Source: Thermosyntropha sp.
GTDB taxonomy: Bacteria; Bacillota; Syntrophomonadia; Syntrophomonadales; Syntrophomonadaceae
Direction of reading: 5' to 3'
DNA length: 64,000 nt
NCBI RefSeq assembly: GCF_017656155.1
Contig: NZ_JACDOH010000005.1
Span: forward strand, 122,678 to 186,677
A program made the position numbers and the translations under genes. Positions 1 through 64,000 of the stretch are shown piece after piece; position 1 is the first letter of the stretch; every line of letters starts with the position of its first letter. The notes under the pieces were generated by a model. It had not been told where the DNA came from. It searched no databases and was given only the letters and a program-made list of their open reading frames with translations.

Positions 1-624
1 CCCTATATAGTGGGTATGAAGCTGAACTGGTAAACCAACCTTTTCCTTAAGTAATTTTACCAGTTCATAAGCAACATAAGGTGAAAGGAGCCCTGCCATA
101 TCCTTAATACATATAGAATCGGCTCCCATATCTTTAAGGGATGATGCAGTTTCTACAAAATGTTCCATAGTATGCACCGGACTTATAGTATAAACTACAC
201 ATGCCTGGGCATGTTTACCTGTCTTTTTTATTGCCTTCATAGCAGTTTCCAGATTGCGAATATCATTCAAAGCATCAAATACCCGGAATATGTCTATACC
301 GTTTTCTGCTGCCTTTTCTACAAACTTACAAACTATATCATCAGGATAATGGCTATAACCTACCAGGGATTGTCCCCTCAAAAGCATCTGGAGCTTGGTT
401 TTCTTAACATTCTTTCTTATTATTCTTAGCCTTTCCCACGGGTCTTCGTTTAAATAGCGGATACATACATCAAAAGTAGCTCCTCCCCACACTTCCAATG
501 AATAATATCCTATATTATCTAAATATTCCAAAACCGGCAGCATATCATCCGTAGTCATGCGGGTAGCCCAGAGACTCTGATGCCCATCGCGCAAACTGGT
601 ATCAGTTATTTTTATTTTGCCCAT
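1..624 (-). CDS. Oxaloacetate decarboxylase alpha / pyruvate carboxylase subunit B, 3'-truncated by the window edge
   Basis: The visible 208 N-terminal residues are the start of the carboxyltransferase TIM-barrel shared by oxaloacetate decarboxylase alpha, pyruvate carboxylase subunit B and transcarboxylase 5S. Seen: the metal-site motif TDTSLRDGHQS at residues 6-16, the conserved LEVWGGATFD near residue 43, the active-site stretch containing CIKDMAG with the lysine that is carbamylated in the family, and an HTH metal ligand pair at the end of the visible part. The ATG at 622-624 follows an AAGGGGG ribosome site. The biotin-carrier end lies outside the window, so the choice between decarboxylase and anaplerotic carboxylase cannot be made here. 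Confidence 0.9.
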   Translation of the reverse strand, partial: MGKIKITDTSLRDGHQSLWATRMTTDDMLPVLEYLDNIGYYSLEVWGGATFDVCIRYLNEDPWERLRIIRKNVKKTKLQMLLRGQSLVGYSHYPDDIVCKFVEKAAENGIDIFRVFDALNDIRNLETAMKAIKKTGKHAQACVVYTISPVHTMEHFVETASSLKDMGADSICIKDMAGLLSPYVAYELVKLLKEKVGLPVQLHTHYIG

Positions 625-691
625 GCTATTCCCCCTTAAAAATTACAGATAACTTATATTAATTCATTTGCTATTTTCCGCATATACAAAT

Positions 692-713
692 ATACTCAGG
701 CAAGTGCCTGAGA
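692..713. repeat. Stem-loop with an 8-bp CTCAGGCA/TGCCTGAG stem
   Basis: A perfect 8-bp inverted repeat with a two-base loop lies in the leader of the oadA-like gene, about 80 bases past the spoIIIAH stop. It has no clean T tract on either side, so it may be a weak terminator of the spoIIIA operon, a leader structure, or a protein site. Its core resembles the AGGCA-TT-TGCCT core of the stem-loop near 18200. Confidence 0.5.
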
Positions 714-737
714 TACTAATTCAGTTTAACTTTTTTA

Positions 738-766
738 ATTATAAAAATAATGGTTAGTTTTTGCAA
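738..766 (-). promoter_or_regulatory. Candidate sigma-A promoter for the oadA-like gene
   Basis: On the minus strand TTGCAA (761-766) and a perfect TATAAT (738-743) are separated by 17 bases. The predicted start near 731 gives a leader of about 105 bases that includes the stem-loop at 692-713. The -35 matches consensus at 4 of 6 positions only. Confidence 0.5.
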
Positions 767-791
767 TCATACGATTTTATGTATACAAAAA

Positions 792-1352
792 TCACGCATC
801 TCCATTCTTCACTATTATGAATATCCTAGCATAGTCACTACCAACCACACTACCTACTGCTCTTCTTATTTCCGCTTCCTCCTCCTTAGAAAGGTTATCT
901 TTTTCGACTACTACTGTCCCTCCTCCTGACTGTAATAAGACTATACAGTCTTCAATCCCCTTAGATTTGACCAAATTCTCTGCCTTTAATTCTTTTTCCA
1001 TTTCCCTGGTAATCTCAACCATGCGCAAAGAAGCTGCTTCTCTAGCTTTTTTTTCGGCTTTCTCATTATTTATTATATCCTTTAACATTTCCATCTGCCG
1101 GCTTCTCATGCGTTCTCTTTCCAATCGATATTCAGCAAAAAAATTATTTTTCTTTTCCTGGCTTATCGCCTCTTCATCCGCCATATCCGAATTAAGGACA
1201 TCACTGGTCAAATCAGCACTTTTAACTACTACTTCCTGCACTCCTTTGTTATTATGATTTAACACATATAATCTGCTTATGCCAAAAATCCCTGATAAAA
1301 TAATTATTAACAAAATCCCTGCTATTTTCACCCTTTTTAAATCTATTATCAT
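792..1352 (-). CDS. spoIIIAH: Stage III sporulation protein AH
   Basis: Last gene of the spoIIIA operon. SpoIIIAH sits in the mother-cell engulfing membrane and forms, with its forespore partner (SpoIIQ in bacilli), the ring of the feeding-tube channel. The 186 residues show one N-terminal membrane segment (about 9-28), a charged coiled-coil region (about 60-110) and a C-terminal domain of the YscJ/FliF-like ring-building type. The start ATG directly follows the spoIIIAG stop (TAGATG), and GGAGGAG lies inside the 3' end of spoIIIAG, which points to translational coupling. Confidence 0.9.
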   Translation of the reverse strand: MIIDLKRVKIAGILLIIILSGIFGISRLYVLNHNNKGVQEVVVKSADLTSDVLNSDMADEEAISQEKKNNFFAEYRLERERMRSRQMEMLKDIINNEKAEKKAREAASLRMVEITREMEKELKAENLVKSKGIEDCIVLLQSGGGTVVVEKDNLSKEEEAEIRRAVGSVVGSDYARIFIIVKNGDA

Positions 1353-1940
1353 CTAGTTACTCCTCCTTTCACGCGGCATCACTCTTACTTTGTGAGCCGG
1401 AATATCGAGTAAGGTAGAAGCCGCATAAGTCAAATTCTCTCTAACCTCCGGGTTGCCTGCCCCATCTGCCACAATTAACACTCCAATAACTTCAGGATTT
1501 TTATGCTCAATCAATAAGGCATTTCCTGAATTAACTGCCACATCACGCGAAATATTAGTTTCATTGGTCACTTTCTTACTCCCTTTGCTGGTTTCTTCCT
1601 GATTTCTTTTTTCCTCCCTTACATTGGCTGCATAAGTATTAATTCCATCAGAGCTCAAAGTAAGGCTTACACTTACCTTTCCTGCACCTTCAATCTGGGA
1701 AAGTATGGATTCCAACTCATTGGCCATTTCTGCTTTTACATTATCAATTTCTTTCTTTTTATAAACCGGCTCAGATATAGATGAAGAATCAGTCTGAGTA
1801 TCAGTACTGCTTACCGGCCATATAAGGGCAAGAATTCCTGCACAGCATAAAATCACCAAAAAATACATGCCTTTCTTTTTCCATTCTTCTGCCCTATTCA
1901 CCTTATTATCCCCCTTATTTCTTATCCATTCTTCCAGCAT
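1353..1940 (-). CDS. spoIIIAG: Stage III sporulation protein AG
   Basis: Ring-forming component of the mother cell to forespore channel. The 195-residue protein has one membrane segment at about residues 26-44, a Ser/Thr-rich linker, and a C-terminal ring-building domain ending in the VRVMPRERRSN tail. Its ribosome site (GGGGGG) overlaps the end of spoIIIAF two bases away. Position between AF and AH and length match the family. Confidence 0.9.
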   Translation of the reverse strand: MLEEWIRNKGDNKVNRAEEWKKKGMYFLVILCCAGILALIWPVSSTDTQTDSSSISEPVYKKKEIDNVKAEMANELESILSQIEGAGKVSVSLTLSSDGINTYAANVREEKRNQEETSKGSKKVTNETNISRDVAVNSGNALLIEHKNPEVIGVLIVADGAGNPEVRENLTYAASTLLDIPAHKVRVMPRERRSN

Positions 1941-1942
1941 AA

Positions 1943-2524
1943 TTAACCCCCCTCAAATTCAATTTGTATATAATCACCGTCTAGGCCATATAAATTTTGG
2001 ACAACATTTACTATTTTCTTTTCAATAAATTCCTGCTCTTCTTCATCCATATATCCTTTATCTGCAAAAACCCCTATTTTATCCCCAGAAAATGTCCTTT
2101 CTCTACTTTTAGTCTTTACTACCATATACACTTTTTCTAACTTTCCATTATCTGATATATAAACTTCAGTATTGACATTTTCCACCTGAGGAAACAGTAA
2201 AGCCACTGCACTTATCTGACCCTCAAGTTTTTCTCTTATTGCCGCATCTTTCCGTTTTTTTATCTCATTATTCAGCGTACTTCCTTTACTCAAGATTTCA
2301 TTTTCATCAACATATTTTTCGGTATAATCCCACATGTTAATCTCAATTTCCCGATTTGAAAAAATATAAGATAATGCCGGGTTTAACACTGAGATCAAAA
2401 TAAAGAGCCCTACAGCAAAACGGACAAAAGGTTTAAGCCTGCCTTCGGGGAGTATAATCTCAAAAAAGCTGGCCACGATTATAATAACCACAATATTTTT
2501 TACTATCCCTGCCAATACCGACAT
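1943..2524 (-). CDS. spoIIIAF: Stage III sporulation protein AF
   Basis: Membrane protein of the SpoIIIA channel. Two N-terminal membrane segments (about 5-24 and 33-52) are followed by a soluble C-terminal domain of roughly 120 residues. Motifs such as LKPFVRFAVGLFIL are typical of the family. An AAGG ribosome site precedes the ATG. The gene lies 33 bases after spoIIIAE. Confidence 0.9.
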   Translation of the reverse strand: MSVLAGIVKNIVVIIIVASFFEIILPEGRLKPFVRFAVGLFILISVLNPALSYIFSNREIEINMWDYTEKYVDENEILSKGSTLNNEIKKRKDAAIREKLEGQISAVALLFPQVENVNTEVYISDNGKLEKVYMVVKTKSRERTFSGDKIGVFADKGYMDEEEQEFIEKKIVNVVQNLYGLDGDYIQIEFEGG

Positions 2525-2557
2525 ACAACCTTCCCTGCCTTTTTAACGGAATATCAC

Positions 2558-3784
2558 TCATTTCAGCAAAATTACCTGATTAGATACCGCAGCTACAATA
2601 GTTATCATAATAAAAAACATCAAGGCCACAGCAGCAACTGCTGCCATCATTAAAAAGAGGTGAGCACTCATAATTTCTAACACCGAAGCTATACGGGCAT
2701 CTCCTAAAGGTTCGGCTATTGCAGAAGCAACTTTATATATAAGTGCAATAGCAGCTATTTTTAATACCGGAAATATAACAATTCCTATTATGATTAAAAC
2801 TCCATAAACACTTACCGCATGTTTCAAAAGAACTATATAACCAGCAGTAACCTCTATAGTATCGGAAAACATTTTGCCTACCACTGGAATAGCATTGTCT
2901 GTAACAAACCTGGTAGCACGCAAGGTTACTTTATCTAAAACTGATGCATAAAGAGCCCTGAGGGTCAACAGCCCCACAAAAAAGGTTAAGAAAAAACCTA
3001 ACGAAAGCTGGGCTATCTGATTGAAAAACTTAGCTAACCTTGCAACTTTAAGGCTTTCCGACATATTATTAAGAAGATTCAAAACTGCTGACATTATTAT
3101 TAAAGGGAAAACAATATTTTTCATAAAATTGGCAAAAAGACTGGTAGCCCCCGTAAGCATCGGAAAAAACATAACTGAAGAATTTATATTACCCAAACCT
3201 GCAACTAAAATCATCATCTGGGGAAGCATTGCCATCATAAAAGAGGTCATATTTTCAATTGTCTGCATCCCTATATCCAAAACAATCTTAAACGAACCTA
3301 AAGCTATGGCACAAAGGGCTAAAAAACAGGCGGTATAAGATATCTGTCCTATTGAAGAGGAAAAAGCAGTCTGCAGATTAATAAGTAAAGCGGATAACAC
3401 AGCTAGAATTAAAAGTTTCCCTAAAAGTCCGGTATTAGCTCTTACCTCCTTTAAAAAAAAGCGAATTAAATTATTTCCCATTTCCTTATAATCAAAATTC
3501 CAATCTCCCTTGATAAAATCTATAATCCAATCCTTAAGAGGTTTGTTCTCTAGATAAGAATTTATCTCTCCGTCAATTTTGTTTTTGTATTCTTCCATAA
3601 CATTCAAATCTATACTCTGCACGGCTTCAGTTACCGAAAATGCTGCCTGATCTTCTTCAAAAGCCAAAACCCATGAGCAGTTAAAAAACATACTTAAAAC
3701 TGCGAAAAGAATTAGAATCCTTCTGAATTTTACAGAAAAACTATTTCTTTTTTCGCCAGGTTTTCTGCCATATCTTCCAAACAA
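2558..3784 (-). CDS. spoIIIAE: Stage III sporulation protein AE
   Basis: Polytopic membrane protein of the SpoIIIA complex, proposed in the literature to be part of the export channel. A cleavable-looking signal (FRRILILFAVLSMFFNCSWVLA) is followed by a soluble stretch and seven or more membrane segments. The chosen start is the TTG at 3784 because an AGGGAGG site lies 8 bases before it; an ATG at 3811, nine residues earlier, has no visible ribosome site. The gene starts about 30 bases after the spoIIIAD stop. Confidence 0.88.
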   Translation of the reverse strand: MFGRYGRKPGEKRNSFSVKFRRILILFAVLSMFFNCSWVLAFEEDQAAFSVTEAVQSIDLNVMEEYKNKIDGEINSYLENKPLKDWIIDFIKGDWNFDYKEMGNNLIRFFLKEVRANTGLLGKLLILAVLSALLINLQTAFSSSIGQISYTACFLALCAIALGSFKIVLDIGMQTIENMTSFMMAMLPQMMILVAGLGNINSSVMFFPMLTGATSLFANFMKNIVFPLIIMSAVLNLLNNMSESLKVARLAKFFNQIAQLSLGFFLTFFVGLLTLRALYASVLDKVTLRATRFVTDNAIPVVGKMFSDTIEVTAGYIVLLKHAVSVYGVLIIIGIVIFPVLKIAAIALIYKVASAIAEPLGDARIASVLEIMSAHLFLMMAAVAAVALMFFIMITIVAAVSNQVILLK

Positions 3785-3816
3785 CCAAATATCCTCCCTC
3801 ATTAAAAACATGATGT

Positions 3817-4206
3817 TTATTTGGGGATAAGTTCCATGAGCGACTCTAAAATAGCAATCATGATAGGAAGAGCGAGGACTGCAATTATAATCTTGGAAGC
3901 AAACTCTACTTTTTTAGCTACTGCCTGTTCTCCTGCATCCTGACAAATAGCTGCTGCAAATTCTCCCAAATAGGCTACCCCCAGTATCTTAAGCATAGTC
4001 CCCAGAAAAAAATAATTAATCTCAGCTTTTCTTGTTATCTCCTGCATAACATCTATAATAGCGGCCATTTTGCCCAGCATAAGACTGAAAATAATTATGC
4101 TGAATACTATACTCAAAACTACTGCCATGACCGGTTTCTCCTGACGTAGGATAAGAAGAAGCAAAGTAGTTATAAGAGCTAATCCCACAATCTGGGCTAT
4201 TTCCAC
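3817..4206 (-). CDS. spoIIIAD: Stage III sporulation protein AD
   Basis: Small integral membrane protein of the SpoIIIA channel with four predicted membrane segments across about 129 residues. The family N-terminus (EIAQIVGLALITTLLLLI) begins at the GTG at 4206, which has AAAGGAG eight bases upstream; the longer open frame to 4236 would place that ribosome site inside the gene. SpoIIIAC and the first half of AD are related in sequence, as is usual. Confidence 0.88.
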   Translation of the reverse strand: MEIAQIVGLALITTLLLLILRQEKPVMAVVLSIVFSIIIFSLMLGKMAAIIDVMQEITRKAEINYFFLGTMLKILGVAYLGEFAAAICQDAGEQAVAKKVEFASKIIIAVLALPIMIAILESLMELIPK

Positions 4207-4253
4207 ACATATCGCTCCTTTTTTATTTATATACACTTAAGTCTGCTATGTCT

Positions 4254-4448
4254 TTAAAGATTAAAAACCGACCTCACCACCACAAAAAGCTGATTCATAA
4301 GCTGCACAACGATAATAAGAACTACTACCACCCCTGCCAAGGTCAACATTTCTGCCTGTTCCTCTTTTTTTGCCTGTTTCAAAACAATCGAAAGCACAGA
4401 AATTAAAATTCCAATACCTGCAATGCGAAAAATAATATCAATGTTCAT
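4254..4448 (-). CDS. spoIIIAC: Stage III sporulation protein AC
   Basis: A 64-residue protein with two membrane segments joined by the charged loop KQAKKEEQAEML, the typical SpoIIIAC signature. It follows spoIIIAB by 29 bases and has a strong GGAGG site before the ATG. It acts as part of the mother-cell side of the sporulation channel. Confidence 0.9.
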   Translation of the reverse strand: MNIDIIFRIAGIGILISVLSIVLKQAKKEEQAEMLTLAGVVVVLIIVVQLMNQLFVVVRSVFNL

Positions 4449-4477
4449 GAAAAACCTCCTTAACTACATCATTAAAT

Positions 4478-5005
4478 TTATATAAAAAGCAGAACGATTA
4501 CAGCTCCTAATATAAACCCTCCATAAGACCACAGCTTTACCCCCGACTCAGCCTCTTTTTCCGCCTTTTCTTCCATGATTTTTAACTCTTCCTGCAGCAT
4601 AGAAAAAAACTTGCGCTGCTCATAGACATCAGAAATGCCAATTTGCATAGCTCCCGTTTTTAAAAGTTCAATATCCTCAGTTTTAAGGCTGGAAGCCCTC
4701 TCAAGCTTATAAACCCCGCTAAGCCATGCTTCATAAGCTGTCCTCCCCTCTTTTCTTTCAAGCCTTTCTGCACTTTCCAAAAAAAGCCATCTGATGGGTG
4801 AAGCACAAAAATAACCTGTCTTTCTCAAAGCAGAGCTTAAAGGAGTATGCATATAAGCAATTTCCTTTTCCAAAAAATTTAAGGCCATCCTTAAATCCTT
4901 CAGCTGTTCCACCCTCAACTGCAAATTTCTGGCTCCCATAAGCCCCCAGATTCCCGAACTCAAGATAACTAAAATAACTCCTGCCGATTTAAGCCAAAGC
5001 ATCAT
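4478..5005 (-). CDS. spoIIIAB: Stage III sporulation protein AB
   Basis: About 175 residues with an N-terminal membrane segment, a helical soluble core resembling the GspF cytoplasmic domain, and a C-terminal hydrophobic tail (GGFILGAVIVLLFI). The chosen ATG at 5005 overlaps the spoIIIAA stop as TGATG and has GGTGGG five bases upstream; a GTG at 5014 is the alternative. The overlap indicates coupling to the AA ATPase. Confidence 0.88.
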   Translation of the reverse strand: MMLWLKSAGVILVILSSGIWGLMGARNLQLRVEQLKDLRMALNFLEKEIAYMHTPLSSALRKTGYFCASPIRWLFLESAERLERKEGRTAYEAWLSGVYKLERASSLKTEDIELLKTGAMQIGISDVYEQRKFFSMLQEELKIMEEKAEKEAESGVKLWSYGGFILGAVIVLLFI

Positions 5006-5958
5006 CAATCCCACCTGTAAAACATTTCTAATGTCCCCGGTCCCCGCCTGCGGGAAAGAACAACCCCGACCTTAAAGCTTTTTGAAGCTAATAATTCCCT
5101 TAAAATCGGCCTCTTGCTCAACTCTTCTATATCACGGGCATGCACAGTGGCTATTACGGCAACTCCGGCATTGACACACTCATATACAGCAGCTGCATCT
5201 TCCTGTCTGCCTATTTCATCAGTTATTACCACCTGAGGAGATAAAGAACGAACAGCCATAAGAATCCCGGCAGCCTTAGGACAGGAATCTAAAACATCGC
5301 TGCGAATTCCCACATCAAGCTGGGGAACCCCCTGATAACATCCGGCTATTTCAGACCTCTCGTCGATTATTACTACATTCTTTGCTTCAGGAAGATTTAT
5401 ACCATCAGATATCATCCGGGCTAAATCCCGTAAAACAGTAGTTTTTCCACAACGCGGAGGCGAAATAATCAAGGTGTTCAAAATTCTGCCGTTTTCAACT
5501 ATGTCTGGCAGTATATTTTCAGCACATCCCTTTATCTCCCGGGCTATCCTGAAACAGATGCCGGAAAAATTTTTTAAATTATATATTTCATTTACTTTAT
5601 AAATAACCTGTCCAGCAAGTCCTACTCTGTGTCCACCCGGGATTGTAATAAAACCCCTTTTTATATCTTCTTCAAAAACATAAAGCGAATTATCGCTTAT
5701 AGAAGCAATAGTTCGGTATATATCCTCTTCATTTACAACATAAGAATCATTCAAATTCATCGTAACTTCACCACGGCGGTTTATACCATAATCTTTGTCC
5801 CCTATCTTCAAGCAAAGCGGCTTTTCCCTTCTTAGCCTTATTTCTTCTAACCCCCTGAAAAACCGATCTTCTCTGTTCTTTAAAAGGCTTTTTATTCTAG
5901 GAGCTAAATAAGGTAATATTTCTTCTCTAATGACTTTTGCATCTGTCCTCTCCCTCAT
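5005..5958 (-). CDS. spoIIIAA: Stage III sporulation protein AA, secretion-type ATPase
   Basis: First gene of the operon and its only ATPase; SpoIIIAA is related to type II/IV secretion ATPases and drives the channel. Walker A is SPPRCGKTT at about residues 166-174 and Walker B is VVITDEIG at about 243-250. The ATG at 5958 is preferred because AAAGGTGGTGA lies just upstream; the reading frame stays open four codons further. No other SpoIIIA gene lies upstream, and a terminator of the preceding operon sits at 6075-6101, so the operon promoter must lie in the ~115 bases between. Confidence 0.92.
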   Translation of the reverse strand: MRERTDAKVIREEILPYLAPRIKSLLKNREDRFFRGLEEIRLRREKPLCLKIGDKDYGINRRGEVTMNLNDSYVVNEEDIYRTIASISDNSLYVFEEDIKRGFITIPGGHRVGLAGQVIYKVNEIYNLKNFSGICFRIAREIKGCAENILPDIVENGRILNTLIISPPRCGKTTVLRDLARMISDGINLPEAKNVVIIDERSEIAGCYQGVPQLDVGIRSDVLDSCPKAAGILMAVRSLSPQVVITDEIGRQEDAAAVYECVNAGVAVIATVHARDIEELSKRPILRELLASKSFKVGVVLSRRRGPGTLEMFYRWD

Positions 5959-6074
5959 TAAACTCACCACCTTTGCTTTAAATAGATATTGGTGAAATAC
6001 TCAAATTATTCCATGTATTTTAATGAAAAAAGCCTTACTTATCAAAAAATCTCCAATGTATTATTTTTTAATAT

Positions 6075-6101
6075 AAAAAAAGCTGGTTCAAATAACCAGC
6101 C
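6075..6101 (-). terminator. Factor-independent terminator after the GT-C gene
   Basis: On the minus strand a GCTGGTT/AACCAGC stem with a five-base loop (6082-6100) is followed by seven T. It closes the amino-sugar operon and separates it from spoIIIAA. Confidence 0.85.
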
Positions 6102-6137
6102 GAAATCATCTTGTCCAAATATACTTAAAAATAGATT

Positions 6138-8117
6138 TCAGTTCATTTTTTCAAAAATAACCACTGCTTCATTTTCAAACTTTTTGACAAAGAGGCCGGC
6201 AGAATCAAACCTGAGCTTCTGCCTGGCGTGTTTATCAACTATGAGGTAATCAATTTTATATTTATCCAATATATCTTCAGCTTTTTTTCGGTCATGGGTA
6301 AAATACAAAACAGTCATATCTTCATATCTCTTATACGCTTCCTTCTGACGGCTAACCGGCATATACTGCCACCCTTCAACTAAAATACGCCTTTCGGCAA
6401 AGGCTGAATAGTAAAAAAATCTAGGATTATCTTCACTGATTAAAAATACCCTGCGTGCACCTATTACCGCATCTTTGTTCGTATTATCCCTTAAAAATAT
6501 CAATCCTTCATAAAGTCCGGGAGTTAAAGGTTTATTATTAAGTGACATCAGTTTTGTATTTATACCTTCTGTTTTCTTAACCATCCCCCAGGTATCTCCA
6601 ATAGATACCAGAAGCAAAATAACAATTACCAATTTTATTATCCCGGCTTTTTCTGCCTTTATCACCTTGTATAAATAGCCTGCTGCTAAAATATTAAGGC
6701 ATATGTAACCTACAAATAAAAAGTAATACTGGGAATCCCCCCGGTAACTCAAGATATAAGCAGGTATAAAGCTTATCAGAACTGTTGCTCCTAAAAAAAC
6801 CTTATCTGAAGATATGTTTTTAGTCCTGCTAAAAAATCCTCTTATAAAATCAATATACGCCAGAAGCCTGAAGCTGAAGAAAGCCAGCAAATAAAAAGGT
6901 ATAAAAGCTAAAATACTCCATAAGTTTTCTATCTCGAAATGGCTGCTGTATATCCTGTAAATATAAGTATTTTTCATAATCTGCAGAGGAACCAGGTTAA
7001 ATCCTTCTCCTCCCGGCCTTAATCCATATATGTGAAAATAAACCATTATAAACACTAAAAAGCTTCCGCAAAGTAAATTAACATACCTTCTTAAATTATT
7101 TTCACCAGTTAAGAAAGCATATAAAAAAGCTAAAAAAATCCCGCCAAATATAACCGGGAAAAAACTTCCCTTGGCACCGCTGACGGCAAAAACCAGCAGC
7201 AGGATTAATACAAAATTCCTCTCTCCTGATAAATAATCCCTTATCTCAACTATAAGAAAAAGAGTAATCAAAACAGCCAGGAAAAAAGTAGGGCTGAAGA
7301 AAAAATTTTTCAGAAAAACATTATAGGGTGATGATAACAAAGCAGTTCCTGCAAACATAAATACAAAAGAATTAATAATCCCTGGATCCCGATTTTTATA
7401 CCACCTGCTTCCTGCAAAATAAGCGGCAAAAAGCAATAAATAAATGAACAGGATAATATAAAGGCGTAAAAAGAGAAGTGATATTGAAATATCAGTCATA
7501 AAAGAAAGAAAGGCAATAAAAACATAAAAAAAGACATGATAGTGGAAAGGAAATCCGCTGATCCTTATATCTTCCGGAGGCCAGTGGTTTTTAATCTCAG
7601 CTATATTGCCTATATGCCAGGGAAAATCCACATTATATATGACAGCCTCTTTTCCCGGCAAAATATTAGGGATAAAATACATCTCTATGGTCAAAAGCAG
7701 AACCAAAAAAGAAAAAGATACCAATAAACCGAAGTATTTGGCCGGGGTTTTTTCCACCATTTTTTTTATTATATTAAAATCCTGCCTCAGCCAGCCATTG
7801 GCGATATATACAACAAATACAGCAGCAAAAAATAAATAGAACCAGGTTTTAAGATTTAATAGAGCAAATATAATATATAAAATTATATCTAAAGCTATTC
7901 CCACAACCAAAGCAAGAAAAAGCTTATAAGGCTCATCTCTATAAACACCCATGAAGTTAATAAAAACTAACCCCGGTATAAAAACACACAAAAATATACA
8001 TATAAAGAATTTTAAAATATCCTGCCACGCGGCTGAATAATAGTTTAATATTACAAGATTTAATATTATATAAACAGTCACTATAATCCATCTTGCTGAT
8101 TTCAGAGAAATACTCAT
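6138..8117 (-). CDS. GT-C type membrane glycosyltransferase (polyprenyl-phosphate-sugar dependent), acceptor unknown
   Basis: A 659-residue protein with about 12-13 membrane segments over residues 10-500, then a soluble C-terminal domain of about 150 residues. The overall plan fits GT-C transferases that move a sugar from a polyprenyl phosphate carrier. Acidic and histidine residues in an early outer loop (NVDFPWHIGN, about 162-171, and FPFHYH) would suit the catalytic site. The tail (LRDNTNKDAVIGARR, LVEGWQYMP, YLIVDKH) is the type often seen at the end of such proteins. It is the last gene of the rmlB operon, 22 bases after the ABC ATPase. Family rank and acceptor are inference. Confidence 0.65.
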   Translation of the reverse strand: MSISLKSARWIIVTVYIILNLVILNYYSAAWQDILKFFICIFLCVFIPGLVFINFMGVYRDEPYKLFLALVVGIALDIILYIIFALLNLKTWFYLFFAAVFVVYIANGWLRQDFNIIKKMVEKTPAKYFGLLVSFSFLVLLLTIEMYFIPNILPGKEAVIYNVDFPWHIGNIAEIKNHWPPEDIRISGFPFHYHVFFYVFIAFLSFMTDISISLLFLRLYIILFIYLLLFAAYFAGSRWYKNRDPGIINSFVFMFAGTALLSSPYNVFLKNFFFSPTFFLAVLITLFLIVEIRDYLSGERNFVLILLLVFAVSGAKGSFFPVIFGGIFLAFLYAFLTGENNLRRYVNLLCGSFLVFIMVYFHIYGLRPGGEGFNLVPLQIMKNTYIYRIYSSHFEIENLWSILAFIPFYLLAFFSFRLLAYIDFIRGFFSRTKNISSDKVFLGATVLISFIPAYILSYRGDSQYYFLFVGYICLNILAAGYLYKVIKAEKAGIIKLVIVILLLVSIGDTWGMVKKTEGINTKLMSLNNKPLTPGLYEGLIFLRDNTNKDAVIGARRVFLISEDNPRFFYYSAFAERRILVEGWQYMPVSRQKEAYKRYEDMTVLYFTHDRKKAEDILDKYKIDYLIVDKHARQKLRFDSAGLFVKKFENEAVVIFEKMN

Positions 8118-8139
8118 TTTACACTACTTCCCTTTTTAT

Positions 8140-8889
8140 TTATGGATTATCATCAGAACCCAGCAAAGAATAAAGTATATCCCACATAGCTGAAAATCCC
8201 TTCATGCTGGGTCTGCGGGGACGCTCAAGATGGCTTTCTATGATAGTTTTAATTCTCCCCTGTTTTGACATAACTAAAATGCGGTCTGCCAGTATAATTG
8301 CCTCATCAATGGCATGAGTAACAAAAATTATGGTCGGCTTCAGTTCCTGCCAAATTTTAAGCAACTCCTTTTGTAAAACTTCTCTGGTCTGGGCATCAAG
8401 ATTAGCAAAAGGTTCATCCATCAGCAAAATCTCAGGGTTTAGGGCTAAAGCGCGTGCCAGTGCCGTCCTCTGCTTCATCCCGCCGGATAGTTGATGGGGA
8501 TAGTAATTTTCAAAACCCTCCAACCCCATCATTTTCACATATTTACGAACATACTCATTCCGTTTCTGTTTACTTACGCCTGTAATTTTCAAAGGATACT
8601 CAATATTTTCTTTCACCGTCTTCCAACTGAAAAGCTGTTCAAAACTCTGAAAAACCATAACCCGGTCAATGCCCGGTTCCGTAATCTTTTTACCATCTAT
8701 TAATATCTGCCCCCCGGATATTTTTTCATATCCTCCAATACTCCTTAAAAGAGTAGTTTTACCGCAACCTGAAGGGCCAACAATACAGAAAAATTCTCCA
8801 GAATTCACAGTAAAATCTATGTCTTTTAAAACATGAATAAAAGAACCGTTATTTTTAAAAACCTTATTCACACCTTCAAGCTGCAGCAT
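8140..8889 (-). CDS. ABC transporter ATPase, SsuB/TauB type
   Basis: ATPase of a nitrate/sulfonate/taurine-class importer. Seen: Walker A GPSGCGKTT near residue 42, Q-loop VFQSFEQLF, signature LSGGMKQRTALARAL, Walker B ILLMDEPFANLD and switch histidine FVTHAIDEA. The ATG at 8889 follows AGGAGGA by eight bases and lies after the permease stop; the longer frame to 8922 would overlap the permease. It works with the permease at 8904-9692 and the lipoprotein at 9698-10741. Confidence 0.9.
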   Translation of the reverse strand: MLQLEGVNKVFKNNGSFIHVLKDIDFTVNSGEFFCIVGPSGCGKTTLLRSIGGYEKISGGQILIDGKKITEPGIDRVMVFQSFEQLFSWKTVKENIEYPLKITGVSKQKRNEYVRKYVKMMGLEGFENYYPHQLSGGMKQRTALARALALNPEILLMDEPFANLDAQTREVLQKELLKIWQELKPTIIFVTHAIDEAIILADRILVMSKQGRIKTIIESHLERPRRPSMKGFSAMWDILYSLLGSDDNP

Positions 8890-8903
8890 TAACCCTTCTC
8901 CTC

Positions 8904-9692
8904 CTAAATACTCATACCCCATTTTCGAACAGTTAATCTCTCCACCACATTAAAAACAAACACTTCAACAATTATCCCTACCATTACAATAGCTAAAAGA
9001 GCAGCAAAGGTAGCGGCCATGTCGAAATAATAACGGGTCATATATATATGCCATCCCAAACCACCGGCCGTTCCAGACGCAGCCCCGAAAACCATTTCGG
9101 CTGCAATAACTGCCCGCCATGCCCTGGCCCAGCCGATTTTAAGACCGGATAAAAAATAAGGCAGGGAAGCAGGCAAAATTATTTCCCATAAAAACTTAAT
9201 CCCTTTTAAACCGAAAGTCTGCCCTAATTCAATATAAACAGAAGGAACAGATTTAAAACCGGTTTTTATGTTTACCAGCATAGGCCAGAGTACCGAATGT
9301 ATAACTATAACCAATATGCTGGTTTCCCCTATCCCAAACCATAATATAGCTACCGGAAGCAGTGCTATACCAGGCAAAGGATGAAATATAGAATTCAACG
9401 CATCTGCTATATCTTCTACCCATCTCGATGACAGAGCAAAAAAAGCTATTAAAAGAGCTATGATGAGGGACAGAACCAAACCTTTCAATATGAGCAAAAG
9501 TGAATAAACCGTTTTAACTACTAGAACACCACTTATTACACCTTTGGCAAATTCTTTAAAAACCTTGGAAAAAGGGGGAAACAAGGCCTGGTCGAATATT
9601 CCACTCCAAGCAGTCAGTTCCCAAAGCAAAACGAGCAATACAATAAATATAAACTTGGGCAGCATCTCTTTTTTAAACCATAAGCTCTTCAC
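8904..9692 (-). CDS. ABC transporter permease, SsuC/TauC type
   Basis: About 262 residues with six or so membrane segments and the EAA loop (ELGQTFGLKGIKFLWEIILPASLPYFLSG has the usual EAA---G pattern) of binding-protein-dependent importers. The GTG at 9692 has AAAGGTG six bases upstream and follows the binding-protein stop; an earlier GTG at 9701 overlaps that stop. Substrate class cannot be read from the permease. Confidence 0.88.
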   Translation of the reverse strand: MKSLWFKKEMLPKFIFIVLLVLLWELTAWSGIFDQALFPPFSKVFKEFAKGVISGVLVVKTVYSLLLILKGLVLSLIIALLIAFFALSSRWVEDIADALNSIFHPLPGIALLPVAILWFGIGETSILVIVIHSVLWPMLVNIKTGFKSVPSVYIELGQTFGLKGIKFLWEIILPASLPYFLSGLKIGWARAWRAVIAAEMVFGAASGTAGGLGWHIYMTRYYFDMAATFAALLAIVMVGIIVEVFVFNVVERLTVRKWGMSI

Positions 9693-9697
9693 AAACT

Positions 9698-10741
9698 TCA
9701 CCTTTTAAACTGCAGTTTTTCGATAGCCGACATTTCGCCATATTTTTTGCCGATTGCAGCCTGAACATTTTCAAAGGCTATATCCGCAATGCTTTCCGGC
9801 ATTTTCTCAATATAACCGGCTTTTTTCATGAATTCGGCAAAATACATAAGTCCATAAGGGGTTGAGCAATAGTTGGTACCTTCCCAGGTTAAATACTTAT
9901 AAGTTTGTTCTTCACTCAGATTATACTGTTTTGCCAATATGGCAGCTGCTTCTTCAGGATTATTATTTATAAAAGCTACCGCCTCATTAAAAGCAGCTAT
10001 AAAAGCCGCATAAGCAGCCGGATTAGAGTCATGGAATTTTTCGGTTGCTACTCCAAAAATAAAAGTATACTCACCGCCAAAAGCTTCCTCTCCGGTAAGA
10101 ATTTGATGAAGCCCCGGATCAGACAATTCTTCAAACAGGTAAGGCGGAGATGCAAAATGAGCAGTTACATCTTTTTTAGCTTTTAAAGCAGTCATAGCAT
10201 CAGGATGAGTCAAAGATATCATTATATTGTCCAAAGCCCGGGCATCCCCTAATTCTCTTTCTGCTGCCATGGAAAGAAGTATATGCTGGATGCTGGCAAT
10301 AGCCGGTGTAGCAATCTTATCATCAAAGCCCAAATCTTTTATACCCTTTACCCCATCTTTATAAGTCATCAAAGCTAAGGGCTGACTGCACGAAGCAGTT
10401 GCTATCTTCCATTTAACCCCCTTGTCCCAGCCGATGAGAAAAGGGGATATACCCATAAATCCTATGTCTACATCGCCTGTAACCATGGCATCCCTTATTG
10501 CAGGGCCGGTACCCATCTGCTTCCACTCTACCTGGGCTGTCGGCAGGTACTTTTCAATCAAGCCCTTGCTCTCCATTATCTGCAACGGGGCATAGCCTAA
10601 GCCATACTGAATGGCAATAGTAATTTTGTTAACCTGTTTTTCTGGAGAAACAGAACTGTCGTTTTCCTGTTTGCATCCTGTCAATAAACTGCTGACAGCG
10701 AAAACTAAAATCAAAGCAAGTATAAACCCTTTCTTTTTCAC
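9698..10741 (-). CDS. ABC transporter substrate-binding lipoprotein, NMT1/SsuA-like
   Basis: A 347-residue binding protein with a lipoprotein signal (lipobox LLTGC, cysteine at residue 23) and an SsuA/NMT1-like fold: KITIAIQYGLGYAPLQIMESKGLIEKYLP is the usual opening strand-helix. Relatives bind nitrate, aliphatic sulfonates, taurine or thiamine pyrimidine precursors. It starts with GTG behind GGAGAGAAGG, 24 bases after the ATP-grasp gene, inside the amino-sugar operon. The ligand is unknown; the context suggests a small building block for the glycan modification, but chance insertion into the operon is possible. Confidence 0.85.
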   Translation of the reverse strand: MKKKGFILALILVFAVSSLLTGCKQENDSSVSPEKQVNKITIAIQYGLGYAPLQIMESKGLIEKYLPTAQVEWKQMGTGPAIRDAMVTGDVDIGFMGISPFLIGWDKGVKWKIATASCSQPLALMTYKDGVKGIKDLGFDDKIATPAIASIQHILLSMAAERELGDARALDNIMISLTHPDAMTALKAKKDVTAHFASPPYLFEELSDPGLHQILTGEEAFGGEYTFIFGVATEKFHDSNPAAYAAFIAAFNEAVAFINNNPEEAAAILAKQYNLSEEQTYKYLTWEGTNYCSTPYGLMYFAEFMKKAGYIEKMPESIADIAFENVQAAIGKKYGEMSAIEKLQFKR

Positions 10742-10765
10742 AACCTTCTCTCCTTCCCCACCATT

Positions 10766-12016
10766 TTACATAAAGCAAACCATATTTTCACCTGAACCAT
10801 CAATAATCTCAACCTTTTTGTATGCCTCAATAACCTTTCTTTCTAAATCTTTACGATTCCTCCCTTCTACCAGCAAATATCCTAACCGGCATGTACTATC
10901 TACCAACGGTCTTATTTCTTTAATATCCGGCTTATAAAAGCCTGCATTAACTACCCCCGGCATTTTTTTAACCTGATCAAGGCTTCTGACTTCTTTGACT
11001 TTTCCTGGTTTTCCTACAATAAATTTGACCATAGCATATTTATTATTTGATAAAAGATCATAGTTTTTAATTTTACATATATCTACACTTCGGCCTATAG
11101 ATTTCTCAATAAATATATCAACTATATCTATTCCAGAAACTAAAGGAATAAGTTCTTCTTCATGTCCTCCTCCGATTCTGCAGGCCACTTCCACTACTTC
11201 CAGATTATTTCCATTGACTATCATCTGAATATATATCGGACCTGAAAATATATTAAATGCCTTAACTATCTTTTCCACTACCTCTTTAATCTTTTCATAG
11301 TGGCTAAATGTATAAATTGATGGAAAAACATGTCCATCTGGTATCCCTAAGTGAGGCTCAACATTGAGTAAAGGCCGGTCGGTTATCATCAGAATATAGG
11401 GGATTAAGTCCTCTACCCAGGCACTTACGGTTATTTCGTCTCCATGACAAAATTCTTCTACTATAATCTCATCTGCCCAGGTAAAAGCAAAAGTCTGGTT
11501 CATAAAAGAAACAACATCATCTTCCAAGCTGTAAATCTTAAAAACCCCTCTCTGCCCCTGACTGTCGATAGGCTTTACAACGATAGGAAAATTCAAAGCA
11601 GATAAGCGTTTATAAAGATCAGTTTTATCCTTTAAGTCCTCCTTTTTCACCATCAAATAACGGCTGGAAGGAATATCGTTATTTACAAAAACCTCCTTCA
11701 TATACTTCTTGTTAGTTGCCCATAAAGCAGTTTCCGAACTTATCATGCGGGGAAGGCCAAAGGCTTCAGCCACCTTAGCTGCAGTTAAAACCGGCTGGTC
11801 GGTTCCTATGGTAAAAACTCCGTCAATTCCATATTTCCTGGCGATTTCGATATTACCTTCAATATCAAAGGTGCTTACCATCTCCGCAAAATCGGCCAGT
11901 TTTTTTCCCGGAGCGTCGGGCAGATAATCAGCTACAATAACCGTGAGCCCTTTAGCTTTTGACCTCCTTATTGCATTTATCTGCATAAAACCGCCGCCTA
12001 ATATTAATACCTTCAT
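10766..12016 (-). CDS. ATP-grasp carboxylate-amine ligase of unknown substrate
   Basis: About 416 residues in the layout of PurK/carbamoyl-phosphate-synthase-type ATP-grasp enzymes: an N-terminal Rossmann-like preATP domain (MKVLILGGGFMQINAIRRSK), a central ATP-grasp with FPIVVKPIDSQGQRGVFK near residues 145-162, DEIIVEEF and the metal-binding VVEVACRIGGGHEE near 270-283, then a small C-terminal domain. The ATG at 12016 has GGAGG six bases upstream. Such enzymes join a carboxylate to an amine through an acyl phosphate. Lying between a glycosyltransferase and sugar-nucleotide genes, it may acylate the amino sugar with an amino acid; this is inference. Confidence 0.8.
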   Translation of the reverse strand: MKVLILGGGFMQINAIRRSKAKGLTVIVADYLPDAPGKKLADFAEMVSTFDIEGNIEIARKYGIDGVFTIGTDQPVLTAAKVAEAFGLPRMISSETALWATNKKYMKEVFVNNDIPSSRYLMVKKEDLKDKTDLYKRLSALNFPIVVKPIDSQGQRGVFKIYSLEDDVVSFMNQTFAFTWADEIIVEEFCHGDEITVSAWVEDLIPYILMITDRPLLNVEPHLGIPDGHVFPSIYTFSHYEKIKEVVEKIVKAFNIFSGPIYIQMIVNGNNLEVVEVACRIGGGHEEELIPLVSGIDIVDIFIEKSIGRSVDICKIKNYDLLSNNKYAMVKFIVGKPGKVKEVRSLDQVKKMPGVVNAGFYKPDIKEIRPLVDSTCRLGYLLVEGRNRKDLERKVIEAYKKVEIIDGSGENMVCFM

Positions 12017-12028
12017 AAAATCCTCCAT

Positions 12029-12937
12029 TTAAAGCTGTAATTCTTTTATTTCATAAGGTGGTTTATCATTTAACATCTCCCTACGCAAACCCTTTATATA
12101 TCTGGCTGTAACCAGGAAAGATAAAAGGTTTAACAAAGTTAAAAACCATAAAATGATAAAAGCCAGCTTATCGAAAAAATATTTCATAGGAGCAACAAAT
12201 AATAAAACAGAAGCTATGCTGAGTACGGTAAAAAACACCAGCCATATAAAAACAGTTATTTTTAAAGGCAGATCAGAATGATTAAATACCAGATTTAATG
12301 CTAATCTGGCAGCTTTTTTTATGCTGTAATTGCTCCTGCCATATTTCCTGGCATCGTGTTTAACCTTAATACAGGCTGTATTAGAAGTATTTTCAAAAAT
12401 AAGTCCTGCCAGATAAATCTCTTTTCGTTTACAATTACTCAAAAGCTCTGCTAATCCTTTTCTTATAATCCTGAAGCTGCTCACCTTTAAATCAGGAGGC
12501 TTGTCATAAATTACATTGAGGGATTTATCAATTAAACGATTCCCTAAGTTCCTGTAAAAACTGTGTTTTTTGTCTTCAGCTATGCCAAAAACTATATCAT
12601 AGCCTTCTTCAATCTTATCAATAAGCTTTACAATCTCCTCCGGAGGATGCTGCAGGTCATCATCCATAGTAATAACATAATCACCGCTGCAGTAGCGCAT
12701 ACCGCATAAAGTCGCATTATGCTGGCCGGAATTAAAGGCTAATCTTATCAGCTTTACCCTTTTATCTTTTTCCCTTAATCTGCACATCATCTTATAGCTT
12801 TCATCCCGGCTGAAGTCATCAACCATTATAATTTCAAAATCTAGACCTTTTTTTCCCATTACTTCTTTAATCCTGTCATATAGCTCCTCTAAGCTTTCAG
12901 CTCCGTTATATACCGGAATAACTATTGAAATCATCAT
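12029..12937 (-). CDS. GT2 glycosyltransferase, DPM1/ArnC/GtrB-like, with C-terminal membrane anchor
   Basis: A 302-residue family-2 transferase expected to load a sugar onto undecaprenyl phosphate at the inner face of the membrane. Seen: SIVIPVYNGAESL at the N-terminus, MVDDFSRDES, the DDDLQHPPEE metal-binding motif near residues 92-101, and two membrane segments at about 230-250 and 262-285. It lies 19 bases after the aminotransferase. The pairing of this protein type with a GT-C transferase in one operon is the usual two-step polyprenyl-linked glycosylation plan. Confidence 0.85.
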   Translation of the reverse strand: MMISIVIPVYNGAESLEELYDRIKEVMGKKGLDFEIIMVDDFSRDESYKMMCRLREKDKRVKLIRLAFNSGQHNATLCGMRYCSGDYVITMDDDLQHPPEEIVKLIDKIEEGYDIVFGIAEDKKHSFYRNLGNRLIDKSLNVIYDKPPDLKVSSFRIIRKGLAELLSNCKRKEIYLAGLIFENTSNTACIKVKHDARKYGRSNYSIKKAARLALNLVFNHSDLPLKITVFIWLVFFTVLSIASVLLFVAPMKYFFDKLAFIILWFLTLLNLLSFLVTARYIKGLRREMLNDKPPYEIKELQL

Positions 12938-12956
12938 AAACTTTCCTGCCTCAACT

Positions 12957-14099
12957 TTATTCTAAAGCATTTAAAAGCCGGCTGAGATTTTTTAGGATAT
13001 ATTCCTGCTTTTCCTCCGTTAAATCAGGATAAAGTGGAAGCCTCAGTATGGTGGAAGCTGCTTTTTCCGTAACCGGCAAATCCCCTTCTTTATACCCCAA
13101 TCTTCTCCCCATAGGCGAAAGATGCAAAGGCATATAATGGATAACTGCTTCTATGCCGACCTTATTCAGCCCTTCTTTAACAAAATTCCTGTGTTCCTCC
13201 GAAGTAAAAAGCAAATAAAAAATATGATAATTGGAAACTGCATAAGAAGGTATAAAAGGAAGCCTAATTAAACCTTTTTTCTCATATTCCAGTAAACTTT
13301 CATAATAACGCTCATAAACCTTCCGCCTAAAATCATATATAATATCTAATTCTTCCATTTGTGCATATAGATAGGCAGCAAGCAAATCAGCCGGAGTATA
13401 GCTTGAACCTACATCAACCCAGGTATATTTATCAACCATACCGGCTAAAAACGCCTGCCGGTTAGTCCCTTTTTCCCACAGATATTCTGCTCTCTTAATC
13501 ATTTTAGGGTCTATATTATTAAGAAGAATAGCTCCCCCTTCGCCACAGGTATAATTTTTGGTAGCATGAAAGCTGTAACACCCTATATGCCCTATAGTTC
13601 CGAGATATCTATCTTTGTATAAGGCATTTACGGCTTGAGCCGCATCTTCAATTAAAAATAATCCGTTCTCTTTTGCAATATAAAGAAGTTTATCCATATC
13701 ACAGGCTATTCCTGCATAATGAACCGGAATAACCGCTTTAGTTTTTGAAGTTATTTTCTTTTCTACATCTTCAGGAGATATATTTAAAGTCAGCCCGTCA
13801 ATATCTGCAAATACCGGCTTAGCTCCCCTAAGCATTACCGCATTAGCGGTGGAGGTAAAAGTAAACGAAGGCATAATAACCTCATCTTCAGGACCCAGGT
13901 TAACAAGGAGAGCTGCCATTTCCAATGCAGCTGTGCAGGAAGTAGTAAGCAAAACTTTTGAAGCTTTAAACTTACCACATATAAAATCCTGCACCTTCTT
14001 AGTATAAAATTTGCCCTGTCCCCCCTGACTCTTTATACAGTTATTTATATAATAAATTTCACGACCTGTAGTATAAATCTGATTAAAGGGAATCTTCAT
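12957..14099 (-). CDS. wecE: DegT/DnrJ/EryC1-family sugar aminotransferase, close to WecE/RffA
   Basis: PLP-dependent enzyme expected to convert dTDP-4-keto-6-deoxyglucose to the dTDP-4-amino-4,6-dideoxygalactose type. The sequence follows WecE closely: KVLLTTSCTAALEMAALL, DEVIMPSFTFTSTANAV, VIPVHYAGIACDMD, EDAAQAV and SFHATKNYTCGEGGA, which holds the PLP lysine. The ATG at 14099 is used because its GAGG site and the rmlA stop at 14104 both fit; the frame is open seven codons more. About 380 residues, normal for the family. The symbol is by resemblance; exact product stereochemistry is not proven. Confidence 0.88.
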   Translation of the reverse strand: MKIPFNQIYTTGREIYYINNCIKSQGGQGKFYTKKVQDFICGKFKASKVLLTTSCTAALEMAALLVNLGPEDEVIMPSFTFTSTANAVMLRGAKPVFADIDGLTLNISPEDVEKKITSKTKAVIPVHYAGIACDMDKLLYIAKENGLFLIEDAAQAVNALYKDRYLGTIGHIGCYSFHATKNYTCGEGGAILLNNIDPKMIKRAEYLWEKGTNRQAFLAGMVDKYTWVDVGSSYTPADLLAAYLYAQMEELDIIYDFRRKVYERYYESLLEYEKKGLIRLPFIPSYAVSNYHIFYLLFTSEEHRNFVKEGLNKVGIEAVIHYMPLHLSPMGRRLGYKEGDLPVTEKAASTILRLPLYPDLTEEKQEYILKNLSRLLNALE

Positions 14100-14103
14100 A
14101 GCT

Positions 14104-14841
14104 TTAATCCTCTGAAACAATTATTTTATTATCAATTTCCAGCATAATTCTGTTGGCATAAGCCAGTGATTCAAAAGTCCCGGCATCAGTCCATTCGCCT
14201 TCCAAAAGGTCATAATAAAGCTGATTTAAACTGATATAAAAATTATTTACCGGGGTAATCTCATATTCTCCATGAGCATTAGGCCTTATCTGACGAATTA
14301 TATCAAAAACCTTTTCATCATACATATATATACCAATAACTGCATATTGACTCTTGGGATAAAGCGGTTTTTCCTCAATCTCAACTATCTTAAGCTCATC
14401 TAATGCAGCTATACCAAATCTTTCAGGATCTTCAACCTTGCGTAAAAGTACACGGGCCCCCTCTTTTTGCTGACGAAACCTGTCAACATATTTCTTTATG
14501 CTGTGAGTAGCAATATTATCGCCTAAAATAACAACGATTTTTTCTCCTCGAGCAAAATTTTCAGCAAGAAGCAGTGCATTTGCTATGCCTAAAGGTTCTT
14601 CTTGAACCTTAAAAGTAAAATCGCAGCCAAAATCTCTCCCGCTTCCTAAAAGACGCACAATCTCCCCCATATGCTCCTTTCCGGTAACCACCATAATATC
14701 AGTAATACCTGCAAAAATTAGCTGTTTTACCGGATTAAAAATCATAGGTTCTTTTCCTACCGGCAAAAGATGTTTATTAGTTACTTTAGTAAGAGGGTAT
14801 AAACGGGTTCCCCTACCCCCTGCCAGTATTACTCCTTTCAT
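14104..14841 (-). CDS. rmlA: Glucose-1-phosphate thymidylyltransferase
   Basis: Makes dTDP-glucose from dTTP and glucose-1-phosphate. The nucleotide-binding signature GVILAGGRGTRLYPLT starts at residue 3, followed by PVGKEPMIFNPV, and EYEITPVNNFYI with the GEWTDAGTFESL tail. At about 245 residues it is of the short class lacking the extra C-terminal helices of RmlA long forms. The ATG at 14841 follows GAGGTGG and overlaps the rmlB stop by four bases. Confidence 0.92.
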   Translation of the reverse strand: MKGVILAGGRGTRLYPLTKVTNKHLLPVGKEPMIFNPVKQLIFAGITDIMVVTGKEHMGEIVRLLGSGRDFGCDFTFKVQEEPLGIANALLLAENFARGEKIVVILGDNIATHSIKKYVDRFRQQKEGARVLLRKVEDPERFGIAALDELKIVEIEEKPLYPKSQYAVIGIYMYDEKVFDIIRQIRPNAHGEYEITPVNNFYISLNQLYYDLLEGEWTDAGTFESLAYANRIMLEIDNKIIVSED

Positions 14842-15881
14842 ATTCCACCTCTTTTTCGCCAATTTGTAATGCGTTTTTTGGCATTTCTAAGCCACTTTTG
14901 ATTCCGCAAATACCATTCTATGGTTAACCTTATCCCTTCTTCAAAGCTTACCTCAGGACGCCAGCCCAAGTCATCTCTTATTTTGCGGGAATCTACTGCA
15001 TACCTGAAATCATGCCCTTTGCGGTCTTCCACAAAAGTTATTAAATCGTAATTTATCATTATCCGCCTTTTATCATCATAAGGCAAAAGTTCCTTGAGCA
15101 AATCTATTATGAGCCGAATCAATCGGATATTTTCCATCTCACAATTGGCACCTATATTATATATCTCGCCTGCTTTGGCCTGATTAGCTATATAATCCAC
15201 TGCCCTACAGTGATCTTTAACAAAAATCCAGTCCCTTATATTCATACCATTTCCGTATACAGGTACAGGTTTATTATTTAAGGCATGTTCAATGACAAGA
15301 GGAATTAATTTTTCCGGTGACTGAAACGGCCCGTAATTATTAGAACACCTGGTTATATTAACTGGCAAGCCGTAAGTTTTATAATATGCCTCTACCATTA
15401 GATCAGCCGATGCTTTAGAGGCAGAATAAGGACTGCTGGGCTTTAAAAGCGATTTTTCCGTAAAAAAACCTTGTTCTCCCAAAGAACCGTATACCTCATC
15501 AGTTGAAATCTGAACATATTTAGAAACCGAATATTTAAGAGCATAATCTAACAATACTTGAGTTCCTGAGATATTAGTGTAAGTAAAAATACGGGGATAA
15601 TTTATGCTTCTGTCCACATGAGATTCTGCCGCAAAGTTTATAACTATATCCGGCTTATACTTATTAAAAACTAACTCCAAAGCTTTACGGTCATTAATAT
15701 CAGCCCTTATAAAAAAATAGTTATTTCTGTCCTGTATGTTTTCTAAATTTGAAAGATTGCCTGCATAAGTAAGTTTATCAACATTTATTACTAAAACCTC
15801 ATCACCATATTTTTGCATAAGATAATGTATAAAATTGGAGCCTATAAAACCAGCCCCACCAGTTATCAAATAAGTTTTCAC
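14838..15881 (-). CDS. rmlB: dTDP-glucose 4,6-dehydratase
   Basis: Converts dTDP-glucose to dTDP-4-keto-6-deoxyglucose. NAD-binding TGGAGFIGSNF is near residue 8, the catalytic STDEVYG near 123 and the YSASK catalytic pair near 150; NYGPFQSPEKLIPL and GNGMNIRDWIFVKDH are family hallmarks. The GTG start at 15881 is set by GGAGG seven bases upstream. First gene of a nine-gene operon running to 6138. RmlC and RmlD are absent nearby, so the product is not dTDP-rhamnose here. Confidence 0.93.
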   Translation of the reverse strand: MKTYLITGGAGFIGSNFIHYLMQKYGDEVLVINVDKLTYAGNLSNLENIQDRNNYFFIRADINDRKALELVFNKYKPDIVINFAAESHVDRSINYPRIFTYTNISGTQVLLDYALKYSVSKYVQISTDEVYGSLGEQGFFTEKSLLKPSSPYSASKASADLMVEAYYKTYGLPVNITRCSNNYGPFQSPEKLIPLVIEHALNNKPVPVYGNGMNIRDWIFVKDHCRAVDYIANQAKAGEIYNIGANCEMENIRLIRLIIDLLKELLPYDDKRRIMINYDLITFVEDRKGHDFRYAVDSRKIRDDLGWRPEVSFEEGIRLTIEWYLRNQKWLRNAKKRITNWRKRGGI

Positions 15882-15918
15882 GGCTAAACCTCCAGACAGA
15901 ATTATATAAAATAAAACC

Positions 15919-15954
15919 AAATAAAGGGAAAAGTACAGGCTTTTCCCTTTATTT
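15919..15954 (-). terminator. Terminator after the rhodanese gene
   Basis: A 14-bp AATAAAGGGAAAAG stem with a six-base loop follows the rhodanese stop and is trailed by a T-rich run on the minus strand. It would also end transcripts from the left on the plus strand. A TATAAT at 15901-15906 lies just downstream but too close to the rmlB ribosome site to be assigned as its promoter. Confidence 0.75.
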
Positions 15955-15975
15955 AATCATTATGTTTATTATTAT

Positions 15976-16887
15976 TTATTTTTCTACAGGAAGTCCAGCA
16001 GGTACCCAACCTAAATCAAACCCGCTTTTGACAGAGTAGGCATCTACTCCTAATACTTTCAAAACAGCGACGGTCTGGCCTGCTGTTTGGCCTGTATAAC
16101 AATAAATATATACTGGTTTATCTTTAGGAAACTCATCAAAATGTTTGTTAACTTCTTTGAACGGAATATTTATTGCTCCTTTAATATGACCTTTTGCATA
16201 ATCTTCAGGAGAGCGGATATCCACTATCATCATATCCTGACCTGCATCTATCTTCTTTTGCAAATCTTCTGAAGTTATAATATTTTTATTTTCAGGCAGT
16301 TTGGCAAAATAATCCTTTAAAATGGAAGCTATTTCTTTATCCACTTCAGCAGGCTTTACATCAGCAGGAAGTTCATTTTCAACTGTATCTACCGGGAAAT
16401 TATTTTCTCCCACCCAACCTTTATTAAATCCAAAATGCAGGGATCTCGCATTATAGCCGTACATATTCATAATAGCAACCGTTTGCCCTGCTGTTTGACC
16501 TGTATAACAATAAACAAATATTTCCTTATCTGAAGGTATTTTGTCTAAATACTCATGCATTTTTGCGAAAGGGATATTAACTGCCCCTTTAATATGTCCT
16601 TTGGCATAATCTTCAGGAGAACGGATGTCAATTATTAAAATATTTGCGTCCCCAGCATCTATTCTTTCTTTTAACTCGGGAGAATTAATCTTATAGATAT
16701 GTTCAGGCATTTGTGCAAAATACGCATCTGCTATCTCACGAATATCAACGGTTTTTTGAGCAGCAGATTGATCAGTTTCGGGAACATTATCAGCTTCCTG
16801 GCTTTTACCACAACCTACTGCTAATGTGGCTAAAAGCATTACCACCAATAAAACCGCAAGCCATCTGGTTTTTACATTTTTAAACAT
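15976..16887 (-). CDS. Double-rhodanese lipoprotein
   Basis: A 303-residue extracytoplasmic sulfurtransferase-like protein. The lipobox LAVGC puts the lipidated cysteine at residue 26. Two near-identical rhodanese domains follow (about 65-165 and 200-300), each with IDIRSPEDYAKGHIKGA and the active-site loop CYTGQT; catalytic cysteines are about C127 and C263. Both loops are intact, unlike many tandem rhodaneses in which one copy is dead. A GGGGAGG site precedes the ATG. Its neighbour across the LysR gene is a polysulfide/thiosulfate-reductase-like complex, which suggests a role in handling sulfane sulfur outside the cell. Confidence 0.9.
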   Translation of the reverse strand: MFKNVKTRWLAVLLVVMLLATLAVGCGKSQEADNVPETDQSAAQKTVDIREIADAYFAQMPEHIYKINSPELKERIDAGDANILIIDIRSPEDYAKGHIKGAVNIPFAKMHEYLDKIPSDKEIFVYCYTGQTAGQTVAIMNMYGYNARSLHFGFNKGWVGENNFPVDTVENELPADVKPAEVDKEIASILKDYFAKLPENKNIITSEDLQKKIDAGQDMMIVDIRSPEDYAKGHIKGAINIPFKEVNKHFDEFPKDKPVYIYCYTGQTAGQTVAVLKVLGVDAYSVKSGFDLGWVPAGLPVEK

Positions 16888-17108
16888 TAAAATTCCTCCC
16901 CTTTTACAGTATTTTGGCTAATACTTTAGAAATACCCGCAAACTATGTCCCATTCACCCCCCTCCATCCAGACTGAAAACTAAAAGACCAATAATTATCC
17001 TTAATTAAATTATATCCAGCAATAAAATAAAAGAATTATTTGAAATCCTTATAACCCTATAAACAAATTAAGCAGCTTAACAAAAATAGGTTCATAATAA
17101 GCTCCATT

Positions 17109-17123
17109 TTGCACAAATTGCAA
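17109..17123. promoter_or_regulatory. LysR-type operator candidate
   Basis: TTGCA-CAAAT-TGCAA is a perfect five-base inverted repeat and contains the T-N11-A core of LysR-family sites. It sits 15 bases upstream of the -35 hexamer of the lysR promoter and between the divergent genes, the normal place for autoregulation and for control of the neighbour. Confidence 0.5.
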
Positions 17124-17138
17124 TAAAAACCGATTTTA

Positions 17139-17168
17139 TGGACAGGAAAATAATTTTTTTATTATAAT
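17139..17168 (+). promoter_or_regulatory. Candidate sigma-A promoter of the LysR gene
   Basis: TGGACA (17139-17144, 5 of 6) and TATAAT (17163-17168, 6 of 6) are spaced by 18 bases, giving a start near 17175 and a leader of about 75 bases. Confidence 0.55.
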
Positions 17169-17251
17169 GTAAATAATATAGAAAAAATGTAAGTACATCT
17201 TAATATTTAAGGTCATAAGGCATAAAAGGCAGAAAACGGGGGAGAAGGAAG

Positions 17252-18178
17252 ATGTATTTTAATCATTTTGAAATAATACCTATCGTAGCCGAAACTAAAA
17301 GTTTTTCCAAAGCAGCTAAGCTTCTCCATCTATCCCAACCTGCTATCAGCAGCAAAATTAAGGATATAGAAGATTACTACGGGCTAAAACTGTTTCACCG
17401 GACTGCCCAAGGGGTAACTCTTACAGAAGCAGGCAAAATAGTAAATGCATATGCAGTTAGATTTGTTAATCTGCACCGCGCAATGGATGAAGAATTAAAA
17501 CAGCTTCTAAACCTCAACAGCCCTAGTCTGACGATAGGTTCAAGCTGCACTGTGGGCAACTATGCCATGCCCAGTTATATAAAACTTCTTAAAAGCCGTT
17601 ATCCAGATATAAGTATAAAACTTGATATAAGCAATACCCGGGGTATTTTAGATAAATTAGCCAAAAAAGAAATTGATGTAGCAGTAATAGAAGGAAACAT
17701 AGATAACCCTAATTTTGCTATTCACCATATTACAAACATTAAATTAGCCTTTATCGCCTCATATGATTCAAAAACAGTGAAAAAAAAAGAAATCTCTATA
17801 GCCGAGCTGCGTTCTAAGCCTTTGGTGATCCGTGAAGATGGAGCAGCTGTCAGGCAAATCTTTGAAAATGTTCTAAAAGAGTATGGCTATAAGCTGGATC
17901 AATTTAATATAGTAACAGAAATGACCAGCATCCATTCTGTTAAAGCAGCAGTACAAGATGATATCGGTATATCACTTGTCCCTGAAATCACCATTCAAAG
18001 GGAAATTTCCAACAAATTGTTAAAAACCATAAAAGTTAAAGACCTTGATCTCAAAATGGATATTAATCTGGTACACCTAAAAACAGAAAACCTTTCTCCT
18101 CAAGCCCAAAAATTTATCGACCTTATGCTAAACTCCCAAAAAAGTGTTTTTTGCTGGGAAAATAAGGTTTTCGATTAA
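17252..18178 (+). CDS. LysR-family transcriptional regulator
   Basis: A 308-residue regulator with an N-terminal winged helix-turn-helix (FSKAAKLLHLSQPAISSKIKDIEDYYGLKLFHR at about 19-51) and a two-lobed effector domain (about 92-300). A GGGGGAGAAGG site precedes the ATG. It is the only plus-strand gene in this part, placed between the rhodanese lipoprotein and the molybdopterin oxidoreductase operon, so it may control one or both. The last residues (FCWENKVFD) are free of features. The effector is unknown; CysB/CysL-type sulfur sensing is one possibility. Confidence 0.92.
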   Translation: MYFNHFEIIPIVAETKSFSKAAKLLHLSQPAISSKIKDIEDYYGLKLFHRTAQGVTLTEAGKIVNAYAVRFVNLHRAMDEELKQLLNLNSPSLTIGSSCTVGNYAMPSYIKLLKSRYPDISIKLDISNTRGILDKLAKKEIDVAVIEGNIDNPNFAIHHITNIKLAFIASYDSKTVKKKEISIAELRSKPLVIREDGAAVRQIFENVLKEYGYKLDQFNIVTEMTSIHSVKAAVQDDIGISLVPEITIQREISNKLLKTIKVKDLDLKMDINLVHLKTENLSPQAQKFIDLMLNSQKSVFCWENKVFD

Positions 18179-18187
18179 AATATGCCA

Positions 18188-18228
18188 TTCTGTACAGGTC
18201 TAGGCATTTGCCTAGTACCTGTACAGAA
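18188..18228. repeat. Long near-perfect inverted repeat between convergent genes
   Basis: Arms TTCTGTACAGGT and CTAGGCA pair with TGCCTAG and ACCTGTACAGAA around a two-base loop, with one bulged T. The 19-bp stem lies between the ends of the LysR gene and the NrfD gene. It can act as a terminator on either strand but has no T tract, so a protein site or small mobile remnant is equally possible. Confidence 0.6.
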
Positions 18229-18251
18229 CTGCAGGAAAGAAGGGCATGTGC

Positions 18252-19196
18252 TTAAGGGTAATAAGTAAGTATAGGATATACTATTTGTCCACCATAAACT
18301 ATTACATACCTTAATATGAAACCACCTATTAAAACCATAATCGGTTCTGCCCATGGAACAATCCCTGCCATCCCACCTTTTATCTTATCTCCAACTTCCA
18401 TAATTCCTAGAATAAGGGGAATAGTAAGCCCAAACAACACTACGCCTATCCAGAATAAGAGATAATAACCACCGGTAATTATAGCCCCAAGCGCAACTTG
18501 ACCAGTAGGCCTTAAAGCATAGCTTATCAGCAGGGTTGATATTACCATAAGTTCAACTACTATAAAAACTGCATCAACTATCAAAATCCTTTTTAAAAGC
18601 TTGTGGTCAAATGTCAGCAAAATCCTCTCCGGCTGCCAATTTGAAGGCAAAAACTTCCGCACAAAATCCTCAATTTTATCCCATACTTTTCCAATCAGCA
18701 TAAGGCTGCATATTCCGGTAGAAAGGGCAGATATAAAAAATAAAAATGCGATAAGCGGATTGCTCCAAACCGGGTTATTATAAATAGCAGCTAAAAGCAA
18801 ACCTGCATAAACACCTATGGCTATCCCGAAAATGAGCTCAAGCCAGGCAAATATTCTTCGCCACACATTATCTATATTCCAGTAAACCATAGCTGCAAAA
18901 ATAAATGCAACCATGGGAAAAACCAAGAGGAAAAATGCACCCCAGGACATAACTGAAGTTATGTTATAGTGAATCAATACCTTATAAAAGTTCCAGGGAC
19001 GGTGTAAATCCAAAATCAAACATAACAATCCCAGCAACACAGGAAAAGGCGCAAAATAAGCAGCAACTCTTTTTAATCTTTCATCCATACCATTAACTAC
19101 ATAACCAACGGCAGCCACAATCCCTGCCCCTGAAGAAATCCCTGCCGTAAAAAGATAAATAGCAATCAAATAATTCCAGGTAAAATGATGTTCCAT
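18252..19196 (-). CDS. NrfD/PsrC-type membrane anchor subunit
   Basis: Membrane quinone-interacting subunit of a complex iron-sulfur molybdoenzyme. About 314 residues with eight or so membrane segments; the first helices contain FTAGISSGAGIVAAVGYVV and the ILDLHRPWNFYKVL stretch typical of PsrC-like proteins. The ATG at 19196 is used because GGAGGTGATT, which includes the stop of the ferredoxin gene, lies just upstream. It would carry electrons between menaquinone and the catalytic subunit; direction depends on the substrate. Confidence 0.88.
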   Translation of the reverse strand: MEHHFTWNYLIAIYLFTAGISSGAGIVAAVGYVVNGMDERLKRVAAYFAPFPVLLGLLCLILDLHRPWNFYKVLIHYNITSVMSWGAFFLLVFPMVAFIFAAMVYWNIDNVWRRIFAWLELIFGIAIGVYAGLLLAAIYNNPVWSNPLIAFLFFISALSTGICSLMLIGKVWDKIEDFVRKFLPSNWQPERILLTFDHKLLKRILIVDAVFIVVELMVISTLLISYALRPTGQVALGAIITGGYYLLFWIGVVLFGLTIPLILGIMEVGDKIKGGMAGIVPWAEPIMVLIGGFILRYVIVYGGQIVYPILTYYP

Positions 19197-19202
19197 CAAC
19201 AA

Positions 19203-19760
19203 TCACCTCCGATAAGGAATAATAAATACATTAGGATGAGTTTTAAGATCCGGTCTTCTTTCTACCGCACCTTTAGCCATCCATTTGTTAATTTCACTAT
19301 CAGGGTTATTTAAATCCCCGGTAATAATAGCACCTGCAATACATGAAGCTTCACAGGCTGGTTTTTCTCCTTTCTCTAAACGATGGGTACAGAGAGTACA
19401 CTTTTCCGGCAAGCCTCCATGTTCTCTTTCATTCATAACTCTTACTCTATAGGGACAGGCTAAAACACAATAGCCACATCCTATACAAAGGTCAGGGTTT
19501 ACTTCAACTGTTCCCCATTCAGTATAATGGGAAGCTTTAGTAGGACATGCATCAACACAAGGAGCCTTCTGGCAATGATTACAGGACCACTTTTCAGTAT
19601 AGCGATAAACATTAGGGAAAATCCCTTCTTCATGTTCAATTATTTTTGTTCTGAACTTGTCGTTAGGCACCTTATTTTCAGCCAGGCAAGCCACACTGCA
19701 GGCATGGCATCCTACACACTTATTAAGGTCAACTATTTTGCCCCACCTTTTTTTAGCCAT
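19203..19760 (-). CDS. Four-cluster ferredoxin subunit, PsrB/DmsB-type
   Basis: Electron-transfer subunit with four [4Fe-4S] sites. The 185 residues contain CVGCHACSVACLAEN, CNHCQKAPCVDACPTKA, CIGCGYCVLACPYRV and CTLCTHRLEKGEKPACEASC in the usual order. Its ATG overlaps the TorD stop by eight bases and follows GGGAGGG. It links the NrfD anchor with the molybdopterin subunit. Confidence 0.93.
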   Translation of the reverse strand: MAKKRWGKIVDLNKCVGCHACSVACLAENKVPNDKFRTKIIEHEEGIFPNVYRYTEKWSCNHCQKAPCVDACPTKASHYTEWGTVEVNPDLCIGCGYCVLACPYRVRVMNEREHGGLPEKCTLCTHRLEKGEKPACEASCIAGAIITGDLNNPDSEINKWMAKGAVERRPDLKTHPNVFIIPYRR

Positions 19761-20373
19761 CTATTTCCCTCCCTTTAATTTCCTTAAGTACCCTGTTAAA
19801 CAAATTTTCGACTATCATGGCCGCTCCTCGGTAAAATACAGTCTCCGCATGATTTCTAATCTCTTTGGCAAAAAATGGAACCCATTTTGTCACATGTCCA
19901 TCTATGAATTCTTCTACTGCCTTAAGATATAATCCCTGACGGCTTTTCTCATATTCTTCCAGCATAACCGCTATAAACTCAAGTTCCACTAATATATGGT
20001 CGGCAGGAATAGATTGGCTTAAATCATAATTCAGTCCATAAGCAGCATAAAAATTCAAAATACTTCTATCACTTTCGCCAAAAACAATCTCATCTCCCAT
20101 ATACCAGCCGGCAAAAGGATGCGCTTTTGCAGTAGGAACTCCATTTATAAAAAGCCTGGTAAAATCCACCTCAAGCTTCTCTAGCTCAAAATATCCAGAC
20201 TTAAGCAGATTTTTAAATTCAATTATATCAGTTAAATCAGATCCTTCTGTAAATTGTACGAGATTAAGCATATTTTGCCTGTTTTGATTAAGCCTTTCCT
20301 CTTCAGGATAAACAAACAGCTCTTTTGCTGCCCAAAATAAATCAGCATCTATAGATATCTCAGACATTTCCAT
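19753..20373 (-). CDS. TorD/DmsD-family molybdoenzyme chaperone
   Basis: About 206 residues, all helical, with the family patterns DHILVELEFIAVML (about 130-143) and HVTKWVPFFAKEI. Such chaperones bind the twin-arginine signal of the partner oxidoreductase and help insert the cofactor before export. The ATG at 20373 overlaps the stop of the catalytic subunit gene (TGATG); a GTG one codon earlier is the alternative. Confidence 0.87.
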   Translation of the reverse strand: MEMSEISIDADLFWAAKELFVYPEEERLNQNRQNMLNLVQFTEGSDLTDIIEFKNLLKSGYFELEKLEVDFTRLFINGVPTAKAHPFAGWYMGDEIVFGESDRSILNFYAAYGLNYDLSQSIPADHILVELEFIAVMLEEYEKSRQGLYLKAVEEFIDGHVTKWVPFFAKEIRNHAETVFYRGAAMIVENLFNRVLKEIKGREIDG

Positions 20374-22592
20374 CACACCTTCCTGACCTTTACGATCACA
20401 TGACAGTCCATGCTGGCTCCCACTGGATCTTTTAAAGTCATGTTTACCTCTTTCGGGTAGGCAGGCATTATCCTGGAATCATTAGGCCCGTTATTATAGG
20501 CTAACTTAATGTAGGGTGATTTATTTCCAAATCCGTGTAAAACACATATAGTATCTGGTCTTATACCTTGTATAAGCTTTGCTTTTCCCGTCTCTTTTCC
20601 GTATTTAGAGCTTAGCTCTACCATGTCTCCATCTTTTATACCCAGCTTTTCTGCCTTCGCAGCATTAATATAAATAAAGCCTTCTGGCATAATAGCATGT
20701 AGCCATCTCATATTATGGGTTTTCGAATGACGATGCATAGGAGGTCTGCTAGTTACCAGATAAAACTCGTCATCAGCTTTAGGTTCAATAAGCCAGGTTT
20801 CATCAAACCAGGGCAGAGGATTATAACCCAGTTCTTTTAATTTGGGAGAGTAAATTTGAATCTTTCCGCTTTCAGTCCTTAAAGAAGTCAAATCCTTAGG
20901 AGTAAATTTCTGGCTGCCATTTAAAATTCCGCCTTTTTTAAGAGCATCCTTATAAGTTAATCCATATCTTTTAAGCTTATAATCTAAAACCTTTTCCCCA
21001 TGCGGAGGCATATATTTATCTACTCCAAGCTTTTTAGCTAATAAATATTTAATCTCATCCACTTCTTTGGTATCATAAAGTTTTTTAACCATAGGTTCAG
21101 CCACTGCTATTTGATAATAACGGGCATTAGTTATACGCGGTGATATATGAGGCGTTTCCAAATAAACTGATTCCGGAAGTACCAGGTCAGAAATAGTTGC
21201 CATATCATCAGGATAAATATTTATATTTATGACATAATCTAATTTTTCGAAAGCCTTCAGCCACTTCTCAGTCTCCGGCATAGATTGTAAAGACTGACCG
21301 TAAACAACAGCTACTTTAACCGGATAAGGTTCTCCCCTTAAAATCATATCCGGAACACTTTGGTAAAGGCCGGTTCCACTTAAAGGTTTGGGGACAGCTA
21401 ACGGGAAAAGATGTCCTCCATCTATTCTCTCAGTTACCTGCAATTCCGGAGGTTTCTCTTTGGGCTTAGGATAATTTAAAGGTGCAATGCGGGGTAAAAG
21501 CGCTCCTCCTCTTCGCTCGATATTTCCGGTTATAGCCATCATAGCCAAACAAGCTCTAGCCAGCTCAAACCCTCCTGGTCTTACCTGAATGGCTTCTCTT
21601 TTATGGATGGGAATGACTGCCGGACATCCACCGCTGAACTCATGCGCTATACGCCTGATAGTCCCCGCCGGAACATCACTTATCTTCGAAGCCCATTCCG
21701 GAGTATATTTCTTAACCTCTTCTGCCAATTCTTCAAAACCCTCAACATATTTAGCTACAAAATCAGCATTATATCTACCCTCAGAAATAATTACATTAAG
21801 CATAGCCAGGACTACTGCCAAATCAGTTCCCGGCCTGATTGGTATCCACTCATGAGCCTTGGAAGCAGTAGTAGAAAACCTTGGATCAAAAACCACAACT
21901 TTGGCATTATTTTTAATTTTTCCTTCAATTAAGCCTCTAGCCAGCGAGTTTTTAGCTTTTCCCAGCTGATCCCATCCAAAACAAAGAATATACTTGCTGT
22001 TTTCAAAATCAGGCACATAATTAGCTACACCCAGGGTTATTCTGGTCGCCATGATTCTTACAGCATTACAGGTTGACTGATGGTTTATATTGTTAGGACT
22101 CCCAATGGCCCTTAAAAAATCAGTGCCTTTGTTATGCCCTATCCATATAACTGATTGAGGGCCGTATTTTTCTATTGCTTTTTGGATTTCTGATGCTGCC
22201 CTGTTAATAGCCTCATCCCACGAGATTTTCTTCCACTTAGGATCCTGCCCCGGAATCCTTCCCGGTGCCGTTTTAAGTAAAGGAGCCTTTAGACGATCCG
22301 GATCATAAAGCATATTAATCCCCGAGTTGCCTTTGGCACAAAGTGCCCCCCTGCTGTGCTGATCTTTTGGTTTTCCCTCCAGCTTAACCAGTCTGCCGTT
22401 TTCTATTTTCCCTAAAAAAGCACAGTTCATCTCACATATTTCACAAACCCCATGCTTATATTCTATTCTGGGAGCTGCATAAGCAGGTGCTTCAGGATTA
22501 TTAAAAAGGCTGTTTCCTAATATTCCTGCACCAGCTATAGCTGCTATACTTCCACCACCCAGTTTAAAAAACTCCCGTCTGGTTAAACCCAT
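20373..22592 (-). CDS. Molybdopterin oxidoreductase catalytic subunit, PsrA/PhsA-like
   Basis: A 739-residue bis-MGD enzyme. A twin-arginine signal (TRREFFK at 4-10, hydrophobic to about 31) shows export. The N-terminal [4Fe-4S] site has cysteines at about 50, 53, 57 and 85. Cys175 (STCNAVR) is the likely molybdenum ligand, as in polysulfide, thiosulfate and arsenate reductases. The C-terminal molydopterin-binding domain begins near TSRPPMHRHSKTHN. The four genes catalytic-TorD-ferredoxin-NrfD form one operon. With the nearby rhodanese lipoprotein, polysulfide or thiosulfate is the favoured substrate; arsenate or tetrathionate cannot be excluded. Confidence 0.88.
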   Translation of the reverse strand: MGLTRREFFKLGGGSIAAIAGAGILGNSLFNNPEAPAYAAPRIEYKHGVCEICEMNCAFLGKIENGRLVKLEGKPKDQHSRGALCAKGNSGINMLYDPDRLKAPLLKTAPGRIPGQDPKWKKISWDEAINRAASEIQKAIEKYGPQSVIWIGHNKGTDFLRAIGSPNNINHQSTCNAVRIMATRITLGVANYVPDFENSKYILCFGWDQLGKAKNSLARGLIEGKIKNNAKVVVFDPRFSTTASKAHEWIPIRPGTDLAVVLAMLNVIISEGRYNADFVAKYVEGFEELAEEVKKYTPEWASKISDVPAGTIRRIAHEFSGGCPAVIPIHKREAIQVRPGGFELARACLAMMAITGNIERRGGALLPRIAPLNYPKPKEKPPELQVTERIDGGHLFPLAVPKPLSGTGLYQSVPDMILRGEPYPVKVAVVYGQSLQSMPETEKWLKAFEKLDYVININIYPDDMATISDLVLPESVYLETPHISPRITNARYYQIAVAEPMVKKLYDTKEVDEIKYLLAKKLGVDKYMPPHGEKVLDYKLKRYGLTYKDALKKGGILNGSQKFTPKDLTSLRTESGKIQIYSPKLKELGYNPLPWFDETWLIEPKADDEFYLVTSRPPMHRHSKTHNMRWLHAIMPEGFIYINAAKAEKLGIKDGDMVELSSKYGKETGKAKLIQGIRPDTICVLHGFGNKSPYIKLAYNNGPNDSRIMPAYPKEVNMTLKDPVGASMDCHVIVKVRKV

Positions 22593-22723
22593 TTTCTCTT
22601 CCCTCCTTCTTTGGCTATCGTATAATATTCTGTTTATTAAAATATAGCATTATATACTTTAAGGCAGTTATCACACTTGTTTATTACCTTATAATCATTG
22701 GTTTTTACTTACAAAGATTTCAA

Positions 22724-22761
22724 CAAAAAAACCAGACTGCCGTTTATAAGCAGTCTGGTTT
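22724..22761 (-). terminator. Terminator after the CD1247-like gene
   Basis: A 12-bp AAACCAGACTGC stem with a nine-base loop is followed by seven T on the minus strand, ending the efp-side operon before the oxidoreductase genes. Confidence 0.9.
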
Positions 22762-22781
22762 GCGTATAATTACCTCAATTA

Positions 22782-23219
22782 TTAAGATGGATTTGGATTA
22801 TAAACTTCAGAATCTTCATCATATACCGCATAATCATAATCAAATGAGCTTTCATTTACATATACCAGTTCATTGCAGTTCGGACAGACAAGTTCGACTT
22901 CATCTTCATCTTTAAAAATGTCAGCTTCAAAATACAGTTCTTCACCACAGTTGGGGCATCTGGCCTGCAGCCATTTGCGCTGACGCTTTTCTTCTTCTTC
23001 AAAAAAGCTTTCTTCCAGGTCATAAAGGTCATCATCAATATTTTCCACATATTCTTTGAAATCTTCCATATCATATTTAATGTCCCTTATAGTTTCAGAC
23101 ATCTCCTGCAAAACCTCAATTATTCCCGAAAGGATTTTTCCTTGAGGACTTACATCATTTATATTTATCCCTTCGCTAAGTCCCCTGAGGTAGCTTATAT
23201 GTTCTGACAAATCTCTCAT
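22782..23219 (-). CDS. CD1247-type zinc ribbon protein
   Basis: About 145 residues: an N-terminal helical domain (MRDLSEHISYLRGLSEGI), an acidic coiled-coil-like middle and a zinc ribbon with CPNCGEEL and CPNCNELV near residues 88 and 113. This domain set is known from clostridial proteins named after C. difficile CD1247, of unknown function. The ATG at 23219 follows GGAGG by seven bases; the frame is open six codons further. It sits 62 bases after efp, probably in the same operon. Confidence 0.8.
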   Translation of the reverse strand: MRDLSEHISYLRGLSEGININDVSPQGKILSGIIEVLQEMSETIRDIKYDMEDFKEYVENIDDDLYDLEESFFEEEEKRQRKWLQARCPNCGEELYFEADIFKDEDEVELVCPNCNELVYVNESSFDYDYAVYDEDSEVYNPNPS

Positions 23220-23299
23220 GCGATTTCCTCCTTTCACCTGGATAAAATCTTTGCCCTTATTATTATTTGCAGTAAAAGGAGGAAATACACATAAAGCTC

Positions 23300-23857
23300 T
23301 TATACCCTCTCTAAATATTCCCCTGTCCTGGTATCAATTTTTACCTTGTCGCCTTTTTCCACAAAAAGCGGAACCTGAACTACTGCGCCTGTTTCTAAGG
23401 TAGCATTTTTGGTAGCTCCAGTAGCGGTGTCTCCCTTTATGCCAGGCTCGGTTTCTACCACTTCCAGCTCTACAAAGTTCGGAAGTTCAACCCCGATTAT
23501 ATTGCCCTGGAAGAAAAGCACCTGAATATTCATGTTTTCTAAAAGCCATTTTACTCCATCACCTATTGCTTCAGCCGAAACGCTGATCTGGTCATAAGTT
23601 TGATTATCCATACAGATATATCCTTCGCCATCGTTGTAAAGATATTGCATCTCTCTTCTATCCAAATGGGCTTTAGGAACTTTTTCTCCAGCCCTAAAGG
23701 TTTTTTCTACCACACTTCCAGTTTTTACATTCTTCAGCTTGGCTCTGACAAAGGCAGCCCCTTTACCCGGTTTTACATGCTGAAATTCAACTACTTGATA
23801 AGCCTGTCCCTCCAACTCGATAGTTAAGCCGGTTCTAAAATCATTTACTGAAATCAC
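23300..23857 (-). CDS. efp: Elongation factor P
   Basis: Ribosome factor that relieves stalling at polyproline. The 185 residues show the three-barrel EF-P layout, with the modification-site loop containing KPGKGAAF (lysine 31 to 33 region), [11 protein letters not shown] and the C-terminal signature [24 protein letters not shown]. The start is GTG behind GGAGGG at ten bases. It follows pepP by one base, the common pairing in Bacillota. Confidence 0.95.
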
Positions 23858-23858
23858 G

Positions 23859-24902
23859 CTAAATATCCCTCCATTTAATTATTCTTAATTCTTTATCAGC
23901 ACGGGTAATTATTTCACACCCATCCTGTTTTACTATTACGGTATCTTCTATCCTGACTCCTCCCGTTCCCGGAACATATACTCCAGGCTCTACTGTAACC
24001 ACCATATTTTCCTGTAAAATAATATCACAGTGCGGGGATAAAGCGGGATTTTCATGGATTTCCAGCCCCAAGCCGTGTCCGGTTGAATGGACAAAATACT
24101 CTCCCAATCCGCAGCCTTCCAAATAATCTCTGACTGCTTTATCTACCTCACGACAGCTTACTCCTGCCTTAACCATAGATAACCCTATCTTTTGAGCCCT
24201 TAAAACCTCAAAGTATACATCTTTTAAGTAATCTGAAGGTTTCCCGACAGATACGGTTCGCGTCATATCGCTGGCATACCTTCCAAAGAAGCCGCCGTAA
24301 TCCAGGGTAAGCATATCTCCGTCCTCTATAGGTTTTGCTCCCGGACGCCCATGAGGCAAAGAAGCATTCCTGCCGCTTAAGGCAATAACCTCAAAAGCCT
24401 CTTTTTCACAGCCTTTTTCCCGCAGAAGAAAAATTATTTTATCAGCAATTTGTTTTTCATATATTCCTGGCTTTATAAAAAGGCAGATTTCTTCAAAAAC
24501 CGAATCGCCGATACCGGCAGCCTTTCTTATAAAATCAAGCTCTTCTTCTTCTTTTATCATGCGGATTTCTTCTACCAACCCTTCTAAAGGCACTAAAGAA
24601 ACATCTAAATTTTTCTTCAGCATTTCATATTCATAATAGCTGATAACCTTGCCTTCTATACCCAGCTTTTCAAATTTATGCTCTATCGCATTCAGACTAT
24701 CAATATAAGGAAACCTGCCTAAAAGAAGAGCAAAATCAGGGGCTTCATTTTTTACCTGTTCTTCATATCTGGTATCAGTTATTACATACTGCTCATCATC
24801 AAGAATAAGAAGCTTGCCGTCTACTCCCCCGGTAAAGCCGGAAAGATAATAGATGTTTTCCGGTTTATTTACCAGAAAAGCATCTATCCCTTTATTTTTC
24901 AT
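23859..24902 (-). CDS. pepP: Xaa-Pro aminopeptidase (M24B)
   Basis: Metallopeptidase removing an N-terminal residue before proline. Metal ligands are visible in LDYGG, SDMTRT, STGHGLG, VEPGVY and RIEDTV. The first ATG gives 347 residues, but the in-frame sequence just upstream encodes RRLKKVREK, which matches the usual family N-terminus, and no ATG, GTG or TTG precedes it before a stop. A CTG or ATA start cannot be excluded. The gene lies between aroQ and efp, a frequent clostridial order. Confidence 0.9.
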
Positions 24903-24953
24903 CTTCTCCCTTACTTTTTTCAGCCGCCGGTCTATATTATCACTTCCTTTTCA

Positions 24954-25394
24954 TTATATTTTCAAAAAATCAAGAGCAGCTTCTAATGCCAGCTTGTAGC
25001 TTAAACTGCCAAAACCGTAAATCCCGCCTACTGCTATATCAGAAATAACTGATTTATGCCGAAAGTCCTCTCTTTTATATATATTGGAAAGGTGGACTTC
25101 AATAACCGGGATATTTACTGCCTTCAAAGCATCCCTTATCGCTATGCTGTAATGAGAAAAAGCACCAGCATTTATTATAATAATATTTACCTTATTTAAG
25201 CAATCATGTATTTTATCAACTATTTCTCCCTCATGGTTTGATTGAAAAAATTCAATATCTGCCCCTCTTTTTTCTGCATAAGCTTTCAATTCATTATTAA
25301 TACCATCAAGGGTCTCTTTCCCGTAAATTTCCGGCTCTCTAACCCCCAAGAGATTAAGATTGGGGCCATTTATAACCATAACCTTATAAGACAA
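24954..25394 (-). CDS. aroQ: Type II 3-dehydroquinate dehydratase
   Basis: Third step of the shikimate pathway. The 146 residues show INGPNLNLLGVREPEIYG with the catalytic tyrosine, QSNHEGEIVDKIH, INAGAFSHYSIAIRDA and EVHLSNIYKREDFRHKS with the catalytic histidine. A TTG start at 25394 is chosen because AAGGAGG lies eight bases before it; the first ATG, five codons later, is too far from that site. It is separated from the other aro genes at 49113-53765. Confidence 0.95.
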   Translation of the reverse strand: MSYKVMVINGPNLNLLGVREPEIYGKETLDGINNELKAYAEKRGADIEFFQSNHEGEIVDKIHDCLNKVNIIIINAGAFSHYSIAIRDALKAVNIPVIEVHLSNIYKREDFRHKSVISDIAVGGIYGFGSLSYKLALEAALDFLKI

Positions 25395-25419
25395 GCGTTT
25401 TTCCTCCTTAATCTAAAAT

Positions 25420-26769
25420 TTAATCTCCAGCTATGCTTAAGGACTTTATCCTGATAGTCGGAGCAGCCTTAGCCCCATAAAAGCGCAGGTCATTGCCTAT
25501 CCCCTCAATATCTTTAAGAAAATCAGCTAAATTGCCCGCAATCGCTGCTCCCTTTACCGGATAAGTAAGCCTGCCGTTTTCAATCATAATTCCAGCTGCT
25601 CCTACCGAGAATTCCCCGGTTATAGGATTGGCAGTATGCATTCCTATAACTTCAGTGATATAAAAACCTCTCTTAATATCACTTATCAGTTCATCAGGCG
25701 TTTTTTCCCCGGGTTTAACCATAAAATTGGTAGTTCCTACTCCGGGGAGAGTGCGAAAAGACCTTCTCTGTCCATTCCCGGTCGACTTTTTCCCTTCCTT
25801 AGAAGCCGTATAATTATCATAAAGAAAACCTTTCAAAACCCCATTTTCAATTAAGACCTTGCGGGAGGATGCCGTCCCTTCTCCATCAAAGGGAAAAGCT
25901 CCTACACCTTTTTCACAAAGCCCATCATCTATAAGAGTAAAATTATCTGAAGCTACTTTTTCTCCAATCTTTCCTTCCAGCATGGACTTACCTTTCTGCA
26001 CCGCATCTGCATTCACCATAGAAGCAATAATGCCTAAAAACCGGGTAACCACGGACGGTTCCATTATACAGGTCATTTTTCCGGTAGTTATAGATTTCGG
26101 ATTAAGGCTCCTTAAAGCATCAAAAGCAGCTTCTTTGCCTATTTGTTCAGGTGATAAACCCTTTAATCTGCGTGTTAACATCATGGAAAATCCATTCTGG
26201 GCATCACCATTTTCTTCAGCCACCAGAAATATATAAGAACCACAAAAGTTAGCAGAAGCTGACGCAGTAAGCCCATTGGTATTCATTATAACTGATGTAA
26301 AAAAATTATCCTCATAACCTGCCTTCTCTATTATATTTATCCTCGGATCAGCTGATAACGCCGCTTTTTCTGCTTCCTTAGCCAGCTCTATTTTATTTTT
26401 AAGGCTTTCCTTTTCTATGTCAGGATCATAAAGGGAAAGATGGTGGTAAATCTGATTATTGGATGTCAAAACATTATGTTCATCCTCTTTCATATATTTT
26501 GATATATAAACTGCAGAAATAACTGCCTCCTTCAATGCCCTATCTGACAAATCGCTGGTATAGACAAAACCGAGCTTCCCATTATTTATAACCCTTATCC
26601 CTAATCCTTTTTCTTCCGCCTGCTTTAAAGTCTCTACCTTTCCGTTTGCCACCTCTATATTAAGTTCTCGATTATGCATAAGAAAAGCCTCTGCTTCTAC
26701 TTTCATGTCATAGGCTATATTCAAAATCTTTTCACCCGTATTTCTTAAACACCATTCCAACCGGTTCAC
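25420..26769 (-). CDS. pmbA: TldD/PmbA family metallopeptidase subunit, PmbA (TldE) type
   Basis: Partner of TldD; the heterodimer degrades unfolded peptides and matures some ribosomal peptides. The 449 residues show the family core (RSFRTLPGVGTTNFMVKPGEKTPDELI and GEFSVGAAGIMIENG) and lack the HExxxH metal motif, as PmbA-type subunits do. The GTG start overlaps the end of tldD and has no strong ribosome site, so coupling is likely; a later start is possible. Confidence 0.9.
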   Translation of the reverse strand: MNRLEWCLRNTGEKILNIAYDMKVEAEAFLMHNRELNIEVANGKVETLKQAEEKGLGIRVINNGKLGFVYTSDLSDRALKEAVISAVYISKYMKEDEHNVLTSNNQIYHHLSLYDPDIEKESLKNKIELAKEAEKAALSADPRINIIEKAGYEDNFFTSVIMNTNGLTASASANFCGSYIFLVAEENGDAQNGFSMMLTRRLKGLSPEQIGKEAAFDALRSLNPKSITTGKMTCIMEPSVVTRFLGIIASMVNADAVQKGKSMLEGKIGEKVASDNFTLIDDGLCEKGVGAFPFDGEGTASSRKVLIENGVLKGFLYDNYTASKEGKKSTGNGQRRSFRTLPGVGTTNFMVKPGEKTPDELISDIKRGFYITEVIGMHTANPITGEFSVGAAGIMIENGRLTYPVKGAAIAGNLADFLKDIEGIGNDLRFYGAKAAPTIRIKSLSIAGD

Positions 26770-28194
26770 CTACTTTCTGATTATCCTTTTAATACCTGGG
26801 AGCCCCTCATCAGCTATCCCGCCTACCGTAAGCCCTGTAATCCTTATAGTAGGTTGAGCATCGGACACCGGCACCCCCTGCCCATCTTTGCCACATGTGC
26901 CAATAGCAAAACCTAAGTCGTTTCCTACCCGGTCAATCTTTTTTAAAGCTTCAGGTCCATTGCCGGAAAGAGTAGCACCTCTCACCAATTCCCGGACTTC
27001 GCCGTTTTCTATTATATAGCCTTCTTTAACCTCAAATACAAAATCCCCATTGGTCGTATTAACCTGCCCTCCGCCCATCTTTTTTACCAAAAGTCCATAA
27101 GGAGTTGACCTGATTATTTCCTCCGGATCATCCTTTCCCGGTGCAATAAATGTATTGCTCATGCGCGGAACCGGTTTATACTGATAAGACTCCCTTCGGC
27201 CGTTGCCGGTAGAATGAACACCGTCCCTTAAAGCTGCAAGCCTGTCATACATATATCCTTTAAGTTCCCCTTTATCTATAAGAACAGTTTCCTGCCCGTG
27301 AATCCCTTCATCATCAAAGACATAACTGCCGTATTTTTTATCCAAAGTAGCATCGTCTATTACCGTCACCAAATCAGAAGCTACCTTTTCCCCTTTTTTA
27401 TCTTTGTAAACCGAAAGCCCCTTTTGCACCAAATCAGCTTCCAACCCGTGTCCGCAGGCTTCATGAACCATAGTTCCTCCGGCTTCAGCTGCCATAATAA
27501 CCGGCATTTTACCGGCCGGAGCCGGTCTTGCCTCTAAAAGTTTTACCGCAAGTTCACCTGCTTTTACTGCCAGGTCATTAAGGCTGTTCTCATTTAATAT
27601 TTCCCAGCCTGATGTTCCTCCTATTGCTTCATATCCTGTCTGCATAACACCATCTTTATAGGCCACTACATTTGCGGCTGCCCGGACCCTAACCTCTTCA
27701 TTTTCCACCAACTCCCCATCACTATTGGCTATCTGAACCTTTTTCTGCACATCGCTTATCCCCACTGCAACCTGGCGGATGGATTCTCCCATCTCTCGCA
27801 CCTTTTCATCAGCTTCTTTTACCCATCCTATCTTTTCTGCCAGTTCAACATCCTTTGGATGTCTTTTCACTGAAAAGCTATAAAGAGGCTCCTTTACTTT
27901 AAGGGGAATCTCTTTATCCATGTACTTTATCTCTCCGGCAGCATGATATGCAGTGTCGGCTGCTCTCAAAAGCCCTTCTTCCGAAAGGTCGTTAGTGTAC
28001 ACATATCCCGTGTCGCCATTTTTTACCACCCTTATGCCTGCTCCCCGCTCCATGCCATGATTTATCCTCTCTATCCGCTTATCTTCATACAAAACATGAT
28101 TTATCTCTCTTTCTTCAACATAAATTTCGGCAAAATCACCGCCTTTTTTAACCGCACGCTCTAAAACCCTGCTTAAAAGCTTTTTTTCCAGCAT
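26770..28194 (-). CDS. tldD: TldD metallopeptidase subunit
   Basis: Catalytic subunit of the TldD/TldE protease. The zinc motif HEACGH lies at about residues 244-249 in VHEACGHGLEAD. The 474-residue length and STGNGRRESYQYKPVPRMSNTFI are typical. A GGAGG site precedes the ATG. Transcribed first in a likely operon tldD-pmbA-aroQ-pepP-efp; the gap to aroQ is 25 bases. No ribosomal-peptide precursor was noticed beside it. Confidence 0.93.
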   Translation of the reverse strand: MLEKKLLSRVLERAVKKGGDFAEIYVEEREINHVLYEDKRIERINHGMERGAGIRVVKNGDTGYVYTNDLSEEGLLRAADTAYHAAGEIKYMDKEIPLKVKEPLYSFSVKRHPKDVELAEKIGWVKEADEKVREMGESIRQVAVGISDVQKKVQIANSDGELVENEEVRVRAAANVVAYKDGVMQTGYEAIGGTSGWEILNENSLNDLAVKAGELAVKLLEARPAPAGKMPVIMAAEAGGTMVHEACGHGLEADLVQKGLSVYKDKKGEKVASDLVTVIDDATLDKKYGSYVFDDEGIHGQETVLIDKGELKGYMYDRLAALRDGVHSTGNGRRESYQYKPVPRMSNTFIAPGKDDPEEIIRSTPYGLLVKKMGGGQVNTTNGDFVFEVKEGYIIENGEVRELVRGATLSGNGPEALKKIDRVGNDLGFAIGTCGKDGQGVPVSDAQPTIRITGLTVGGIADEGLPGIKRIIRK

Positions 28195-28234
28195 AAACTA
28201 CCTCCACTTTTATATTTATTTTTCCACAACCCAT

Positions 28235-28262
28235 TAAAAAAAAACAGCCTTATAAAAAGGCT
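28235..28262 (-). terminator. Terminator after pilO
   Basis: A six-bp AGCCTT/AAGGCT stem followed by nine T on the minus strand ends the pilus operon before tldD. Confidence 0.85.
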
Positions 28263-28277
28263 TTGAAAAACTCAGCT

Positions 28278-28901
28278 TTAAATCCCGTAAAAGGTTTTAA
28301 GATTTACCTCTAAATTAAAATAGTTTAAATTATAAGGAAGTGCCCTGCTGACTGAGGATCGATTATCCGTTTCGCCAGTATTATTATTTATACTATTTTG
28401 TTCTTCAAAATCCTCCTTTATGCCTGCGCTTATGCTTAAATTTTCTATATTCATTATGCGGGAAGCATTTTCCACCTTCATCAAAAAGGTCAATAAAGCC
28501 AAATATCTTCCTTCTGCTGCCATCTTTACATTTACGATTTTATAGCCTCCCGTTTCTTCCCCTGTCTGTGGTTCATACTCTATGCTGGTAATTTTAACAT
28601 CGCTTTTTTCAGCTGCTTCTTTCAGAAAAGATGTAGCCTCAACCATCTGCGAATCATAAGGCAGAGTGGCGCTCAAGGCTTCATATTCTTCTGTAAGCTT
28701 TTTTATCTCCTTATCGGCAGTTTTCTCTTCAAGCTGTTGTTTGCTCAATCTAACAAGTTCATTTTCCATCAGGCGGTTGTTTTTTTGTAAATCAGAAATT
28801 TCAGTTTTAAAAGGGACATATACGAACTGATAAAAACCTCCGAAAATCAAAATCACAAGGAGAATGAGCAGCATCATTTTTTCTCTTTTAGAAATCTTCA
28901 T
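28278..28901 (-). CDS. pilO: Type IV pilus inner-membrane protein PilO
   Basis: About 207 residues with one N-terminal membrane segment (MMLLILLVILIFGGFYQFVYVPF), a coiled coil (about 30-75) and a ferredoxin-like periplasmic-type domain. PilO pairs with PilN in the alignment complex. The ATG at 28901 overlaps the pilN stop as ATGA; the frame is open six codons more. Confidence 0.87.
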   Translation of the reverse strand: MKISKREKMMLLILLVILIFGGFYQFVYVPFKTEISDLQKNNRLMENELVRLSKQQLEEKTADKEIKKLTEEYEALSATLPYDSQMVEATSFLKEAAEKSDVKITSIEYEPQTGEETGGYKIVNVKMAAEGRYLALLTFLMKVENASRIMNIENLSISAGIKEDFEEQNSINNNTGETDNRSSVSRALPYNLNYFNLEVNLKTFYGI

Positions 28902-29449
28902 CGGGCACTTCCCTCCCATCTGACCGAAACCCTGAAATTAAGCTTTCCGGTATCTTTACTGGTCCATGAAGCCATCTTTTCAATGCTTATCATTTCATCC
29001 TGAGATAAGAGCCATTCCAAATAAGCCAGCATATCATCATAATCCTGGGCAATCCCCTCTATGTTTATATAGTCCGGTTTAACCTCCATATAAGTTATAA
29101 AAGGGCTTTGTTTGTTTATATCGCTGAAATTATCCATTATCTGATTAAAATAAATCTTTCTGTTTTCAATCTCGGAAACTGCCTGTCTCTTTTTCTGCAG
29201 CTTTTCTTCCAAGCTCTTGAAATCAGATAAAAAATCTTCTTTTATTTCATACTTTGCCAGCTTTGCCTTAAGTTCCTGATTTCTTTCCTGTTCTGCCTTC
29301 AAAGTGCCTTTAAGGCTTAAATACCACAAACCTGTCGAAACAACTGCGGCTAAAATTAAAACAGCTGCCGTTGCTATTTCTTTTCTTCTCTTAATTTTCT
29401 CCTTATCCTGCGGCAAAAGATTAATTAAAACCTGTGTCCTGTTTTCCAC
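28898..29449 (-). CDS. pilN: Type IV pilus assembly protein PilN
   Basis: A 183-residue bitopic protein. The N-terminal INLLPQDK motif (residues 9-16) is the PilM-binding peptide, followed by a membrane segment (about 26-46) and a coiled-coil plus ferredoxin-like domain. The GTG start shares a base with the pilM stop (TAGTG). Confidence 0.9.
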   Translation of the reverse strand: MENRTQVLINLLPQDKEKIKRRKEIATAAVLILAAVVSTGLWYLSLKGTLKAEQERNQELKAKLAKYEIKEDFLSDFKSLEEKLQKKRQAVSEIENRKIYFNQIMDNFSDINKQSPFITYMEVKPDYINIEGIAQDYDDMLAYLEWLLSQDEMISIEKMASWTSKDTGKLNFRVSVRWEGSAR

Positions 29450-30441
29450 TATACAACCCCCCGCACAGCCAATCCCAAGGCTATCAAAAATTCATATACC
29501 AGCTCTTTTTTATCCTTTTCCTCTAAATCAGGCGGAATAAGTATATTGGGAGAAATCCCGGCCAACTCAAATTTTATCCCCGTTTTTTCCATAAGTATTT
29601 CATCTATTCCGGGCATCCTGGAACCTCCTCCGCAAAGGACTATATGGTTTAACGTATTTTTAAACTGCATTTTATAATACTCAACTGCCCGGTTCAGCTC
29701 ATTTATCATATCATTAATAAAGTATTCATAATTTCCGCTGCGCAAATCGACAGATTCCAAAAACTCATACCCTGAGCAGGCTTCTCCAGCTGACATGGCA
29801 AAAGCGGAACAACCAAAAGAAAGGGATCGGTGCATAACAAGACTTCCATCGTTGAAAACCGAAAAATATGCCCGGCTCGCTCCTATATTCAAAAAGGCTC
29901 TGTTTTCTCTTTCTCCCGCTATCACCCTCTGTAAAGCCAAAGGTTCAATATCTATTACAGCCAGGTTGAGTCCGGCAATTTGACAAGCCAGATCAAGCTT
30001 TTCGATCTGGTTTTTACGCACGGCAACAAAAAATATTTCCGTCTTTTTCCCGGTTTCATCTTCTATGTCGCGCAGCGGAAAAACATCTATTACCGCCTCA
30101 TCAATGGAAATAGGCAAAAAAGTACTGGCCTGAAAAATTGCAGCTTCTTTAAGTTCTTCTCTCGGCATCTGCGGCATACTTAAAATACGCGTATAGACCT
30201 GGGGTCCTGAAGCAGCAGCAATCACTTTTTCTTTTTTTATCCCCATTTTCTCCTTCAACCTTGCGAGTTCAATCCCAAGCTTTTCAGGCTCCAATATGTT
30301 ACCCAACTCAACTGTCCCGGAAGGTGTAAATATGCTGTCATACCCTAAAATTTCGTGATTATTGCCCCTCCGGGTTACTTTAACCATTTTAATCTTCTCT
30401 GTCCCTATATCGAGCCCAACCCCAACTTTGCTCCTGAACAT
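29449..30441 (-). CDS. pilM: Type IV pilus actin-like protein PilM
   Basis: A 330-residue actin/FtsA-like ATP-binding protein that anchors PilN from the cytoplasm. GVGLDIGTEKIKMVKV is phosphate loop 1, INIGASRAYFSVF and VLCGGGSRMPGI are further nucleotide-binding motifs. Operon neighbours are pilN and the PilX-like gene. Confidence 0.92.
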   Translation of the reverse strand: MFRSKVGVGLDIGTEKIKMVKVTRRGNNHEILGYDSIFTPSGTVELGNILEPEKLGIELARLKEKMGIKKEKVIAAASGPQVYTRILSMPQMPREELKEAAIFQASTFLPISIDEAVIDVFPLRDIEDETGKKTEIFFVAVRKNQIEKLDLACQIAGLNLAVIDIEPLALQRVIAGERENRAFLNIGASRAYFSVFNDGSLVMHRSLSFGCSAFAMSAGEACSGYEFLESVDLRSGNYEYFINDMINELNRAVEYYKMQFKNTLNHIVLCGGGSRMPGIDEILMEKTGIKFELAGISPNILIPPDLEEKDKKELVYEFLIALGLAVRGVV

Positions 30442-30464
30442 TTTATTTCCTCCTGTCCCACCTT

Positions 30465-32144
30465 TTATTCACCACTTCTCATTTTATATGATACAATCCT
30501 TCCCATCCCCAAAAGGCTCCAACGCTCCTGGAAACTGTCAATTACCCGTGTATTCCTGTAAAGATGCAAAACCCTATCCGCCTTGCTGGTCTGGCTTTTG
30601 GTAAGAAGCTCGCGGTTGTGTTTTAAAACAACATTCAAAGTCCCCCCGGCATTAAAAGATCCCCGGTTGCAGCTTTCAGCCAGCAGATTAAAAGGAGTAG
30701 CCTCACATATTACATTCAAGTCTTTCCCTGCCAACGCATAGATATACCAATCCTCTTCTAAAAGGCTGGAATAACTGATATTTATATTGTTGGGGGTAAT
30801 AAAAAGATACTGGGCAGATTTAACCTGGCTAAAGATACTGCCTAAAATCTGTTCTAATTGATTTATCATATTTAAAAATTCATCAGAAAAGCTTATACTA
30901 ATATCAGCAGGAGTAACCACCATGACTCCGGGAACCCCTTCGGTAAAAAGGGTTATCACTGTCCAAAAGAAATTCCTAATGGTATGAAAGATATTGGATC
31001 CCGGCGGAACCCCAAAGCTTATATTAAGCGTGCTGCCTGCCGGCAGCTCTACAAAGGTATATGGCCTTTGCAAAGCAAAAATATACAAGGTGTTGCTTCC
31101 ATTATTTATATAAGCCCATTTGCCGCGGCGGTCAGCGGCACTTTTTTTTGCCACCGCCCTTATTTCAGACACCTGTTCTTCCGTAAACTGCGGTGGCTTA
31201 CGGTATTCCCCCTGTTCCGACAAACTCCTTATGCCGGCATCAACGAAATGACGTGAGCGGAAAATGCTGTAATCCCTGGGCGGTTCATGGCGAACACACG
31301 ACCATTTTAAAGGATCAGCCAGATCTTCTATCTGCGATAAGCAGGCTCCTGAATAAAAAACATCTTCAGAATAGCTTCCCGGATTATCTTCCCAGGAGTT
31401 GAACCAGACCGCATCCGCATCTGCCTTCAGCCTGCCCTGGGCTACATAATAGGGAGCATAATGCAGCCGGTAGCCAGTATATATACCAGGAATTTCAAGA
31501 ACATCCTGCGAATCAGTCCACCAGAAAGCCGTTTTCCCAATATTCGCATTATCGTCATAGGGAGTTATAATATGAGCTGTTCCTTCTATATAAGGCTCTT
31601 CTGGAGCTTCATAAACATCGCGCTGTGAATAAAAACCTGTTAAATTAAGAGGAACGTTATCTGATTCTAAATAGTAAGTTCCTACCACCCTGAGCCTGTC
31701 GGCATAAAGGGCCTGAACCGGCAGGGTATTGAAGCTTAAAACTGCTTCCACCTTTCTCGAAGCTTTATTCGCCTTGCCTACTGATACTACCCTGACTTCT
31801 CCATACTGTAAAAGCCTGCTGGTATCTATTTCTTTTATTATTACCCTGCTTCCTTCAGCCAGCAAAAAAGGCGAAGGATTGACCAAGGCTGAATAAGCCT
31901 GATTTCTTATCTCTTCTATCCGGGAAGTGTTTAAAATGCTGCTCTTTTTAAGTTCAGAGCGGAAAAAGTCCCGCACCATCTCAATCCCGGAATCAGCAGC
32001 ATTTTGAGCCTTTTTAATATCTTCAGAAGCAATCGTCATATAATTTTCTGCCACTGCGATGTTGAGAATTGCAGTCCCTAGAACTGTTAAAGCTAAAAGA
32101 ATCAGCAAAACCATTAAAACCGCATTACCTCTCTGGTACTTCAC
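30465..32144 (-). CDS. PilX-like pilus assembly protein, large
   Basis: A 559-residue protein with a PilX-type N-terminus (GNAVLMVLLILLALTVLGTAILNIA) instead of a class III prepilin cleavage site with Phe, then AQNAADSGIEMVRD, a hallmark of PilX/DUF-type minor pilins. The large C-terminal part (about 150-559) is beta-rich without a named domain. The GTG start follows GAGGAGGGGG. It resembles in plan the plus-strand gene at 41065-42594. Confidence 0.75.
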   Translation of the reverse strand: MKYQRGNAVLMVLLILLALTVLGTAILNIAVAENYMTIASEDIKKAQNAADSGIEMVRDFFRSELKKSSILNTSRIEEIRNQAYSALVNPSPFLLAEGSRVIIKEIDTSRLLQYGEVRVVSVGKANKASRKVEAVLSFNTLPVQALYADRLRVVGTYYLESDNVPLNLTGFYSQRDVYEAPEEPYIEGTAHIITPYDDNANIGKTAFWWTDSQDVLEIPGIYTGYRLHYAPYYVAQGRLKADADAVWFNSWEDNPGSYSEDVFYSGACLSQIEDLADPLKWSCVRHEPPRDYSIFRSRHFVDAGIRSLSEQGEYRKPPQFTEEQVSEIRAVAKKSAADRRGKWAYINNGSNTLYIFALQRPYTFVELPAGSTLNISFGVPPGSNIFHTIRNFFWTVITLFTEGVPGVMVVTPADISISFSDEFLNMINQLEQILGSIFSQVKSAQYLFITPNNINISYSSLLEEDWYIYALAGKDLNVICEATPFNLLAESCNRGSFNAGGTLNVVLKHNRELLTKSQTSKADRVLHLYRNTRVIDSFQERWSLLGMGRIVSYKMRSGE

Positions 32145-32155
32145 AGTCCCCCTCC

Positions 32156-32686
32156 TCAGATACTCCTCCTGCCTATACAGGAATTAAGCACATAAACTGT
32201 CCTTCCTTCTTCATTCACCCCCTCAAGTTTTATCTCATAAAACCCTTTGTCTCCGTCTTTTTCCGTAAATATCGGCACCACCTTTTTTTCCGTAAGGGGC
32301 ATAACATATACCAGACTGTTGTCCTGAAGCCTTCTTACCTCTCTCATTATCTGTCCTTCATTATTTGCATAATAGCATACCAGCACCTCAGTCATGGTTC
32401 CATTTACATCTTCCCTTTTTTCAATCTCCAGCACACCACCGGCAACTTTCACCGCAACATCTTTCAAATACAGGCTCTCTTTTATATCAGAAGCAATCCT
32501 CATCATAACATTTCGCATTTCAAACTGCAGTTCAGCCTTCTCACCACTTCCAGCAAAAGCACGGCCTGAACAGTAAAAAACAGAAAATCCTGCTGCTGCT
32601 ATAAAAGCCAGAAATGCCACGGCAATAAGCATTTCCAAAAGGGTAATCCCATCTTCATTTAAGATCGAAAAAAATCTTTTCGGCAC
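32156..32686 (-). CDS. Minor prepilin, PilW/GspJ-like
   Basis: A 176-residue protein with a class III signal: leader MPKRFFSILNEDG ends at G13, followed by ITLLEMLIAVAFLAFIAAAGFSVF. Isoleucine stands at +1 and the invariant glutamate at +5. The soluble part has a beta-rich pilin head. Start codon GTG with a modest ribosome site. Confidence 0.8.
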   Translation of the reverse strand: MPKRFFSILNEDGITLLEMLIAVAFLAFIAAAGFSVFYCSGRAFAGSGEKAELQFEMRNVMMRIASDIKESLYLKDVAVKVAGGVLEIEKREDVNGTMTEVLVCYYANNEGQIMREVRRLQDNSLVYVMPLTEKKVVPIFTEKDGDKGFYEIKLEGVNEEGRTVYVLNSCIGRRSI

Positions 32687-32722
32687 CAGCCTTCACCCTC
32701 AATCTGTTAACAACCTTTATTC

Positions 32723-33145
32723 TCACTTTTTGGCAATAACCCTGCTCAACTCTGTCAGTTTTTTCATGTCTTCAGTTCTGTAAACTGCAATCCTGGTCAG
32801 GAATAAACTGTCTCCCGTCCCGTATTTTTCAACTTCCAGAACTGCCTGCATCCCCCCAGGAGGGTTTTTTATATCCGCATCTTTCAAATCGCTTAAAGCC
32901 ATATTCTCTCTTATCTCCCCCGGATATGCATAAAGATATTCCAGGACTGAAACTGCATAGTCGGCAGCTGTTCCCTTATCTCCTGCCATACCTATCCACA
33001 TATATGAAAGAGTAAAAAGAGGAAGAAAAAAAACCGTCAAAAGGGAAATTATAACCAGGGATACCAGCACTTCAATCAGGGTAAAACCAGAATCATCCAT
33101 CAAAAATTTTGATTTGCCTCTTTCCCCATCTAAAAACACCTCCAC
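32723..33145 (-). CDS. Minor prepilin, PilV/GspI-like
   Basis: A 140-residue prepilin. Cleavage motif SGFTLIEVLVSLVIISLL begins near residue 19, with the +5 glutamate. The GTG at 33145 lies inside the end of pilD (16-base overlap) and has a weak ribosome site; a start at the ATG at residue 16 would give a very short leader. Located between pilD and the PilW-like gene. Confidence 0.8.
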   Translation of the reverse strand: MEVFLDGERGKSKFLMDDSGFTLIEVLVSLVIISLLTVFFLPLFTLSYMWIGMAGDKGTAADYAVSVLEYLYAYPGEIRENMALSDLKDADIKNPPGGMQAVLEVEKYGTGDSLFLTRIAVYRTEDMKKLTELSRVIAKK

Positions 33146-33879
33146 CCGCCTAAATAATAAAACAGTATTTCATCTGCAAACATAAACGAAATCCAGGCGG
33201 AAACGGCCAGAAAAGGGCCAAACCTTACTTCCGTTTTGCGCCCCCCTTTTCCCGTCGCCAGCAAAAACAAAGCCCATATCCCTCCGGCCAGAGATGAGAG
33301 GATAAAGGTCGCCAATGCCCCCTTAAGGCCGGTAAAAGCCCCGATTACCGCTGCCAGTTTAACATCTCCTCCTCCCATGCCGCCGCGGGATAAAACGGCT
33401 GCCAAAAGATAAACAGCTGCCAAAGAAGCTGCACCCGCCAGGCTGTTTTTTACGCCTATGCCTGTGAAAGAAAGCGCAAGTCCTGCCACTACACCCGGAT
33501 AAGTAATCTTATTTGGGATAATTCCTTTTTTTATGTCAATTATCGCCGCCGGAATGAGAAGTGAAGTTAATACAATACCTGTCAGGGTCTGCAATGTCAA
33601 TCCGTATTTCATGTAAACCAGCACAAACAGGAAGCCGGTTAAAAGCTCAACCGCCGGATAAACCGGGGATATTTGACTATTGCAGTACCTGCACCTTCCC
33701 TTAAGGAAAACATAGCTCAAAACCGGTATCAAATCTAAAGCCTTAAGCCTTATTCCACATTCCGGGCAAAAACTGCCCGGCCATACTACCGACTTTCCCT
33801 CGGGAAGCCGGTATATGACCACATTGAGAAAAGAACCGATGATAAGGCCGAGGAGAAAAACAAAAACAACAAAAATCAT
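33130..33879 (-). CDS. pilD: Type IV prepilin peptidase
   Basis: A 249-residue membrane aspartyl protease that cleaves and N-methylates prepilins. The cytoplasmic zinc-binding CPECG and CRYCN pairs (about 37-72) are present, and the catalytic aspartates lie in AAIIDIKKGIIPN and GMGGGDVKLAA. It sits next to the pilin gene, so all prepilins of the window are likely substrates, including the distant one at 52463-52921. Confidence 0.94.
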   Translation of the reverse strand: MIFVVFVFLLGLIIGSFLNVVIYRLPEGKSVVWPGSFCPECGIRLKALDLIPVLSYVFLKGRCRYCNSQISPVYPAVELLTGFLFVLVYMKYGLTLQTLTGIVLTSLLIPAAIIDIKKGIIPNKITYPGVVAGLALSFTGIGVKNSLAGAASLAAVYLLAAVLSRGGMGGGDVKLAAVIGAFTGLKGALATFILSSLAGGIWALFLLATGKGGRKTEVRFGPFLAVSAWISFMFADEILFYYLGGWRCF

Positions 33880-33907
33880 TTTTCTACAACTCTCAAAGCA
33901 AAATGTT

Positions 33908-34306
33908 TTAAATTCTTCCAGGCGTAACGGTTATTGTAATCTTGTCTACTGTATCACCAGAATCTGCTTTAACTGTTACTTTGTAGTCACCACTCAACCC
34001 AATTCCACTAGGAACCTCAGGCTTTTTATCCAAATAACCATCACTTACAAGGTCATCCATTATATCTGTGTTACCATCCCAAGTATAATTTTCCCCATTT
34101 ATATAAGCCATCTCTGCTGCCTTTTCAATCATCATAACATTAGCATTGTGGGCTTTCTTTTTCGAACTAGTTAAAGTAGCTCCAAACCTCGGCACCGCAA
34201 TAGCCGCCAATATGGCCAGTATCGCCATTACCACGATAAGCTCGACCAGGGTAAACCCTTTTTGATTCTCTTCTCTTTTCATCATCTGCCCCAACTTGAT
34301 AAGCAT
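33908..34306 (-). CDS. pilA: Major type IV pilin candidate
   Basis: A 132-residue prepilin: leader of 16-17 residues ending KG, then FTLVELIVVMAILAILAAIAVP, the classic N-terminal helix with Glu5. The head is short, about 85 residues, with no cysteine pair for the usual D-loop. The ATG at 34306 is set by GGAGGAG seven bases upstream. It is the simplest pilin of the window and lies after pilC, so the major-subunit role is inferred. Confidence 0.85.
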   Translation of the reverse strand: MLIKLGQMMKREENQKGFTLVELIVVMAILAILAAIAVPRFGATLTSSKKKAHNANVMMIEKAAEMAYINGENYTWDGNTDIMDDLVSDGYLDKKPEVPSGIGLSGDYKVTVKADSGDTVDKITITVTPGRI

Positions 34307-34416
34307 AAAACATCTCCTCCTTAATTATTCAGTCCCATGAAGTAAAATTTAAGACAGGCAATTTTCCCTTTCTCACTCTCACCCCCTTCAAAGGAGCAGT
34401 TTTACGTTCGTTACCC

Positions 34417-35634
34417 TTAAACCCCTGCGCCTACCACATTGACCATCTCAAATACCGGCAGAAGGGTAGAAACTACCACTCCGCCTACCATCAGTGCTAC
34501 TACAATAATCAAAAGCGGTTCAAGCATTGCCATCAGGGAATCAACCGTATGCATAACCTCTCTTTCAAAATAATCGGAAAGCTTTACCAGCATCCCGTCC
34601 AGTGCCCCGGTTTCTTCCCCTACCGCTATCATCTGCACCACCATAGGCTCAAAAACCCCGGTTTGCGCGAGCGGAACATTTATGTAGTCCCCTTCGCTTA
34701 TGCTTTCCCTGGCTTCGCGAATAGCTCTGGCAATAACAGCATTTCCCACCACATCTTCCACCACTTCCATAGCCTGCAGGACGGGGATCCCTGAACGGAG
34801 CAGTGTGCCCATAGTCCTGGCAAAGCGGGCTACCGTAATCTTGGAAACCGCCTTGCCTGTAAGGGGAAGCCTGAGATAAAGTGAATCGAAGAAAAATCTC
34901 CCCCTATCCGTCCTTCCCCAGGCCTTGAGACCTAAAGCCAAGGCAATAACAGCTGTGAGCAAAAGGAACCACTTCTGCTTCAAAAAAAGCCCGATGCCTA
35001 AAAGCATCCTGGTAGGAGCAGGAAGCTCCGCTCCGGCCGATTCAAACATGCCGGCAAATGTAGGCATGATGAAGCTGATTATAAAGAAGACAACAGCCAC
35101 TGCAAAAACTGCAATTATGGAAGGATAAATCGAAGCAGTCTTTACCTTGGAATTAATCTCGTCTTCCCTTTCCAAATGCTCGCACAGTCTTTCCAAAACA
35201 CCTTCCAAAACGCCTCCCAGCTCTCCTGCCCTTACCATACTTACATAAACCTTGGAAAACACCTTCGGATGCCTGGCTAAAGCCTGCCACAGAGGAATTC
35301 CTTCTTCAATATCGTCTCTCACCTGAATCAGGGTTTTCCTTAAAAGCTTATTTTCTGTCTGTTCGGCCAATATATTAAAAGCCCTGAGTATGGAGAGCCC
35401 TGCCGAAAGCATGGTGGCAAGCTGCCTGGTCATAAGCACCAGGTCGCGGGTTGGAACCCTCCCCAAACTGAAACTCAGTTCAATCTGACGGCTGGAAGCC
35501 TGTACCTCTTCCAAACGGGTGATGTAATAATTCTGGCTTAGGAGGCTTTGAATAACCGCATCCCGGTCATCCGCCTCCAAAATTCCCCTCAAAAGATTTC
35601 CCTGAACATCGCGAACCTTATATTCAAACTGCAA
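34417..35634 (-). CDS. pilC: Type IV pilus platform protein PilC
   Basis: A 405-residue GspF/PilC membrane platform. Two repeated GspF domains (about 70-195 and 275-395) with three membrane segments; LARHPKVFSKVYVSMVRAGELGG and the matching YINVPLAQTGVFEPMVVQMIAVGEETG show the duplication. Start is TTG with GGAGGAGG upstream. Confidence 0.93.
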   Translation of the reverse strand: MQFEYKVRDVQGNLLRGILEADDRDAVIQSLLSQNYYITRLEEVQASSRQIELSFSLGRVPTRDLVLMTRQLATMLSAGLSILRAFNILAEQTENKLLRKTLIQVRDDIEEGIPLWQALARHPKVFSKVYVSMVRAGELGGVLEGVLERLCEHLEREDEINSKVKTASIYPSIIAVFAVAVVFFIISFIMPTFAGMFESAGAELPAPTRMLLGIGLFLKQKWFLLLTAVIALALGLKAWGRTDRGRFFFDSLYLRLPLTGKAVSKITVARFARTMGTLLRSGIPVLQAMEVVEDVVGNAVIARAIREARESISEGDYINVPLAQTGVFEPMVVQMIAVGEETGALDGMLVKLSDYFEREVMHTVDSLMAMLEPLLIIVVALMVGGVVVSTLLPVFEMVNVVGAGV

Positions 35635-35650
35635 AATATACCTCCTCCCC

Positions 35651-36709
35651 CTAGAAAATTTTCATTTCCTTATTTGCAAGCCTTCGGTTCAGTTCCTCCA
35701 GGCTTATAAGGCCTCGGTCATACAAGCTGCGCAGGGACTTTTCCATGGTAATCATACCGGTGCCAGCACTCGTCTGCAGAACCGAATAAATCTGGTGAAT
35801 CTTGTTTTCCCTGATAAGATTGCGTACAGCCGGAGTAGCAACTAAAACCTCCACCGCTACCACCCTCCCTTTCCCATCAATTCGGGGAACAAGCTGCTGA
35901 CTTACAATTCCCTGCAGGGAATTGGCAAGCTGCACCCTTATCTGGGTCTGCTGTTCCGGTGGAAATACATCTATTATACGGGCAACAGTCTGGGACGCAC
36001 TTCCCGAATGCAGGGAAGCCAATACCAGATGCCCGGTTTCGGCTGCTGTAATAGCAGTTGAAATTGTTTCTAAATCCCTCATCTCTCCCACCATAATCAC
36101 ATCCGGATCCTGTCTCAAAGCTGCCCTTAAAGCAAGCGGAAAAGATACTGTATCCATGCCTACTTCTCTCTGGTTTATTATGCATTTATTATGCCGGTGC
36201 AGGTATTCAATAGGGTCTTCCAGAGTTAAAATATGCAGGCTGCGCGTTCGATTCATCAAATCAATCATAGCCGCCAAAGTTGTAGATTTTCCGCTTCCGG
36301 TAACCCCGGTCACCAGCACCAGCCCGGTATCTTTCATGGCAAACTCCTTCACTGTCGGCGGGAGCCCTAAATCGTCTATATTAGGAACATTTATAGGGAT
36401 TATCCGGATAGCGGCTGCCATGGAACCGCGCTGGACATAAAGATTTACCCTGAATCTTCCTATCCCCGGAAAGGCATTGGAAAAATCCACCTGGCCTTTT
36501 TCCTTTAAATTCCTTTCCACTTCCTCATTGGGGATTATCTCCCTGGCCAGCCGCACAGTATCATCCTGGGTTAATACCTGGTCGCTGTCAAATGAAACAA
36601 GCCTGCCGTTTACCCGGTAAACCGGGGGACGAAATACAGTCAGGTGGACATCGGAAGCCCCAATTTCAACTGCTCTCGTTATTATCTCCAAAGCTGACAA
36701 AACAGACAT
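35651..36709 (-). CDS. pilT: Type IV pilus retraction ATPase PilT
   Basis: A 352-residue hexameric ATPase for pilus disassembly and twitching. Walker A GVTGSGKSTTLAAM (near 131), Asp box LHILTLEDPIEYLH, Walker B DPDVIMVGEMRDLETI and the His box GHLVLASLHS are present. It begins three bases after pilB. Confidence 0.95.
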   Translation of the reverse strand: MSVLSALEIITRAVEIGASDVHLTVFRPPVYRVNGRLVSFDSDQVLTQDDTVRLAREIIPNEEVERNLKEKGQVDFSNAFPGIGRFRVNLYVQRGSMAAAIRIIPINVPNIDDLGLPPTVKEFAMKDTGLVLVTGVTGSGKSTTLAAMIDLMNRTRSLHILTLEDPIEYLHRHNKCIINQREVGMDTVSFPLALRAALRQDPDVIMVGEMRDLETISTAITAAETGHLVLASLHSGSASQTVARIIDVFPPEQQTQIRVQLANSLQGIVSQQLVPRIDGKGRVVAVEVLVATPAVRNLIRENKIHQIYSVLQTSAGTGMITMEKSLRSLYDRGLISLEELNRRLANKEMKIF

Positions 36710-36712
36710 CTT

Positions 36713-38404
36713 TTATCCTCCCAAATATACCGCCTTCATTACTTCTTCCAGGGAAGTAATCCCTTTTTTGGCTTTTAAAATACCGTCTTCCTTTATCGTT
36801 TTCATCCCCTCACCTATCGCTTTCGCTTCTATCATCTCTTCACTGACATTTCCTCTCCCTATCAATTCTTTTATAGGTGCAGCAACCGGCATTATCTCCT
36901 GCAGGGCGGTTCGTCCCTGATACCCTATCTGCCTGCACATGTTGCAGCCGACAGGGCGAAAAAACTGCTGCCCTGCTTCTTCAGGTATGCCAAGCCTTGC
37001 TGCCATCTCTTCATCCAGCACATAAGGCTGTTTGCAGTTGGGACACAGCTGGCGAACCAGCCTCTGCGACACAATGCCGATAAGGGAGGAAGAAAGCAGA
37101 AAACCTTCAATCCCCATATCCAAAAGCCTGGCAATTGTTCCGGCTGCACTGTTGGTATGCAGGGTAGACAGAACCAAATGCCCGGTTAAAGCTGCTTTTA
37201 CTGCCAGTTCCGCTGTTTCATTATCCCTTATTTCGCCTACCATGATAATATCCGGATCCTGCCTTAAAACAGCCCTGAGACCGCTGGCAAAAGTAAGGCC
37301 GGCCCTGACATTAATTTGCACCTGGTTGATACCAGCCAGGGAATACTCTACAGGATCTTCTAAAGTTATAATATTTTTGTCAACTGAATTTATTTCATTT
37401 AGTAAAGCATACAAGGTAGATGTTTTTCCCGATCCGGTAGGTCCGGTTACTATAAGCATTCCGTGGGGTCTTCTGGCCAAACGCAAGAGCTTCTCCTGAT
37501 TCTGCGGGGTTAAACCCAGCTGTTCTATCCTGGTTAAAGCACTGGAACGGTCTAATATGCGCAGAACCACCTTTTCTCCATAGGTGGTGGGAAGGGTGGA
37601 AACGCGAAAATCAACTTCTCTTCCCTCAAACATCATATTAAACCTTCCATCCTGGGGAATACGCTTTTCCGCTATATCAATCGACGACATTATCTTAAGG
37701 CGTGAAACTACGGCTGCCTCTGAGGCTTTCGGAATATGCAAAACCTCATAAAGTTCGCCATCTACCCGAAAACGAACCCGCATATCTTCCTCCTGGGGTT
37801 CCATATGAATGTCGCTGCACCTTCCCTGCACCGCCTGGGTTAATATAGAGTTGACCATGCGGACAACAGGAGCATCATCTTCTATCCTTACAGGCGCATA
37901 AGATTCCTTTCTGTTTTGTCTGGCGGTCTCTTTCAGCTCTCCTAAAATTTTTTCTATGCCAGGGTCGAGACGAAATGCCAAATACTGGCGGATAGCATTA
38001 TCCAGTTCCCTTTCACTGGCTAAAACCGGAATTATATCAAGCCCGCTCGCCATGCGGGCATCATCTATGGCCTGCTGATTTAAAGGATCAGCCATCGCCA
38101 GCATAAGAGAAGTGCTGGTTTTATTAACAGGTAAAATTTTGTGTTTTCTCATTACATGCGGAGGTATCAATCTTACAACCTCCGGGTCGATGTCCATCTT
38201 GCTCAGCTGAACATGGGGAATTCCCATCATAAATTCCAGGGTCTCTAAAAGCTGCTGTTCGGTAATAAAACCTTTATTCACCAAAATTTTGCCAATCCGC
38301 TCATGAGTCCCCTTCTGCTCAGCTAAAGCCTCTTCCAACTGCTCCCGGGTTATTATCCCTAACTCAAGCAGCATTTCTCCCATCATTTTCTGCTTTTTTG
38401 GCAT
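36713..38404 (-). CDS. pilB: Type IV pilus extension ATPase PilB
   Basis: A 563-residue PilB/GspE ATPase. An N-terminal MshEN domain (about 1-140) is followed by the ATPase with GPTGSGKTSTLYAL (near 321), DPDIIMVGEIRD and a tetracysteine zinc site (CPNCKQ and CNMCRQ). MshEN domains of this type bind c-di-GMP in several relatives; the RLGELLLELG-like opening here reads GEMLLELGIITREQLEEAL. First gene of the pilus operon. Confidence 0.95.
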   Translation of the reverse strand: MPKKQKMMGEMLLELGIITREQLEEALAEQKGTHERIGKILVNKGFITEQQLLETLEFMMGIPHVQLSKMDIDPEVVRLIPPHVMRKHKILPVNKTSTSLMLAMADPLNQQAIDDARMASGLDIIPVLASERELDNAIRQYLAFRLDPGIEKILGELKETARQNRKESYAPVRIEDDAPVVRMVNSILTQAVQGRCSDIHMEPQEEDMRVRFRVDGELYEVLHIPKASEAAVVSRLKIMSSIDIAEKRIPQDGRFNMMFEGREVDFRVSTLPTTYGEKVVLRILDRSSALTRIEQLGLTPQNQEKLLRLARRPHGMLIVTGPTGSGKTSTLYALLNEINSVDKNIITLEDPVEYSLAGINQVQINVRAGLTFASGLRAVLRQDPDIIMVGEIRDNETAELAVKAALTGHLVLSTLHTNSAAGTIARLLDMGIEGFLLSSSLIGIVSQRLVRQLCPNCKQPYVLDEEMAARLGIPEEAGQQFFRPVGCNMCRQIGYQGRTALQEIMPVAAPIKELIGRGNVSEEMIEAKAIGEGMKTIKEDGILKAKKGITSLEEVMKAVYLGG

Positions 38405-38716
38405 ACTATATCTCCACCTTCAGTAATACATCTTTTTATGACATAAGTCCTTTTATTTTTTGCAATTTCAAAAAATTACCATTTTTTTAATAGTTATTAT
38501 AATAATGAATTTAGAAAATTGTAAACACTTTCGACAATTTAAACTACTTTAAGTCAAAAATAACTATAATTTTTCAATATATAAACCATAACTTTTCCAA
38601 AGACTTTTCTCCTATTTTTTATTTTTTTAAAATAAGTTAAACTTTAAATAAAATTAACCTCAGCTGTTTTACTATGCTAAAAGGACCTAACAATATGCGG
38701 GGAGGCTATAAAATTA
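38405..38716. other. Divergent intergenic region between pilB and the plus-strand pilin set
   Basis: 312 very AT-rich bases with the pilB promoter at 38496-38525. A plus-strand promoter must also lie here, but no hexamer pair with normal spacing was convincing. No open frame or stable hairpin was noted. Confidence 0.7.
38496..38525 (-). promoter_or_regulatory. Candidate sigma-A promoter of the pil operon
   Basis: On the minus strand TTTACA (38520-38525, 5 of 6) and TATAAT (38496-38501) are spaced by 18 bases, giving a leader of about 85 bases to pilB. Confidence 0.6.
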
Positions 38717-40525
38717 ATGAAATTCAATAAGATCAGCCAAATCTTTGCCGACCAGAAAGGCTTCACCCTTCTCGAACTGCTCCTTTCAGTGCTAATCCTT
38801 GCTATTATTATAACTGCTTTTGCACCAATAATCACTTTCACCGCACAAAACTTCGAATACAACCGGGCTAAAATGACAGCAGTAAAACTGGCCAATAAAA
38901 AAATGGAAGAAATCCGCAGTCTTTCCTTTGGTGATATCGGAACAATCGGAGGAAATCCGGCTGGAGCCATTCCTCCGCTCGAAGAGGTAAAAGTGGGCAG
39001 GCATACCTTTCTCATTGAAACCTATGTTAACTGGATAGAGGAAGGCGGCTGCCTTTCCGGACAAAATGCCGACTGGGACTATAAACAGGTGCGGATTACG
39101 GTAACCTGTCCCGGCTTTTTTTATCAGGGAAAACAGACTGTCCGGGAAGAATTAAGCTCACTTTTTGCCCGTGATTCAGAACAGCCTGCTATGACCGGTG
39201 CCAACCTGAGAGTATGTGTATTCAGGGCATGGGGAGCCGGGCTGAATCCGAATACAGGAGAATTCGACCAGAACAGCTTGAAACCGGTTTCAGGGGTTAA
39301 AGTTACTGCCAACTCGATTCATGTCCATACCACCTTGAAAGGCTCTGCCCTTTTCTTAGGGCTTAATCCGGGAAACTATACAGTAAATATCGACCCTTCC
39401 GCCAGAGGATTTATTATCTTTCCCGGCTCCTATCCAAAAAATGATATTTCTGTAACAAACGGCAATACAGTTCAGCTTTTTGGCTTTGTAGAAGAACCGT
39501 GCAGCTTAAAAGTTTTTCTCAAAACTTTAAACGAAGCTCCTGTTCACCTGTCGTTAAGCTCTGGCCAAAAAGCAAAGCTGGCTTTGCTGCAGCCTTATGG
39601 AGACCAACTGGTTCATGAATTTACATCAACTTCTTCAAATGGAGAAATTCCAAATCATCCTTTTTTCGATCTATGGCCGGTAGGGGCAGGTTTTGCCGGT
39701 TTATACAGCTTTGATAAAGATCTTTTACATATACCCGGCTATGTTTCTTCAGGCCTTAATGGCGAACACGGAGCATTTGACAAAGACATAAATCAGGCAT
39801 GGCATGGCGACTTTTTGGCTCCGGGAACCCGAAAAAACCTAATCATATACTTGATTAAAATACCTGATGCAGATAATGCTCCCGGTGCAGATCCCAGTTG
39901 GACCAATGGAAACAGTCCTCAGATAAAGCATAATAACAATCTGCTTTCCGACCGGGGAATCGCTTTTGAAACTGTAATAATCGACCCTGAGGCTGAACCT
40001 CCAATGACTATGCATATTTTAAAACCTTGCAACTTCAGAACTGAACACAATTCTGACGAACTCGTTCTAAGCACAGGTTCGCCTCAGTACACGGCCAGCG
40101 AATTATATTTTACCAATAAAAAACTTACAATTTCCGCCCAGTCCGAACTGAAGCTCAAAAGCAACCTGCTGGTATTTAACAGTGAAGTTATTCTGGAAAA
40201 ACACAAAAAACCCTCGAAAGATGGAAAACTTACATTAAATGTAATTACCGGTAATGTCCCATATGATAATACCTATGTTTCTATATACGACCAGAACGGA
40301 ACCCCAGTAATAAAAAAAGCTGCAGACGGTTCAGAAATCGAGGACTATAAAGGAAACAAAGGTATAAGCGGACGCAAATATGGAGAAGTATATTTCTCCA
40401 ATGATGTAAAAGATAACAGAGGCAATATATTAATAAAAAAAGGCGCTTATTATTTTCCCGACGGCTTTGAGCTGCCCGGCGATGCAAATAAATCTCCTGC
40501 AGAAGGCGGGCTTTTGAGAAAATAA
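38717..40525 (+). CDS. Large prepilin-like protein with a C-terminal adhesin-like region
   Basis: A 602-residue protein with a normal prepilin N-terminus (leader of 15 residues ending KG, then FTLLELLLSVLILAIII with Glu5) but a head four to five times longer than a usual minor pilin. Residues about 170-260 look like a carboxypeptidase-regulatory/Cna-B type beta-sandwich (GVKVTANSIHVHTTLKGSALFLGLNPGNYTVNIDPS). The rest is beta-rich and unnamed, with no sortase motif. GGGGAGG lies about 11 bases before the ATG. First gene of a plus-strand set with two more pilin-like proteins; a tip adhesin role is inference. Confidence 0.75.
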   Translation: MKFNKISQIFADQKGFTLLELLLSVLILAIIITAFAPIITFTAQNFEYNRAKMTAVKLANKKMEEIRSLSFGDIGTIGGNPAGAIPPLEEVKVGRHTFLIETYVNWIEEGGCLSGQNADWDYKQVRITVTCPGFFYQGKQTVREELSSLFARDSEQPAMTGANLRVCVFRAWGAGLNPNTGEFDQNSLKPVSGVKVTANSIHVHTTLKGSALFLGLNPGNYTVNIDPSARGFIIFPGSYPKNDISVTNGNTVQLFGFVEEPCSLKVFLKTLNEAPVHLSLSSGQKAKLALLQPYGDQLVHEFTSTSSNGEIPNHPFFDLWPVGAGFAGLYSFDKDLLHIPGYVSSGLNGEHGAFDKDINQAWHGDFLAPGTRKNLIIYLIKIPDADNAPGADPSWTNGNSPQIKHNNNLLSDRGIAFETVIIDPEAEPPMTMHILKPCNFRTEHNSDELVLSTGSPQYTASELYFTNKKLTISAQSELKLKSNLLVFNSEVILEKHKKPSKDGKLTLNVITGNVPYDNTYVSIYDQNGTPVIKKAADGSEIEDYKGNKGISGRKYGEVYFSNDVKDNRGNILIKKGAYYFPDGFELPGDANKSPAEGGLLRK

Positions 40526-40543
40526 ATATTAAGGCAGGTTTGT

Positions 40544-41062
40544 ATGAAAATGGTAAAAAACCAGTTAAACGAAAAAGGCATAACTTTGCTGGAACTTATT
40601 CTGGTATTAAGCCTCCTCACCATTGCGGTAGGAGCAATATTCAACTTCTATTTTCTGGTCCAAAAAAACTGGAATAAAGCAGATGCTGACAGTGCTGCCC
40701 TGAATGAAGTCCGCAGTTTTTTATCCGGTTTTGAAAAAGAAGTCCGAAGTGCATCGAGTATAACATTAGACAGTAACAGCCTGGAAATCCAACTTTCTGT
40801 TGACGGTAAAGATAAAACCGTTCAATACAGGGCAAGAAGCGGCAGCCTTGAAAAAAGCAGCCAGCTTCAGAATTCATCGTCTAATTTTAAAACAATTATA
40901 CAAAACATATCTCCTCTAACCGACCCTGACAATAATCCCTTGCCTTACTTTGAAAGAAAAGGAAAAAATATCTACGTAAAGTTTTACGTTAATCCGAATA
41001 ATACCAGCACAAAACCGATTATTGTAAATGAAGTATTTACACTGCGCAATAAGGGGGTATAA
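40544..41062 (+). CDS. Minor prepilin, PilW/GspJ-like
   Basis: A 172-residue prepilin with leader MKMVKNQLNEKG, then ITLLELILVLSLLTIAVGAI; Ile at +1 and Glu at +5, as in the minus-strand protein at 32156-32686. The head is beta-rich and polar. It follows the large prepilin by 18 bases. Confidence 0.78.
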   Translation: MKMVKNQLNEKGITLLELILVLSLLTIAVGAIFNFYFLVQKNWNKADADSAALNEVRSFLSGFEKEVRSASSITLDSNSLEIQLSVDGKDKTVQYRARSGSLEKSSQLQNSSSNFKTIIQNISPLTDPDNNPLPYFERKGKNIYVKFYVNPNNTSTKPIIVNEVFTLRNKGV

Positions 41063-41064
41063 TC

Positions 41065-42594
41065 TTGAATTACTTAAAAAAGCTGCTTCACAATGAAAAA
41101 GGCATAAGTCTCCCCATAGTTCTCCTCCTTTTTGTTCCCATAGTCATCTTGGCTTATTCGGCCTTAAACCTTTCCACGGCGCAGAACTCCTTTATTTCCA
41201 AATATGACAGCGGGGTAAATGCACTGCACTATGCAGAAGCCGGCATAAACCATTATCTGTGGTCATTAAACAAAACAGAAACCAGCTTTCCACATTTAAA
41301 TCGGGAAGTCCCTTTTGAAAACGGCAAATACATGGTAACCGTCCTGGAACAGGGTGAAGGCTATGTAAAGATAAAATCTACCGGATGGACTGATAAAGAA
41401 CCAAATATAAAACGCACCATAACTGCGGTTTTAGCTAAACGCAACTTTACCCGCTATTCCTATTTTTCTGACAACGATCCTTCTGAGATACGCTGGGTCA
41501 GCAGTGACATAGTCTACGGTCCTTACCACACCAACGGCGATCTGGTTATAGACGGCAATCCTACATTTTACGGACGGGTAACCTACAGCGGAAGGATTCA
41601 CTTCTATAACGGAGTCTGGAAAGGTGGAGCAAGTGACCCTGACTTTAACGGTCCTTACCCGGTAAACGGCAGCTATCCTAAGTTTATGAAAGGTATTCAA
41701 TGGGCAGCCCCCTTAGAATTCCCCTTAAGCAACAGCCAGCTCAAAATAAGGGCGCAAAACGGAGGCTATTACTATGAAGGGCGAACCAGCATAAGGTTAA
41801 ACCCAGACGGCACGGTTACTATCCGCAACAAAACCAATCCGGCTGAAACTAAGCCGCTTCCGTCCAATGGGGTTATATATATAGATGGAACCACCGGAAA
41901 TGAAAACCGCAAATTTAACCTTAATATGGGCAACGCTTTTGTAGCAGGAACACTTAAAGGAAAACTGACCATCGCAGCAGCTAATGACATATACATCACC
42001 GGACGGGATCCTGTTAACTATACTTTTAATTCTGCTTCTGCAGTTGGAACTGGTGGAATATCAGGAGGTGGAGGAATAACCTATGCCGGGACTACCTTCA
42101 CCGAAGTCCGGGAAAATGGGGTTTTAACCGGCTATAAAGCAAACGGCGATGATATGTTGGGACTTGTCGCCAATAACAATATCTTGATTTTGTGTAAAGG
42201 TTGGTTTGATAATCCTGATCCTGATGTCCGGTGGTCTTGGGGATGGCACTATGATCCTCAGATCGATGCTGCTCCTGATAAAGCTAATGTCTATGCTGCA
42301 GTTTTTGCCATCAACGGCTCCTTTGGATTTGAAAAACTTAATAATTCTTCTCCTTATTGGCTTATCTATAGTGGATTTTTTAAAGATGAATACATAAAAA
42401 AAGATACTATTTTTCTACGCGGAGCCTTAATTCAGAAGACCCGCGGCGAAGTTGGCGAAAGCATCGGAACTATCCATACCGGCTACCGCAGCAAAAACTA
42501 TGCCTATGATGATCGCATGACCTTTGAAGCCCCCCCGCACTTTATAGAACCGAGTAATCAGGGATGGGAAATCATATCCTGGCAGGAATCTTAA
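41065..42594 (+). CDS. PilX-like minor pilin, large
   Basis: A 509-residue protein starting with TTG behind GGGGG. The N-terminal helix (GISLPIVLLLFVPIVILAYSALNLS) has no Glu5, and ALHYAEAGINHYLWSLN corresponds to the AADSGIEM region of PilX proteins. Residues about 130-500 contain a polar region with NGDLVIDGN and FAINGSFGFEKL that resembles domains found in many clostridial PilX-type proteins of unknown function. Last gene of the plus-strand set. Confidence 0.72.
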   Translation: MNYLKKLLHNEKGISLPIVLLLFVPIVILAYSALNLSTAQNSFISKYDSGVNALHYAEAGINHYLWSLNKTETSFPHLNREVPFENGKYMVTVLEQGEGYVKIKSTGWTDKEPNIKRTITAVLAKRNFTRYSYFSDNDPSEIRWVSSDIVYGPYHTNGDLVIDGNPTFYGRVTYSGRIHFYNGVWKGGASDPDFNGPYPVNGSYPKFMKGIQWAAPLEFPLSNSQLKIRAQNGGYYYEGRTSIRLNPDGTVTIRNKTNPAETKPLPSNGVIYIDGTTGNENRKFNLNMGNAFVAGTLKGKLTIAAANDIYITGRDPVNYTFNSASAVGTGGISGGGGITYAGTTFTEVRENGVLTGYKANGDDMLGLVANNNILILCKGWFDNPDPDVRWSWGWHYDPQIDAAPDKANVYAAVFAINGSFGFEKLNNSSPYWLIYSGFFKDEYIKKDTIFLRGALIQKTRGEVGESIGTIHTGYRSKNYAYDDRMTFEAPPHFIEPSNQGWEIISWQES

Positions 42595-42661
42595 ATCCCG
42601 CGAGCGTTTTTTTGTCTGCTTAAAATTCGTTTAGTAAATTAAGCTTACTAAAAATTAATCA

Positions 42662-42690
42662 TTGAATATTTTATTTAAATCTGTTATATA
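42662..42690 (+). promoter_or_regulatory. Candidate sigma-A promoter of the acyl-CoA ligase gene
   Basis: TTGAAT (42662-42667) and TATATA (42685-42690) are spaced by exactly 17 bases. The predicted start near 42697 falls inside the palindrome at 42694-42717. Confidence 0.5.
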
Positions 42691-42693
42691 TAA

Positions 42694-42717
42694 ACTAAAC
42701 TTACCGGTAGGTATAGT
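42694..42717. promoter_or_regulatory. TetR-type operator candidate
   Basis: A 24-bp palindrome whose halves ACTAAACTTACC and GGTAGGTATAGT match as inverted repeats at 10 of 12 positions, centred on ACCGGT. It overlaps the predicted transcription start of the acyl-CoA ligase, so binding would block initiation. The convergent TetR gene at 44707-45312 is the obvious candidate. Confidence 0.6.
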
Positions 42718-42749
42718 AAAACAGTATGTAATATTCGGGGGGAAAAATA

Positions 42750-44633
42750 ATGAAGAACAAATCCGGGTTTATCTTGGAAAACACGCTTGTGGAACAGGAA
42801 TTTGAAGCTAAGGTGGCTGAAGAAAAACATTTGGGTTTGATGATTAAAAAACGGGTTAAAAAATATGGCAGAAATAAAATTGCAGTTAGGCATAAGCTCT
42901 ACGGACAATGGGAATCTTTTACCTGGCAGGAATTTGGCGATATGATCGATGACTGCGCTGCCGCTCTGATTAAACTAGGAGTAAAAGAAGAAGAATTTGT
43001 CGGAATATTCTCTCCCAACTGTGTATTCTGGGCAGTAGCCGATTTTGCCTGTTTTAACATAAGGGCTGCCTCTGTTCCGATATATGCCACCAATTCGGCA
43101 GCCGAGCTTAAGTATATAGTAGACCATGCGGAAATCAGGGTTTTATTTGTCTGCACAGAAGAACAATACCGGAAAGCCATGAGCATAAAAAATAATTCGC
43201 CGAGTCTTGAATACATAATCGTTTTCGACAGGCGGGTAGCTATTGATAAAAATGACAATATATTATATTTTGATGATTTTCTGAAACTGGGAAAAGCTCC
43301 AGAGCTAAAAACAGAAATGGAGAAACGGCTTAATAAAGTAGATTCTGGAGACCTCGCCAGCATAATTTATACCAGCGGGACTACTGGAACGCCTAAAGGG
43401 GTTATGCTTACCCACCGCAACTGGTTTGCCATGTTTCTGCAAAACCACATAGATTTTACCGGGGTAAAGCCCGGCTATCGCATTTATGTAGATGAAGACG
43501 CCGTAAATTTGGCATTTCTTCCTTTATCCCATGTATTTGAAAGGGCCTGGACTTATAATATATTCTGCGGCGGAGGCCAGATTGACTACTGCCACGATAC
43601 AAAAGCCTTGGAAGAATTCTTGCAGGAATCTAAACCTCACTACATGTCTTCAGTTCCACGCCTGTGGGAAAAAATCTACGCTAAAGTTATGCATGATTTA
43701 GACAGCGCTTCCCCATTAAAACAAAAGCTATTCTCATGGTCAATAAAAACCGGTAAAGATTATCACTATAAACTGAAAGAAGGAAAAACCCCCTTTACGC
43801 TTAAATTAAAATACCGGCTGGCAGATAAAATAGTTTTAGGTAAAATACGCGCCGTTTTCGGCGGCCGTCCCAAAGTTTACAATGTTGGAGGAGCTCCTTT
43901 TTCAGGAGAAATCGGCGAATTTTTCTTTGCGGCAGGGGTATACCTGTTCCAGGGATACGGACTTACCGAATGTTTTCCCATATGTGTATCAACCCCTGAG
44001 AACAATGAATTTGGCACCTGTGGTCCGGTAGTTCCGTTAATAGATGTCCGCATATCTGAAGAAGGGGAAATCCAGGCTAAAGGACCAGCTATGACTTCAG
44101 GCTACTATAAAGACCCGGAAAAAACAAAAGAAATATTTACAGAAGATGGCTGGCTTAGAACAGGAGATATAGGGGACATTAACGATAACGGCTTTCTGGT
44201 AATAACAGACAGGCTCAAGGATTTATTTAAAACATCTGGCGGCAAATATATTGCCCCTCAACATATTGAAACCCTGCTTATTGAAGATTATTATATAGAA
44301 CAAGCAGTAGCAATAGGAGATAACAGAAAATTTGTTTCTGCTCTGATAGTTCCGGCTTTTGAACCTTTAAAAGAATATGCTAAAAGCCAGGGAATAGAAT
44401 TTAAAAATAACGAAGAATTAGTGCAAAATCCTCGTATCATTGAATTTTACCAAAAACGTATAGACGAACTCACAAAAGATTTAGGACAGGTTGAAAAAAT
44501 TAAGAAATTTACCCTTATGCCGCGTGAATTTACCCAGGAAAATGGCGAAATCACCCCTACACTTAAAATCAGACGCAAGGTAATAAATGAAAAATATCGT
44601 TCAATAATCGACAATATGTATAAAGATGATTAA
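42750..44633 (+). CDS. Long-chain fatty-acid--CoA ligase (AMP-forming)
   Basis: A 627-residue acyl-CoA synthetase. The AMP-binding loop YTSGTTGTPKG is at about 207-217; later motifs include YGLTECFPIC, the hinge GWLRTGDIGDINDNGFLVITDRLKDLFKTSGGKYIAP and the C-terminal lysine region TPTLKIRRK. The large-linker layout resembles bacterial FadD15-like ligases. A GGGGGG site precedes the ATG. It activates fatty acids for beta-oxidation or lipid synthesis; the TetR repressor and operator suggest substrate induction. Confidence 0.93.
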   Translation: MKNKSGFILENTLVEQEFEAKVAEEKHLGLMIKKRVKKYGRNKIAVRHKLYGQWESFTWQEFGDMIDDCAAALIKLGVKEEEFVGIFSPNCVFWAVADFACFNIRAASVPIYATNSAAELKYIVDHAEIRVLFVCTEEQYRKAMSIKNNSPSLEYIIVFDRRVAIDKNDNILYFDDFLKLGKAPELKTEMEKRLNKVDSGDLASIIYTSGTTGTPKGVMLTHRNWFAMFLQNHIDFTGVKPGYRIYVDEDAVNLAFLPLSHVFERAWTYNIFCGGGQIDYCHDTKALEEFLQESKPHYMSSVPRLWEKIYAKVMHDLDSASPLKQKLFSWSIKTGKDYHYKLKEGKTPFTLKLKYRLADKIVLGKIRAVFGGRPKVYNVGGAPFSGEIGEFFFAAGVYLFQGYGLTECFPICVSTPENNEFGTCGPVVPLIDVRISEEGEIQAKGPAMTSGYYKDPEKTKEIFTEDGWLRTGDIGDINDNGFLVITDRLKDLFKTSGGKYIAPQHIETLLIEDYYIEQAVAIGDNRKFVSALIVPAFEPLKEYAKSQGIEFKNNEELVQNPRIIEFYQKRIDELTKDLGQVEKIKKFTLMPREFTQENGEITPTLKIRRKVINEKYRSIIDNMYKDD

Positions 44634-44638
44634 AAATA

Positions 44639-44686
44639 AAAAGCTTATTTTAATCAGGGTCAAACTGCTGATTAAAATAAGCTTTT
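44639..44686. terminator. Bidirectional terminator between the ligase and TetR genes
   Basis: A 19-bp stem (AAAAGCTTATTTTAATCAG and its complement) with a ten-base loop lies between two convergent genes; T-rich runs follow on both strands. Confidence 0.9.
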
Positions 44687-44706
44687 CTTTTTAATTTTTT
44701 CTCAAT

Positions 44707-45312
44707 TTATTCTAAACTATTTTTCCTTATATATTCAATCATAGCCGGAATACCTGCCTTAAAAAAGGCTTCCCACAAACTTAAAAGCTCTTCTGTTTTT
44801 ACCATGTCTTCTTCCAAAATAAGCTGGATAGCCTGTCCATCTATCATAGCAACGGTAGAGGAAGCCAAAGCCCTTTTAAATTTTATATCCGGAAAATCAT
44901 AAAGAACATCTATAGCCTCTTCCGTTGTATCCAGCCATCCCTTAAATTTCCGAACCACAAGTTCATGCAGTTCTTCTTTTTCTAAAACTGCCTCATGGGT
45001 AAGGTAAAACTGCAATTTATTATGTTCAGAATTGTATAAACGTCTGGCAATGCCGTTTAATATGACATTAAACAATTCTTCCTTACTATTTCCGGTAACA
45101 AGCGATTCTTTAACTGGTGCAACCGCTTCCTTTAAAAATCGGTCAGCCAACTCAAAAAGTATATAGTCTTTTCCCTGATAATGGTAATATAAACCTCCTT
45201 TGGTCATTCCCGCCTCTTCCGCAATAGCCTGCATACTGGCATCTTTTATTCCGCTGCGTGCAATAACCCGGCGTGCTGCTTCTAAAATCTGATCTTTTCC
45301 TGTCCCATTCAT
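44707..45312 (-). CDS. TetR/AcrR-family regulator, probable fatty-acid repressor
   Basis: A 201-residue regulator. The N-terminal helix-turn-helix contains IKDASMQAIAEEAGMTKGGLYYHYQGKDYILFEL (about 21-54). The C-terminal ligand domain is helical with no enzyme motif. It is convergent with the acyl-CoA ligase, whose promoter carries a fitting palindrome. By analogy with FadR-type TetR proteins the ligand would be an acyl-CoA; this is inference. Confidence 0.9.
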   Translation of the reverse strand: MNGTGKDQILEAARRVIARSGIKDASMQAIAEEAGMTKGGLYYHYQGKDYILFELADRFLKEAVAPVKESLVTGNSKEELFNVILNGIARRLYNSEHNKLQFYLTHEAVLEKEELHELVVRKFKGWLDTTEEAIDVLYDFPDIKFKRALASSTVAMIDGQAIQLILEEDMVKTEELLSLWEAFFKAGIPAMIEYIRKNSLE

Positions 45313-45350
45313 ATTCTCAACCTGCTTTTTTGTTTTTATTATGTTCTTTA

Positions 45351-45380
45351 ATTATACCAATACTAATAATAAAATGTCTA
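45351..45380 (-). promoter_or_regulatory. Candidate promoter of the TetR gene
   Basis: TAGACA (45375-45380) and TATAAT (45351-45356) are 18 bases apart, with TGG directly before the -10 giving an extended -10 element. No copy of the 42694 palindrome was seen here, so autoregulation is not obvious. Confidence 0.55.
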
Positions 45381-45449
45381 AACAATATAAAATCTAACCT
45401 TTTCAAATTGCAAAAATCTTTTATATAATTAGCTGATGAGGTGATTTTA

Positions 45450-46781
45450 ATGGAAATGACATTTTACCGGTATTATATTCATCCATCACAGGATGCCGAT
45501 TCAGGTGAACTGCTGGCTAAAAGTTTTGTAGCCGAAGGATTCAAACACTATACTGAAATCAAAAGCTGGTCAAAAGGAAATCATTCAGAAAAATTTTTTT
45601 ATTTTAAAAAAATACCTAAAATAGAAATCCTGTGCCTGCGCCTGGACTTTGATGCAAATTTTACTTCTCAAATTCTGCAATATCTGAATGATTGCGAAAA
45701 AAAAGCTGAAATAGATACTACTTTTTTATTGGGCAAAATTGACGTTTGGGCTGGATATAAAATGCCCCTGGAAGAAACAGTAAATTTCGCTGCCAAGCAT
45801 TACGATCTCTTATCTTTTAAACCAGTAGAAATAAAAATTGAAAAAAGCACAGCTGCAAGATTAAACTGGCTGTGGCCAAATGAAAAAGCAATCTATGCAG
45901 CAAGTATTGATCCACAAGATGAAAATGCCCAGTATTTTTTAGAATTTGAACTGCCCTGTATTGAAGCCTCGCTTTTAAAATTAGACAACATAACTAAATA
46001 CTATAAAGAAAAGCTCCCTTTAATCACAAAGAAAAAAAATGAAATGGATCAGCGTTTAGCCCGAATCATTAATAGCAGCTTCTCTTCTATAAAAAATCAA
46101 CAAGAGCTTATAAAAGAGCTGGAAAACCAACTGGAAAACCTGTCTTCCTTATACAGTATAATAGCAAGTGATTACAGCATTGTTTTAGAAGGAATTGATA
46201 AAATAAGTCAAGCCCTTAAATACAGCCAAAATCTTCTCTATAATAAACAAAAAAATAGTATCTTTGGTAAACAGCTTTATGAAAAAATATTCAATTATTA
46301 TATATATAAACTCGAAGATATGAAAAACATCGAAAAAAATCTGCGCATAAGCCGGGAAAATTACCAGGCAGCTATTGATGTCCTAAGAAGTCGCCTTGAT
46401 ATACTCATAAGTCATGAAAACATTGAAACCCAACAGCAAATAAAAGAAATAATGGAGGTTAATATCTCTTTACAAAAACAAGGCTTAGTCTTCCAGTTTG
46501 CCGCCGGCCTTGTAGAATTCATTGTTTTAGCCTATTATAGCCATTCCCTTTGGAAAGCGCTATCACCTGCAGCCTACCATATGGTGGAAGGATGGATACA
46601 ATTTATAATAGTCTGCCTGTTTTCCGGCTGCACAGTTTATCTTACCCATCTTATAGCTGAATATATCCAAGGTGAAAAACACTTTCTCAAAAGAATAATT
46701 ACTTTGACAATCCTTCTTTTTATTTTATTAGCTGTAACTTTTGTTTTCGGTATAGCAGTAGAACAAGGGGCTATCCACTAG
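45450..46781 (+). CDS. Unknown coiled-coil protein with C-terminal membrane segments
   Basis: Not recognised. About 443 residues: an N-terminal soluble part of 150-170 residues with mixed secondary structure, a long helical region (about 170-340) rich in Lys, Glu, Asn and Gln that should form coiled coils, then three membrane segments (about 348-370, 382-402 and 415-440). The ATG at 45450 is chosen because GAGGTG lies six bases upstream; GTG at 45441 is less likely. A weak TTTCAA-17-TATAAT promoter lies at 45401-45429. It is divergent from TetR. The plan recalls CorA-like or V-type membrane anchors, but no signature such as GMN is present. Confidence 0.75.
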   Translation: MEMTFYRYYIHPSQDADSGELLAKSFVAEGFKHYTEIKSWSKGNHSEKFFYFKKIPKIEILCLRLDFDANFTSQILQYLNDCEKKAEIDTTFLLGKIDVWAGYKMPLEETVNFAAKHYDLLSFKPVEIKIEKSTAARLNWLWPNEKAIYAASIDPQDENAQYFLEFELPCIEASLLKLDNITKYYKEKLPLITKKKNEMDQRLARIINSSFSSIKNQQELIKELENQLENLSSLYSIIASDYSIVLEGIDKISQALKYSQNLLYNKQKNSIFGKQLYEKIFNYYIYKLEDMKNIEKNLRISRENYQAAIDVLRSRLDILISHENIETQQQIKEIMEVNISLQKQGLVFQFAAGLVEFIVLAYYSHSLWKALSPAAYHMVEGWIQFIIVCLFSGCTVYLTHLIAEYIQGEKHFLKRIITLTILLFILLAVTFVFGIAVEQGAIH

Positions 46782-46785
46782 CCCC
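46767..46785. repeat. Stem-loop over a stop codon between convergent genes
   Basis: GGGGCTA-TCCAC-TAGCCCC includes the stop codon of the plus-strand gene. GC-rich and stable, but no T tract on either side; may slow convergent transcription. Confidence 0.5.
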
Positions 46786-46786
46786 A

Positions 46787-46975
46787 TTAATCCATAAGCT
46801 TTAATACCTTCAGTCGGTCATTCAGCTTCTTAAGATGCAGCCTTTCTTCTTCTGCAATCTGCTCAAAAAGCAGTCTGGTTTCCGGATCATCTGCCTCTAA
46901 AGCCTGATTTATATACCATTCATAAGACCTTGTTTCATTTTCAATGGCTATTTCTAAAGCCTTTCTAACTTTCAC
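46787..46975 (-). CDS. Short ferritin-like/rubrerythrin-type protein
   Basis: About 62 residues with KALEIAIENETRSYEWYINQAL and EERLHLKKLNDR, the E-x6-Y and ExxH patterns of ferritin-like diiron helices, but only half of a normal four-helix bundle. It may dimerise to complete the bundle or be a degraded relic. The GTG at 46975 has GGAGG at seven bases. It lies after the ferritin gene with a terminator between. Confidence 0.65.
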   Translation of the reverse strand: MKVRKALEIAIENETRSYEWYINQALEADDPETRLLFEQIAEEERLHLKKLNDRLKVLKLMD

Positions 46976-46993
46976 CTTGATTCCTCCCATTTT

Positions 46994-47025
46994 TAACAAA
47001 AGCGGAGAGAATTTTCTCCCCGCTT
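46994..47025 (-). terminator. Terminator after the ferritin gene
   Basis: An 11-bp stem (AAGCGGAGAGA against TCTCCCCGCTT, one mismatch) is followed by a short T-rich run on the minus strand; it separates ferritin from the small ferritin-like gene. Confidence 0.7.
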
Positions 47026-47035
47026 GCCTTTTTAA

Positions 47036-47557
47036 TTACTGCTGACTGTTCGTGCTGGTTATCGGGGTATAAACCCTGGCTGCCATTTCCCGGTCTAAAA
47101 GCAGGATTCCTTTAGGATCATCTTTTACAAAACGAAAAGAAGCCAAGTTTTTCTCGGCATTTTCTTCTTCCTCCACCTGCTCATTGACAAACCACTGCAA
47201 GAACATAACTGTTTTGTGGTCTTTTTCCTCACTGGCAAGATCAAATAAATCATAAATAGAACGGGTGACCAACCTTTCATGTTCTACTGTCTTCTGCAGA
47301 ACTTCCTCTGGAGAAGCAAAATCTGTCGGTGGAGCTTCAATAGCTCCCAGCTCAATTTTTGCTCCTACTCTGTTAAGATAATCGAAAATCAGCATAGCAT
47401 GATCCCTTTCTTCCTGAGCCTGAATATGAAACCAGTTGGCAAAGCCATCTAAATTTTGTGATAAAAAATAGGCTTCCATCGAAAGATAAAGGTAGGCAGA
47501 ATAAAATTCCTTTTGGATCTGTTCATTAAGTTTTGCTCTAAGTCTTTCACTTACCAA
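47036..47557 (-). CDS. ftnA: Ferritin (non-haem, FtnA-like)
   Basis: Iron-storage protein of 173 residues. The ferroxidase centre residues appear in QKEFYSAYLYLSMEAYF, AQEERDHAMLIFDYL and LQWFVNEQVEEEENA. The TTG start at 47557 has AAGGAG eight bases upstream. It lies between a TM1266-like gene and the small ferritin-like gene. No Fur box was noted directly before it. Confidence 0.93.
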   Translation of the reverse strand: MVSERLRAKLNEQIQKEFYSAYLYLSMEAYFLSQNLDGFANWFHIQAQEERDHAMLIFDYLNRVGAKIELGAIEAPPTDFASPEEVLQKTVEHERLVTRSIYDLFDLASEEKDHKTVMFLQWFVNEQVEEEENAEKNLASFRFVKDDPKGILLLDREMAARVYTPITSTNSQQ

Positions 47558-47580
47558 AGTATCATCTCCTTTTCCAATTT

Positions 47581-47841
47581 TTAATCTAATTTAAGTTCAA
47601 TATATTCTGCCTTCACCCCGGAAAGCGCATTAAGACTATCTTTAAGTTCTTCCACTTCTTCAGGAGTTCCGCAAAGCTGCAGCATTATAAGGCCTTCTTC
47701 CGTGCAGGACGAATTTTCTACCTGAGGTATCCCTACGCGAACCTTTATAATACAACCATATTTGGTAAGTATCTCCTGAATCTCTTTTGCATTAATGCTC
47801 CGATTTTGGACTAATATCCCCATAACATTAAGGCATGACAC
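47581..47841 (-). CDS. TM1266-type ACT-like putative regulator
   Basis: An 86-residue ferredoxin-like/ACT-fold protein: MGILVQNRSINAKEIQEILTKYGCIIKVRVGIP followed by LIMLQLCGTPEEVEELKDSLNALSGVKAEYIELKLD. This matches the iron-only hydrogenase system regulator family (TM1266), which resembles the ligand-binding part of NikR/Lrp without a DNA-binding domain. GTG start behind GGGGGG. In its usual context it lies near HydEFG genes; none is in this window. Confidence 0.65.
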   Translation of the reverse strand: MSCLNVMGILVQNRSINAKEIQEILTKYGCIIKVRVGIPQVENSSCTEEGLIMLQLCGTPEEVEELKDSLNALSGVKAEYIELKLD

Positions 47842-48010
47842 TTAATATCCCCCCCTGCCAAAGATTTTAATCTTTAAAATCCTTTTGCAAATTCCTAACT
47901 AAGATTATAACTTAAACATCCTGCCATAGTATACCAATTTTTTTAAAAAAGAATTCATCCAAATGAATATGTAAATAATAAAAACAAAAAAACAAGGGAT
48001 ATGATTATAT

Positions 48011-48727
48011 ATGAGTGAAACAGCTGTAGTAATCGTCCGAAGTTTCATAGCATTTTTCACCCTTTTGATTTTTACCCGTTTTTTAGGTAAACAGCAAATA
48101 AGCCAGCTTACATTTTTTGAATACGTCCTCGGAATAACTATAGGCTCAATTGCAGGCACATTATCAGTTGACCTCAGCAGCCGTGCCTGGCCACACTGGG
48201 TAGGGTTATTTGTGTGGACTTTTACCGTCTTTGTAATGCAGAAAATATCCCTTAAATGGCCTAAAGCTTCCAAATATCTTACTGGTAAACCGGCCATAGT
48301 TATAATGAATGGCAAAATAATGGAAGAAACTATGAAAAATATGCGCTATACCATACCTGACCTTTTAGAACAGCTGCGGGAAAAAAATATTTTTGACTTA
48401 AACCAGGTAGCTTTTGCAGTCTTAGAAAATAACGGACAGCTATCCGTACTATTGAAACCGGAATATCAACCGGTAACCCGCGGTGATCTTCATCTTCCTC
48501 CTCAAAATGAAACATTAAATACAGAGATAATTATTGCAGGAAAGCTTATTCCAGAGAAGCTAAAAAAGATAGGCAAAGATGAAAAATGGCTCTTAAAAGA
48601 GCTTAATAAACAAGGAATTAAAAAATATGAAGAAGTATTTCTGGCGGTTTACAATCCCGTCCATTCAACCCTTTATATAGACAAATACAAGGACAAAATT
48701 AAAAAACCACAGGAAAATCCATATTAA
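48011..48727 (+). CDS. DUF421/YetF-type membrane protein
   Basis: A 238-residue protein with three N-terminal membrane segments and a soluble C-terminal domain containing DLLEQLREKNIFDLNQVAFAVLENNGQLSVLLKPE, the YetF/YcaP signature. In Bacillus, YetF-like proteins are sporulation or envelope associated, of unknown biochemical function. It is followed by the DUF4363 gene after 17 bases, its common clostridial partner. Confidence 0.85.
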   Translation: MSETAVVIVRSFIAFFTLLIFTRFLGKQQISQLTFFEYVLGITIGSIAGTLSVDLSSRAWPHWVGLFVWTFTVFVMQKISLKWPKASKYLTGKPAIVIMNGKIMEETMKNMRYTIPDLLEQLREKNIFDLNQVAFAVLENNGQLSVLLKPEYQPVTRGDLHLPPQNETLNTEIIIAGKLIPEKLKKIGKDEKWLLKELNKQGIKKYEEVFLAVYNPVHSTLYIDKYKDKIKKPQENPY

Positions 48728-48744
48728 GTTGAGGAGAAAACGAT

Positions 48745-49110
48745 ATGGGAAAAATAATATACTACACGAGCATAATTATAATTTTAAGTTTATTTGTCTT
48801 TATTCTTAATTCGGGAGATATAGCAAAAAAACCCTGGAACAGGGAAGATGATTTCGAATTTTATGCAGAATCTTTGCACAAAAATCTAAAGAGCGAAAAC
48901 TGGATAGAAGCAAAAAAAGATTTAATCTCTCTGAAAAAAGCATGGAAAAAAACGGTAAAAAGGATTCAATACAGTGTAGAAAAAGATGAGATAAATGCGA
49001 TAAATGTCAATCTGGCCAGGCTTACAGGCTATATAGAAAATAAAGATAAATCAGCAGGGCTGGCAGAAATACATGAAATTCAGGAGCACTGGCATAATCT
49101 GAATAACTGA
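48745..49110 (+). CDS. DUF4363 family protein
   Basis: A 121-residue protein with an N-terminal membrane anchor (about 5-22) and a helical extracytoplasmic part with conserved tryptophans (NWIEAKKDLISLKKAWKKT). DUF4363 proteins accompany DUF421 proteins in many clostridia; function unknown. Ends two bases from the aroB stop on the other strand. Confidence 0.75.
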   Translation: MGKIIYYTSIIIILSLFVFILNSGDIAKKPWNREDDFEFYAESLHKNLKSENWIEAKKDLISLKKAWKKTVKRIQYSVEKDEINAINVNLARLTGYIENKDKSAGLAEIHEIQEHWHNLNN

Positions 49111-49112
49111 AT

Positions 49113-50204
49113 CTATATTCCCTGCTGCGCTTTCTTTATAGCATTTATTATTTCTATTTTATCAGCTTCATCTGTTATCAGACAGCTACCGATAGAATTC
49201 GGCAATACCAAGCGGAGTCTGCCTTTCATAACTTTTTTGTCATTAAGCATCGCACTATAAACCTGTTCCGGATCTATCAGAGGAAAAGGCTTATATATGT
49301 CTAGTTTTTTATATAAATTTATAATCCTTACCAGTTCAGCATCTCCTATATGTTTTTTATCCCGGGCTAAAAAAGCTGCTGCTACCGTTCCCATGACTAG
49401 AGCTTCTCCATGTCCATAAACTTCATAATCAGTGAGCTTTTCCAAGGCATGTCCAAAAGTATGCCCTAAATTAAGCAAGGCCCTTATGCCTGCTTCTTTT
49501 TCGTCTTTTTCTACAATAATGCTTTTTATGGCACAGGATCTATAAATAATTTCAACTACCACATCCGGTTCCTTATTTTTTATTGCATTAGCATTTTCTT
49601 CCAAAAAATTAAAAAACTCAGCATCATATATGAGCCCGTATTTTACCACTTCACCCAGGCCGTTTTTATATTCTTTTTCTTCTAAAGTATTAAGTGTTAT
49701 GGGGTCAATTATAACTGTCCTAGGCTGATGAAAAGAACCTATAAGATTTTTGCCCTGGGGATGATTTACCGCTACTTTTCCGCCTACACTGCTGTCCACC
49801 TGGGATAAAAGGGTGGTAGGTATCTGAACAAAGTCTACACCTCTCTGGTATATGGCAGCAACAAAACCGGCCAAATCTCCTACTACTCCACCACCTAAAG
49901 CTGCGACAACACTGCTCCGCTCAAGATTAAACTCCACCGCTTTATCTAAAATTTTCATTGCCTCATGCAAATTCTTATATCTTTCCCCATCAGGCATAAA
50001 AGCTGTCTCAACATTAAATCCTGCCCTTTTCAAAGAATCTGTCACTTTTTCTCCATACAATGGAAAAACCGTAGGATTGCTTACCAGAAAAACCTGTTTG
50101 CCTGAATTTATTTCTTTTATAATTTCCCCTGTCCGCTCTAAAATACCAGCTTCTATATTTATAAAATAACTTCTTTCTCCTAAATTAACCTTAAGCCTCT
50201 GCAA
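49113..50204 (-). CDS. aroB: 3-dehydroquinate synthase
   Basis: Second step of the shikimate pathway, cyclising DAHP. NAD-binding ALGGGVVGDLAGFVAAIYQRGVDFVQIPTTLLSQVDSSVGGK and metal-binding residues in GLGEVVKYG and LNLGHTFGHALE are clear. The TTG start at 50204 is used; an overlapping ATG in another frame stops at once. AAAGGA lies upstream. Last gene of the aro operon. Confidence 0.95.
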   Translation of the reverse strand: MQRLKVNLGERSYFINIEAGILERTGEIIKEINSGKQVFLVSNPTVFPLYGEKVTDSLKRAGFNVETAFMPDGERYKNLHEAMKILDKAVEFNLERSSVVAALGGGVVGDLAGFVAAIYQRGVDFVQIPTTLLSQVDSSVGGKVAVNHPQGKNLIGSFHQPRTVIIDPITLNTLEEKEYKNGLGEVVKYGLIYDAEFFNFLEENANAIKNKEPDVVVEIIYRSCAIKSIIVEKDEKEAGIRALLNLGHTFGHALEKLTDYEVYGHGEALVMGTVAAAFLARDKKHIGDAELVRIINLYKKLDIYKPFPLIDPEQVYSAMLNDKKVMKGRLRLVLPNSIGSCLITDEADKIEIINAIKKAQQGI

Positions 50205-50221
50205 AATTTTTCATCCTTTCA

Positions 50222-50749
50222 TCAAACACTGTTTTTCTCTAAAGACTTTATATAATTTACAATATCATCTACAACTGCATCTATCTCACGTCCACTGGTA
50301 TTAACTGTAAAATCTGCTACCGAATAATAAGGCTCTCTGGCTTTCAGCATAGCATCTATATCTTCAACCTTTAGATTCTTTTTAAGCAGGGGACGATTAG
50401 CTCTCTTGCGTTTTACCCGTTCAAAAATATCTTCTGGAGCAGCAGTAAGACAGATTAAAATTCCATTTTCCCGAAGCAGTGCAATATTCTGCTCCTGCAG
50501 CACCACTCCTCCCCCGGTTGCAATGACCAGGTTTTTCCGGCGGCTCAATTTTTGTGCCATAAGCCTTTCTTCCGACCTAAACCTTATCTCTCCATGACGC
50601 CTGAACAGTTCGCCAACCGACATGCCAGTAATCCTCTCTATTTCCCTATCCATATCCACAAAATTCATATTAAGTTTTTCTGCCAGTTTTACGCCTATGC
50701 TGCTTTTTCCTGTTCCCATAAAACCGATTAAAACTATATTCTTTTCCAT
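50222..50749 (-). CDS. aroK: Shikimate kinase
   Basis: Phosphorylates shikimate at the 3-hydroxyl. Walker A GFMGTGKSSIG near residue 9, shikimate-binding DMDREIE and ATGGGVVL, and the lid RANRPLLK are present. The ATG at 50749 overlaps the end of aroC; GTG at 50755 is an alternative. Confidence 0.94.
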   Translation of the reverse strand: MEKNIVLIGFMGTGKSSIGVKLAEKLNMNFVDMDREIERITGMSVGELFRRHGEIRFRSEERLMAQKLSRRKNLVIATGGGVVLQEQNIALLRENGILICLTAAPEDIFERVKRKRANRPLLKKNLKVEDIDAMLKAREPYYSVADFTVNTSGREIDAVVDDIVNYIKSLEKNSV

Positions 50750-51921
50750 TTCCACTCTCTTCCCATATATTTTATATAATTTTCATATGCTTCTTTTATA
50801 TGTTCTATGTTATCATGGCCAAATTTATCCAAAAAAGCTTCTGCTATTCCATATGCCAGCATAGCTTCAGCTACTACTGCTGCAGCCGGCACAGCACATA
50901 CATCTGACCTTTCTACTCCTGCCTTTTCTTCCTGCCAGACCGCTGTATCTATACTGTTAAGCGGTTTATAAAGAGTAGGGATAGGCTTCATATATGCCCT
51001 AAGCCATACTGTTTCTCCATTTGTTATTCCGCCTTCTATTCCCCCAGCCCGGTTAGTTTTCCGGTAAATCCCTTTATCCTGGCTGTAAAAAATTTCATCA
51101 TGCACTTTAGAGCCCGAATTAAAAGAATTGGCTATTCCTTCTCCTATTTCCACTGCCTTGATAGCCGGGATGCTCATAATAAGGCCTGCCAATCTGCCAT
51201 CCAACCTTTTATCCCAGCTCGTATGGCTTCCCAATCCCGGAATTGCTCCTAACGCCCCGACTTCAAAGCTTCCCCCTAATGATTCCCCTGAACTTCTGGC
51301 TTTTTCAATAGCTTCAATCATCAGCTTTTCTCCCTCTTCATCCGGACAGCCTACCAGAGAAGCATTTGTTTTTTCCCACAATAGGGAAAGATTTTCCCTA
51401 CATACTTCAAATGGCTTTCCTCTAACATCTCCTATAGAAATTACCTGGCTATATATATATATGTTAAAATAAGCTAATAATTGCTTAAAAAATGCACCAG
51501 CTGCAACCCTGACCGCTGTCTCCCGGGCACTGGCCCTTTCTAAAACATTTCGCATATCCCTGTGATTATATTTAATCGCCCCTGGCAGATCAGCATGTCC
51601 TGGGCGAGGACGGGTAAGTACTTTCTCATTTGCCCCTTTACATTCACCGGCTCCCATTATATCCTGCCAATTTTCATGGTCATTATTCCAAATGATAAAA
51701 CTGATAGGACTTCCCAAAGTTTTTCTATCCCGTACTCCGCCTATGATCTCTATCTTATCTCTTTCTATCTTCATGCGCCCGCCTCTGCCGTAGCCTTTCT
51801 GCCTGCGGGTCAGCTCATTATTGATATATTGTTCATCAATTAAAAGACCAGCCGGCATACCTTCAATTACACATACCAGCCCTTTTCCGTGCGACTCCCC
51901 GGAAGTAGTAAATTTCAGCAC
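50734..51921 (-). CDS. aroC: Chorismate synthase
   Basis: Seventh step of the shikimate pathway. A 395-residue, FMN-dependent enzyme with GESHGKGLVCVIEGMPAG, the catalytic His in RPGHADLPGAIKYNHRDMRNVLERASARETA, and GSHTSWDKRLDGRL. Its end overlaps aroK by 16 bases. Confidence 0.96.
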   Translation of the reverse strand: MLKFTTSGESHGKGLVCVIEGMPAGLLIDEQYINNELTRRQKGYGRGGRMKIERDKIEIIGGVRDRKTLGSPISFIIWNNDHENWQDIMGAGECKGANEKVLTRPRPGHADLPGAIKYNHRDMRNVLERASARETAVRVAAGAFFKQLLAYFNIYIYSQVISIGDVRGKPFEVCRENLSLLWEKTNASLVGCPDEEGEKLMIEAIEKARSSGESLGGSFEVGALGAIPGLGSHTSWDKRLDGRLAGLIMSIPAIKAVEIGEGIANSFNSGSKVHDEIFYSQDKGIYRKTNRAGGIEGGITNGETVWLRAYMKPIPTLYKPLNSIDTAVWQEEKAGVERSDVCAVPAAAVVAEAMLAYGIAEAFLDKFGHDNIEHIKEAYENYIKYMGREWKWKRI

Positions 51922-51932
51922 ATTTTTTCCCC

Positions 51933-52439
51933 CTATTTTTTCTTAATATAGCCCCCTTTAAACTTTTTGGGCTCCATAAATATAATAAAAGCATTAGGAT
52001 CCTTTTCATAGATCTTCTCAGTCAAGGTATTAGCTAAATTTCGCTTTACAAAAATATTCAAAACCAACTTATCTCCAGCCTTTCCTGATGCTCCCCAGCA
52101 GGTAACCGGATAACCTTCCTCTCTCAATTCTTCCACTATACCAGCATGTTCCCGGTCAATAACAACTTCTATACCTCGATAGCCTAATGCCAGTTTCTCT
52201 TCAATAACTGACCCGACTAAAATTCCCAAAGAAAATCCACTGCAAAAAACCAGCAGTTTTACAGGATTATCAAGTGAGCCCACCACCATACCCAAGGCCA
52301 GAGTATATACCATGATTTCAAAAAAGCCTATAATCGCAGCTGGAACTTTATCTCCCCGAACAACAAATATCATGCGTATAGTGCCTAAAGATACATCAAT
52401 GATACGGGCAAAAAATATAAATAAAAGTTCCAGGAACAT
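51933..52439 (-). CDS. DUF2179/UPF0316 membrane protein
   Basis: A 168-residue protein with three N-terminal membrane segments ([20 protein letters not shown] is the conserved loop) and a C-terminal DUF2179 ACT-like domain (about 95-160). Relatives include Bacillus YebE; the function is unknown. Lies between the pseudopilin gene and aroC in the aro operon. Confidence 0.85.
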
Positions 52440-52462
52440 AATTGTCTATCTCCCCATTTCTT

Positions 52463-52921
52463 CTACATATACTGCGGCGGATACTGCGATACTCGAACCC
52501 TTCCTGTTACAGGGCTTACAATTATATACTGCTTAAACTGTGACCGGCTTATTAAAGTTACAGTTCCTCCATCAGGTGCCCCCTCAGGCGAAAAAACACA
52601 GGCCGGCCTGCCGGCAAAAGTGGTGAAATTAACTCCCATTTTAAAAGTTGAAGGCAGTTCATGCCATTCTCCCTTATGATCTTTATATTTATTAACAAGA
52701 GGATAAAAATAAACACTCTGCGATATTCCGCTCAAAATAGCCTCCTGCCGGGCGGATCGCAAAACCCAGGCCATCTTTTGGGCTTCTGTTTTCAGCTCAT
52801 ACCTTTCTTTCACCTTTTCAAAATGTGGAAAAGCCATAAATAACATAAAAGAAACAATTATCAATACACATAACAGTTCAACTATGGTAAAACCTTTTTC
52901 AACCCTTTCTTCCTCTGACAT
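52463..52921 (-). CDS. GspH/FimT-type pseudopilin
   Basis: A 152-residue prepilin: short leader MSEEERVEKG, then FTIVELLCVLIIVSFMLFMAFP with Glu5, and a beta-rich head ending RVRVSQYPPQYM. FimT/GspH minor pilins initiate filament assembly, and some bind DNA for uptake. The start lies 23 bases inside the end of aroE. It is cut off from the main pil locus by about 10 kb and uses the prepilin peptidase there, or another. Confidence 0.85.
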   Translation of the reverse strand: MSEEERVEKGFTIVELLCVLIIVSFMLFMAFPHFEKVKERYELKTEAQKMAWVLRSARQEAILSGISQSVYFYPLVNKYKDHKGEWHELPSTFKMGVNFTTFAGRPACVFSPEGAPDGGTVTLISRSQFKQYIIVSPVTGRVRVSQYPPQYM

Positions 52922-53765
52922 GGCGATAAACCACTTCTTTCATTAATTCCACCGGAGGATTAAAACCGGTAAGTATTTGCAAAGTCAGAGCTCCCTGATA
53001 AACAAACATCCCTATTCCATTAACAACTTTATGGCCTTTTTCTTTAGCCTTTCTCAAAAACAAAGTTTCAAGGGGATTATAGACAATATCACATATCACA
53101 GCATCAGGGTTTATTCCATCCAATTTTTTTACCGGTAAAGCTTCAATATCAGGGTACATGCCAACCGGACTGCAGTTTATTATTATATCTGCATCGCCAG
53201 ATTCTCTTAAAAAAACATCTTCACTCATTGTTCCCGCTGCTGTCCTTATCCCGGTTTTATTTTCTATAAACTCTGCCAATGCTTCCGCTTTGCTGCCATT
53301 CAAATCAAAAAAACAGATCGGAGCAAAACCTGCTTTAGCCATAGTATAAGAGATGGCCCGGGCAGCTCCTCCTGCTCCTATTATGACTGCTTTTCCTTTC
53401 AACGGGATACCTTCTTCTTTCAAAGATTCTAAAAATCCTTTACCATCTGTATTATCTCCTATTAATCTGCCATTATCATTTTTAATCAGATTTACCGCCT
53501 GGCAAGCTAAAGCCTCATCCGACAATTCATCAAGATAGGCTATTACCTCTTCCTTGAACGGAACAGTCACATTTACTCCCAAAAAATTCAAACTTTTTAT
53601 AGACTTTACTGCATCTTTTACATTACCAGGATTAACTTCAAAGGGGATATATACATAATCAAGGCCCATTTTTTCAAGAACCGCATTATGCATGAGTGGA
53701 GATAATGTATGTTTTAAAGGATAGCCAAATAAACCTATAACCTTGGTGTTTGCCGTTATAAGCAT
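52899..53765 (-). CDS. aroE: Shikimate dehydrogenase
   Basis: NADPH-dependent reduction of 3-dehydroshikimate. Substrate-binding GYPLKHTLSPLMHNAVLEK, catalytic VNVTVPFKEEV, NADP-binding VIIGAGGAARAIS and the C-terminal QGALTLQILTGFNPP are present. GGAGG precedes the ATG. First gene of the minus-strand operon aroE-fimT-DUF2179-aroC-aroK-aroB. Confidence 0.95.
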   Translation of the reverse strand: MLITANTKVIGLFGYPLKHTLSPLMHNAVLEKMGLDYVYIPFEVNPGNVKDAVKSIKSLNFLGVNVTVPFKEEVIAYLDELSDEALACQAVNLIKNDNGRLIGDNTDGKGFLESLKEEGIPLKGKAVIIGAGGAARAISYTMAKAGFAPICFFDLNGSKAEALAEFIENKTGIRTAAGTMSEDVFLRESGDADIIINCSPVGMYPDIEALPVKKLDGINPDAVICDIVYNPLETLFLRKAKEKGHKVVNGIGMFVYQGALTLQILTGFNPPVELMKEVVYRHVRGRKG

Positions 53766-53787
53766 AAAATTATGCCTCCATCATTAA

Positions 53788-53814
53788 TAAAAGCGAATGT
53801 CTGTCTACATTCGC
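53788..53814 (-). terminator. Terminator between yqeG and aroE
   Basis: An eight-bp GCGAATGT/ACATTCGC stem followed by TTTTATT on the minus strand separates galT-yqeG from the aro operon. Confidence 0.75.
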
Positions 53815-53874
53815 CTGTATTCAAATTATGGCATTTAACAGAATAAAATTCAACCTTAATGCCGCTTATTAATT

Positions 53875-54399
53875 TTAAATATCAGTAATTTCCTGATTAT
53901 CACCTAAATACTTCTTAAGCCTGCGGACAATCAAATATTCCAGGGAACGCGCAATCTTTGTTCCTATAAACTCACGCCTGGCAATGGGTACAACCAATAT
54001 AGTAAACATACCAGCCCGGTTTCCTCCTAATATATCCGTAAAAATCTGATCCCCAACTACAACCGTTTCATCAGGATAAGATTCCAAAATAGAAAGAGCT
54101 CTGTAAAATGAACCTCTTCTCGGTTTTCCTGCCCGGCAAATATAAGGAATACCTAAGCTGTTAGCTACACTTAAAACCCTCTCTTCCACATTATTGGAAA
54201 GAAGGCAAACCTTAAAACCTTCTTTTTTTATATTTACAAACCAGGAATAAATTTCTTCATCAACTTCATTACTGTTCCATGCGGTTACTGTATTATCAAG
54301 ATCAAGTATAAAAGACTTTTTACCCATTTTTTTCAGTTTCTCCAAAGGTATATCTTTAAGCGAATTAACATACATGTCAGGATATAATTTTTTAAACAT
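53875..54399 (-). CDS. yqeG: YqeG family HAD-type phosphatase
   Basis: A 174-residue HAD IIIA protein. The catalytic DLDNTVTAWN lies near residue 34, motif II CLLSNN, the lysine in RAGKPRRGSFYRAL and the acidic VVVGDQIFTDILGGNRAG. Members are thought to act on phosphatidylglycerol phosphate or unknown phosphates. In many Bacillota this gene lies directly before aroE. It follows galT by 24 bases. Confidence 0.9.
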   Translation of the reverse strand: MFKKLYPDMYVNSLKDIPLEKLKKMGKKSFILDLDNTVTAWNSNEVDEEIYSWFVNIKKEGFKVCLLSNNVEERVLSVANSLGIPYICRAGKPRRGSFYRALSILESYPDETVVVGDQIFTDILGGNRAGMFTILVVPIARREFIGTKIARSLEYLIVRRLKKYLGDNQEITDI

Positions 54400-54423
54400 A
54401 ACCTCTTTACCTCTTTACTATAT

Positions 54424-55425
54424 TTATTCAGCCATATTTTCGCGAAACATAGCAGCAGCAATTTCGGGTGCCACAGGATTCATATATATTCCGGTAGTAA
54501 TTTCAACCCCGGAGTTAATAATTAAACGCGGTATAATCTCTATATACCAGTGATACCCAGCATTATAAGCACAATTTATCGGAGCAGAGTTAATAATTAT
54601 ATTATATGAGGGATCATTAAGACATCTGACCATTTCCTGCAAAAAATTCGCAGTAATTTCAGATAAACTCATCAATTCCTCATCACTAATCTCTCCAAAA
54701 TGCTCTGCATGGCGCGTTGGAATAATCCAGGCTTCATAAGGAAAGCGCGATGCATAAGGACAAACGACTATAAAATCTCTATTTTCAATTACAACCCTCT
54801 TGCCTGACTTTCTCTCCTCATTCAAGATATCACAAATCAGACATCTTCCCTCTTTTTTACAATAAGCCTCGATCCCAGGTCTGTTTTTGGGCACCAAAGG
54901 CAAAGCCAAGATCTGACTGTGGCTGTGTTCTAAAGAAGCACCTGCAAAAAGACCTCGATTTTTATATATCTGTATATATTTTATTCTTTCATCATCAGCC
55001 AACAAATTATACCTGGCTTTAAGCATTTCATATACTTCCTTTATTTTTTCAACTGAAAAGTGATGAAATTCCACATTATGTTCTGGAGTTTCTATAATAA
55101 CTTCATGCTGTCCCAATCCGTTGCAGCTTTGATATATACCTGTTTCACTTAACTTAAGCTCTCCTTCCAGCTTAAACCCGGAGTACTTATTGGTTACTGT
55201 CCTTATAAGCCAACCGGGGGTATCCGGGAGTGAATTATCCTTTCTAAGGGAAGCCAACTCCGCAGTAGTATGAGATTCATTCCCTTCACAAAAAGGACAA
55301 AGAGCCCCATTACTATTAACCTCTATTCCATTCTTGTTTATTGGGAAATCCCGTGGCTTAAGCGCCGTATCAGTAGCAATAAGCACCCAGCTGTCTCTTA
55401 CCAGATCACGGCGTAATTCAGGCAT
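54424..55425 (-). CDS. galT: Galactose-1-phosphate uridylyltransferase
   Basis: A 333-residue HIT-superfamily nucleotidyltransferase of the Leloir pathway type. Zinc cysteines CPFC near residue 43, the active-site EHSHSQILALP with the nucleotidylated histidine, and CPYASRFPYEAWIIPTRH are seen. galK and galE are not next to it, and the enzyme may work on other sugar-1-phosphates. GGGGGGG precedes the ATG. Confidence 0.92.
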   Translation of the reverse strand: MPELRRDLVRDSWVLIATDTALKPRDFPINKNGIEVNSNGALCPFCEGNESHTTAELASLRKDNSLPDTPGWLIRTVTNKYSGFKLEGELKLSETGIYQSCNGLGQHEVIIETPEHNVEFHHFSVEKIKEVYEMLKARYNLLADDERIKYIQIYKNRGLFAGASLEHSHSQILALPLVPKNRPGIEAYCKKEGRCLICDILNEERKSGKRVVIENRDFIVVCPYASRFPYEAWIIPTRHAEHFGEISDEELMSLSEITANFLQEMVRCLNDPSYNIIINSAPINCAYNAGYHWYIEIIPRLIINSGVEITTGIYMNPVAPEIAAAMFRENMAE

Positions 55426-55729
55426 TTTATCCCCCCCATAAGCGCCAAGCTAAACCTCTATTCGTTATTACTGTTTCATCCTTCTCATAACTCCAACCTG
55501 TATCAACCCTTTCCGGCAATAAATCTTTTATTTTATCGGCACTTATTCATATCCAATTATAGTAAATTAATACTATCCCGGCAAATAATATTCCCCTAAT
55601 GTTTTTCTTATTCATTTATAACAGACAAATGACATAACATACCAGCCTATTCGCAAAAAAATATGCACTTGAGAAAAAGTCTCCAGTGCATATCACATTC
55701 TAAAAACTTACATATACTTAATCATTTAC
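55426..55729. other. Intergenic region upstream of galT
   Basis: 304 AT-rich bases with the terminator at 55654-55693 and a short direct duplication ACTTAATCATTT at about 55716-55739. No open frame was seen. Confidence 0.7.
55654..55693 (-). terminator. Terminator of the feo/TauE transcript
   Basis: ATATGCACT pairs with AGTGCATAT across an inner GAGA/TCTC stem, followed by seven T on the minus strand. Confidence 0.88.
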
Positions 55730-56029
55730 TTAATCATTTTTCAAATTAACATCCTTCTTTATCGTTTCAAAAAATGTCTCTTCTCTAATTATTGTTTGAC
55801 CACTTATACGTGCTCCTATTATTGTCCCCGCAGCTGTAAAGAGGACAGCTTTTAAAGCTACATATCCTTCCAGCCATTTGATGATTCCACCTACCAGGGC
55901 TAAAGGGAAAACAGTAACCAGTGAAGTGCCCATCGTTACATAAACCGGCAGTCCAAACAGATAAATCAGCCCTGGAACTAACAGATAGCCTTCCCCCAAA
56001 CCGACCAGACCTGACAATATTCCCGCAAC
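55730..56029 (-). pseudogene. Fragment of a TauE/SafE-family membrane protein
   Basis: About 99 residues align by eye with one half of a TauE/SafE transporter: VAGILSGLVGLGEGYLLVPGLIYLFGLPVYVTMGTSL and IIGARISGQTIIREETFFETI. An in-frame TAG lies immediately upstream at 56030-56032, and the second half of the normally 250-residue protein is missing. The open frame could start only from a TTG at 56017. It lies after feoB with no gene between, and is best read as a decayed remnant. Confidence 0.75.
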
Positions 56030-56198
56030 CTATATAAATACACAAGGTATCACCAATTAAGCATGAAAGCCCCTGCGAAGGCACAGCGGCAAAAGACCAA
56101 ATCCATAGATAGGACAGGCAGCCAAGTGCGAAAATACCCGTCCGCCTGCCCCTAAAACAGACAACTGTCCAAAAAGATATAAGGATATTACGTACTTT

Positions 56199-58289
56199 TT
56201 ATACTGCTCCAAAAACTGTTCCCATTTGATAAACAACAAAACATATTACCCAGGCCAAAACTGTTGTATAGCCTGCAGTGAAAAGCGGCCATTTCCACCC
56301 ATTGGTCTCGCGTTTGATTACCGCTATTGTTGCCATACAAGGTACATATATGAGAGTAAACAGCATTAAAACATAAGCAGTAAATGGCGTATAACCTGAC
56401 TGTTCTTTAGCCCTTTGGGCAAAACTTTTAACTGTTGTGTCTTCTTCCTCTGTCAATGCTTCCTCATCTTCAATACTATAAAGGGTTCCCAGGGTACTTA
56501 CTACAACTTCTTTAGCCGCAAATCCAGCCACCAGAGCAACCCCTGTTTTCCAGTCAAAACCCAGGGGAGCTATGACCGGTTCTATTGCTTTTCCGATTCT
56601 GCCTGCATAACTTTGTTCCATCTGTTCAGCGGCACTTTCAAACTCATTACCTTGTGCATCTACCATAGGGAAGGTAAACAATCCCCACATGATAATTGAT
56701 ACAGCCAATATAATGGTACCTGCTTTTTTTAAGTATAGCCATGCCCTTTCCCACATATGAATAAGGACACTTTTTAAAGTCGGAATCCTGTATAGAGGCA
56801 ATTCCATAGCAAAAGGCTCCGATTCCCCTTTGAAAATAAAGGTGCGAAAAACTTTAGCCATAAGCATAGCCAGTAAGACACCGATAAGATAAATGGAAAA
56901 AAGGACATTTCCTGCTACTTCCTTCGGGAAAAAGGCAGCAATCAATAAAGTATAAACCGGGAGCCTGGCTCCACAGCTCATAAGCGGTGTTATAAGAATA
57001 GTTACCAAGCGGTCTTTAGGATTTTCTAAAGTTCTCGTTGCCATGATAGCCGGTATATTACAGCCAAACCCTGTAAGCATCGGAACAAAAGATTTTCCAT
57101 GCAAACCTACCCGGTGCATAATCTTATCCATAACAAAAGCCGCCCGTGCCATATATCCTGTGCCTTCCAAAAAAGCAATTCCCAAAAAGAGAAGCAAAAT
57201 GTTGGGCAGAAATACAATAACTCCACCTACACCAGCTATAATACCATCAACTACTAAAGACTTAAGCAATCCATCCTGCATATGGCTCCCCACCCATTCG
57301 CCCAGAATGGTAAAGCCGCTTTCAATCCATTCCATCGGAGGAGCACCCAGGGTAAAAGTCAGTTGAAACAGCAACCACATAACCCCAAAGAAAATAGGCA
57401 AACCTAAAATGCGGTTAAGTAAAATCTTATCTACAGCTTCAGTAAACGAAAACTTATTTATCCCTTTTTCAGTTACTGCTTCCTTTACCGTACCCCGTAT
57501 AAAGGCATAACGCCCTTCGATTATCGCCATTTCTGCATCATCATTAAGCAGACTTTGAATTTCCTCCTGTTTTCTAGATACTAACTCCAAAATTCTTTCC
57601 CCAGCCGGCAAAGACTTTATTTTTTTTACAACTTCTTTGTCATTTTCTAAAAGCTTTATCGCAGTCCATCTCAGCGGATAATTCCAATTTGCAAAAGCAA
57701 CATCATTTTTAAAATTTTCTACAATTTCATTTATCACATTTTCCAGGTCTTCTGTAAAACGAACTGTCCTTGAAGATACCTGATTTTTATGTTCTGCTAC
57801 CCATATAATTGCCTCTAAAAGATCTTCAATGCCCTCATTTTTAGTTCCAACTGTTCTGACCACTTTAAGCCCTAGCAATTTCGAAAACAAATCATAATTT
57901 ATTTCAATCCCACCAGCCTCTGCTACATCTGCCATATTTAAAGCTAATACTATAGGAACTTCAAGCTCCTTAAGCTGAACAGTAAGATAAAGATTTCGCT
58001 CTAAATTTGAAGTGTCAACTATATTTACCATTAAATCCGGTTTTTCTTCCAAAATAACATCCCGCGCCACCACTTCATCCGGCGAATAAGCTGTAAGGCT
58101 GTAAGTTCCAGGCAAATCTATAACCTTTATTTCATAGTCCTTATATCTTACAAAACCCTCTTTTTTTTCTACGGTAACCCCGGGATAATTACCTACATGC
58201 TGCCTTGCTCCGGTAAGGCTATTAAAAATCGTGGTTTTTCCACAGTTTGGATTTCCTGCCAGAGCAATAACCAGACTCCTTTTAGTCAA
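56199..58289 (-). CDS. feoB: Ferrous iron transporter FeoB
   Basis: A 696-residue Fe(II) transporter with an N-terminal GTPase. G1 GNPNCGKTT (about 12-20), G3 DLPGTYSL, G4 NMAD, then a helical domain and about nine membrane segments with two Gate motifs (GFGCNIPAIMATRTLENP and ATIAVIKRETNGW region). TTG start behind GGGGGAG. Follows feoA by 12 bases, downstream of a Fur box at 58763-58781. Confidence 0.95.
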   Translation of the reverse strand: MTKRSLVIALAGNPNCGKTTIFNSLTGARQHVGNYPGVTVEKKEGFVRYKDYEIKVIDLPGTYSLTAYSPDEVVARDVILEEKPDLMVNIVDTSNLERNLYLTVQLKELEVPIVLALNMADVAEAGGIEINYDLFSKLLGLKVVRTVGTKNEGIEDLLEAIIWVAEHKNQVSSRTVRFTEDLENVINEIVENFKNDVAFANWNYPLRWTAIKLLENDKEVVKKIKSLPAGERILELVSRKQEEIQSLLNDDAEMAIIEGRYAFIRGTVKEAVTEKGINKFSFTEAVDKILLNRILGLPIFFGVMWLLFQLTFTLGAPPMEWIESGFTILGEWVGSHMQDGLLKSLVVDGIIAGVGGVIVFLPNILLLFLGIAFLEGTGYMARAAFVMDKIMHRVGLHGKSFVPMLTGFGCNIPAIMATRTLENPKDRLVTILITPLMSCGARLPVYTLLIAAFFPKEVAGNVLFSIYLIGVLLAMLMAKVFRTFIFKGESEPFAMELPLYRIPTLKSVLIHMWERAWLYLKKAGTIILAVSIIMWGLFTFPMVDAQGNEFESAAEQMEQSYAGRIGKAIEPVIAPLGFDWKTGVALVAGFAAKEVVVSTLGTLYSIEDEEALTEEEDTTVKSFAQRAKEQSGYTPFTAYVLMLFTLIYVPCMATIAVIKRETNGWKWPLFTAGYTTVLAWVICFVVYQMGTVFGAV

Positions 58290-58301
58290 CTTAATCTCCC
58301 C

Positions 58302-58526
58302 CTATTCTAAAACTACGCTTTCCGCCTCTTCCTTACGCAGAGACAAATGATAGCCCTTTATCTTAATTTCAACCGGATCCCCTAAAGGCGCATACCTTTC
58401 CATTTCCAGCTCAACACCCGGGACAATCCCCATATCCATCATCCTGCGCCTTATAGCTCCATTTCCCAAAACCTTAATTACTTTAGCCTTTTCTCCTGGT
58501 AACAAATCTTTTAAAGTTCTCGACAC
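58302..58526 (-). CDS. feoA: Ferrous iron transport protein FeoA
   Basis: A 74-residue SH3-like protein with LKDLLPGEKAKVIKV, RRRMMDMGIVPG and DPVEIKIKGYHLSLRKEEA, as in FeoA. GTG start behind GGAGGG. Sits between the Cys-rich gene and feoB. Confidence 0.93.
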   Translation of the reverse strand: MSRTLKDLLPGEKAKVIKVLGNGAIRRRMMDMGIVPGVELEMERYAPLGDPVEIKIKGYHLSLRKEEAESVVLE

Positions 58527-58546
58527 AACAATCCCTCCCTAAAGCA

Positions 58547-58714
58547 TTAATTATTTTCCTTATTCTCAATTCTTTGTAAGCCCGAATTTTCACAGGTACT
58601 GCAGCTCTCAGAACATCCACTACATGCACGAGGATTCTTAGCAAGCTTATATATACGAAAAACCAATAAAAGAACTGCTAATAACAGTATCAACCCAACT
58701 AAAATATTTTCCAC
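58547..58714 (-). CDS. FeoB-associated Cys-rich membrane protein
   Basis: A 55-residue protein too short for a usual ORF cut-off. N-terminal membrane segment MENILVGLILLLAVLLLVFR is followed by a basic stretch and a cysteine cluster, CSGCSESCSTC. The GTG start at 58714 has GGAGGG six to seven bases upstream. Small proteins of this kind accompany feoB in many Bacillota and are thought to help iron passage; here it lies upstream of feoA rather than after feoB. Confidence 0.85.
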   Translation of the reverse strand: MENILVGLILLLAVLLLVFRIYKLAKNPRACSGCSESCSTCENSGLQRIENKENN

Positions 58715-58762
58715 AACAAGCCCTCCTTATAAAAATAATAATAAGTGGCATATGTCAATTAT

Positions 58763-58781
58763 GATAATGATAATCATTATC
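58763..58781. promoter_or_regulatory. Fur box upstream of the feo operon
   Basis: GATAATGATAATCATTATC matches the classical 19-bp Fur consensus at every position, and the dyad extends to 23 bp. It lies about 50 bases before the Cys-rich gene. A TTGACA at 58753-58758 is adjacent, but its -10 would fall on the ribosome site, so the true promoter probably overlaps the box. Confidence 0.9.
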
Positions 58782-58832
58782 ATTAAATATTGTACCATTT
58801 GCTTCATATTTTAGCAACAGTTTTGCTCGCAA

Positions 58833-58870
58833 TAAAAAACAGCGAGGCCGCTCTTTTCGAGCTTCCCCGC
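58833..58870 (-). terminator. Terminator after the UbiD gene
   Basis: GCGAGGCCGCTC pairs with GAGCTTCCCCGC with mismatches, GAAAA loop, followed by TGTTTTTT on the minus strand. The flanking TGTCATTGCGGGG recalls a widespread TCATTGCGAG-type repeat family, so the terminator may derive from such an element. Confidence 0.75.
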
Positions 58871-58904
58871 AATGACAGTGAAAAAGTGACGGTTAGAGAT
58901 TTAT

Positions 58905-58933
58905 AAGTTAAGTGCCAAAAAGGCACATAACTT
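58905..58933 (-). terminator. Hairpin right after the UbiD stop
   Basis: AAGTTAAGTGCC pairs with GGCACATAACTT (one mismatch) around five bases. No T tract follows on the minus strand, so it may be a transcript-stabilising 3' hairpin ahead of the true terminator at 58833-58870. Confidence 0.5.
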
Positions 58934-58937
58934 CAAA

Positions 58938-60287
58938 TTATTTTTTGATATATTCGTCTAAATTTATAGTATCTATTCCCGGGATATAAATGCGCTGGAA
59001 TAATTCTTTATATTTTAAAGGATAAGTTGCATCTATACCCATTTTAGCACTTACTCCGCGTATATTGTTGGAAGGTTCTAAAGGACATCCCCTGGCTTCA
59101 CTTATAATTACAACATCCTGATCTGCCTGTACCCGGCTGGAGATAGCCCATTCCACATCATCCGGATCAAATATATCTACATCATCATTTACTACTACCA
59201 CATGCTTCATATCCTTGTTGCTGGCCAAAGCTGCCATAATAGCAGTCTTCCCTTCACCTTCGTACTGCTTATTTATGGAAACAATTCCATGGAAACGTCC
59301 GCTGCCTGCTACGGTAATGTGCACATCTTTTACCCCGGGAACTACCTGTTTTATAGTATTATAAAGCACAACTTCACGGTTCAAAGCACTGGGCAGCTTG
59401 TGATCAGAAGTTCCTGGCCCTATAACCTGGAACCAGGGATTGCTACGATGGGTTATCTTGCTTATCTTTAAAATAGGCTGTTCAGATGCAGGACCGTAAT
59501 ATCCGGCCAGTTCGCCAAATGGTCCTTCTGTTTTTCTCACATTAGCCAGCATTTTACCTTCAACGACTATTTCGGCATAAGCAGGAACCATAACATCAAT
59601 AGTTTTGCATTTTACTACCGGAACTGCTTCTCCAGCTAAAGCTCCGGCTACTGCCATCTTGTCCCCTTTATATAAATAGCTGTTTATCTGGCTGGCTAAG
59701 ATAAGCAAAGGATGAACTCCAATTACTACTGCCATTTCCAAATCTTTACCCTGTTTTTCTGCTTCTACATAACGATTCCACAATCCAGGAGTCTCAATTA
59801 ATACTGAAATGGTTCCATCTTCATTTACCTGCATGCGCCTTACCGACATATGCATATTGCCGGTTTCTTCTTCTTTAACAAAAACCAGCCCGGCAGTCAA
59901 GAAATGCCCGGAATCTTTTTCGCTAAATTTAGGAGCAGGTAAAAAGTCCAACAAATTAGAAGGAGGATCTATTTCAACTTCTTGGCAGGGAGCATTTTCT
60001 ACCACTTTCCAGGAAATAGGATTGTCCATAGCCGTTTGTATTTTTTCACGAATTAAGTTAATACTGGTTCCGAAATAATCTGCCCAATCCTGGCGATTTC
60101 CGGTAAGACCGCTTATTGCAGGCATATCATATCCTTTTATTTTTTCAAAAAAAACTCCAGTCTCGCCATTAATTTTCTTAAGTACAGCAGCCATTTCATG
60201 AACGGTGCTTACCTCTTTGCCGATGGTAATAAGCCTTCCCTTTTGCTCTAAATATTTTTTGTACTCACGCAAATCAAATTTGCTCAT
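58938..60287 (-). CDS. UbiD-family prFMN-dependent (de)carboxylase
   Basis: A 449-residue UbiD-type enzyme that removes or adds a carboxylate on aromatic, heteroaromatic or alkene acids. Seen: LLDFLPAPKFSEKDSGHFLTAG, the metal and cofactor region EGPFGELAGYYGPASEQP, LNREVVLYNTIKQ and DDDVDIFDPDDVEWAISSRV near residues 350-373, with the R-E-D type active-site residues. The ATG at 60287 has AAGGAG at eight bases; TTG at 60293 is less likely. No UbiX flavin prenyltransferase is in the window. It lies after an internal terminator in the sigma-54 controlled block; substrate unknown. Confidence 0.9.
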   Translation of the reverse strand: MSKFDLREYKKYLEQKGRLITIGKEVSTVHEMAAVLKKINGETGVFFEKIKGYDMPAISGLTGNRQDWADYFGTSINLIREKIQTAMDNPISWKVVENAPCQEVEIDPPSNLLDFLPAPKFSEKDSGHFLTAGLVFVKEEETGNMHMSVRRMQVNEDGTISVLIETPGLWNRYVEAEKQGKDLEMAVVIGVHPLLILASQINSYLYKGDKMAVAGALAGEAVPVVKCKTIDVMVPAYAEIVVEGKMLANVRKTEGPFGELAGYYGPASEQPILKISKITHRSNPWFQVIGPGTSDHKLPSALNREVVLYNTIKQVVPGVKDVHITVAGSGRFHGIVSINKQYEGEGKTAIMAALASNKDMKHVVVVNDDVDIFDPDDVEWAISSRVQADQDVVIISEARGCPLEPSNNIRGVSAKMGIDATYPLKYKELFQRIYIPGIDTINLDEYIKK

Positions 60288-60341
60288 ATTCAAACTCCTT
60301 CCTCACATCATAAAAAACATCATCTATATACTATTCTTTAA

Positions 60342-60375
60342 AAATGCCCTGTACCTTATGCAGCACAGGGCATTT
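60342..60375 (-). terminator. Terminator between the isochorismatase-like and UbiD genes
   Basis: An 11-bp AAATGCCCTGT/ACAGGGCATTT stem with T5 on the minus strand. It should reduce read-through into the UbiD gene, which may have its own promoter or be expressed at a lower level. Confidence 0.8.
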
Positions 60376-60395
60376 TTTATTAATCTTTTTTCTAA

Positions 60396-60980
60396 TTACT
60401 CAGCATCAGCAAATTTACCGTTCTGTTTACCATATTTGGACATATATTCATCTAAGGTGATAACTTCAGCAAACAGAGACATATCTCTTAAACCTGCTTC
60501 ATGCATTTCCTGAGTTGCAGATGCGTTACAGTCACTTATAGCAATAACTTTGTAAGCCCTGTAAAGAGCATCGGAAGCAGTTGAACGGCAGCATACATTA
60601 GTCCATACACCAGTAATAACTACGGTATCGCAGCCTTCTTCTCTGAGATAAAGATCTAAATCAGTGTAAGCAAATGCACTGTGTCTGCGTTTCTGAACGA
60701 TGTAGTCGCCCTTTTCTTCATCAGGATAAAGTTCAGGAATAAAGTCAGAACCCCAGGTTCCTTTGATAGCATGTACAGGACGTACCTTAAAGTCTGCATC
60801 ATCCTTACGATGAGCTTCTTGAACGAAAACAACATTAATGCCGTTTTCGTGAGCAAAATCAACTAATTTCTGGAGATTGGGAACAATCTTTTCTCCATCT
60901 GGACATCTTAAGGGAGCATTAGGTCCAATAAAGTCATTGAGCATGTCAATAATTACAATACAGTGTCTGTCTTTAGCCAT
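60396..60980 (-). CDS. Isochorismatase-superfamily (cysteine) amidohydrolase
   Basis: A 194-residue hydrolase of the isochorismatase-like fold. The catalytic triad is visible: Asp in IIDMLNDFIGP (about residue 11), Lys in VQKRRHSAF (about 94), Cys in TGVWTNVCCRSTASDA (about 129). The lid and KGTWGSDFIPEL are typical of the group that includes biuret hydrolase, N-carbamoylsarcosine amidase and ureidoacrylate hydrolase RutB. GGAGG precedes the ATG. It follows the cyclic amidohydrolase by 21 bases, so it may open or deaminate the product of that enzyme. Confidence 0.87.
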   Translation of the reverse strand: MAKDRHCIVIIDMLNDFIGPNAPLRCPDGEKIVPNLQKLVDFAHENGINVVFVQEAHRKDDADFKVRPVHAIKGTWGSDFIPELYPDEEKGDYIVQKRRHSAFAYTDLDLYLREEGCDTVVITGVWTNVCCRSTASDALYRAYKVIAISDCNASATQEMHEAGLRDMSLFAEVITLDEYMSKYGKQNGKFADAE

Positions 60981-61001
60981 TAAAAATCTCCTCCTTGTAA
61001 A

Positions 61002-62441
61002 TTAAAATATTATTTTTCTATCTAATTTGCTTATGGTCTGGCGTTTTACAAATTCGCCATAACCAGGTTCGCCAACAATACCTTGAGCTTCATCGTAAAC
61101 AACTTTACCGCGTACAACGGTTTTTACTACTTTACCTTTAAGTTTCATACCATGTAATGGAGTATATTTAGCTTTACTGTATTGTTTTTCCTGATCAATT
61201 ACCCATTCTTTATTGAGATCTATAATAGTAAAGTCTGCGTCAGAGCCAATTTCCATGGCACCTTTCTTCGGATACAATCCATAATGAATAGCTGCATTGC
61301 GGCTCAAAATTTCTACCAATCTTGATAAACTGATGCGTCCTTTGTTATAACCTTCACTTACGATAAGAGGTACCATAGTTTCAACTCCAGGTATTCCCGG
61401 GAAAGCAGTCCAAATAGTCATGCCTTCAGCTGCTTTTTCAGTGGGAATTTCGTAAGGAGCATGGTCAGTTGCTATAAAATCAACACTACCATTCTTTAAG
61501 CCTTCCCAGAGCAGTTCATTATCTTCTCTGCTTCTTAGCGGAGGTGCTATCTTAGCAAATGCTCCATATTCGCTCATTGCTTCTTTATAATCTAATACCA
61601 GATAGTGAGGACAAGTTTCAGAAGTTACATCCAAACCTTTTTTCTTAGCTTCTCCTACCAGTTTTGCCCCTTCACCTAAAGCCATATGAACGATATGCAG
61701 ACGGGCTCCGGTTGCTTCAGCAAAACTGATACCAAGCTGAATAGCTACTTTTTCAGCCAGAGGCATACGGGCTTCTGACCAAGCCGGAGCATCCATGCGT
61801 CCTTCTTTCTGGAATTTCTGAACATAGAAGTCACACATCGCATAATTTTCCGCATGGATCCCAATCGGCAGCCCGGTTTCAGCAACAGCTTTAAAGCTTT
61901 CCAACATTTCAGGGTCGGTTACCCGCGGATAAGAAGGAACCGAAGGAGTCATGTAAACTTTAAAAGCTAAAACTCCTGCATCAGCCTGTTCACGAACAAT
62001 TTTGTAATGCACTTCATTACGAACATCTTCACCGGTAACACCGCCCCATAAACCAAAGTCAATAATTGCCTGAGGCTTAATCGCATTAAGTTTGTTTTCC
62101 AGTTCAGCTACTCCGCGCACTGAAGGCACACTGCAGCAAGGCATGTCAACTATAGTGGTAAGTCCACCAGCAGCTGCTGCTTTACAGCCATCGAGGAAAG
62201 TTTCACGATGGGTAAATCCAGGATCCATAAAGTGAGTATGAGAGTCGATACATCCCGGAAGCACCATGTTACCCTGGGCATCAATTACATTTACACCCTC
62301 TAAAAGGTGGGCTTCAAGCTCTGCATTTGTAATACCTGCAATTTTTCCATCTTTAACCAAAATGGTAGCAGGCACCAAACGATCACCCTGAGGTATCATG
62401 GCATTTTTGACAACAGTGTCAAACATCATTTTACCAAGCAT
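61002..62441 (-). CDS. Cyclic amidohydrolase, allantoinase/dihydropyrimidinase type
   Basis: A 479-residue metal-dependent amidohydrolase. Metal residues: HTH in CIDSHTHFMDPGFTHRETF (about 67-69), the carbamylated lysine in LAFKVYM (about 157), His in GIHAENY and LHIVHMALGEG, Asp in FIATDHAPYE. TFLDGCKAAAAGGLTTIVDMP is close to allantoinases. Substrate could be allantoin, a hydantoin, a dihydropyrimidine or another cyclic imide. The ATG at 62441 lies hard against AAGGAAGGAG; ATG at 62429 is an alternative. First gene behind the sigma-54 promoter. Confidence 0.87.
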   Translation of the reverse strand: MLGKMMFDTVVKNAMIPQGDRLVPATILVKDGKIAGITNAELEAHLLEGVNVIDAQGNMVLPGCIDSHTHFMDPGFTHRETFLDGCKAAAAGGLTTIVDMPCCSVPSVRGVAELENKLNAIKPQAIIDFGLWGGVTGEDVRNEVHYKIVREQADAGVLAFKVYMTPSVPSYPRVTDPEMLESFKAVAETGLPIGIHAENYAMCDFYVQKFQKEGRMDAPAWSEARMPLAEKVAIQLGISFAEATGARLHIVHMALGEGAKLVGEAKKKGLDVTSETCPHYLVLDYKEAMSEYGAFAKIAPPLRSREDNELLWEGLKNGSVDFIATDHAPYEIPTEKAAEGMTIWTAFPGIPGVETMVPLIVSEGYNKGRISLSRLVEILSRNAAIHYGLYPKKGAMEIGSDADFTIIDLNKEWVIDQEKQYSKAKYTPLHGMKLKGKVVKTVVRGKVVYDEAQGIVGEPGYGEFVKRQTISKLDRKIIF

Positions 62442-62536
62442 CTCCTTCCTTTTATTTTAAGGATTAACCATGCTTACTTTTGTTTAGGGGACAGGTAATT
62501 ACAGCGTATGGCATATTGCCTTTCGCTATTAAGTAA

Positions 62537-62552
62537 TGCAAAAATCATGCCA
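62537..62552 (-). promoter_or_regulatory. Sigma-54 (-24/-12) promoter of the amidohydrolase operon
   Basis: TGGCATGATTTTTGCA on the minus strand fits the TGGCACG-N4-TTGCW consensus with a single substitution; the GG at -24 and GC at -12 are ten bases apart. Start predicted near 62527, leader of about 86 bases. It lies directly behind the sigma-54 activator gene. A GATAA-N5-TTATC dyad at 62569-62583 just upstream is a possible activator site. Confidence 0.85.
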
Positions 62553-62594
62553 ACTGGATAATCCCCTAGATAACATATTTATCATTTAAATCAG

Positions 62595-62645
62595 GCAAAA
62601 AAAAACCAAGTAATTTTTTCTGGTAAGGAAACAATTACTTGGTTT
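62595..62645 (-). terminator. Terminator after the sigma-54 activator gene
   Basis: AAACCAAGTAATT pairs perfectly with AATTACTTGGTTT, followed by nine T on the minus strand. It isolates the activator from the operon it should control. Confidence 0.92.
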
Positions 62646-62667
62646 CCCATCTTGATCTATAAAGTTT

Positions 62668-64000
62668 TTATTGATTAAGATAGATTTTCAGCTTATTTCT
62701 TAAAGTGCGGTCGGTAATTCCTAAAACTTCAGCCGCTCTGGTTTTATTATCATTATAATATCGCAAAGTCGATAAGATAATGCGTTTTTCCGCTTCTTCT
62801 AAAGTATCTCCAATATAGACCGGCACCAAAGATGAACCGTTATTTTCAGCAAAAGATTTTCGGTTCGCCTTCACCAGACTTTTAGGAAGATCGGAAAGCT
62901 TTATCTGCCTTCCCTCACTTAAAATTACCAGTCTTTGAATAACATTTTGCAATTCCCTGATGTTTCCCGGCCAGTCATAGTTCTCCAGTGCTTCTAAAGC
63001 CTTGCTGTCTATTCCTTCTATAGGTATGGAAAATTTTTCAGAGTATCTGTTAAGGAAATGTTTCACTAAAACAGGTATATCTTCTTTTCGTTCCCTTAAA
63101 GGTGGAAGATGTATATTTATCACATTAAGCCTGAAAAGCAAATCTTCGCGGAAAAGTCCTTCTTCGGTCATCTTCTCTAAATCTCTATTAGTCGCAGTTA
63201 TTATGCGAACATCTACATTTATCGAAGTTCCCGAACCGATTGGTTCAACTTTGAAATCCTCCAACACTCTGAGAAGTTTTGCCTGCAAAGGCAGTTCCAG
63301 TTCACCAATTTCATCCAAGAAAAGGGTTCCCCCATGCGCCAATTCAAATTTGCCCTTGCGCGCCTGATAGGCACCGGTAAAAGCACCCTTGGCATGTCCA
63401 AAGAGTTCAGATTCCATAAGGTTAGCTGGAATAGCCCCGCAGTTCACTACCTCAAAAGGACCACTTCTCCTTTTTCCTCCAAAATGCAGGGCATGGGCGA
63501 CCAATTCCTTACCTGTTCCACTTTCTCCGGTTATTATAACATTGGTATCCGTATCCTTGACTTTATTGATTAAAGCCAACACACGCCTTATAGCAGCTGA
63601 TCTGCCAACTATTCCAAAAGGGGCTTTTTCTGAAGGCTCCTTTTTAAATATATCACGATGTATTTCCATCTTTTCATCAACAAGTTTCAAACCTTGTTCT
63701 ATATCTGGCGGATCCCCAACCCAGTAGTAAAATGCGCCAGATTGGGCAATACGCACCATAGCCTGAATATCACGGTGAGCAACAGCAAAAACCACGGAAA
63801 TATTTTCATCTACCGCCAAAATATTCTGCAACAAATTAATCTGGTATTCATAGCCCTGTTTTTCATCATCTAAATAAAGCAAAACCAGATCAAAATGTGC
63901 ATGTTTCAATATGTTGACTACATCTTCAGGTTTATCAACTGTAGTGACACTGTATTTCAGCCTAAGACTTTCTGCAAATTCCTTCGTCCCTCTAGCATTA
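62668..64000 (-). CDS. Sigma-54-dependent NtrC-type activator with a degenerate receiver domain, 5'-truncated
   Basis: The visible 443 residues hold most of a receiver-like domain, the AAA+ domain and a Fis-type helix-turn-helix. Walker A ITGESGTGKE, the sigma-54 contact loop GAFTGA in KGAFTGAYQARKGKFELA, Walker B GGTLFLDEIGEL and the C-terminal TLRYYNDNKTRAAEVLGITDRTLRNKLKIYL are clear. In the receiver-like part the phospho-accepting Asp position reads Tyr (DLVLLYLDD), the following Thr/Ser is Val and the Lys position is Gly or Asp, so phosphorylation is unlikely. The start codon is beyond 64000. Confidence 0.92.
   Translation of the reverse strand, partial: NARGTKEFAESLRLKYSVTTVDKPEDVVNILKHAHFDLVLLYLDDEKQGYEYQINLLQNILAVDENISVVFAVAHRDIQAMVRIAQSGAFYYWVGDPPDIEQGLKLVDEKMEIHRDIFKKEPSEKAPFGIVGRSAAIRRVLALINKVKDTDTNVIITGESGTGKELVAHALHFGGKRRSGPFEVVNCGAIPANLMESELFGHAKGAFTGAYQARKGKFELAHGGTLFLDEIGELELPLQAKLLRVLEDFKVEPIGSGTSINVDVRIITATNRDLEKMTEEGLFREDLLFRLNVINIHLPPLRERKEDIPVLVKHFLNRYSEKFSIPIEGIDSKALEALENYDWPGNIRELQNVIQRLVILSEGRQIKLSDLPKSLVKANRKSFAENNGSSLVPVYIGDTLEEAEKRIILSTLRYYNDNKTRAAEVLGITDRTLRNKLKIYLNQ

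Follow-up and report, generated by a model that had tools for sequence, protein, structure and literature searches.

A conserved amino-sugar and ATP-grasp ligase module adjoining sulfur-handling genes in Thermosyntropha and its relatives

The 64,000-nucleotide stretch of Thermosyntropha sp. DNA analysed here, termed the window, contains a nine-gene operon belonging to a conserved putative glycosylation module that nearly always adjoins genes for the handling of thiosulfate or other sulfur compounds. This association is the main new result: in the literature, of which coverage was incomplete, no earlier description of it was found, nor any account of a link between rhodanese, YeeE and glycosyltransferase genes or of an ATP-grasp enzyme with WecE at such a locus. 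The original prediction recognised the operon, but omitted both the gene for a secreted rhodanese that lies immediately upstream of rmlB and the setting in sulfur metabolism. Nine minus-strand ORFs, all present, extend over positions 6138-15881; neighbouring ORFs overlap slightly or are separated by no more than 24 bp. They comprise rmlB, rmlA, wecE, a GT2 gene, an ATP-grasp ligase gene, three genes for an ABC importer of the SsuA/TauA (sulfonate) class and the gene for a large polytopic membrane protein. Terminator-like hairpins are found at both ends of the unit. The features of the operon and its upstream neighbourhood are as follows.

18252..22592, minus strand: PhsABC/PsrABC-like molybdo-reductase operon (NrfD-type, FeS, TorD and MoCo subunits), also adjoining the module in genome G020
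17252..18178, plus strand: divergent LysR regulator (NF040786, 227.7 bits, just below the cut-off of 250), a type recurrent at the module
15976..16887, minus strand: exported lipoprotein with two rhodanese domains (Pfam Rhodanese), encoded upstream of the operon
15915..15958, minus strand: intrinsic-terminator-like hairpin in the gap between the rhodanese gene and rmlB (19 bp stem and T-rich tail; shuffle z of -5.5)
14838..15881, minus strand: rmlB, dTDP-glucose 4,6-dehydratase (TIGR01181, 457.7 bits, above cut-off)
14104..14862, minus strand: rmlA, glucose-1-phosphate thymidylyltransferase (Pfam NTP_transferase, 5e-56)
12957..14120, minus strand: wecE, dTDP-4-amino-4,6-dideoxy sugar transaminase (NF008687, 515.8 bits, cut-off 375; TIGR02379, 451.6, cut-off 434.85)
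12029..12937, minus strand: GT2 of the ArnC/PgfS/GtrB type (Pfam Glycos_transf_2; best NCBIfam matches ArnC and PgfS, both below cut-off)
10766..12028, minus strand: ATP-grasp carboxylate-amine ligase with LAL_C2 domain (Pfam, AlphaFold, Foldseek)
9698..10741, minus strand: substrate-binding lipoprotein of the SsuA/TauA class (Pfam NMT1_2; NCBIfam SsuA_fam below cut-off; PDB 2x26, SsuA, 1e-9)
8904..9701, minus strand: ABC importer permease (BPD_transp_1)
8140..8922, minus strand: ABC importer ATPase (ABC_tran; nearest NCBIfam model SaoA, below cut-off)
6138..8117, minus strand: polytopic membrane protein of about 15 transmembrane (TM) segments with a soluble C-terminal domain, a putative GT-C from topology and slot
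6081..6101, minus strand: intrinsic-terminator-like hairpin past the last operon gene (8 bp stem followed by a T run)

The GTG start of rmlB at 15881 has GGAGG in front of it, and a longer ORF extends to 15920. The 252 aa RmlA matches TIGR01207 best among NCBIfam models, below the cut-off (232.7 against 360.65), and is 86% identical to its Thermosyntropha lipolytica counterpart. Likewise, the GT2 has the ArnC model NF007986 as its best match, at 145.7 against a cut-off of 529; it carries two C-terminal TM segments, whereas the GT2 of most relatives is shorter and without them.

Given the tight packing of the ORFs, the scores of RmlB and WecE above curated cut-offs and an order conserved across approximately ten families, the prediction of a nine-gene amino-sugar operon is confirmed, and this conservation means that the operon is more than a chance arrangement. 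The wecE-GT2-ATP-grasp core was seen in 21 genomes, and is thus not unique to this Thermosyntropha genome; in most of them the same SsuABC-like importer lies next to it. Finding the ATP-grasp relatives required profile searches, as a single-sequence scan of genome contigs returned nothing. Pairwise distances of six module proteins correlate with one another (0.66-0.89), and the combination of dTDP-amino-sugar synthesis, polyprenyl-phosphate GT2, ATP-grasp ligase and membrane transferase is well supported as a unit. The mechanism originally proposed is supported in part. ArnE-like EamA/SMR halves, a requirement of a lipid-linked sugar, are located within the cassette in two families, and the module has a single GT2 and a single membrane transferase, which implies decoration with one sugar.

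The ATP-grasp protein is not a housekeeping enzyme. It exceeds the cut-off of Pfam LAL_C2 (51.4 against 29.4), and its AlphaFold model (pLDDT 93.5) has 4dim, RizA and BL00235 (3vot, TM 0.8) as Foldseek neighbours. By both profile and fold its closest relatives of known function are the L-amino-acid ligases RizA (4wd3) and BL00235, with PurT and PurK further off. The LAL_C2 domain and the ATP-grasp fold relate it to these two enzymes and the uncharacterised 4dim, but it differs from all three in belonging to an ortholog group that is bound to the module and clearly apart from other ATP-grasps. As in the original proposal, it would join an amino acid or other carboxylate to the free amine.

The large membrane protein encoded at 6138-8117 matched no Pfam, NCBIfam or PDB family, in the case of Pfam and PDB even at E values of 5-10. 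Its homologues are confined to four of 54 genomes of its own family, with none outside that family in a sample of 398 genomes, and an AlphaFold model built from four sequences was unusable (pLDDT 47.9). Elsewhere the corresponding slot is occupied by a PMT_2-type transferase: nearly all relatives outside the window's family have such a GT-C, with an invariant HSDE, within or beside the cassette, and in L096, L102 and L114 the PMT_2 domain scores above cut-off and the acidic first-loop motif H-S-D-E is invariant. Comparison of the window protein with a PMT_2 alignment found no homology (hhalign probability 0.7%) to the proteins in the same slot. The earlier assignment of this protein as a GT-C agrees with its topology and with the slot that it fills, but no homology to any GT-C was detectable, and an unrelated protein fills the slot here.

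The explanation we prefer, for which belief and doubt are evenly matched, is a dedicated Arn- and PMT-like pathway that places one acylated 4-amino-4,6-dideoxyhexose onto an extracytoplasmic sulfur-handling acceptor. RmlA, RmlB and WecE would generate a dTDP-4-amino-4,6-dideoxyhexose, most likely Fuc4N, which the GT2, by analogy with ArnC and Dpm1, may load onto polyprenyl phosphate. Either before or after this lipid step, the ATP-grasp ligase would couple a small carboxylate to the 4-amine through an amide bond. Uptake of this carboxylate, or of a precursor of it, is the most likely task of the ABC importer, and the compound taken up is perhaps an organosulfur compound. The sugar would then be moved to the acceptor by the membrane protein, which is of the PMT_2 type in most relatives and an unrelated replacement here; the acceptor is probably a protein handling thiosulfate or polysulfide sulfur, such as an exported rhodanese.

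Several known systems resemble parts of this pathway. ArnABCDEFT, which produces Und-P-4-amino-4-deoxy-L-arabinose, resembles the module in a nucleotide-linked 4-amino sugar, in a GT2, for which ArnC is the nearest model here although below cut-off, in a GT-C transferase, putative in the window, and in a single-sugar decoration, and some relatives of the module share its EamA/SMR flippase halves. However, the module takes the dTDP-hexose route (RmlAB/WecE) rather than the UDP-pentose route, adds an ATP-grasp ligase, an ABC importer and a sulfur setting, and has among its operon proteins no Pfam or NCBIfam match to the ArnA formyltransferase or ArnD deformylase families. Protein O-mannosylation by Dpm1 and PMT (GT39) is similar in its Dpm1-like GT2 and, in most relatives, in a PMT_2-type transferase with the acidic HSDE; the module has a different sugar and an additional ligase, and the window's own family is without PMT_2. 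On the type B flagellin of Clostridium difficile, Fuc3N is amide-linked to Gly-Ala-taurine, and rml genes as well as a gene of the D-alanine-ligase type have been implicated (PMC5207245). This sulfonated peptidylamido-glycan also combines an amino-dideoxyhexose with an amide-linked, sulfur-containing acyl group, although its Fuc3N ends a tetrasaccharide on flagellin and no such importer or rhodanese is described there (PMC5207245). In Halanaerobium, thiosulfate reduction based on rhodanese has been connected with the formation of sulfide in fractured shales (PMC5497025); this and the Sud/Psr polysulfide systems recall the exported rhodanese and Phs/Psr-like reductase beside the module here, but a glycosylation module was not found as part of their descriptions.

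The three-gene importer was left out of the mechanism originally proposed, although it is conserved beside the core in most relatives. It falls short of the curated SsuABC/TauABC models (SsuA_fam 106.8 against 163.5; TauC, NtrB and SsuC also below cut-off). Among NCBIfam models, the ATPase and permease come closest to those of the Sec-assisted organometallic (SAO) importer SaoXPA, with every score below its curated cut-off (SaoA 272.6 against 360, SaoP 94 against 295, SaoX 34.4 against 300). A real, if lesser, possibility is that this is a sulfur-nutrition transporter that is merely co-operonic, and that glycine, alanine or another ordinary amino acid is the substrate of the ligase; this reading bears on a single step, and is compatible with the preferred pathway. 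It would fit with the importer family being found without the core in many genomes, with the core lacking this importer in its slot in G124 and G311, and with a tree that intermixes cassette and stand-alone importers, so that a single origin of the former was rejected. The neighbours of stand-alone importers (DUF441, MFS and M23) gave no hint of a substrate. By contrast, the importer directly follows the ATP-grasp gene in nearly all other cassettes, including those of the distant families f1, f6, f65, f79 and f101.

It is rather unlikely that the target of the module is instead a common polymer or lipid of the envelope, in the role of ArnT in Gram-positive and diderm Firmicutes, with sulfur genes adjoining it through a common regulator or habitat. 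The Arn-like chemistry and the EamA/SMR halves would suit such a role, as would the variation of the membrane transferase among families, as though the acceptor differed. Against this, sulfur genes recur beside the module in most families read; the sulfur loci include exported double rhodaneses, YeeE/TsuA-type transporters, LysR and a Phs/Psr-like molybdo-reductase. Furthermore, co-occurrence of rhodanese and ligase is near absolute. The rhodanese family and the ATP-grasp coincide in 14 of 15 genomes, the ligase being present in 19 of 398 (hypergeometric 8e-21, the kinship of the genomes being ignored). Within one order, represented by 38 genomes, a rhodanese with the invariant C-terminal tip QD[AG]S is found in exactly the 18 genomes having the ATP-grasp, again ignoring kinship. 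As the tailed rhodanese of G288 lies inside a contig other than that of the module, this co-occurrence is partly independent of adjacency. A general sorting tag was rejected as the nature of the tail, because the only full-length bearer among all loci returned by a pattern search of six genomes was one rhodanese in each genome having it. In Thermosyntropha the tailed rhodanese is absent, and the same type of search found no full-length protein with a QD[AG]S tail; this counts against the preferred pathway, as does the presence of cytochromes in place of the rhodanese in the f14 relatives.

An improbable alternative is that the pathway yields a small molecule, either lipid-linked or released, for instance a mycothiol-like amino-sugar thiol, with no macromolecule being modified. 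One sugar and one ATP-grasp amide bond would add up to a molecule as large as a small thiol cofactor, in a sulfur context, but the PMT/ArnT-type transferase conserved in most relatives belongs to enzymes that act on a macromolecule or lipid. Modification of spores or pili, as the original prediction had envisaged and as the spoIIIA operon, which directly follows the module both here and in T. lipolytica, together with pilus genes in the window, might suggest, is barely credible and was dropped, because the spoIIIA neighbourhood is not conserved, being absent in G020 and not seen beside the modules of other relatives, whereas the sulfur neighbourhood is kept.

Within the preferred pathway, a very improbable elaboration is that the modification constitutes a glycosyl prosthetic group, in which a sulfur-bearing or thiol carboxylate amide-linked to the 4-amino sugar on an exported rhodanese would act as a swinging arm for sulfane sulfur. 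Where a tailed rhodanese exists, attachment might be at its flexible C-terminal QD[AG]S tail, in a role comparable to that of the SoxY arm.

In anaerobic Firmicutes, the module connects glycosylation of the envelope with the dissimilatory handling of sulfur, one group with the module presumably being Halanaerobium. It raises the questions of whether an exported rhodanese is glycosylated, which acyl group is attached and whether the modification is needed for sulfur reduction, and the C-terminal QD[AG]S tail provides a defined peptide in which glycosylation of the rhodanese can be examined.

The interval 6138-15881 is filled by nine minus-strand open reading frames, separated by at most 24 bp or overlapping slightly, and is bounded by hairpins at both ends, bearing out the original prediction of a nine-gene amino-sugar operon. 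The first gene, rmlB, starts with the GTG at 15881, preceded by GGAGG; a strong hairpin with a T-rich tail (15915-15958; shuffle z -5.5) lies between it and an exported rhodanese gene upstream, and a second (6081-6101) ends the operon. Curated models agree on RmlB and WecE, while Pfam backs RmlA, GT2, the ATP-grasp/LAL_C2 protein and an SsuABC-like importer, whose best NCBIfam matches are below cut-off. The product of the last gene, first read as a GT-C transferase, matched nothing in Pfam, NCBIfam or the PDB.

6138-8117, minus strand: GT-C-like protein
8140-8922, minus strand: importer ATPase
8904-9701, minus strand: importer permease
9698-10741, minus strand: importer binding protein
10766-12028, minus strand: ATP-grasp ligase

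In Thermosyntropha lipolytica DSM 11003 all nine genes recur in unchanged order, with the rhodanese on one side and spoIIIAA on the other. Another genus of the family carries wecE-GT2-ATP-grasp-binding protein-permease-ATPase, an LPG_synthase_TM protein and the GT-C-like protein, followed by the window's type of molybdo-reductase operon. DNA read around profile matches showed the wecE-GT2-ATP-grasp core to be present in 21 genomes, drawn from about ten families (f1, the window's own Syntrophomonadaceae, and f6, f14, f45, f56, f65, f79, f97, f101 and f111). In a 398-genome phylum sample, the ATP-grasp profile matched 19 genomes at E < 1e-130, cleanly separated from the best other ATP-grasp (6e-83), and the binding-protein profile matched 48. 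The importer directly follows the ligase in most core-bearing genomes; that slot is without it in G124 and G311 and without the ATPase in G087, contig ends interrupt it in G056 and G173, and in f14 and f56 an EamA/SMR half comes before it. The core of G102 has no adjacent WecE. Distances of six module proteins correlate; cassette importers do not form one clade.

Other loci were also seen. Elsewhere in the same genome, apart from this operon, DegT aminotransferases are encoded at another amino-sugar locus (C4:198000-215050). Two other Syntrophomonadaceae (L051 and L052) have a further Arn-like ATP-grasp locus, arranged differently, which encodes RmlB, a WecE homolog, GT2, a distant ATP-grasp (25%) and a pair of small EamA/SMR-like proteins, with rmlA additionally in L052. 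Positions 28278-38404 of the window hold a large, ordinary type IV pilus/type II secretion cluster.

The importer and ligase range far more widely than the GT-C-like family, which was found in 4 of 54 genomes of the window's family and not seen outside it in the phylum sample. The window's member is a 15-TM protein in the slot of a PMT_2 transferase, and its family is limited to a few Syntrophomonadaceae genomes. Nearly all relatives outside f1 instead have, within the cassette or close to it, a PMT_2-type protein whose gene is mostly convergent with the importer genes; an HSDE motif is invariant in the 11 such proteins aligned. As profile-profile comparison shows no relation between the two families, the slot appears to have been refilled by another protein in the window's family, and it is from slot and topology that we infer a putative GT-C.

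The module recurrently neighbours exported double rhodaneses, Sulf_transp (YeeE/TsuA-type) transporters, split or whole, LysR regulators, a Pyr_redox_2 flavoprotein and a Pyr_redox_2-rhodanese fusion, with a split-Soret cytochrome and NrfH beside it in f14 and some other families; the window itself has a PhsA-like molybdo-reductase operon, the gene of a rhodanese lipoprotein and a LysR gene in divergent orientation. The rhodanese profile matched 15 of the 398 genomes, 14 of which have an ATP-grasp ortholog (hypergeometric 8e-21, uncorrected for phylogeny). A second rhodanese type ends, after a variable linker, in a C-terminal QD[AG]S tip, invariant in 18/18 orthologs and found in none of the rhodanese paralogs read.

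L096:3905-4825: tailed rhodanese lipoprotein, QD[AG]S tip
L106:3738-4664: the same family
L131-L148: further loci of the family

Within the order of G265, presumably Halanaerobiales, the tailed rhodanese occurs in 18 of 38 genomes, exactly those with the ATP-grasp; in G288 the two lie on separate contigs, the rhodanese well within its own. Thermosyntropha is without this tailed rhodanese, and a search for the QD[AG]S tail found no full-length protein ending in it there.

The WecE product, a Dpm1/ArnC-like GT2, EamA/SMR halves and a PMT-type transferase, with no other glycosyltransferase, suggest that a single lipid-linked sugar would be delivered to an acceptor outside the cell. The ATP-grasp AlphaFold model (pLDDT 93.5) is nearest by Foldseek to the uncharacterised 4dim and L-amino-acid ligases, in keeping with the ligase role first proposed; an amide on the free amine of the sugar would hence be a natural reaction for it. 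The binding protein's nearest solved relatives, SsuA (1e-9) and TauA (4e-5) in the PDB, both bind sulfonates, making an organosulfur carboxylate brought in by the ABC importer an attractive but unproven candidate acyl donor. The importer's ATPase and permease (within 8140-10741) have as nearest NCBIfam models, below cut-off, Sec-assisted organometallic (SAO) importer subunits, and the same importer family stands alone in many Firmicutes.

That sulfur-bearing amides on amino sugars occur in Clostridia is shown by the Clostridium difficile flagellin glycan, an amino-dideoxyhexose with amide-linked Gly-Ala-taurine, the peptidyl moiety of which is tentatively credited to a dehydrogenase together with a gene of D-alanine-ligase type (PMC5207245). 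A literature search of an incomplete library found no paper on the present locus. In the proposed pathway the acyl donor, the acceptor and the GT-C activity are putative; every enzyme class is already known, while the way they are combined and the association with sulfur loci appear to be new.
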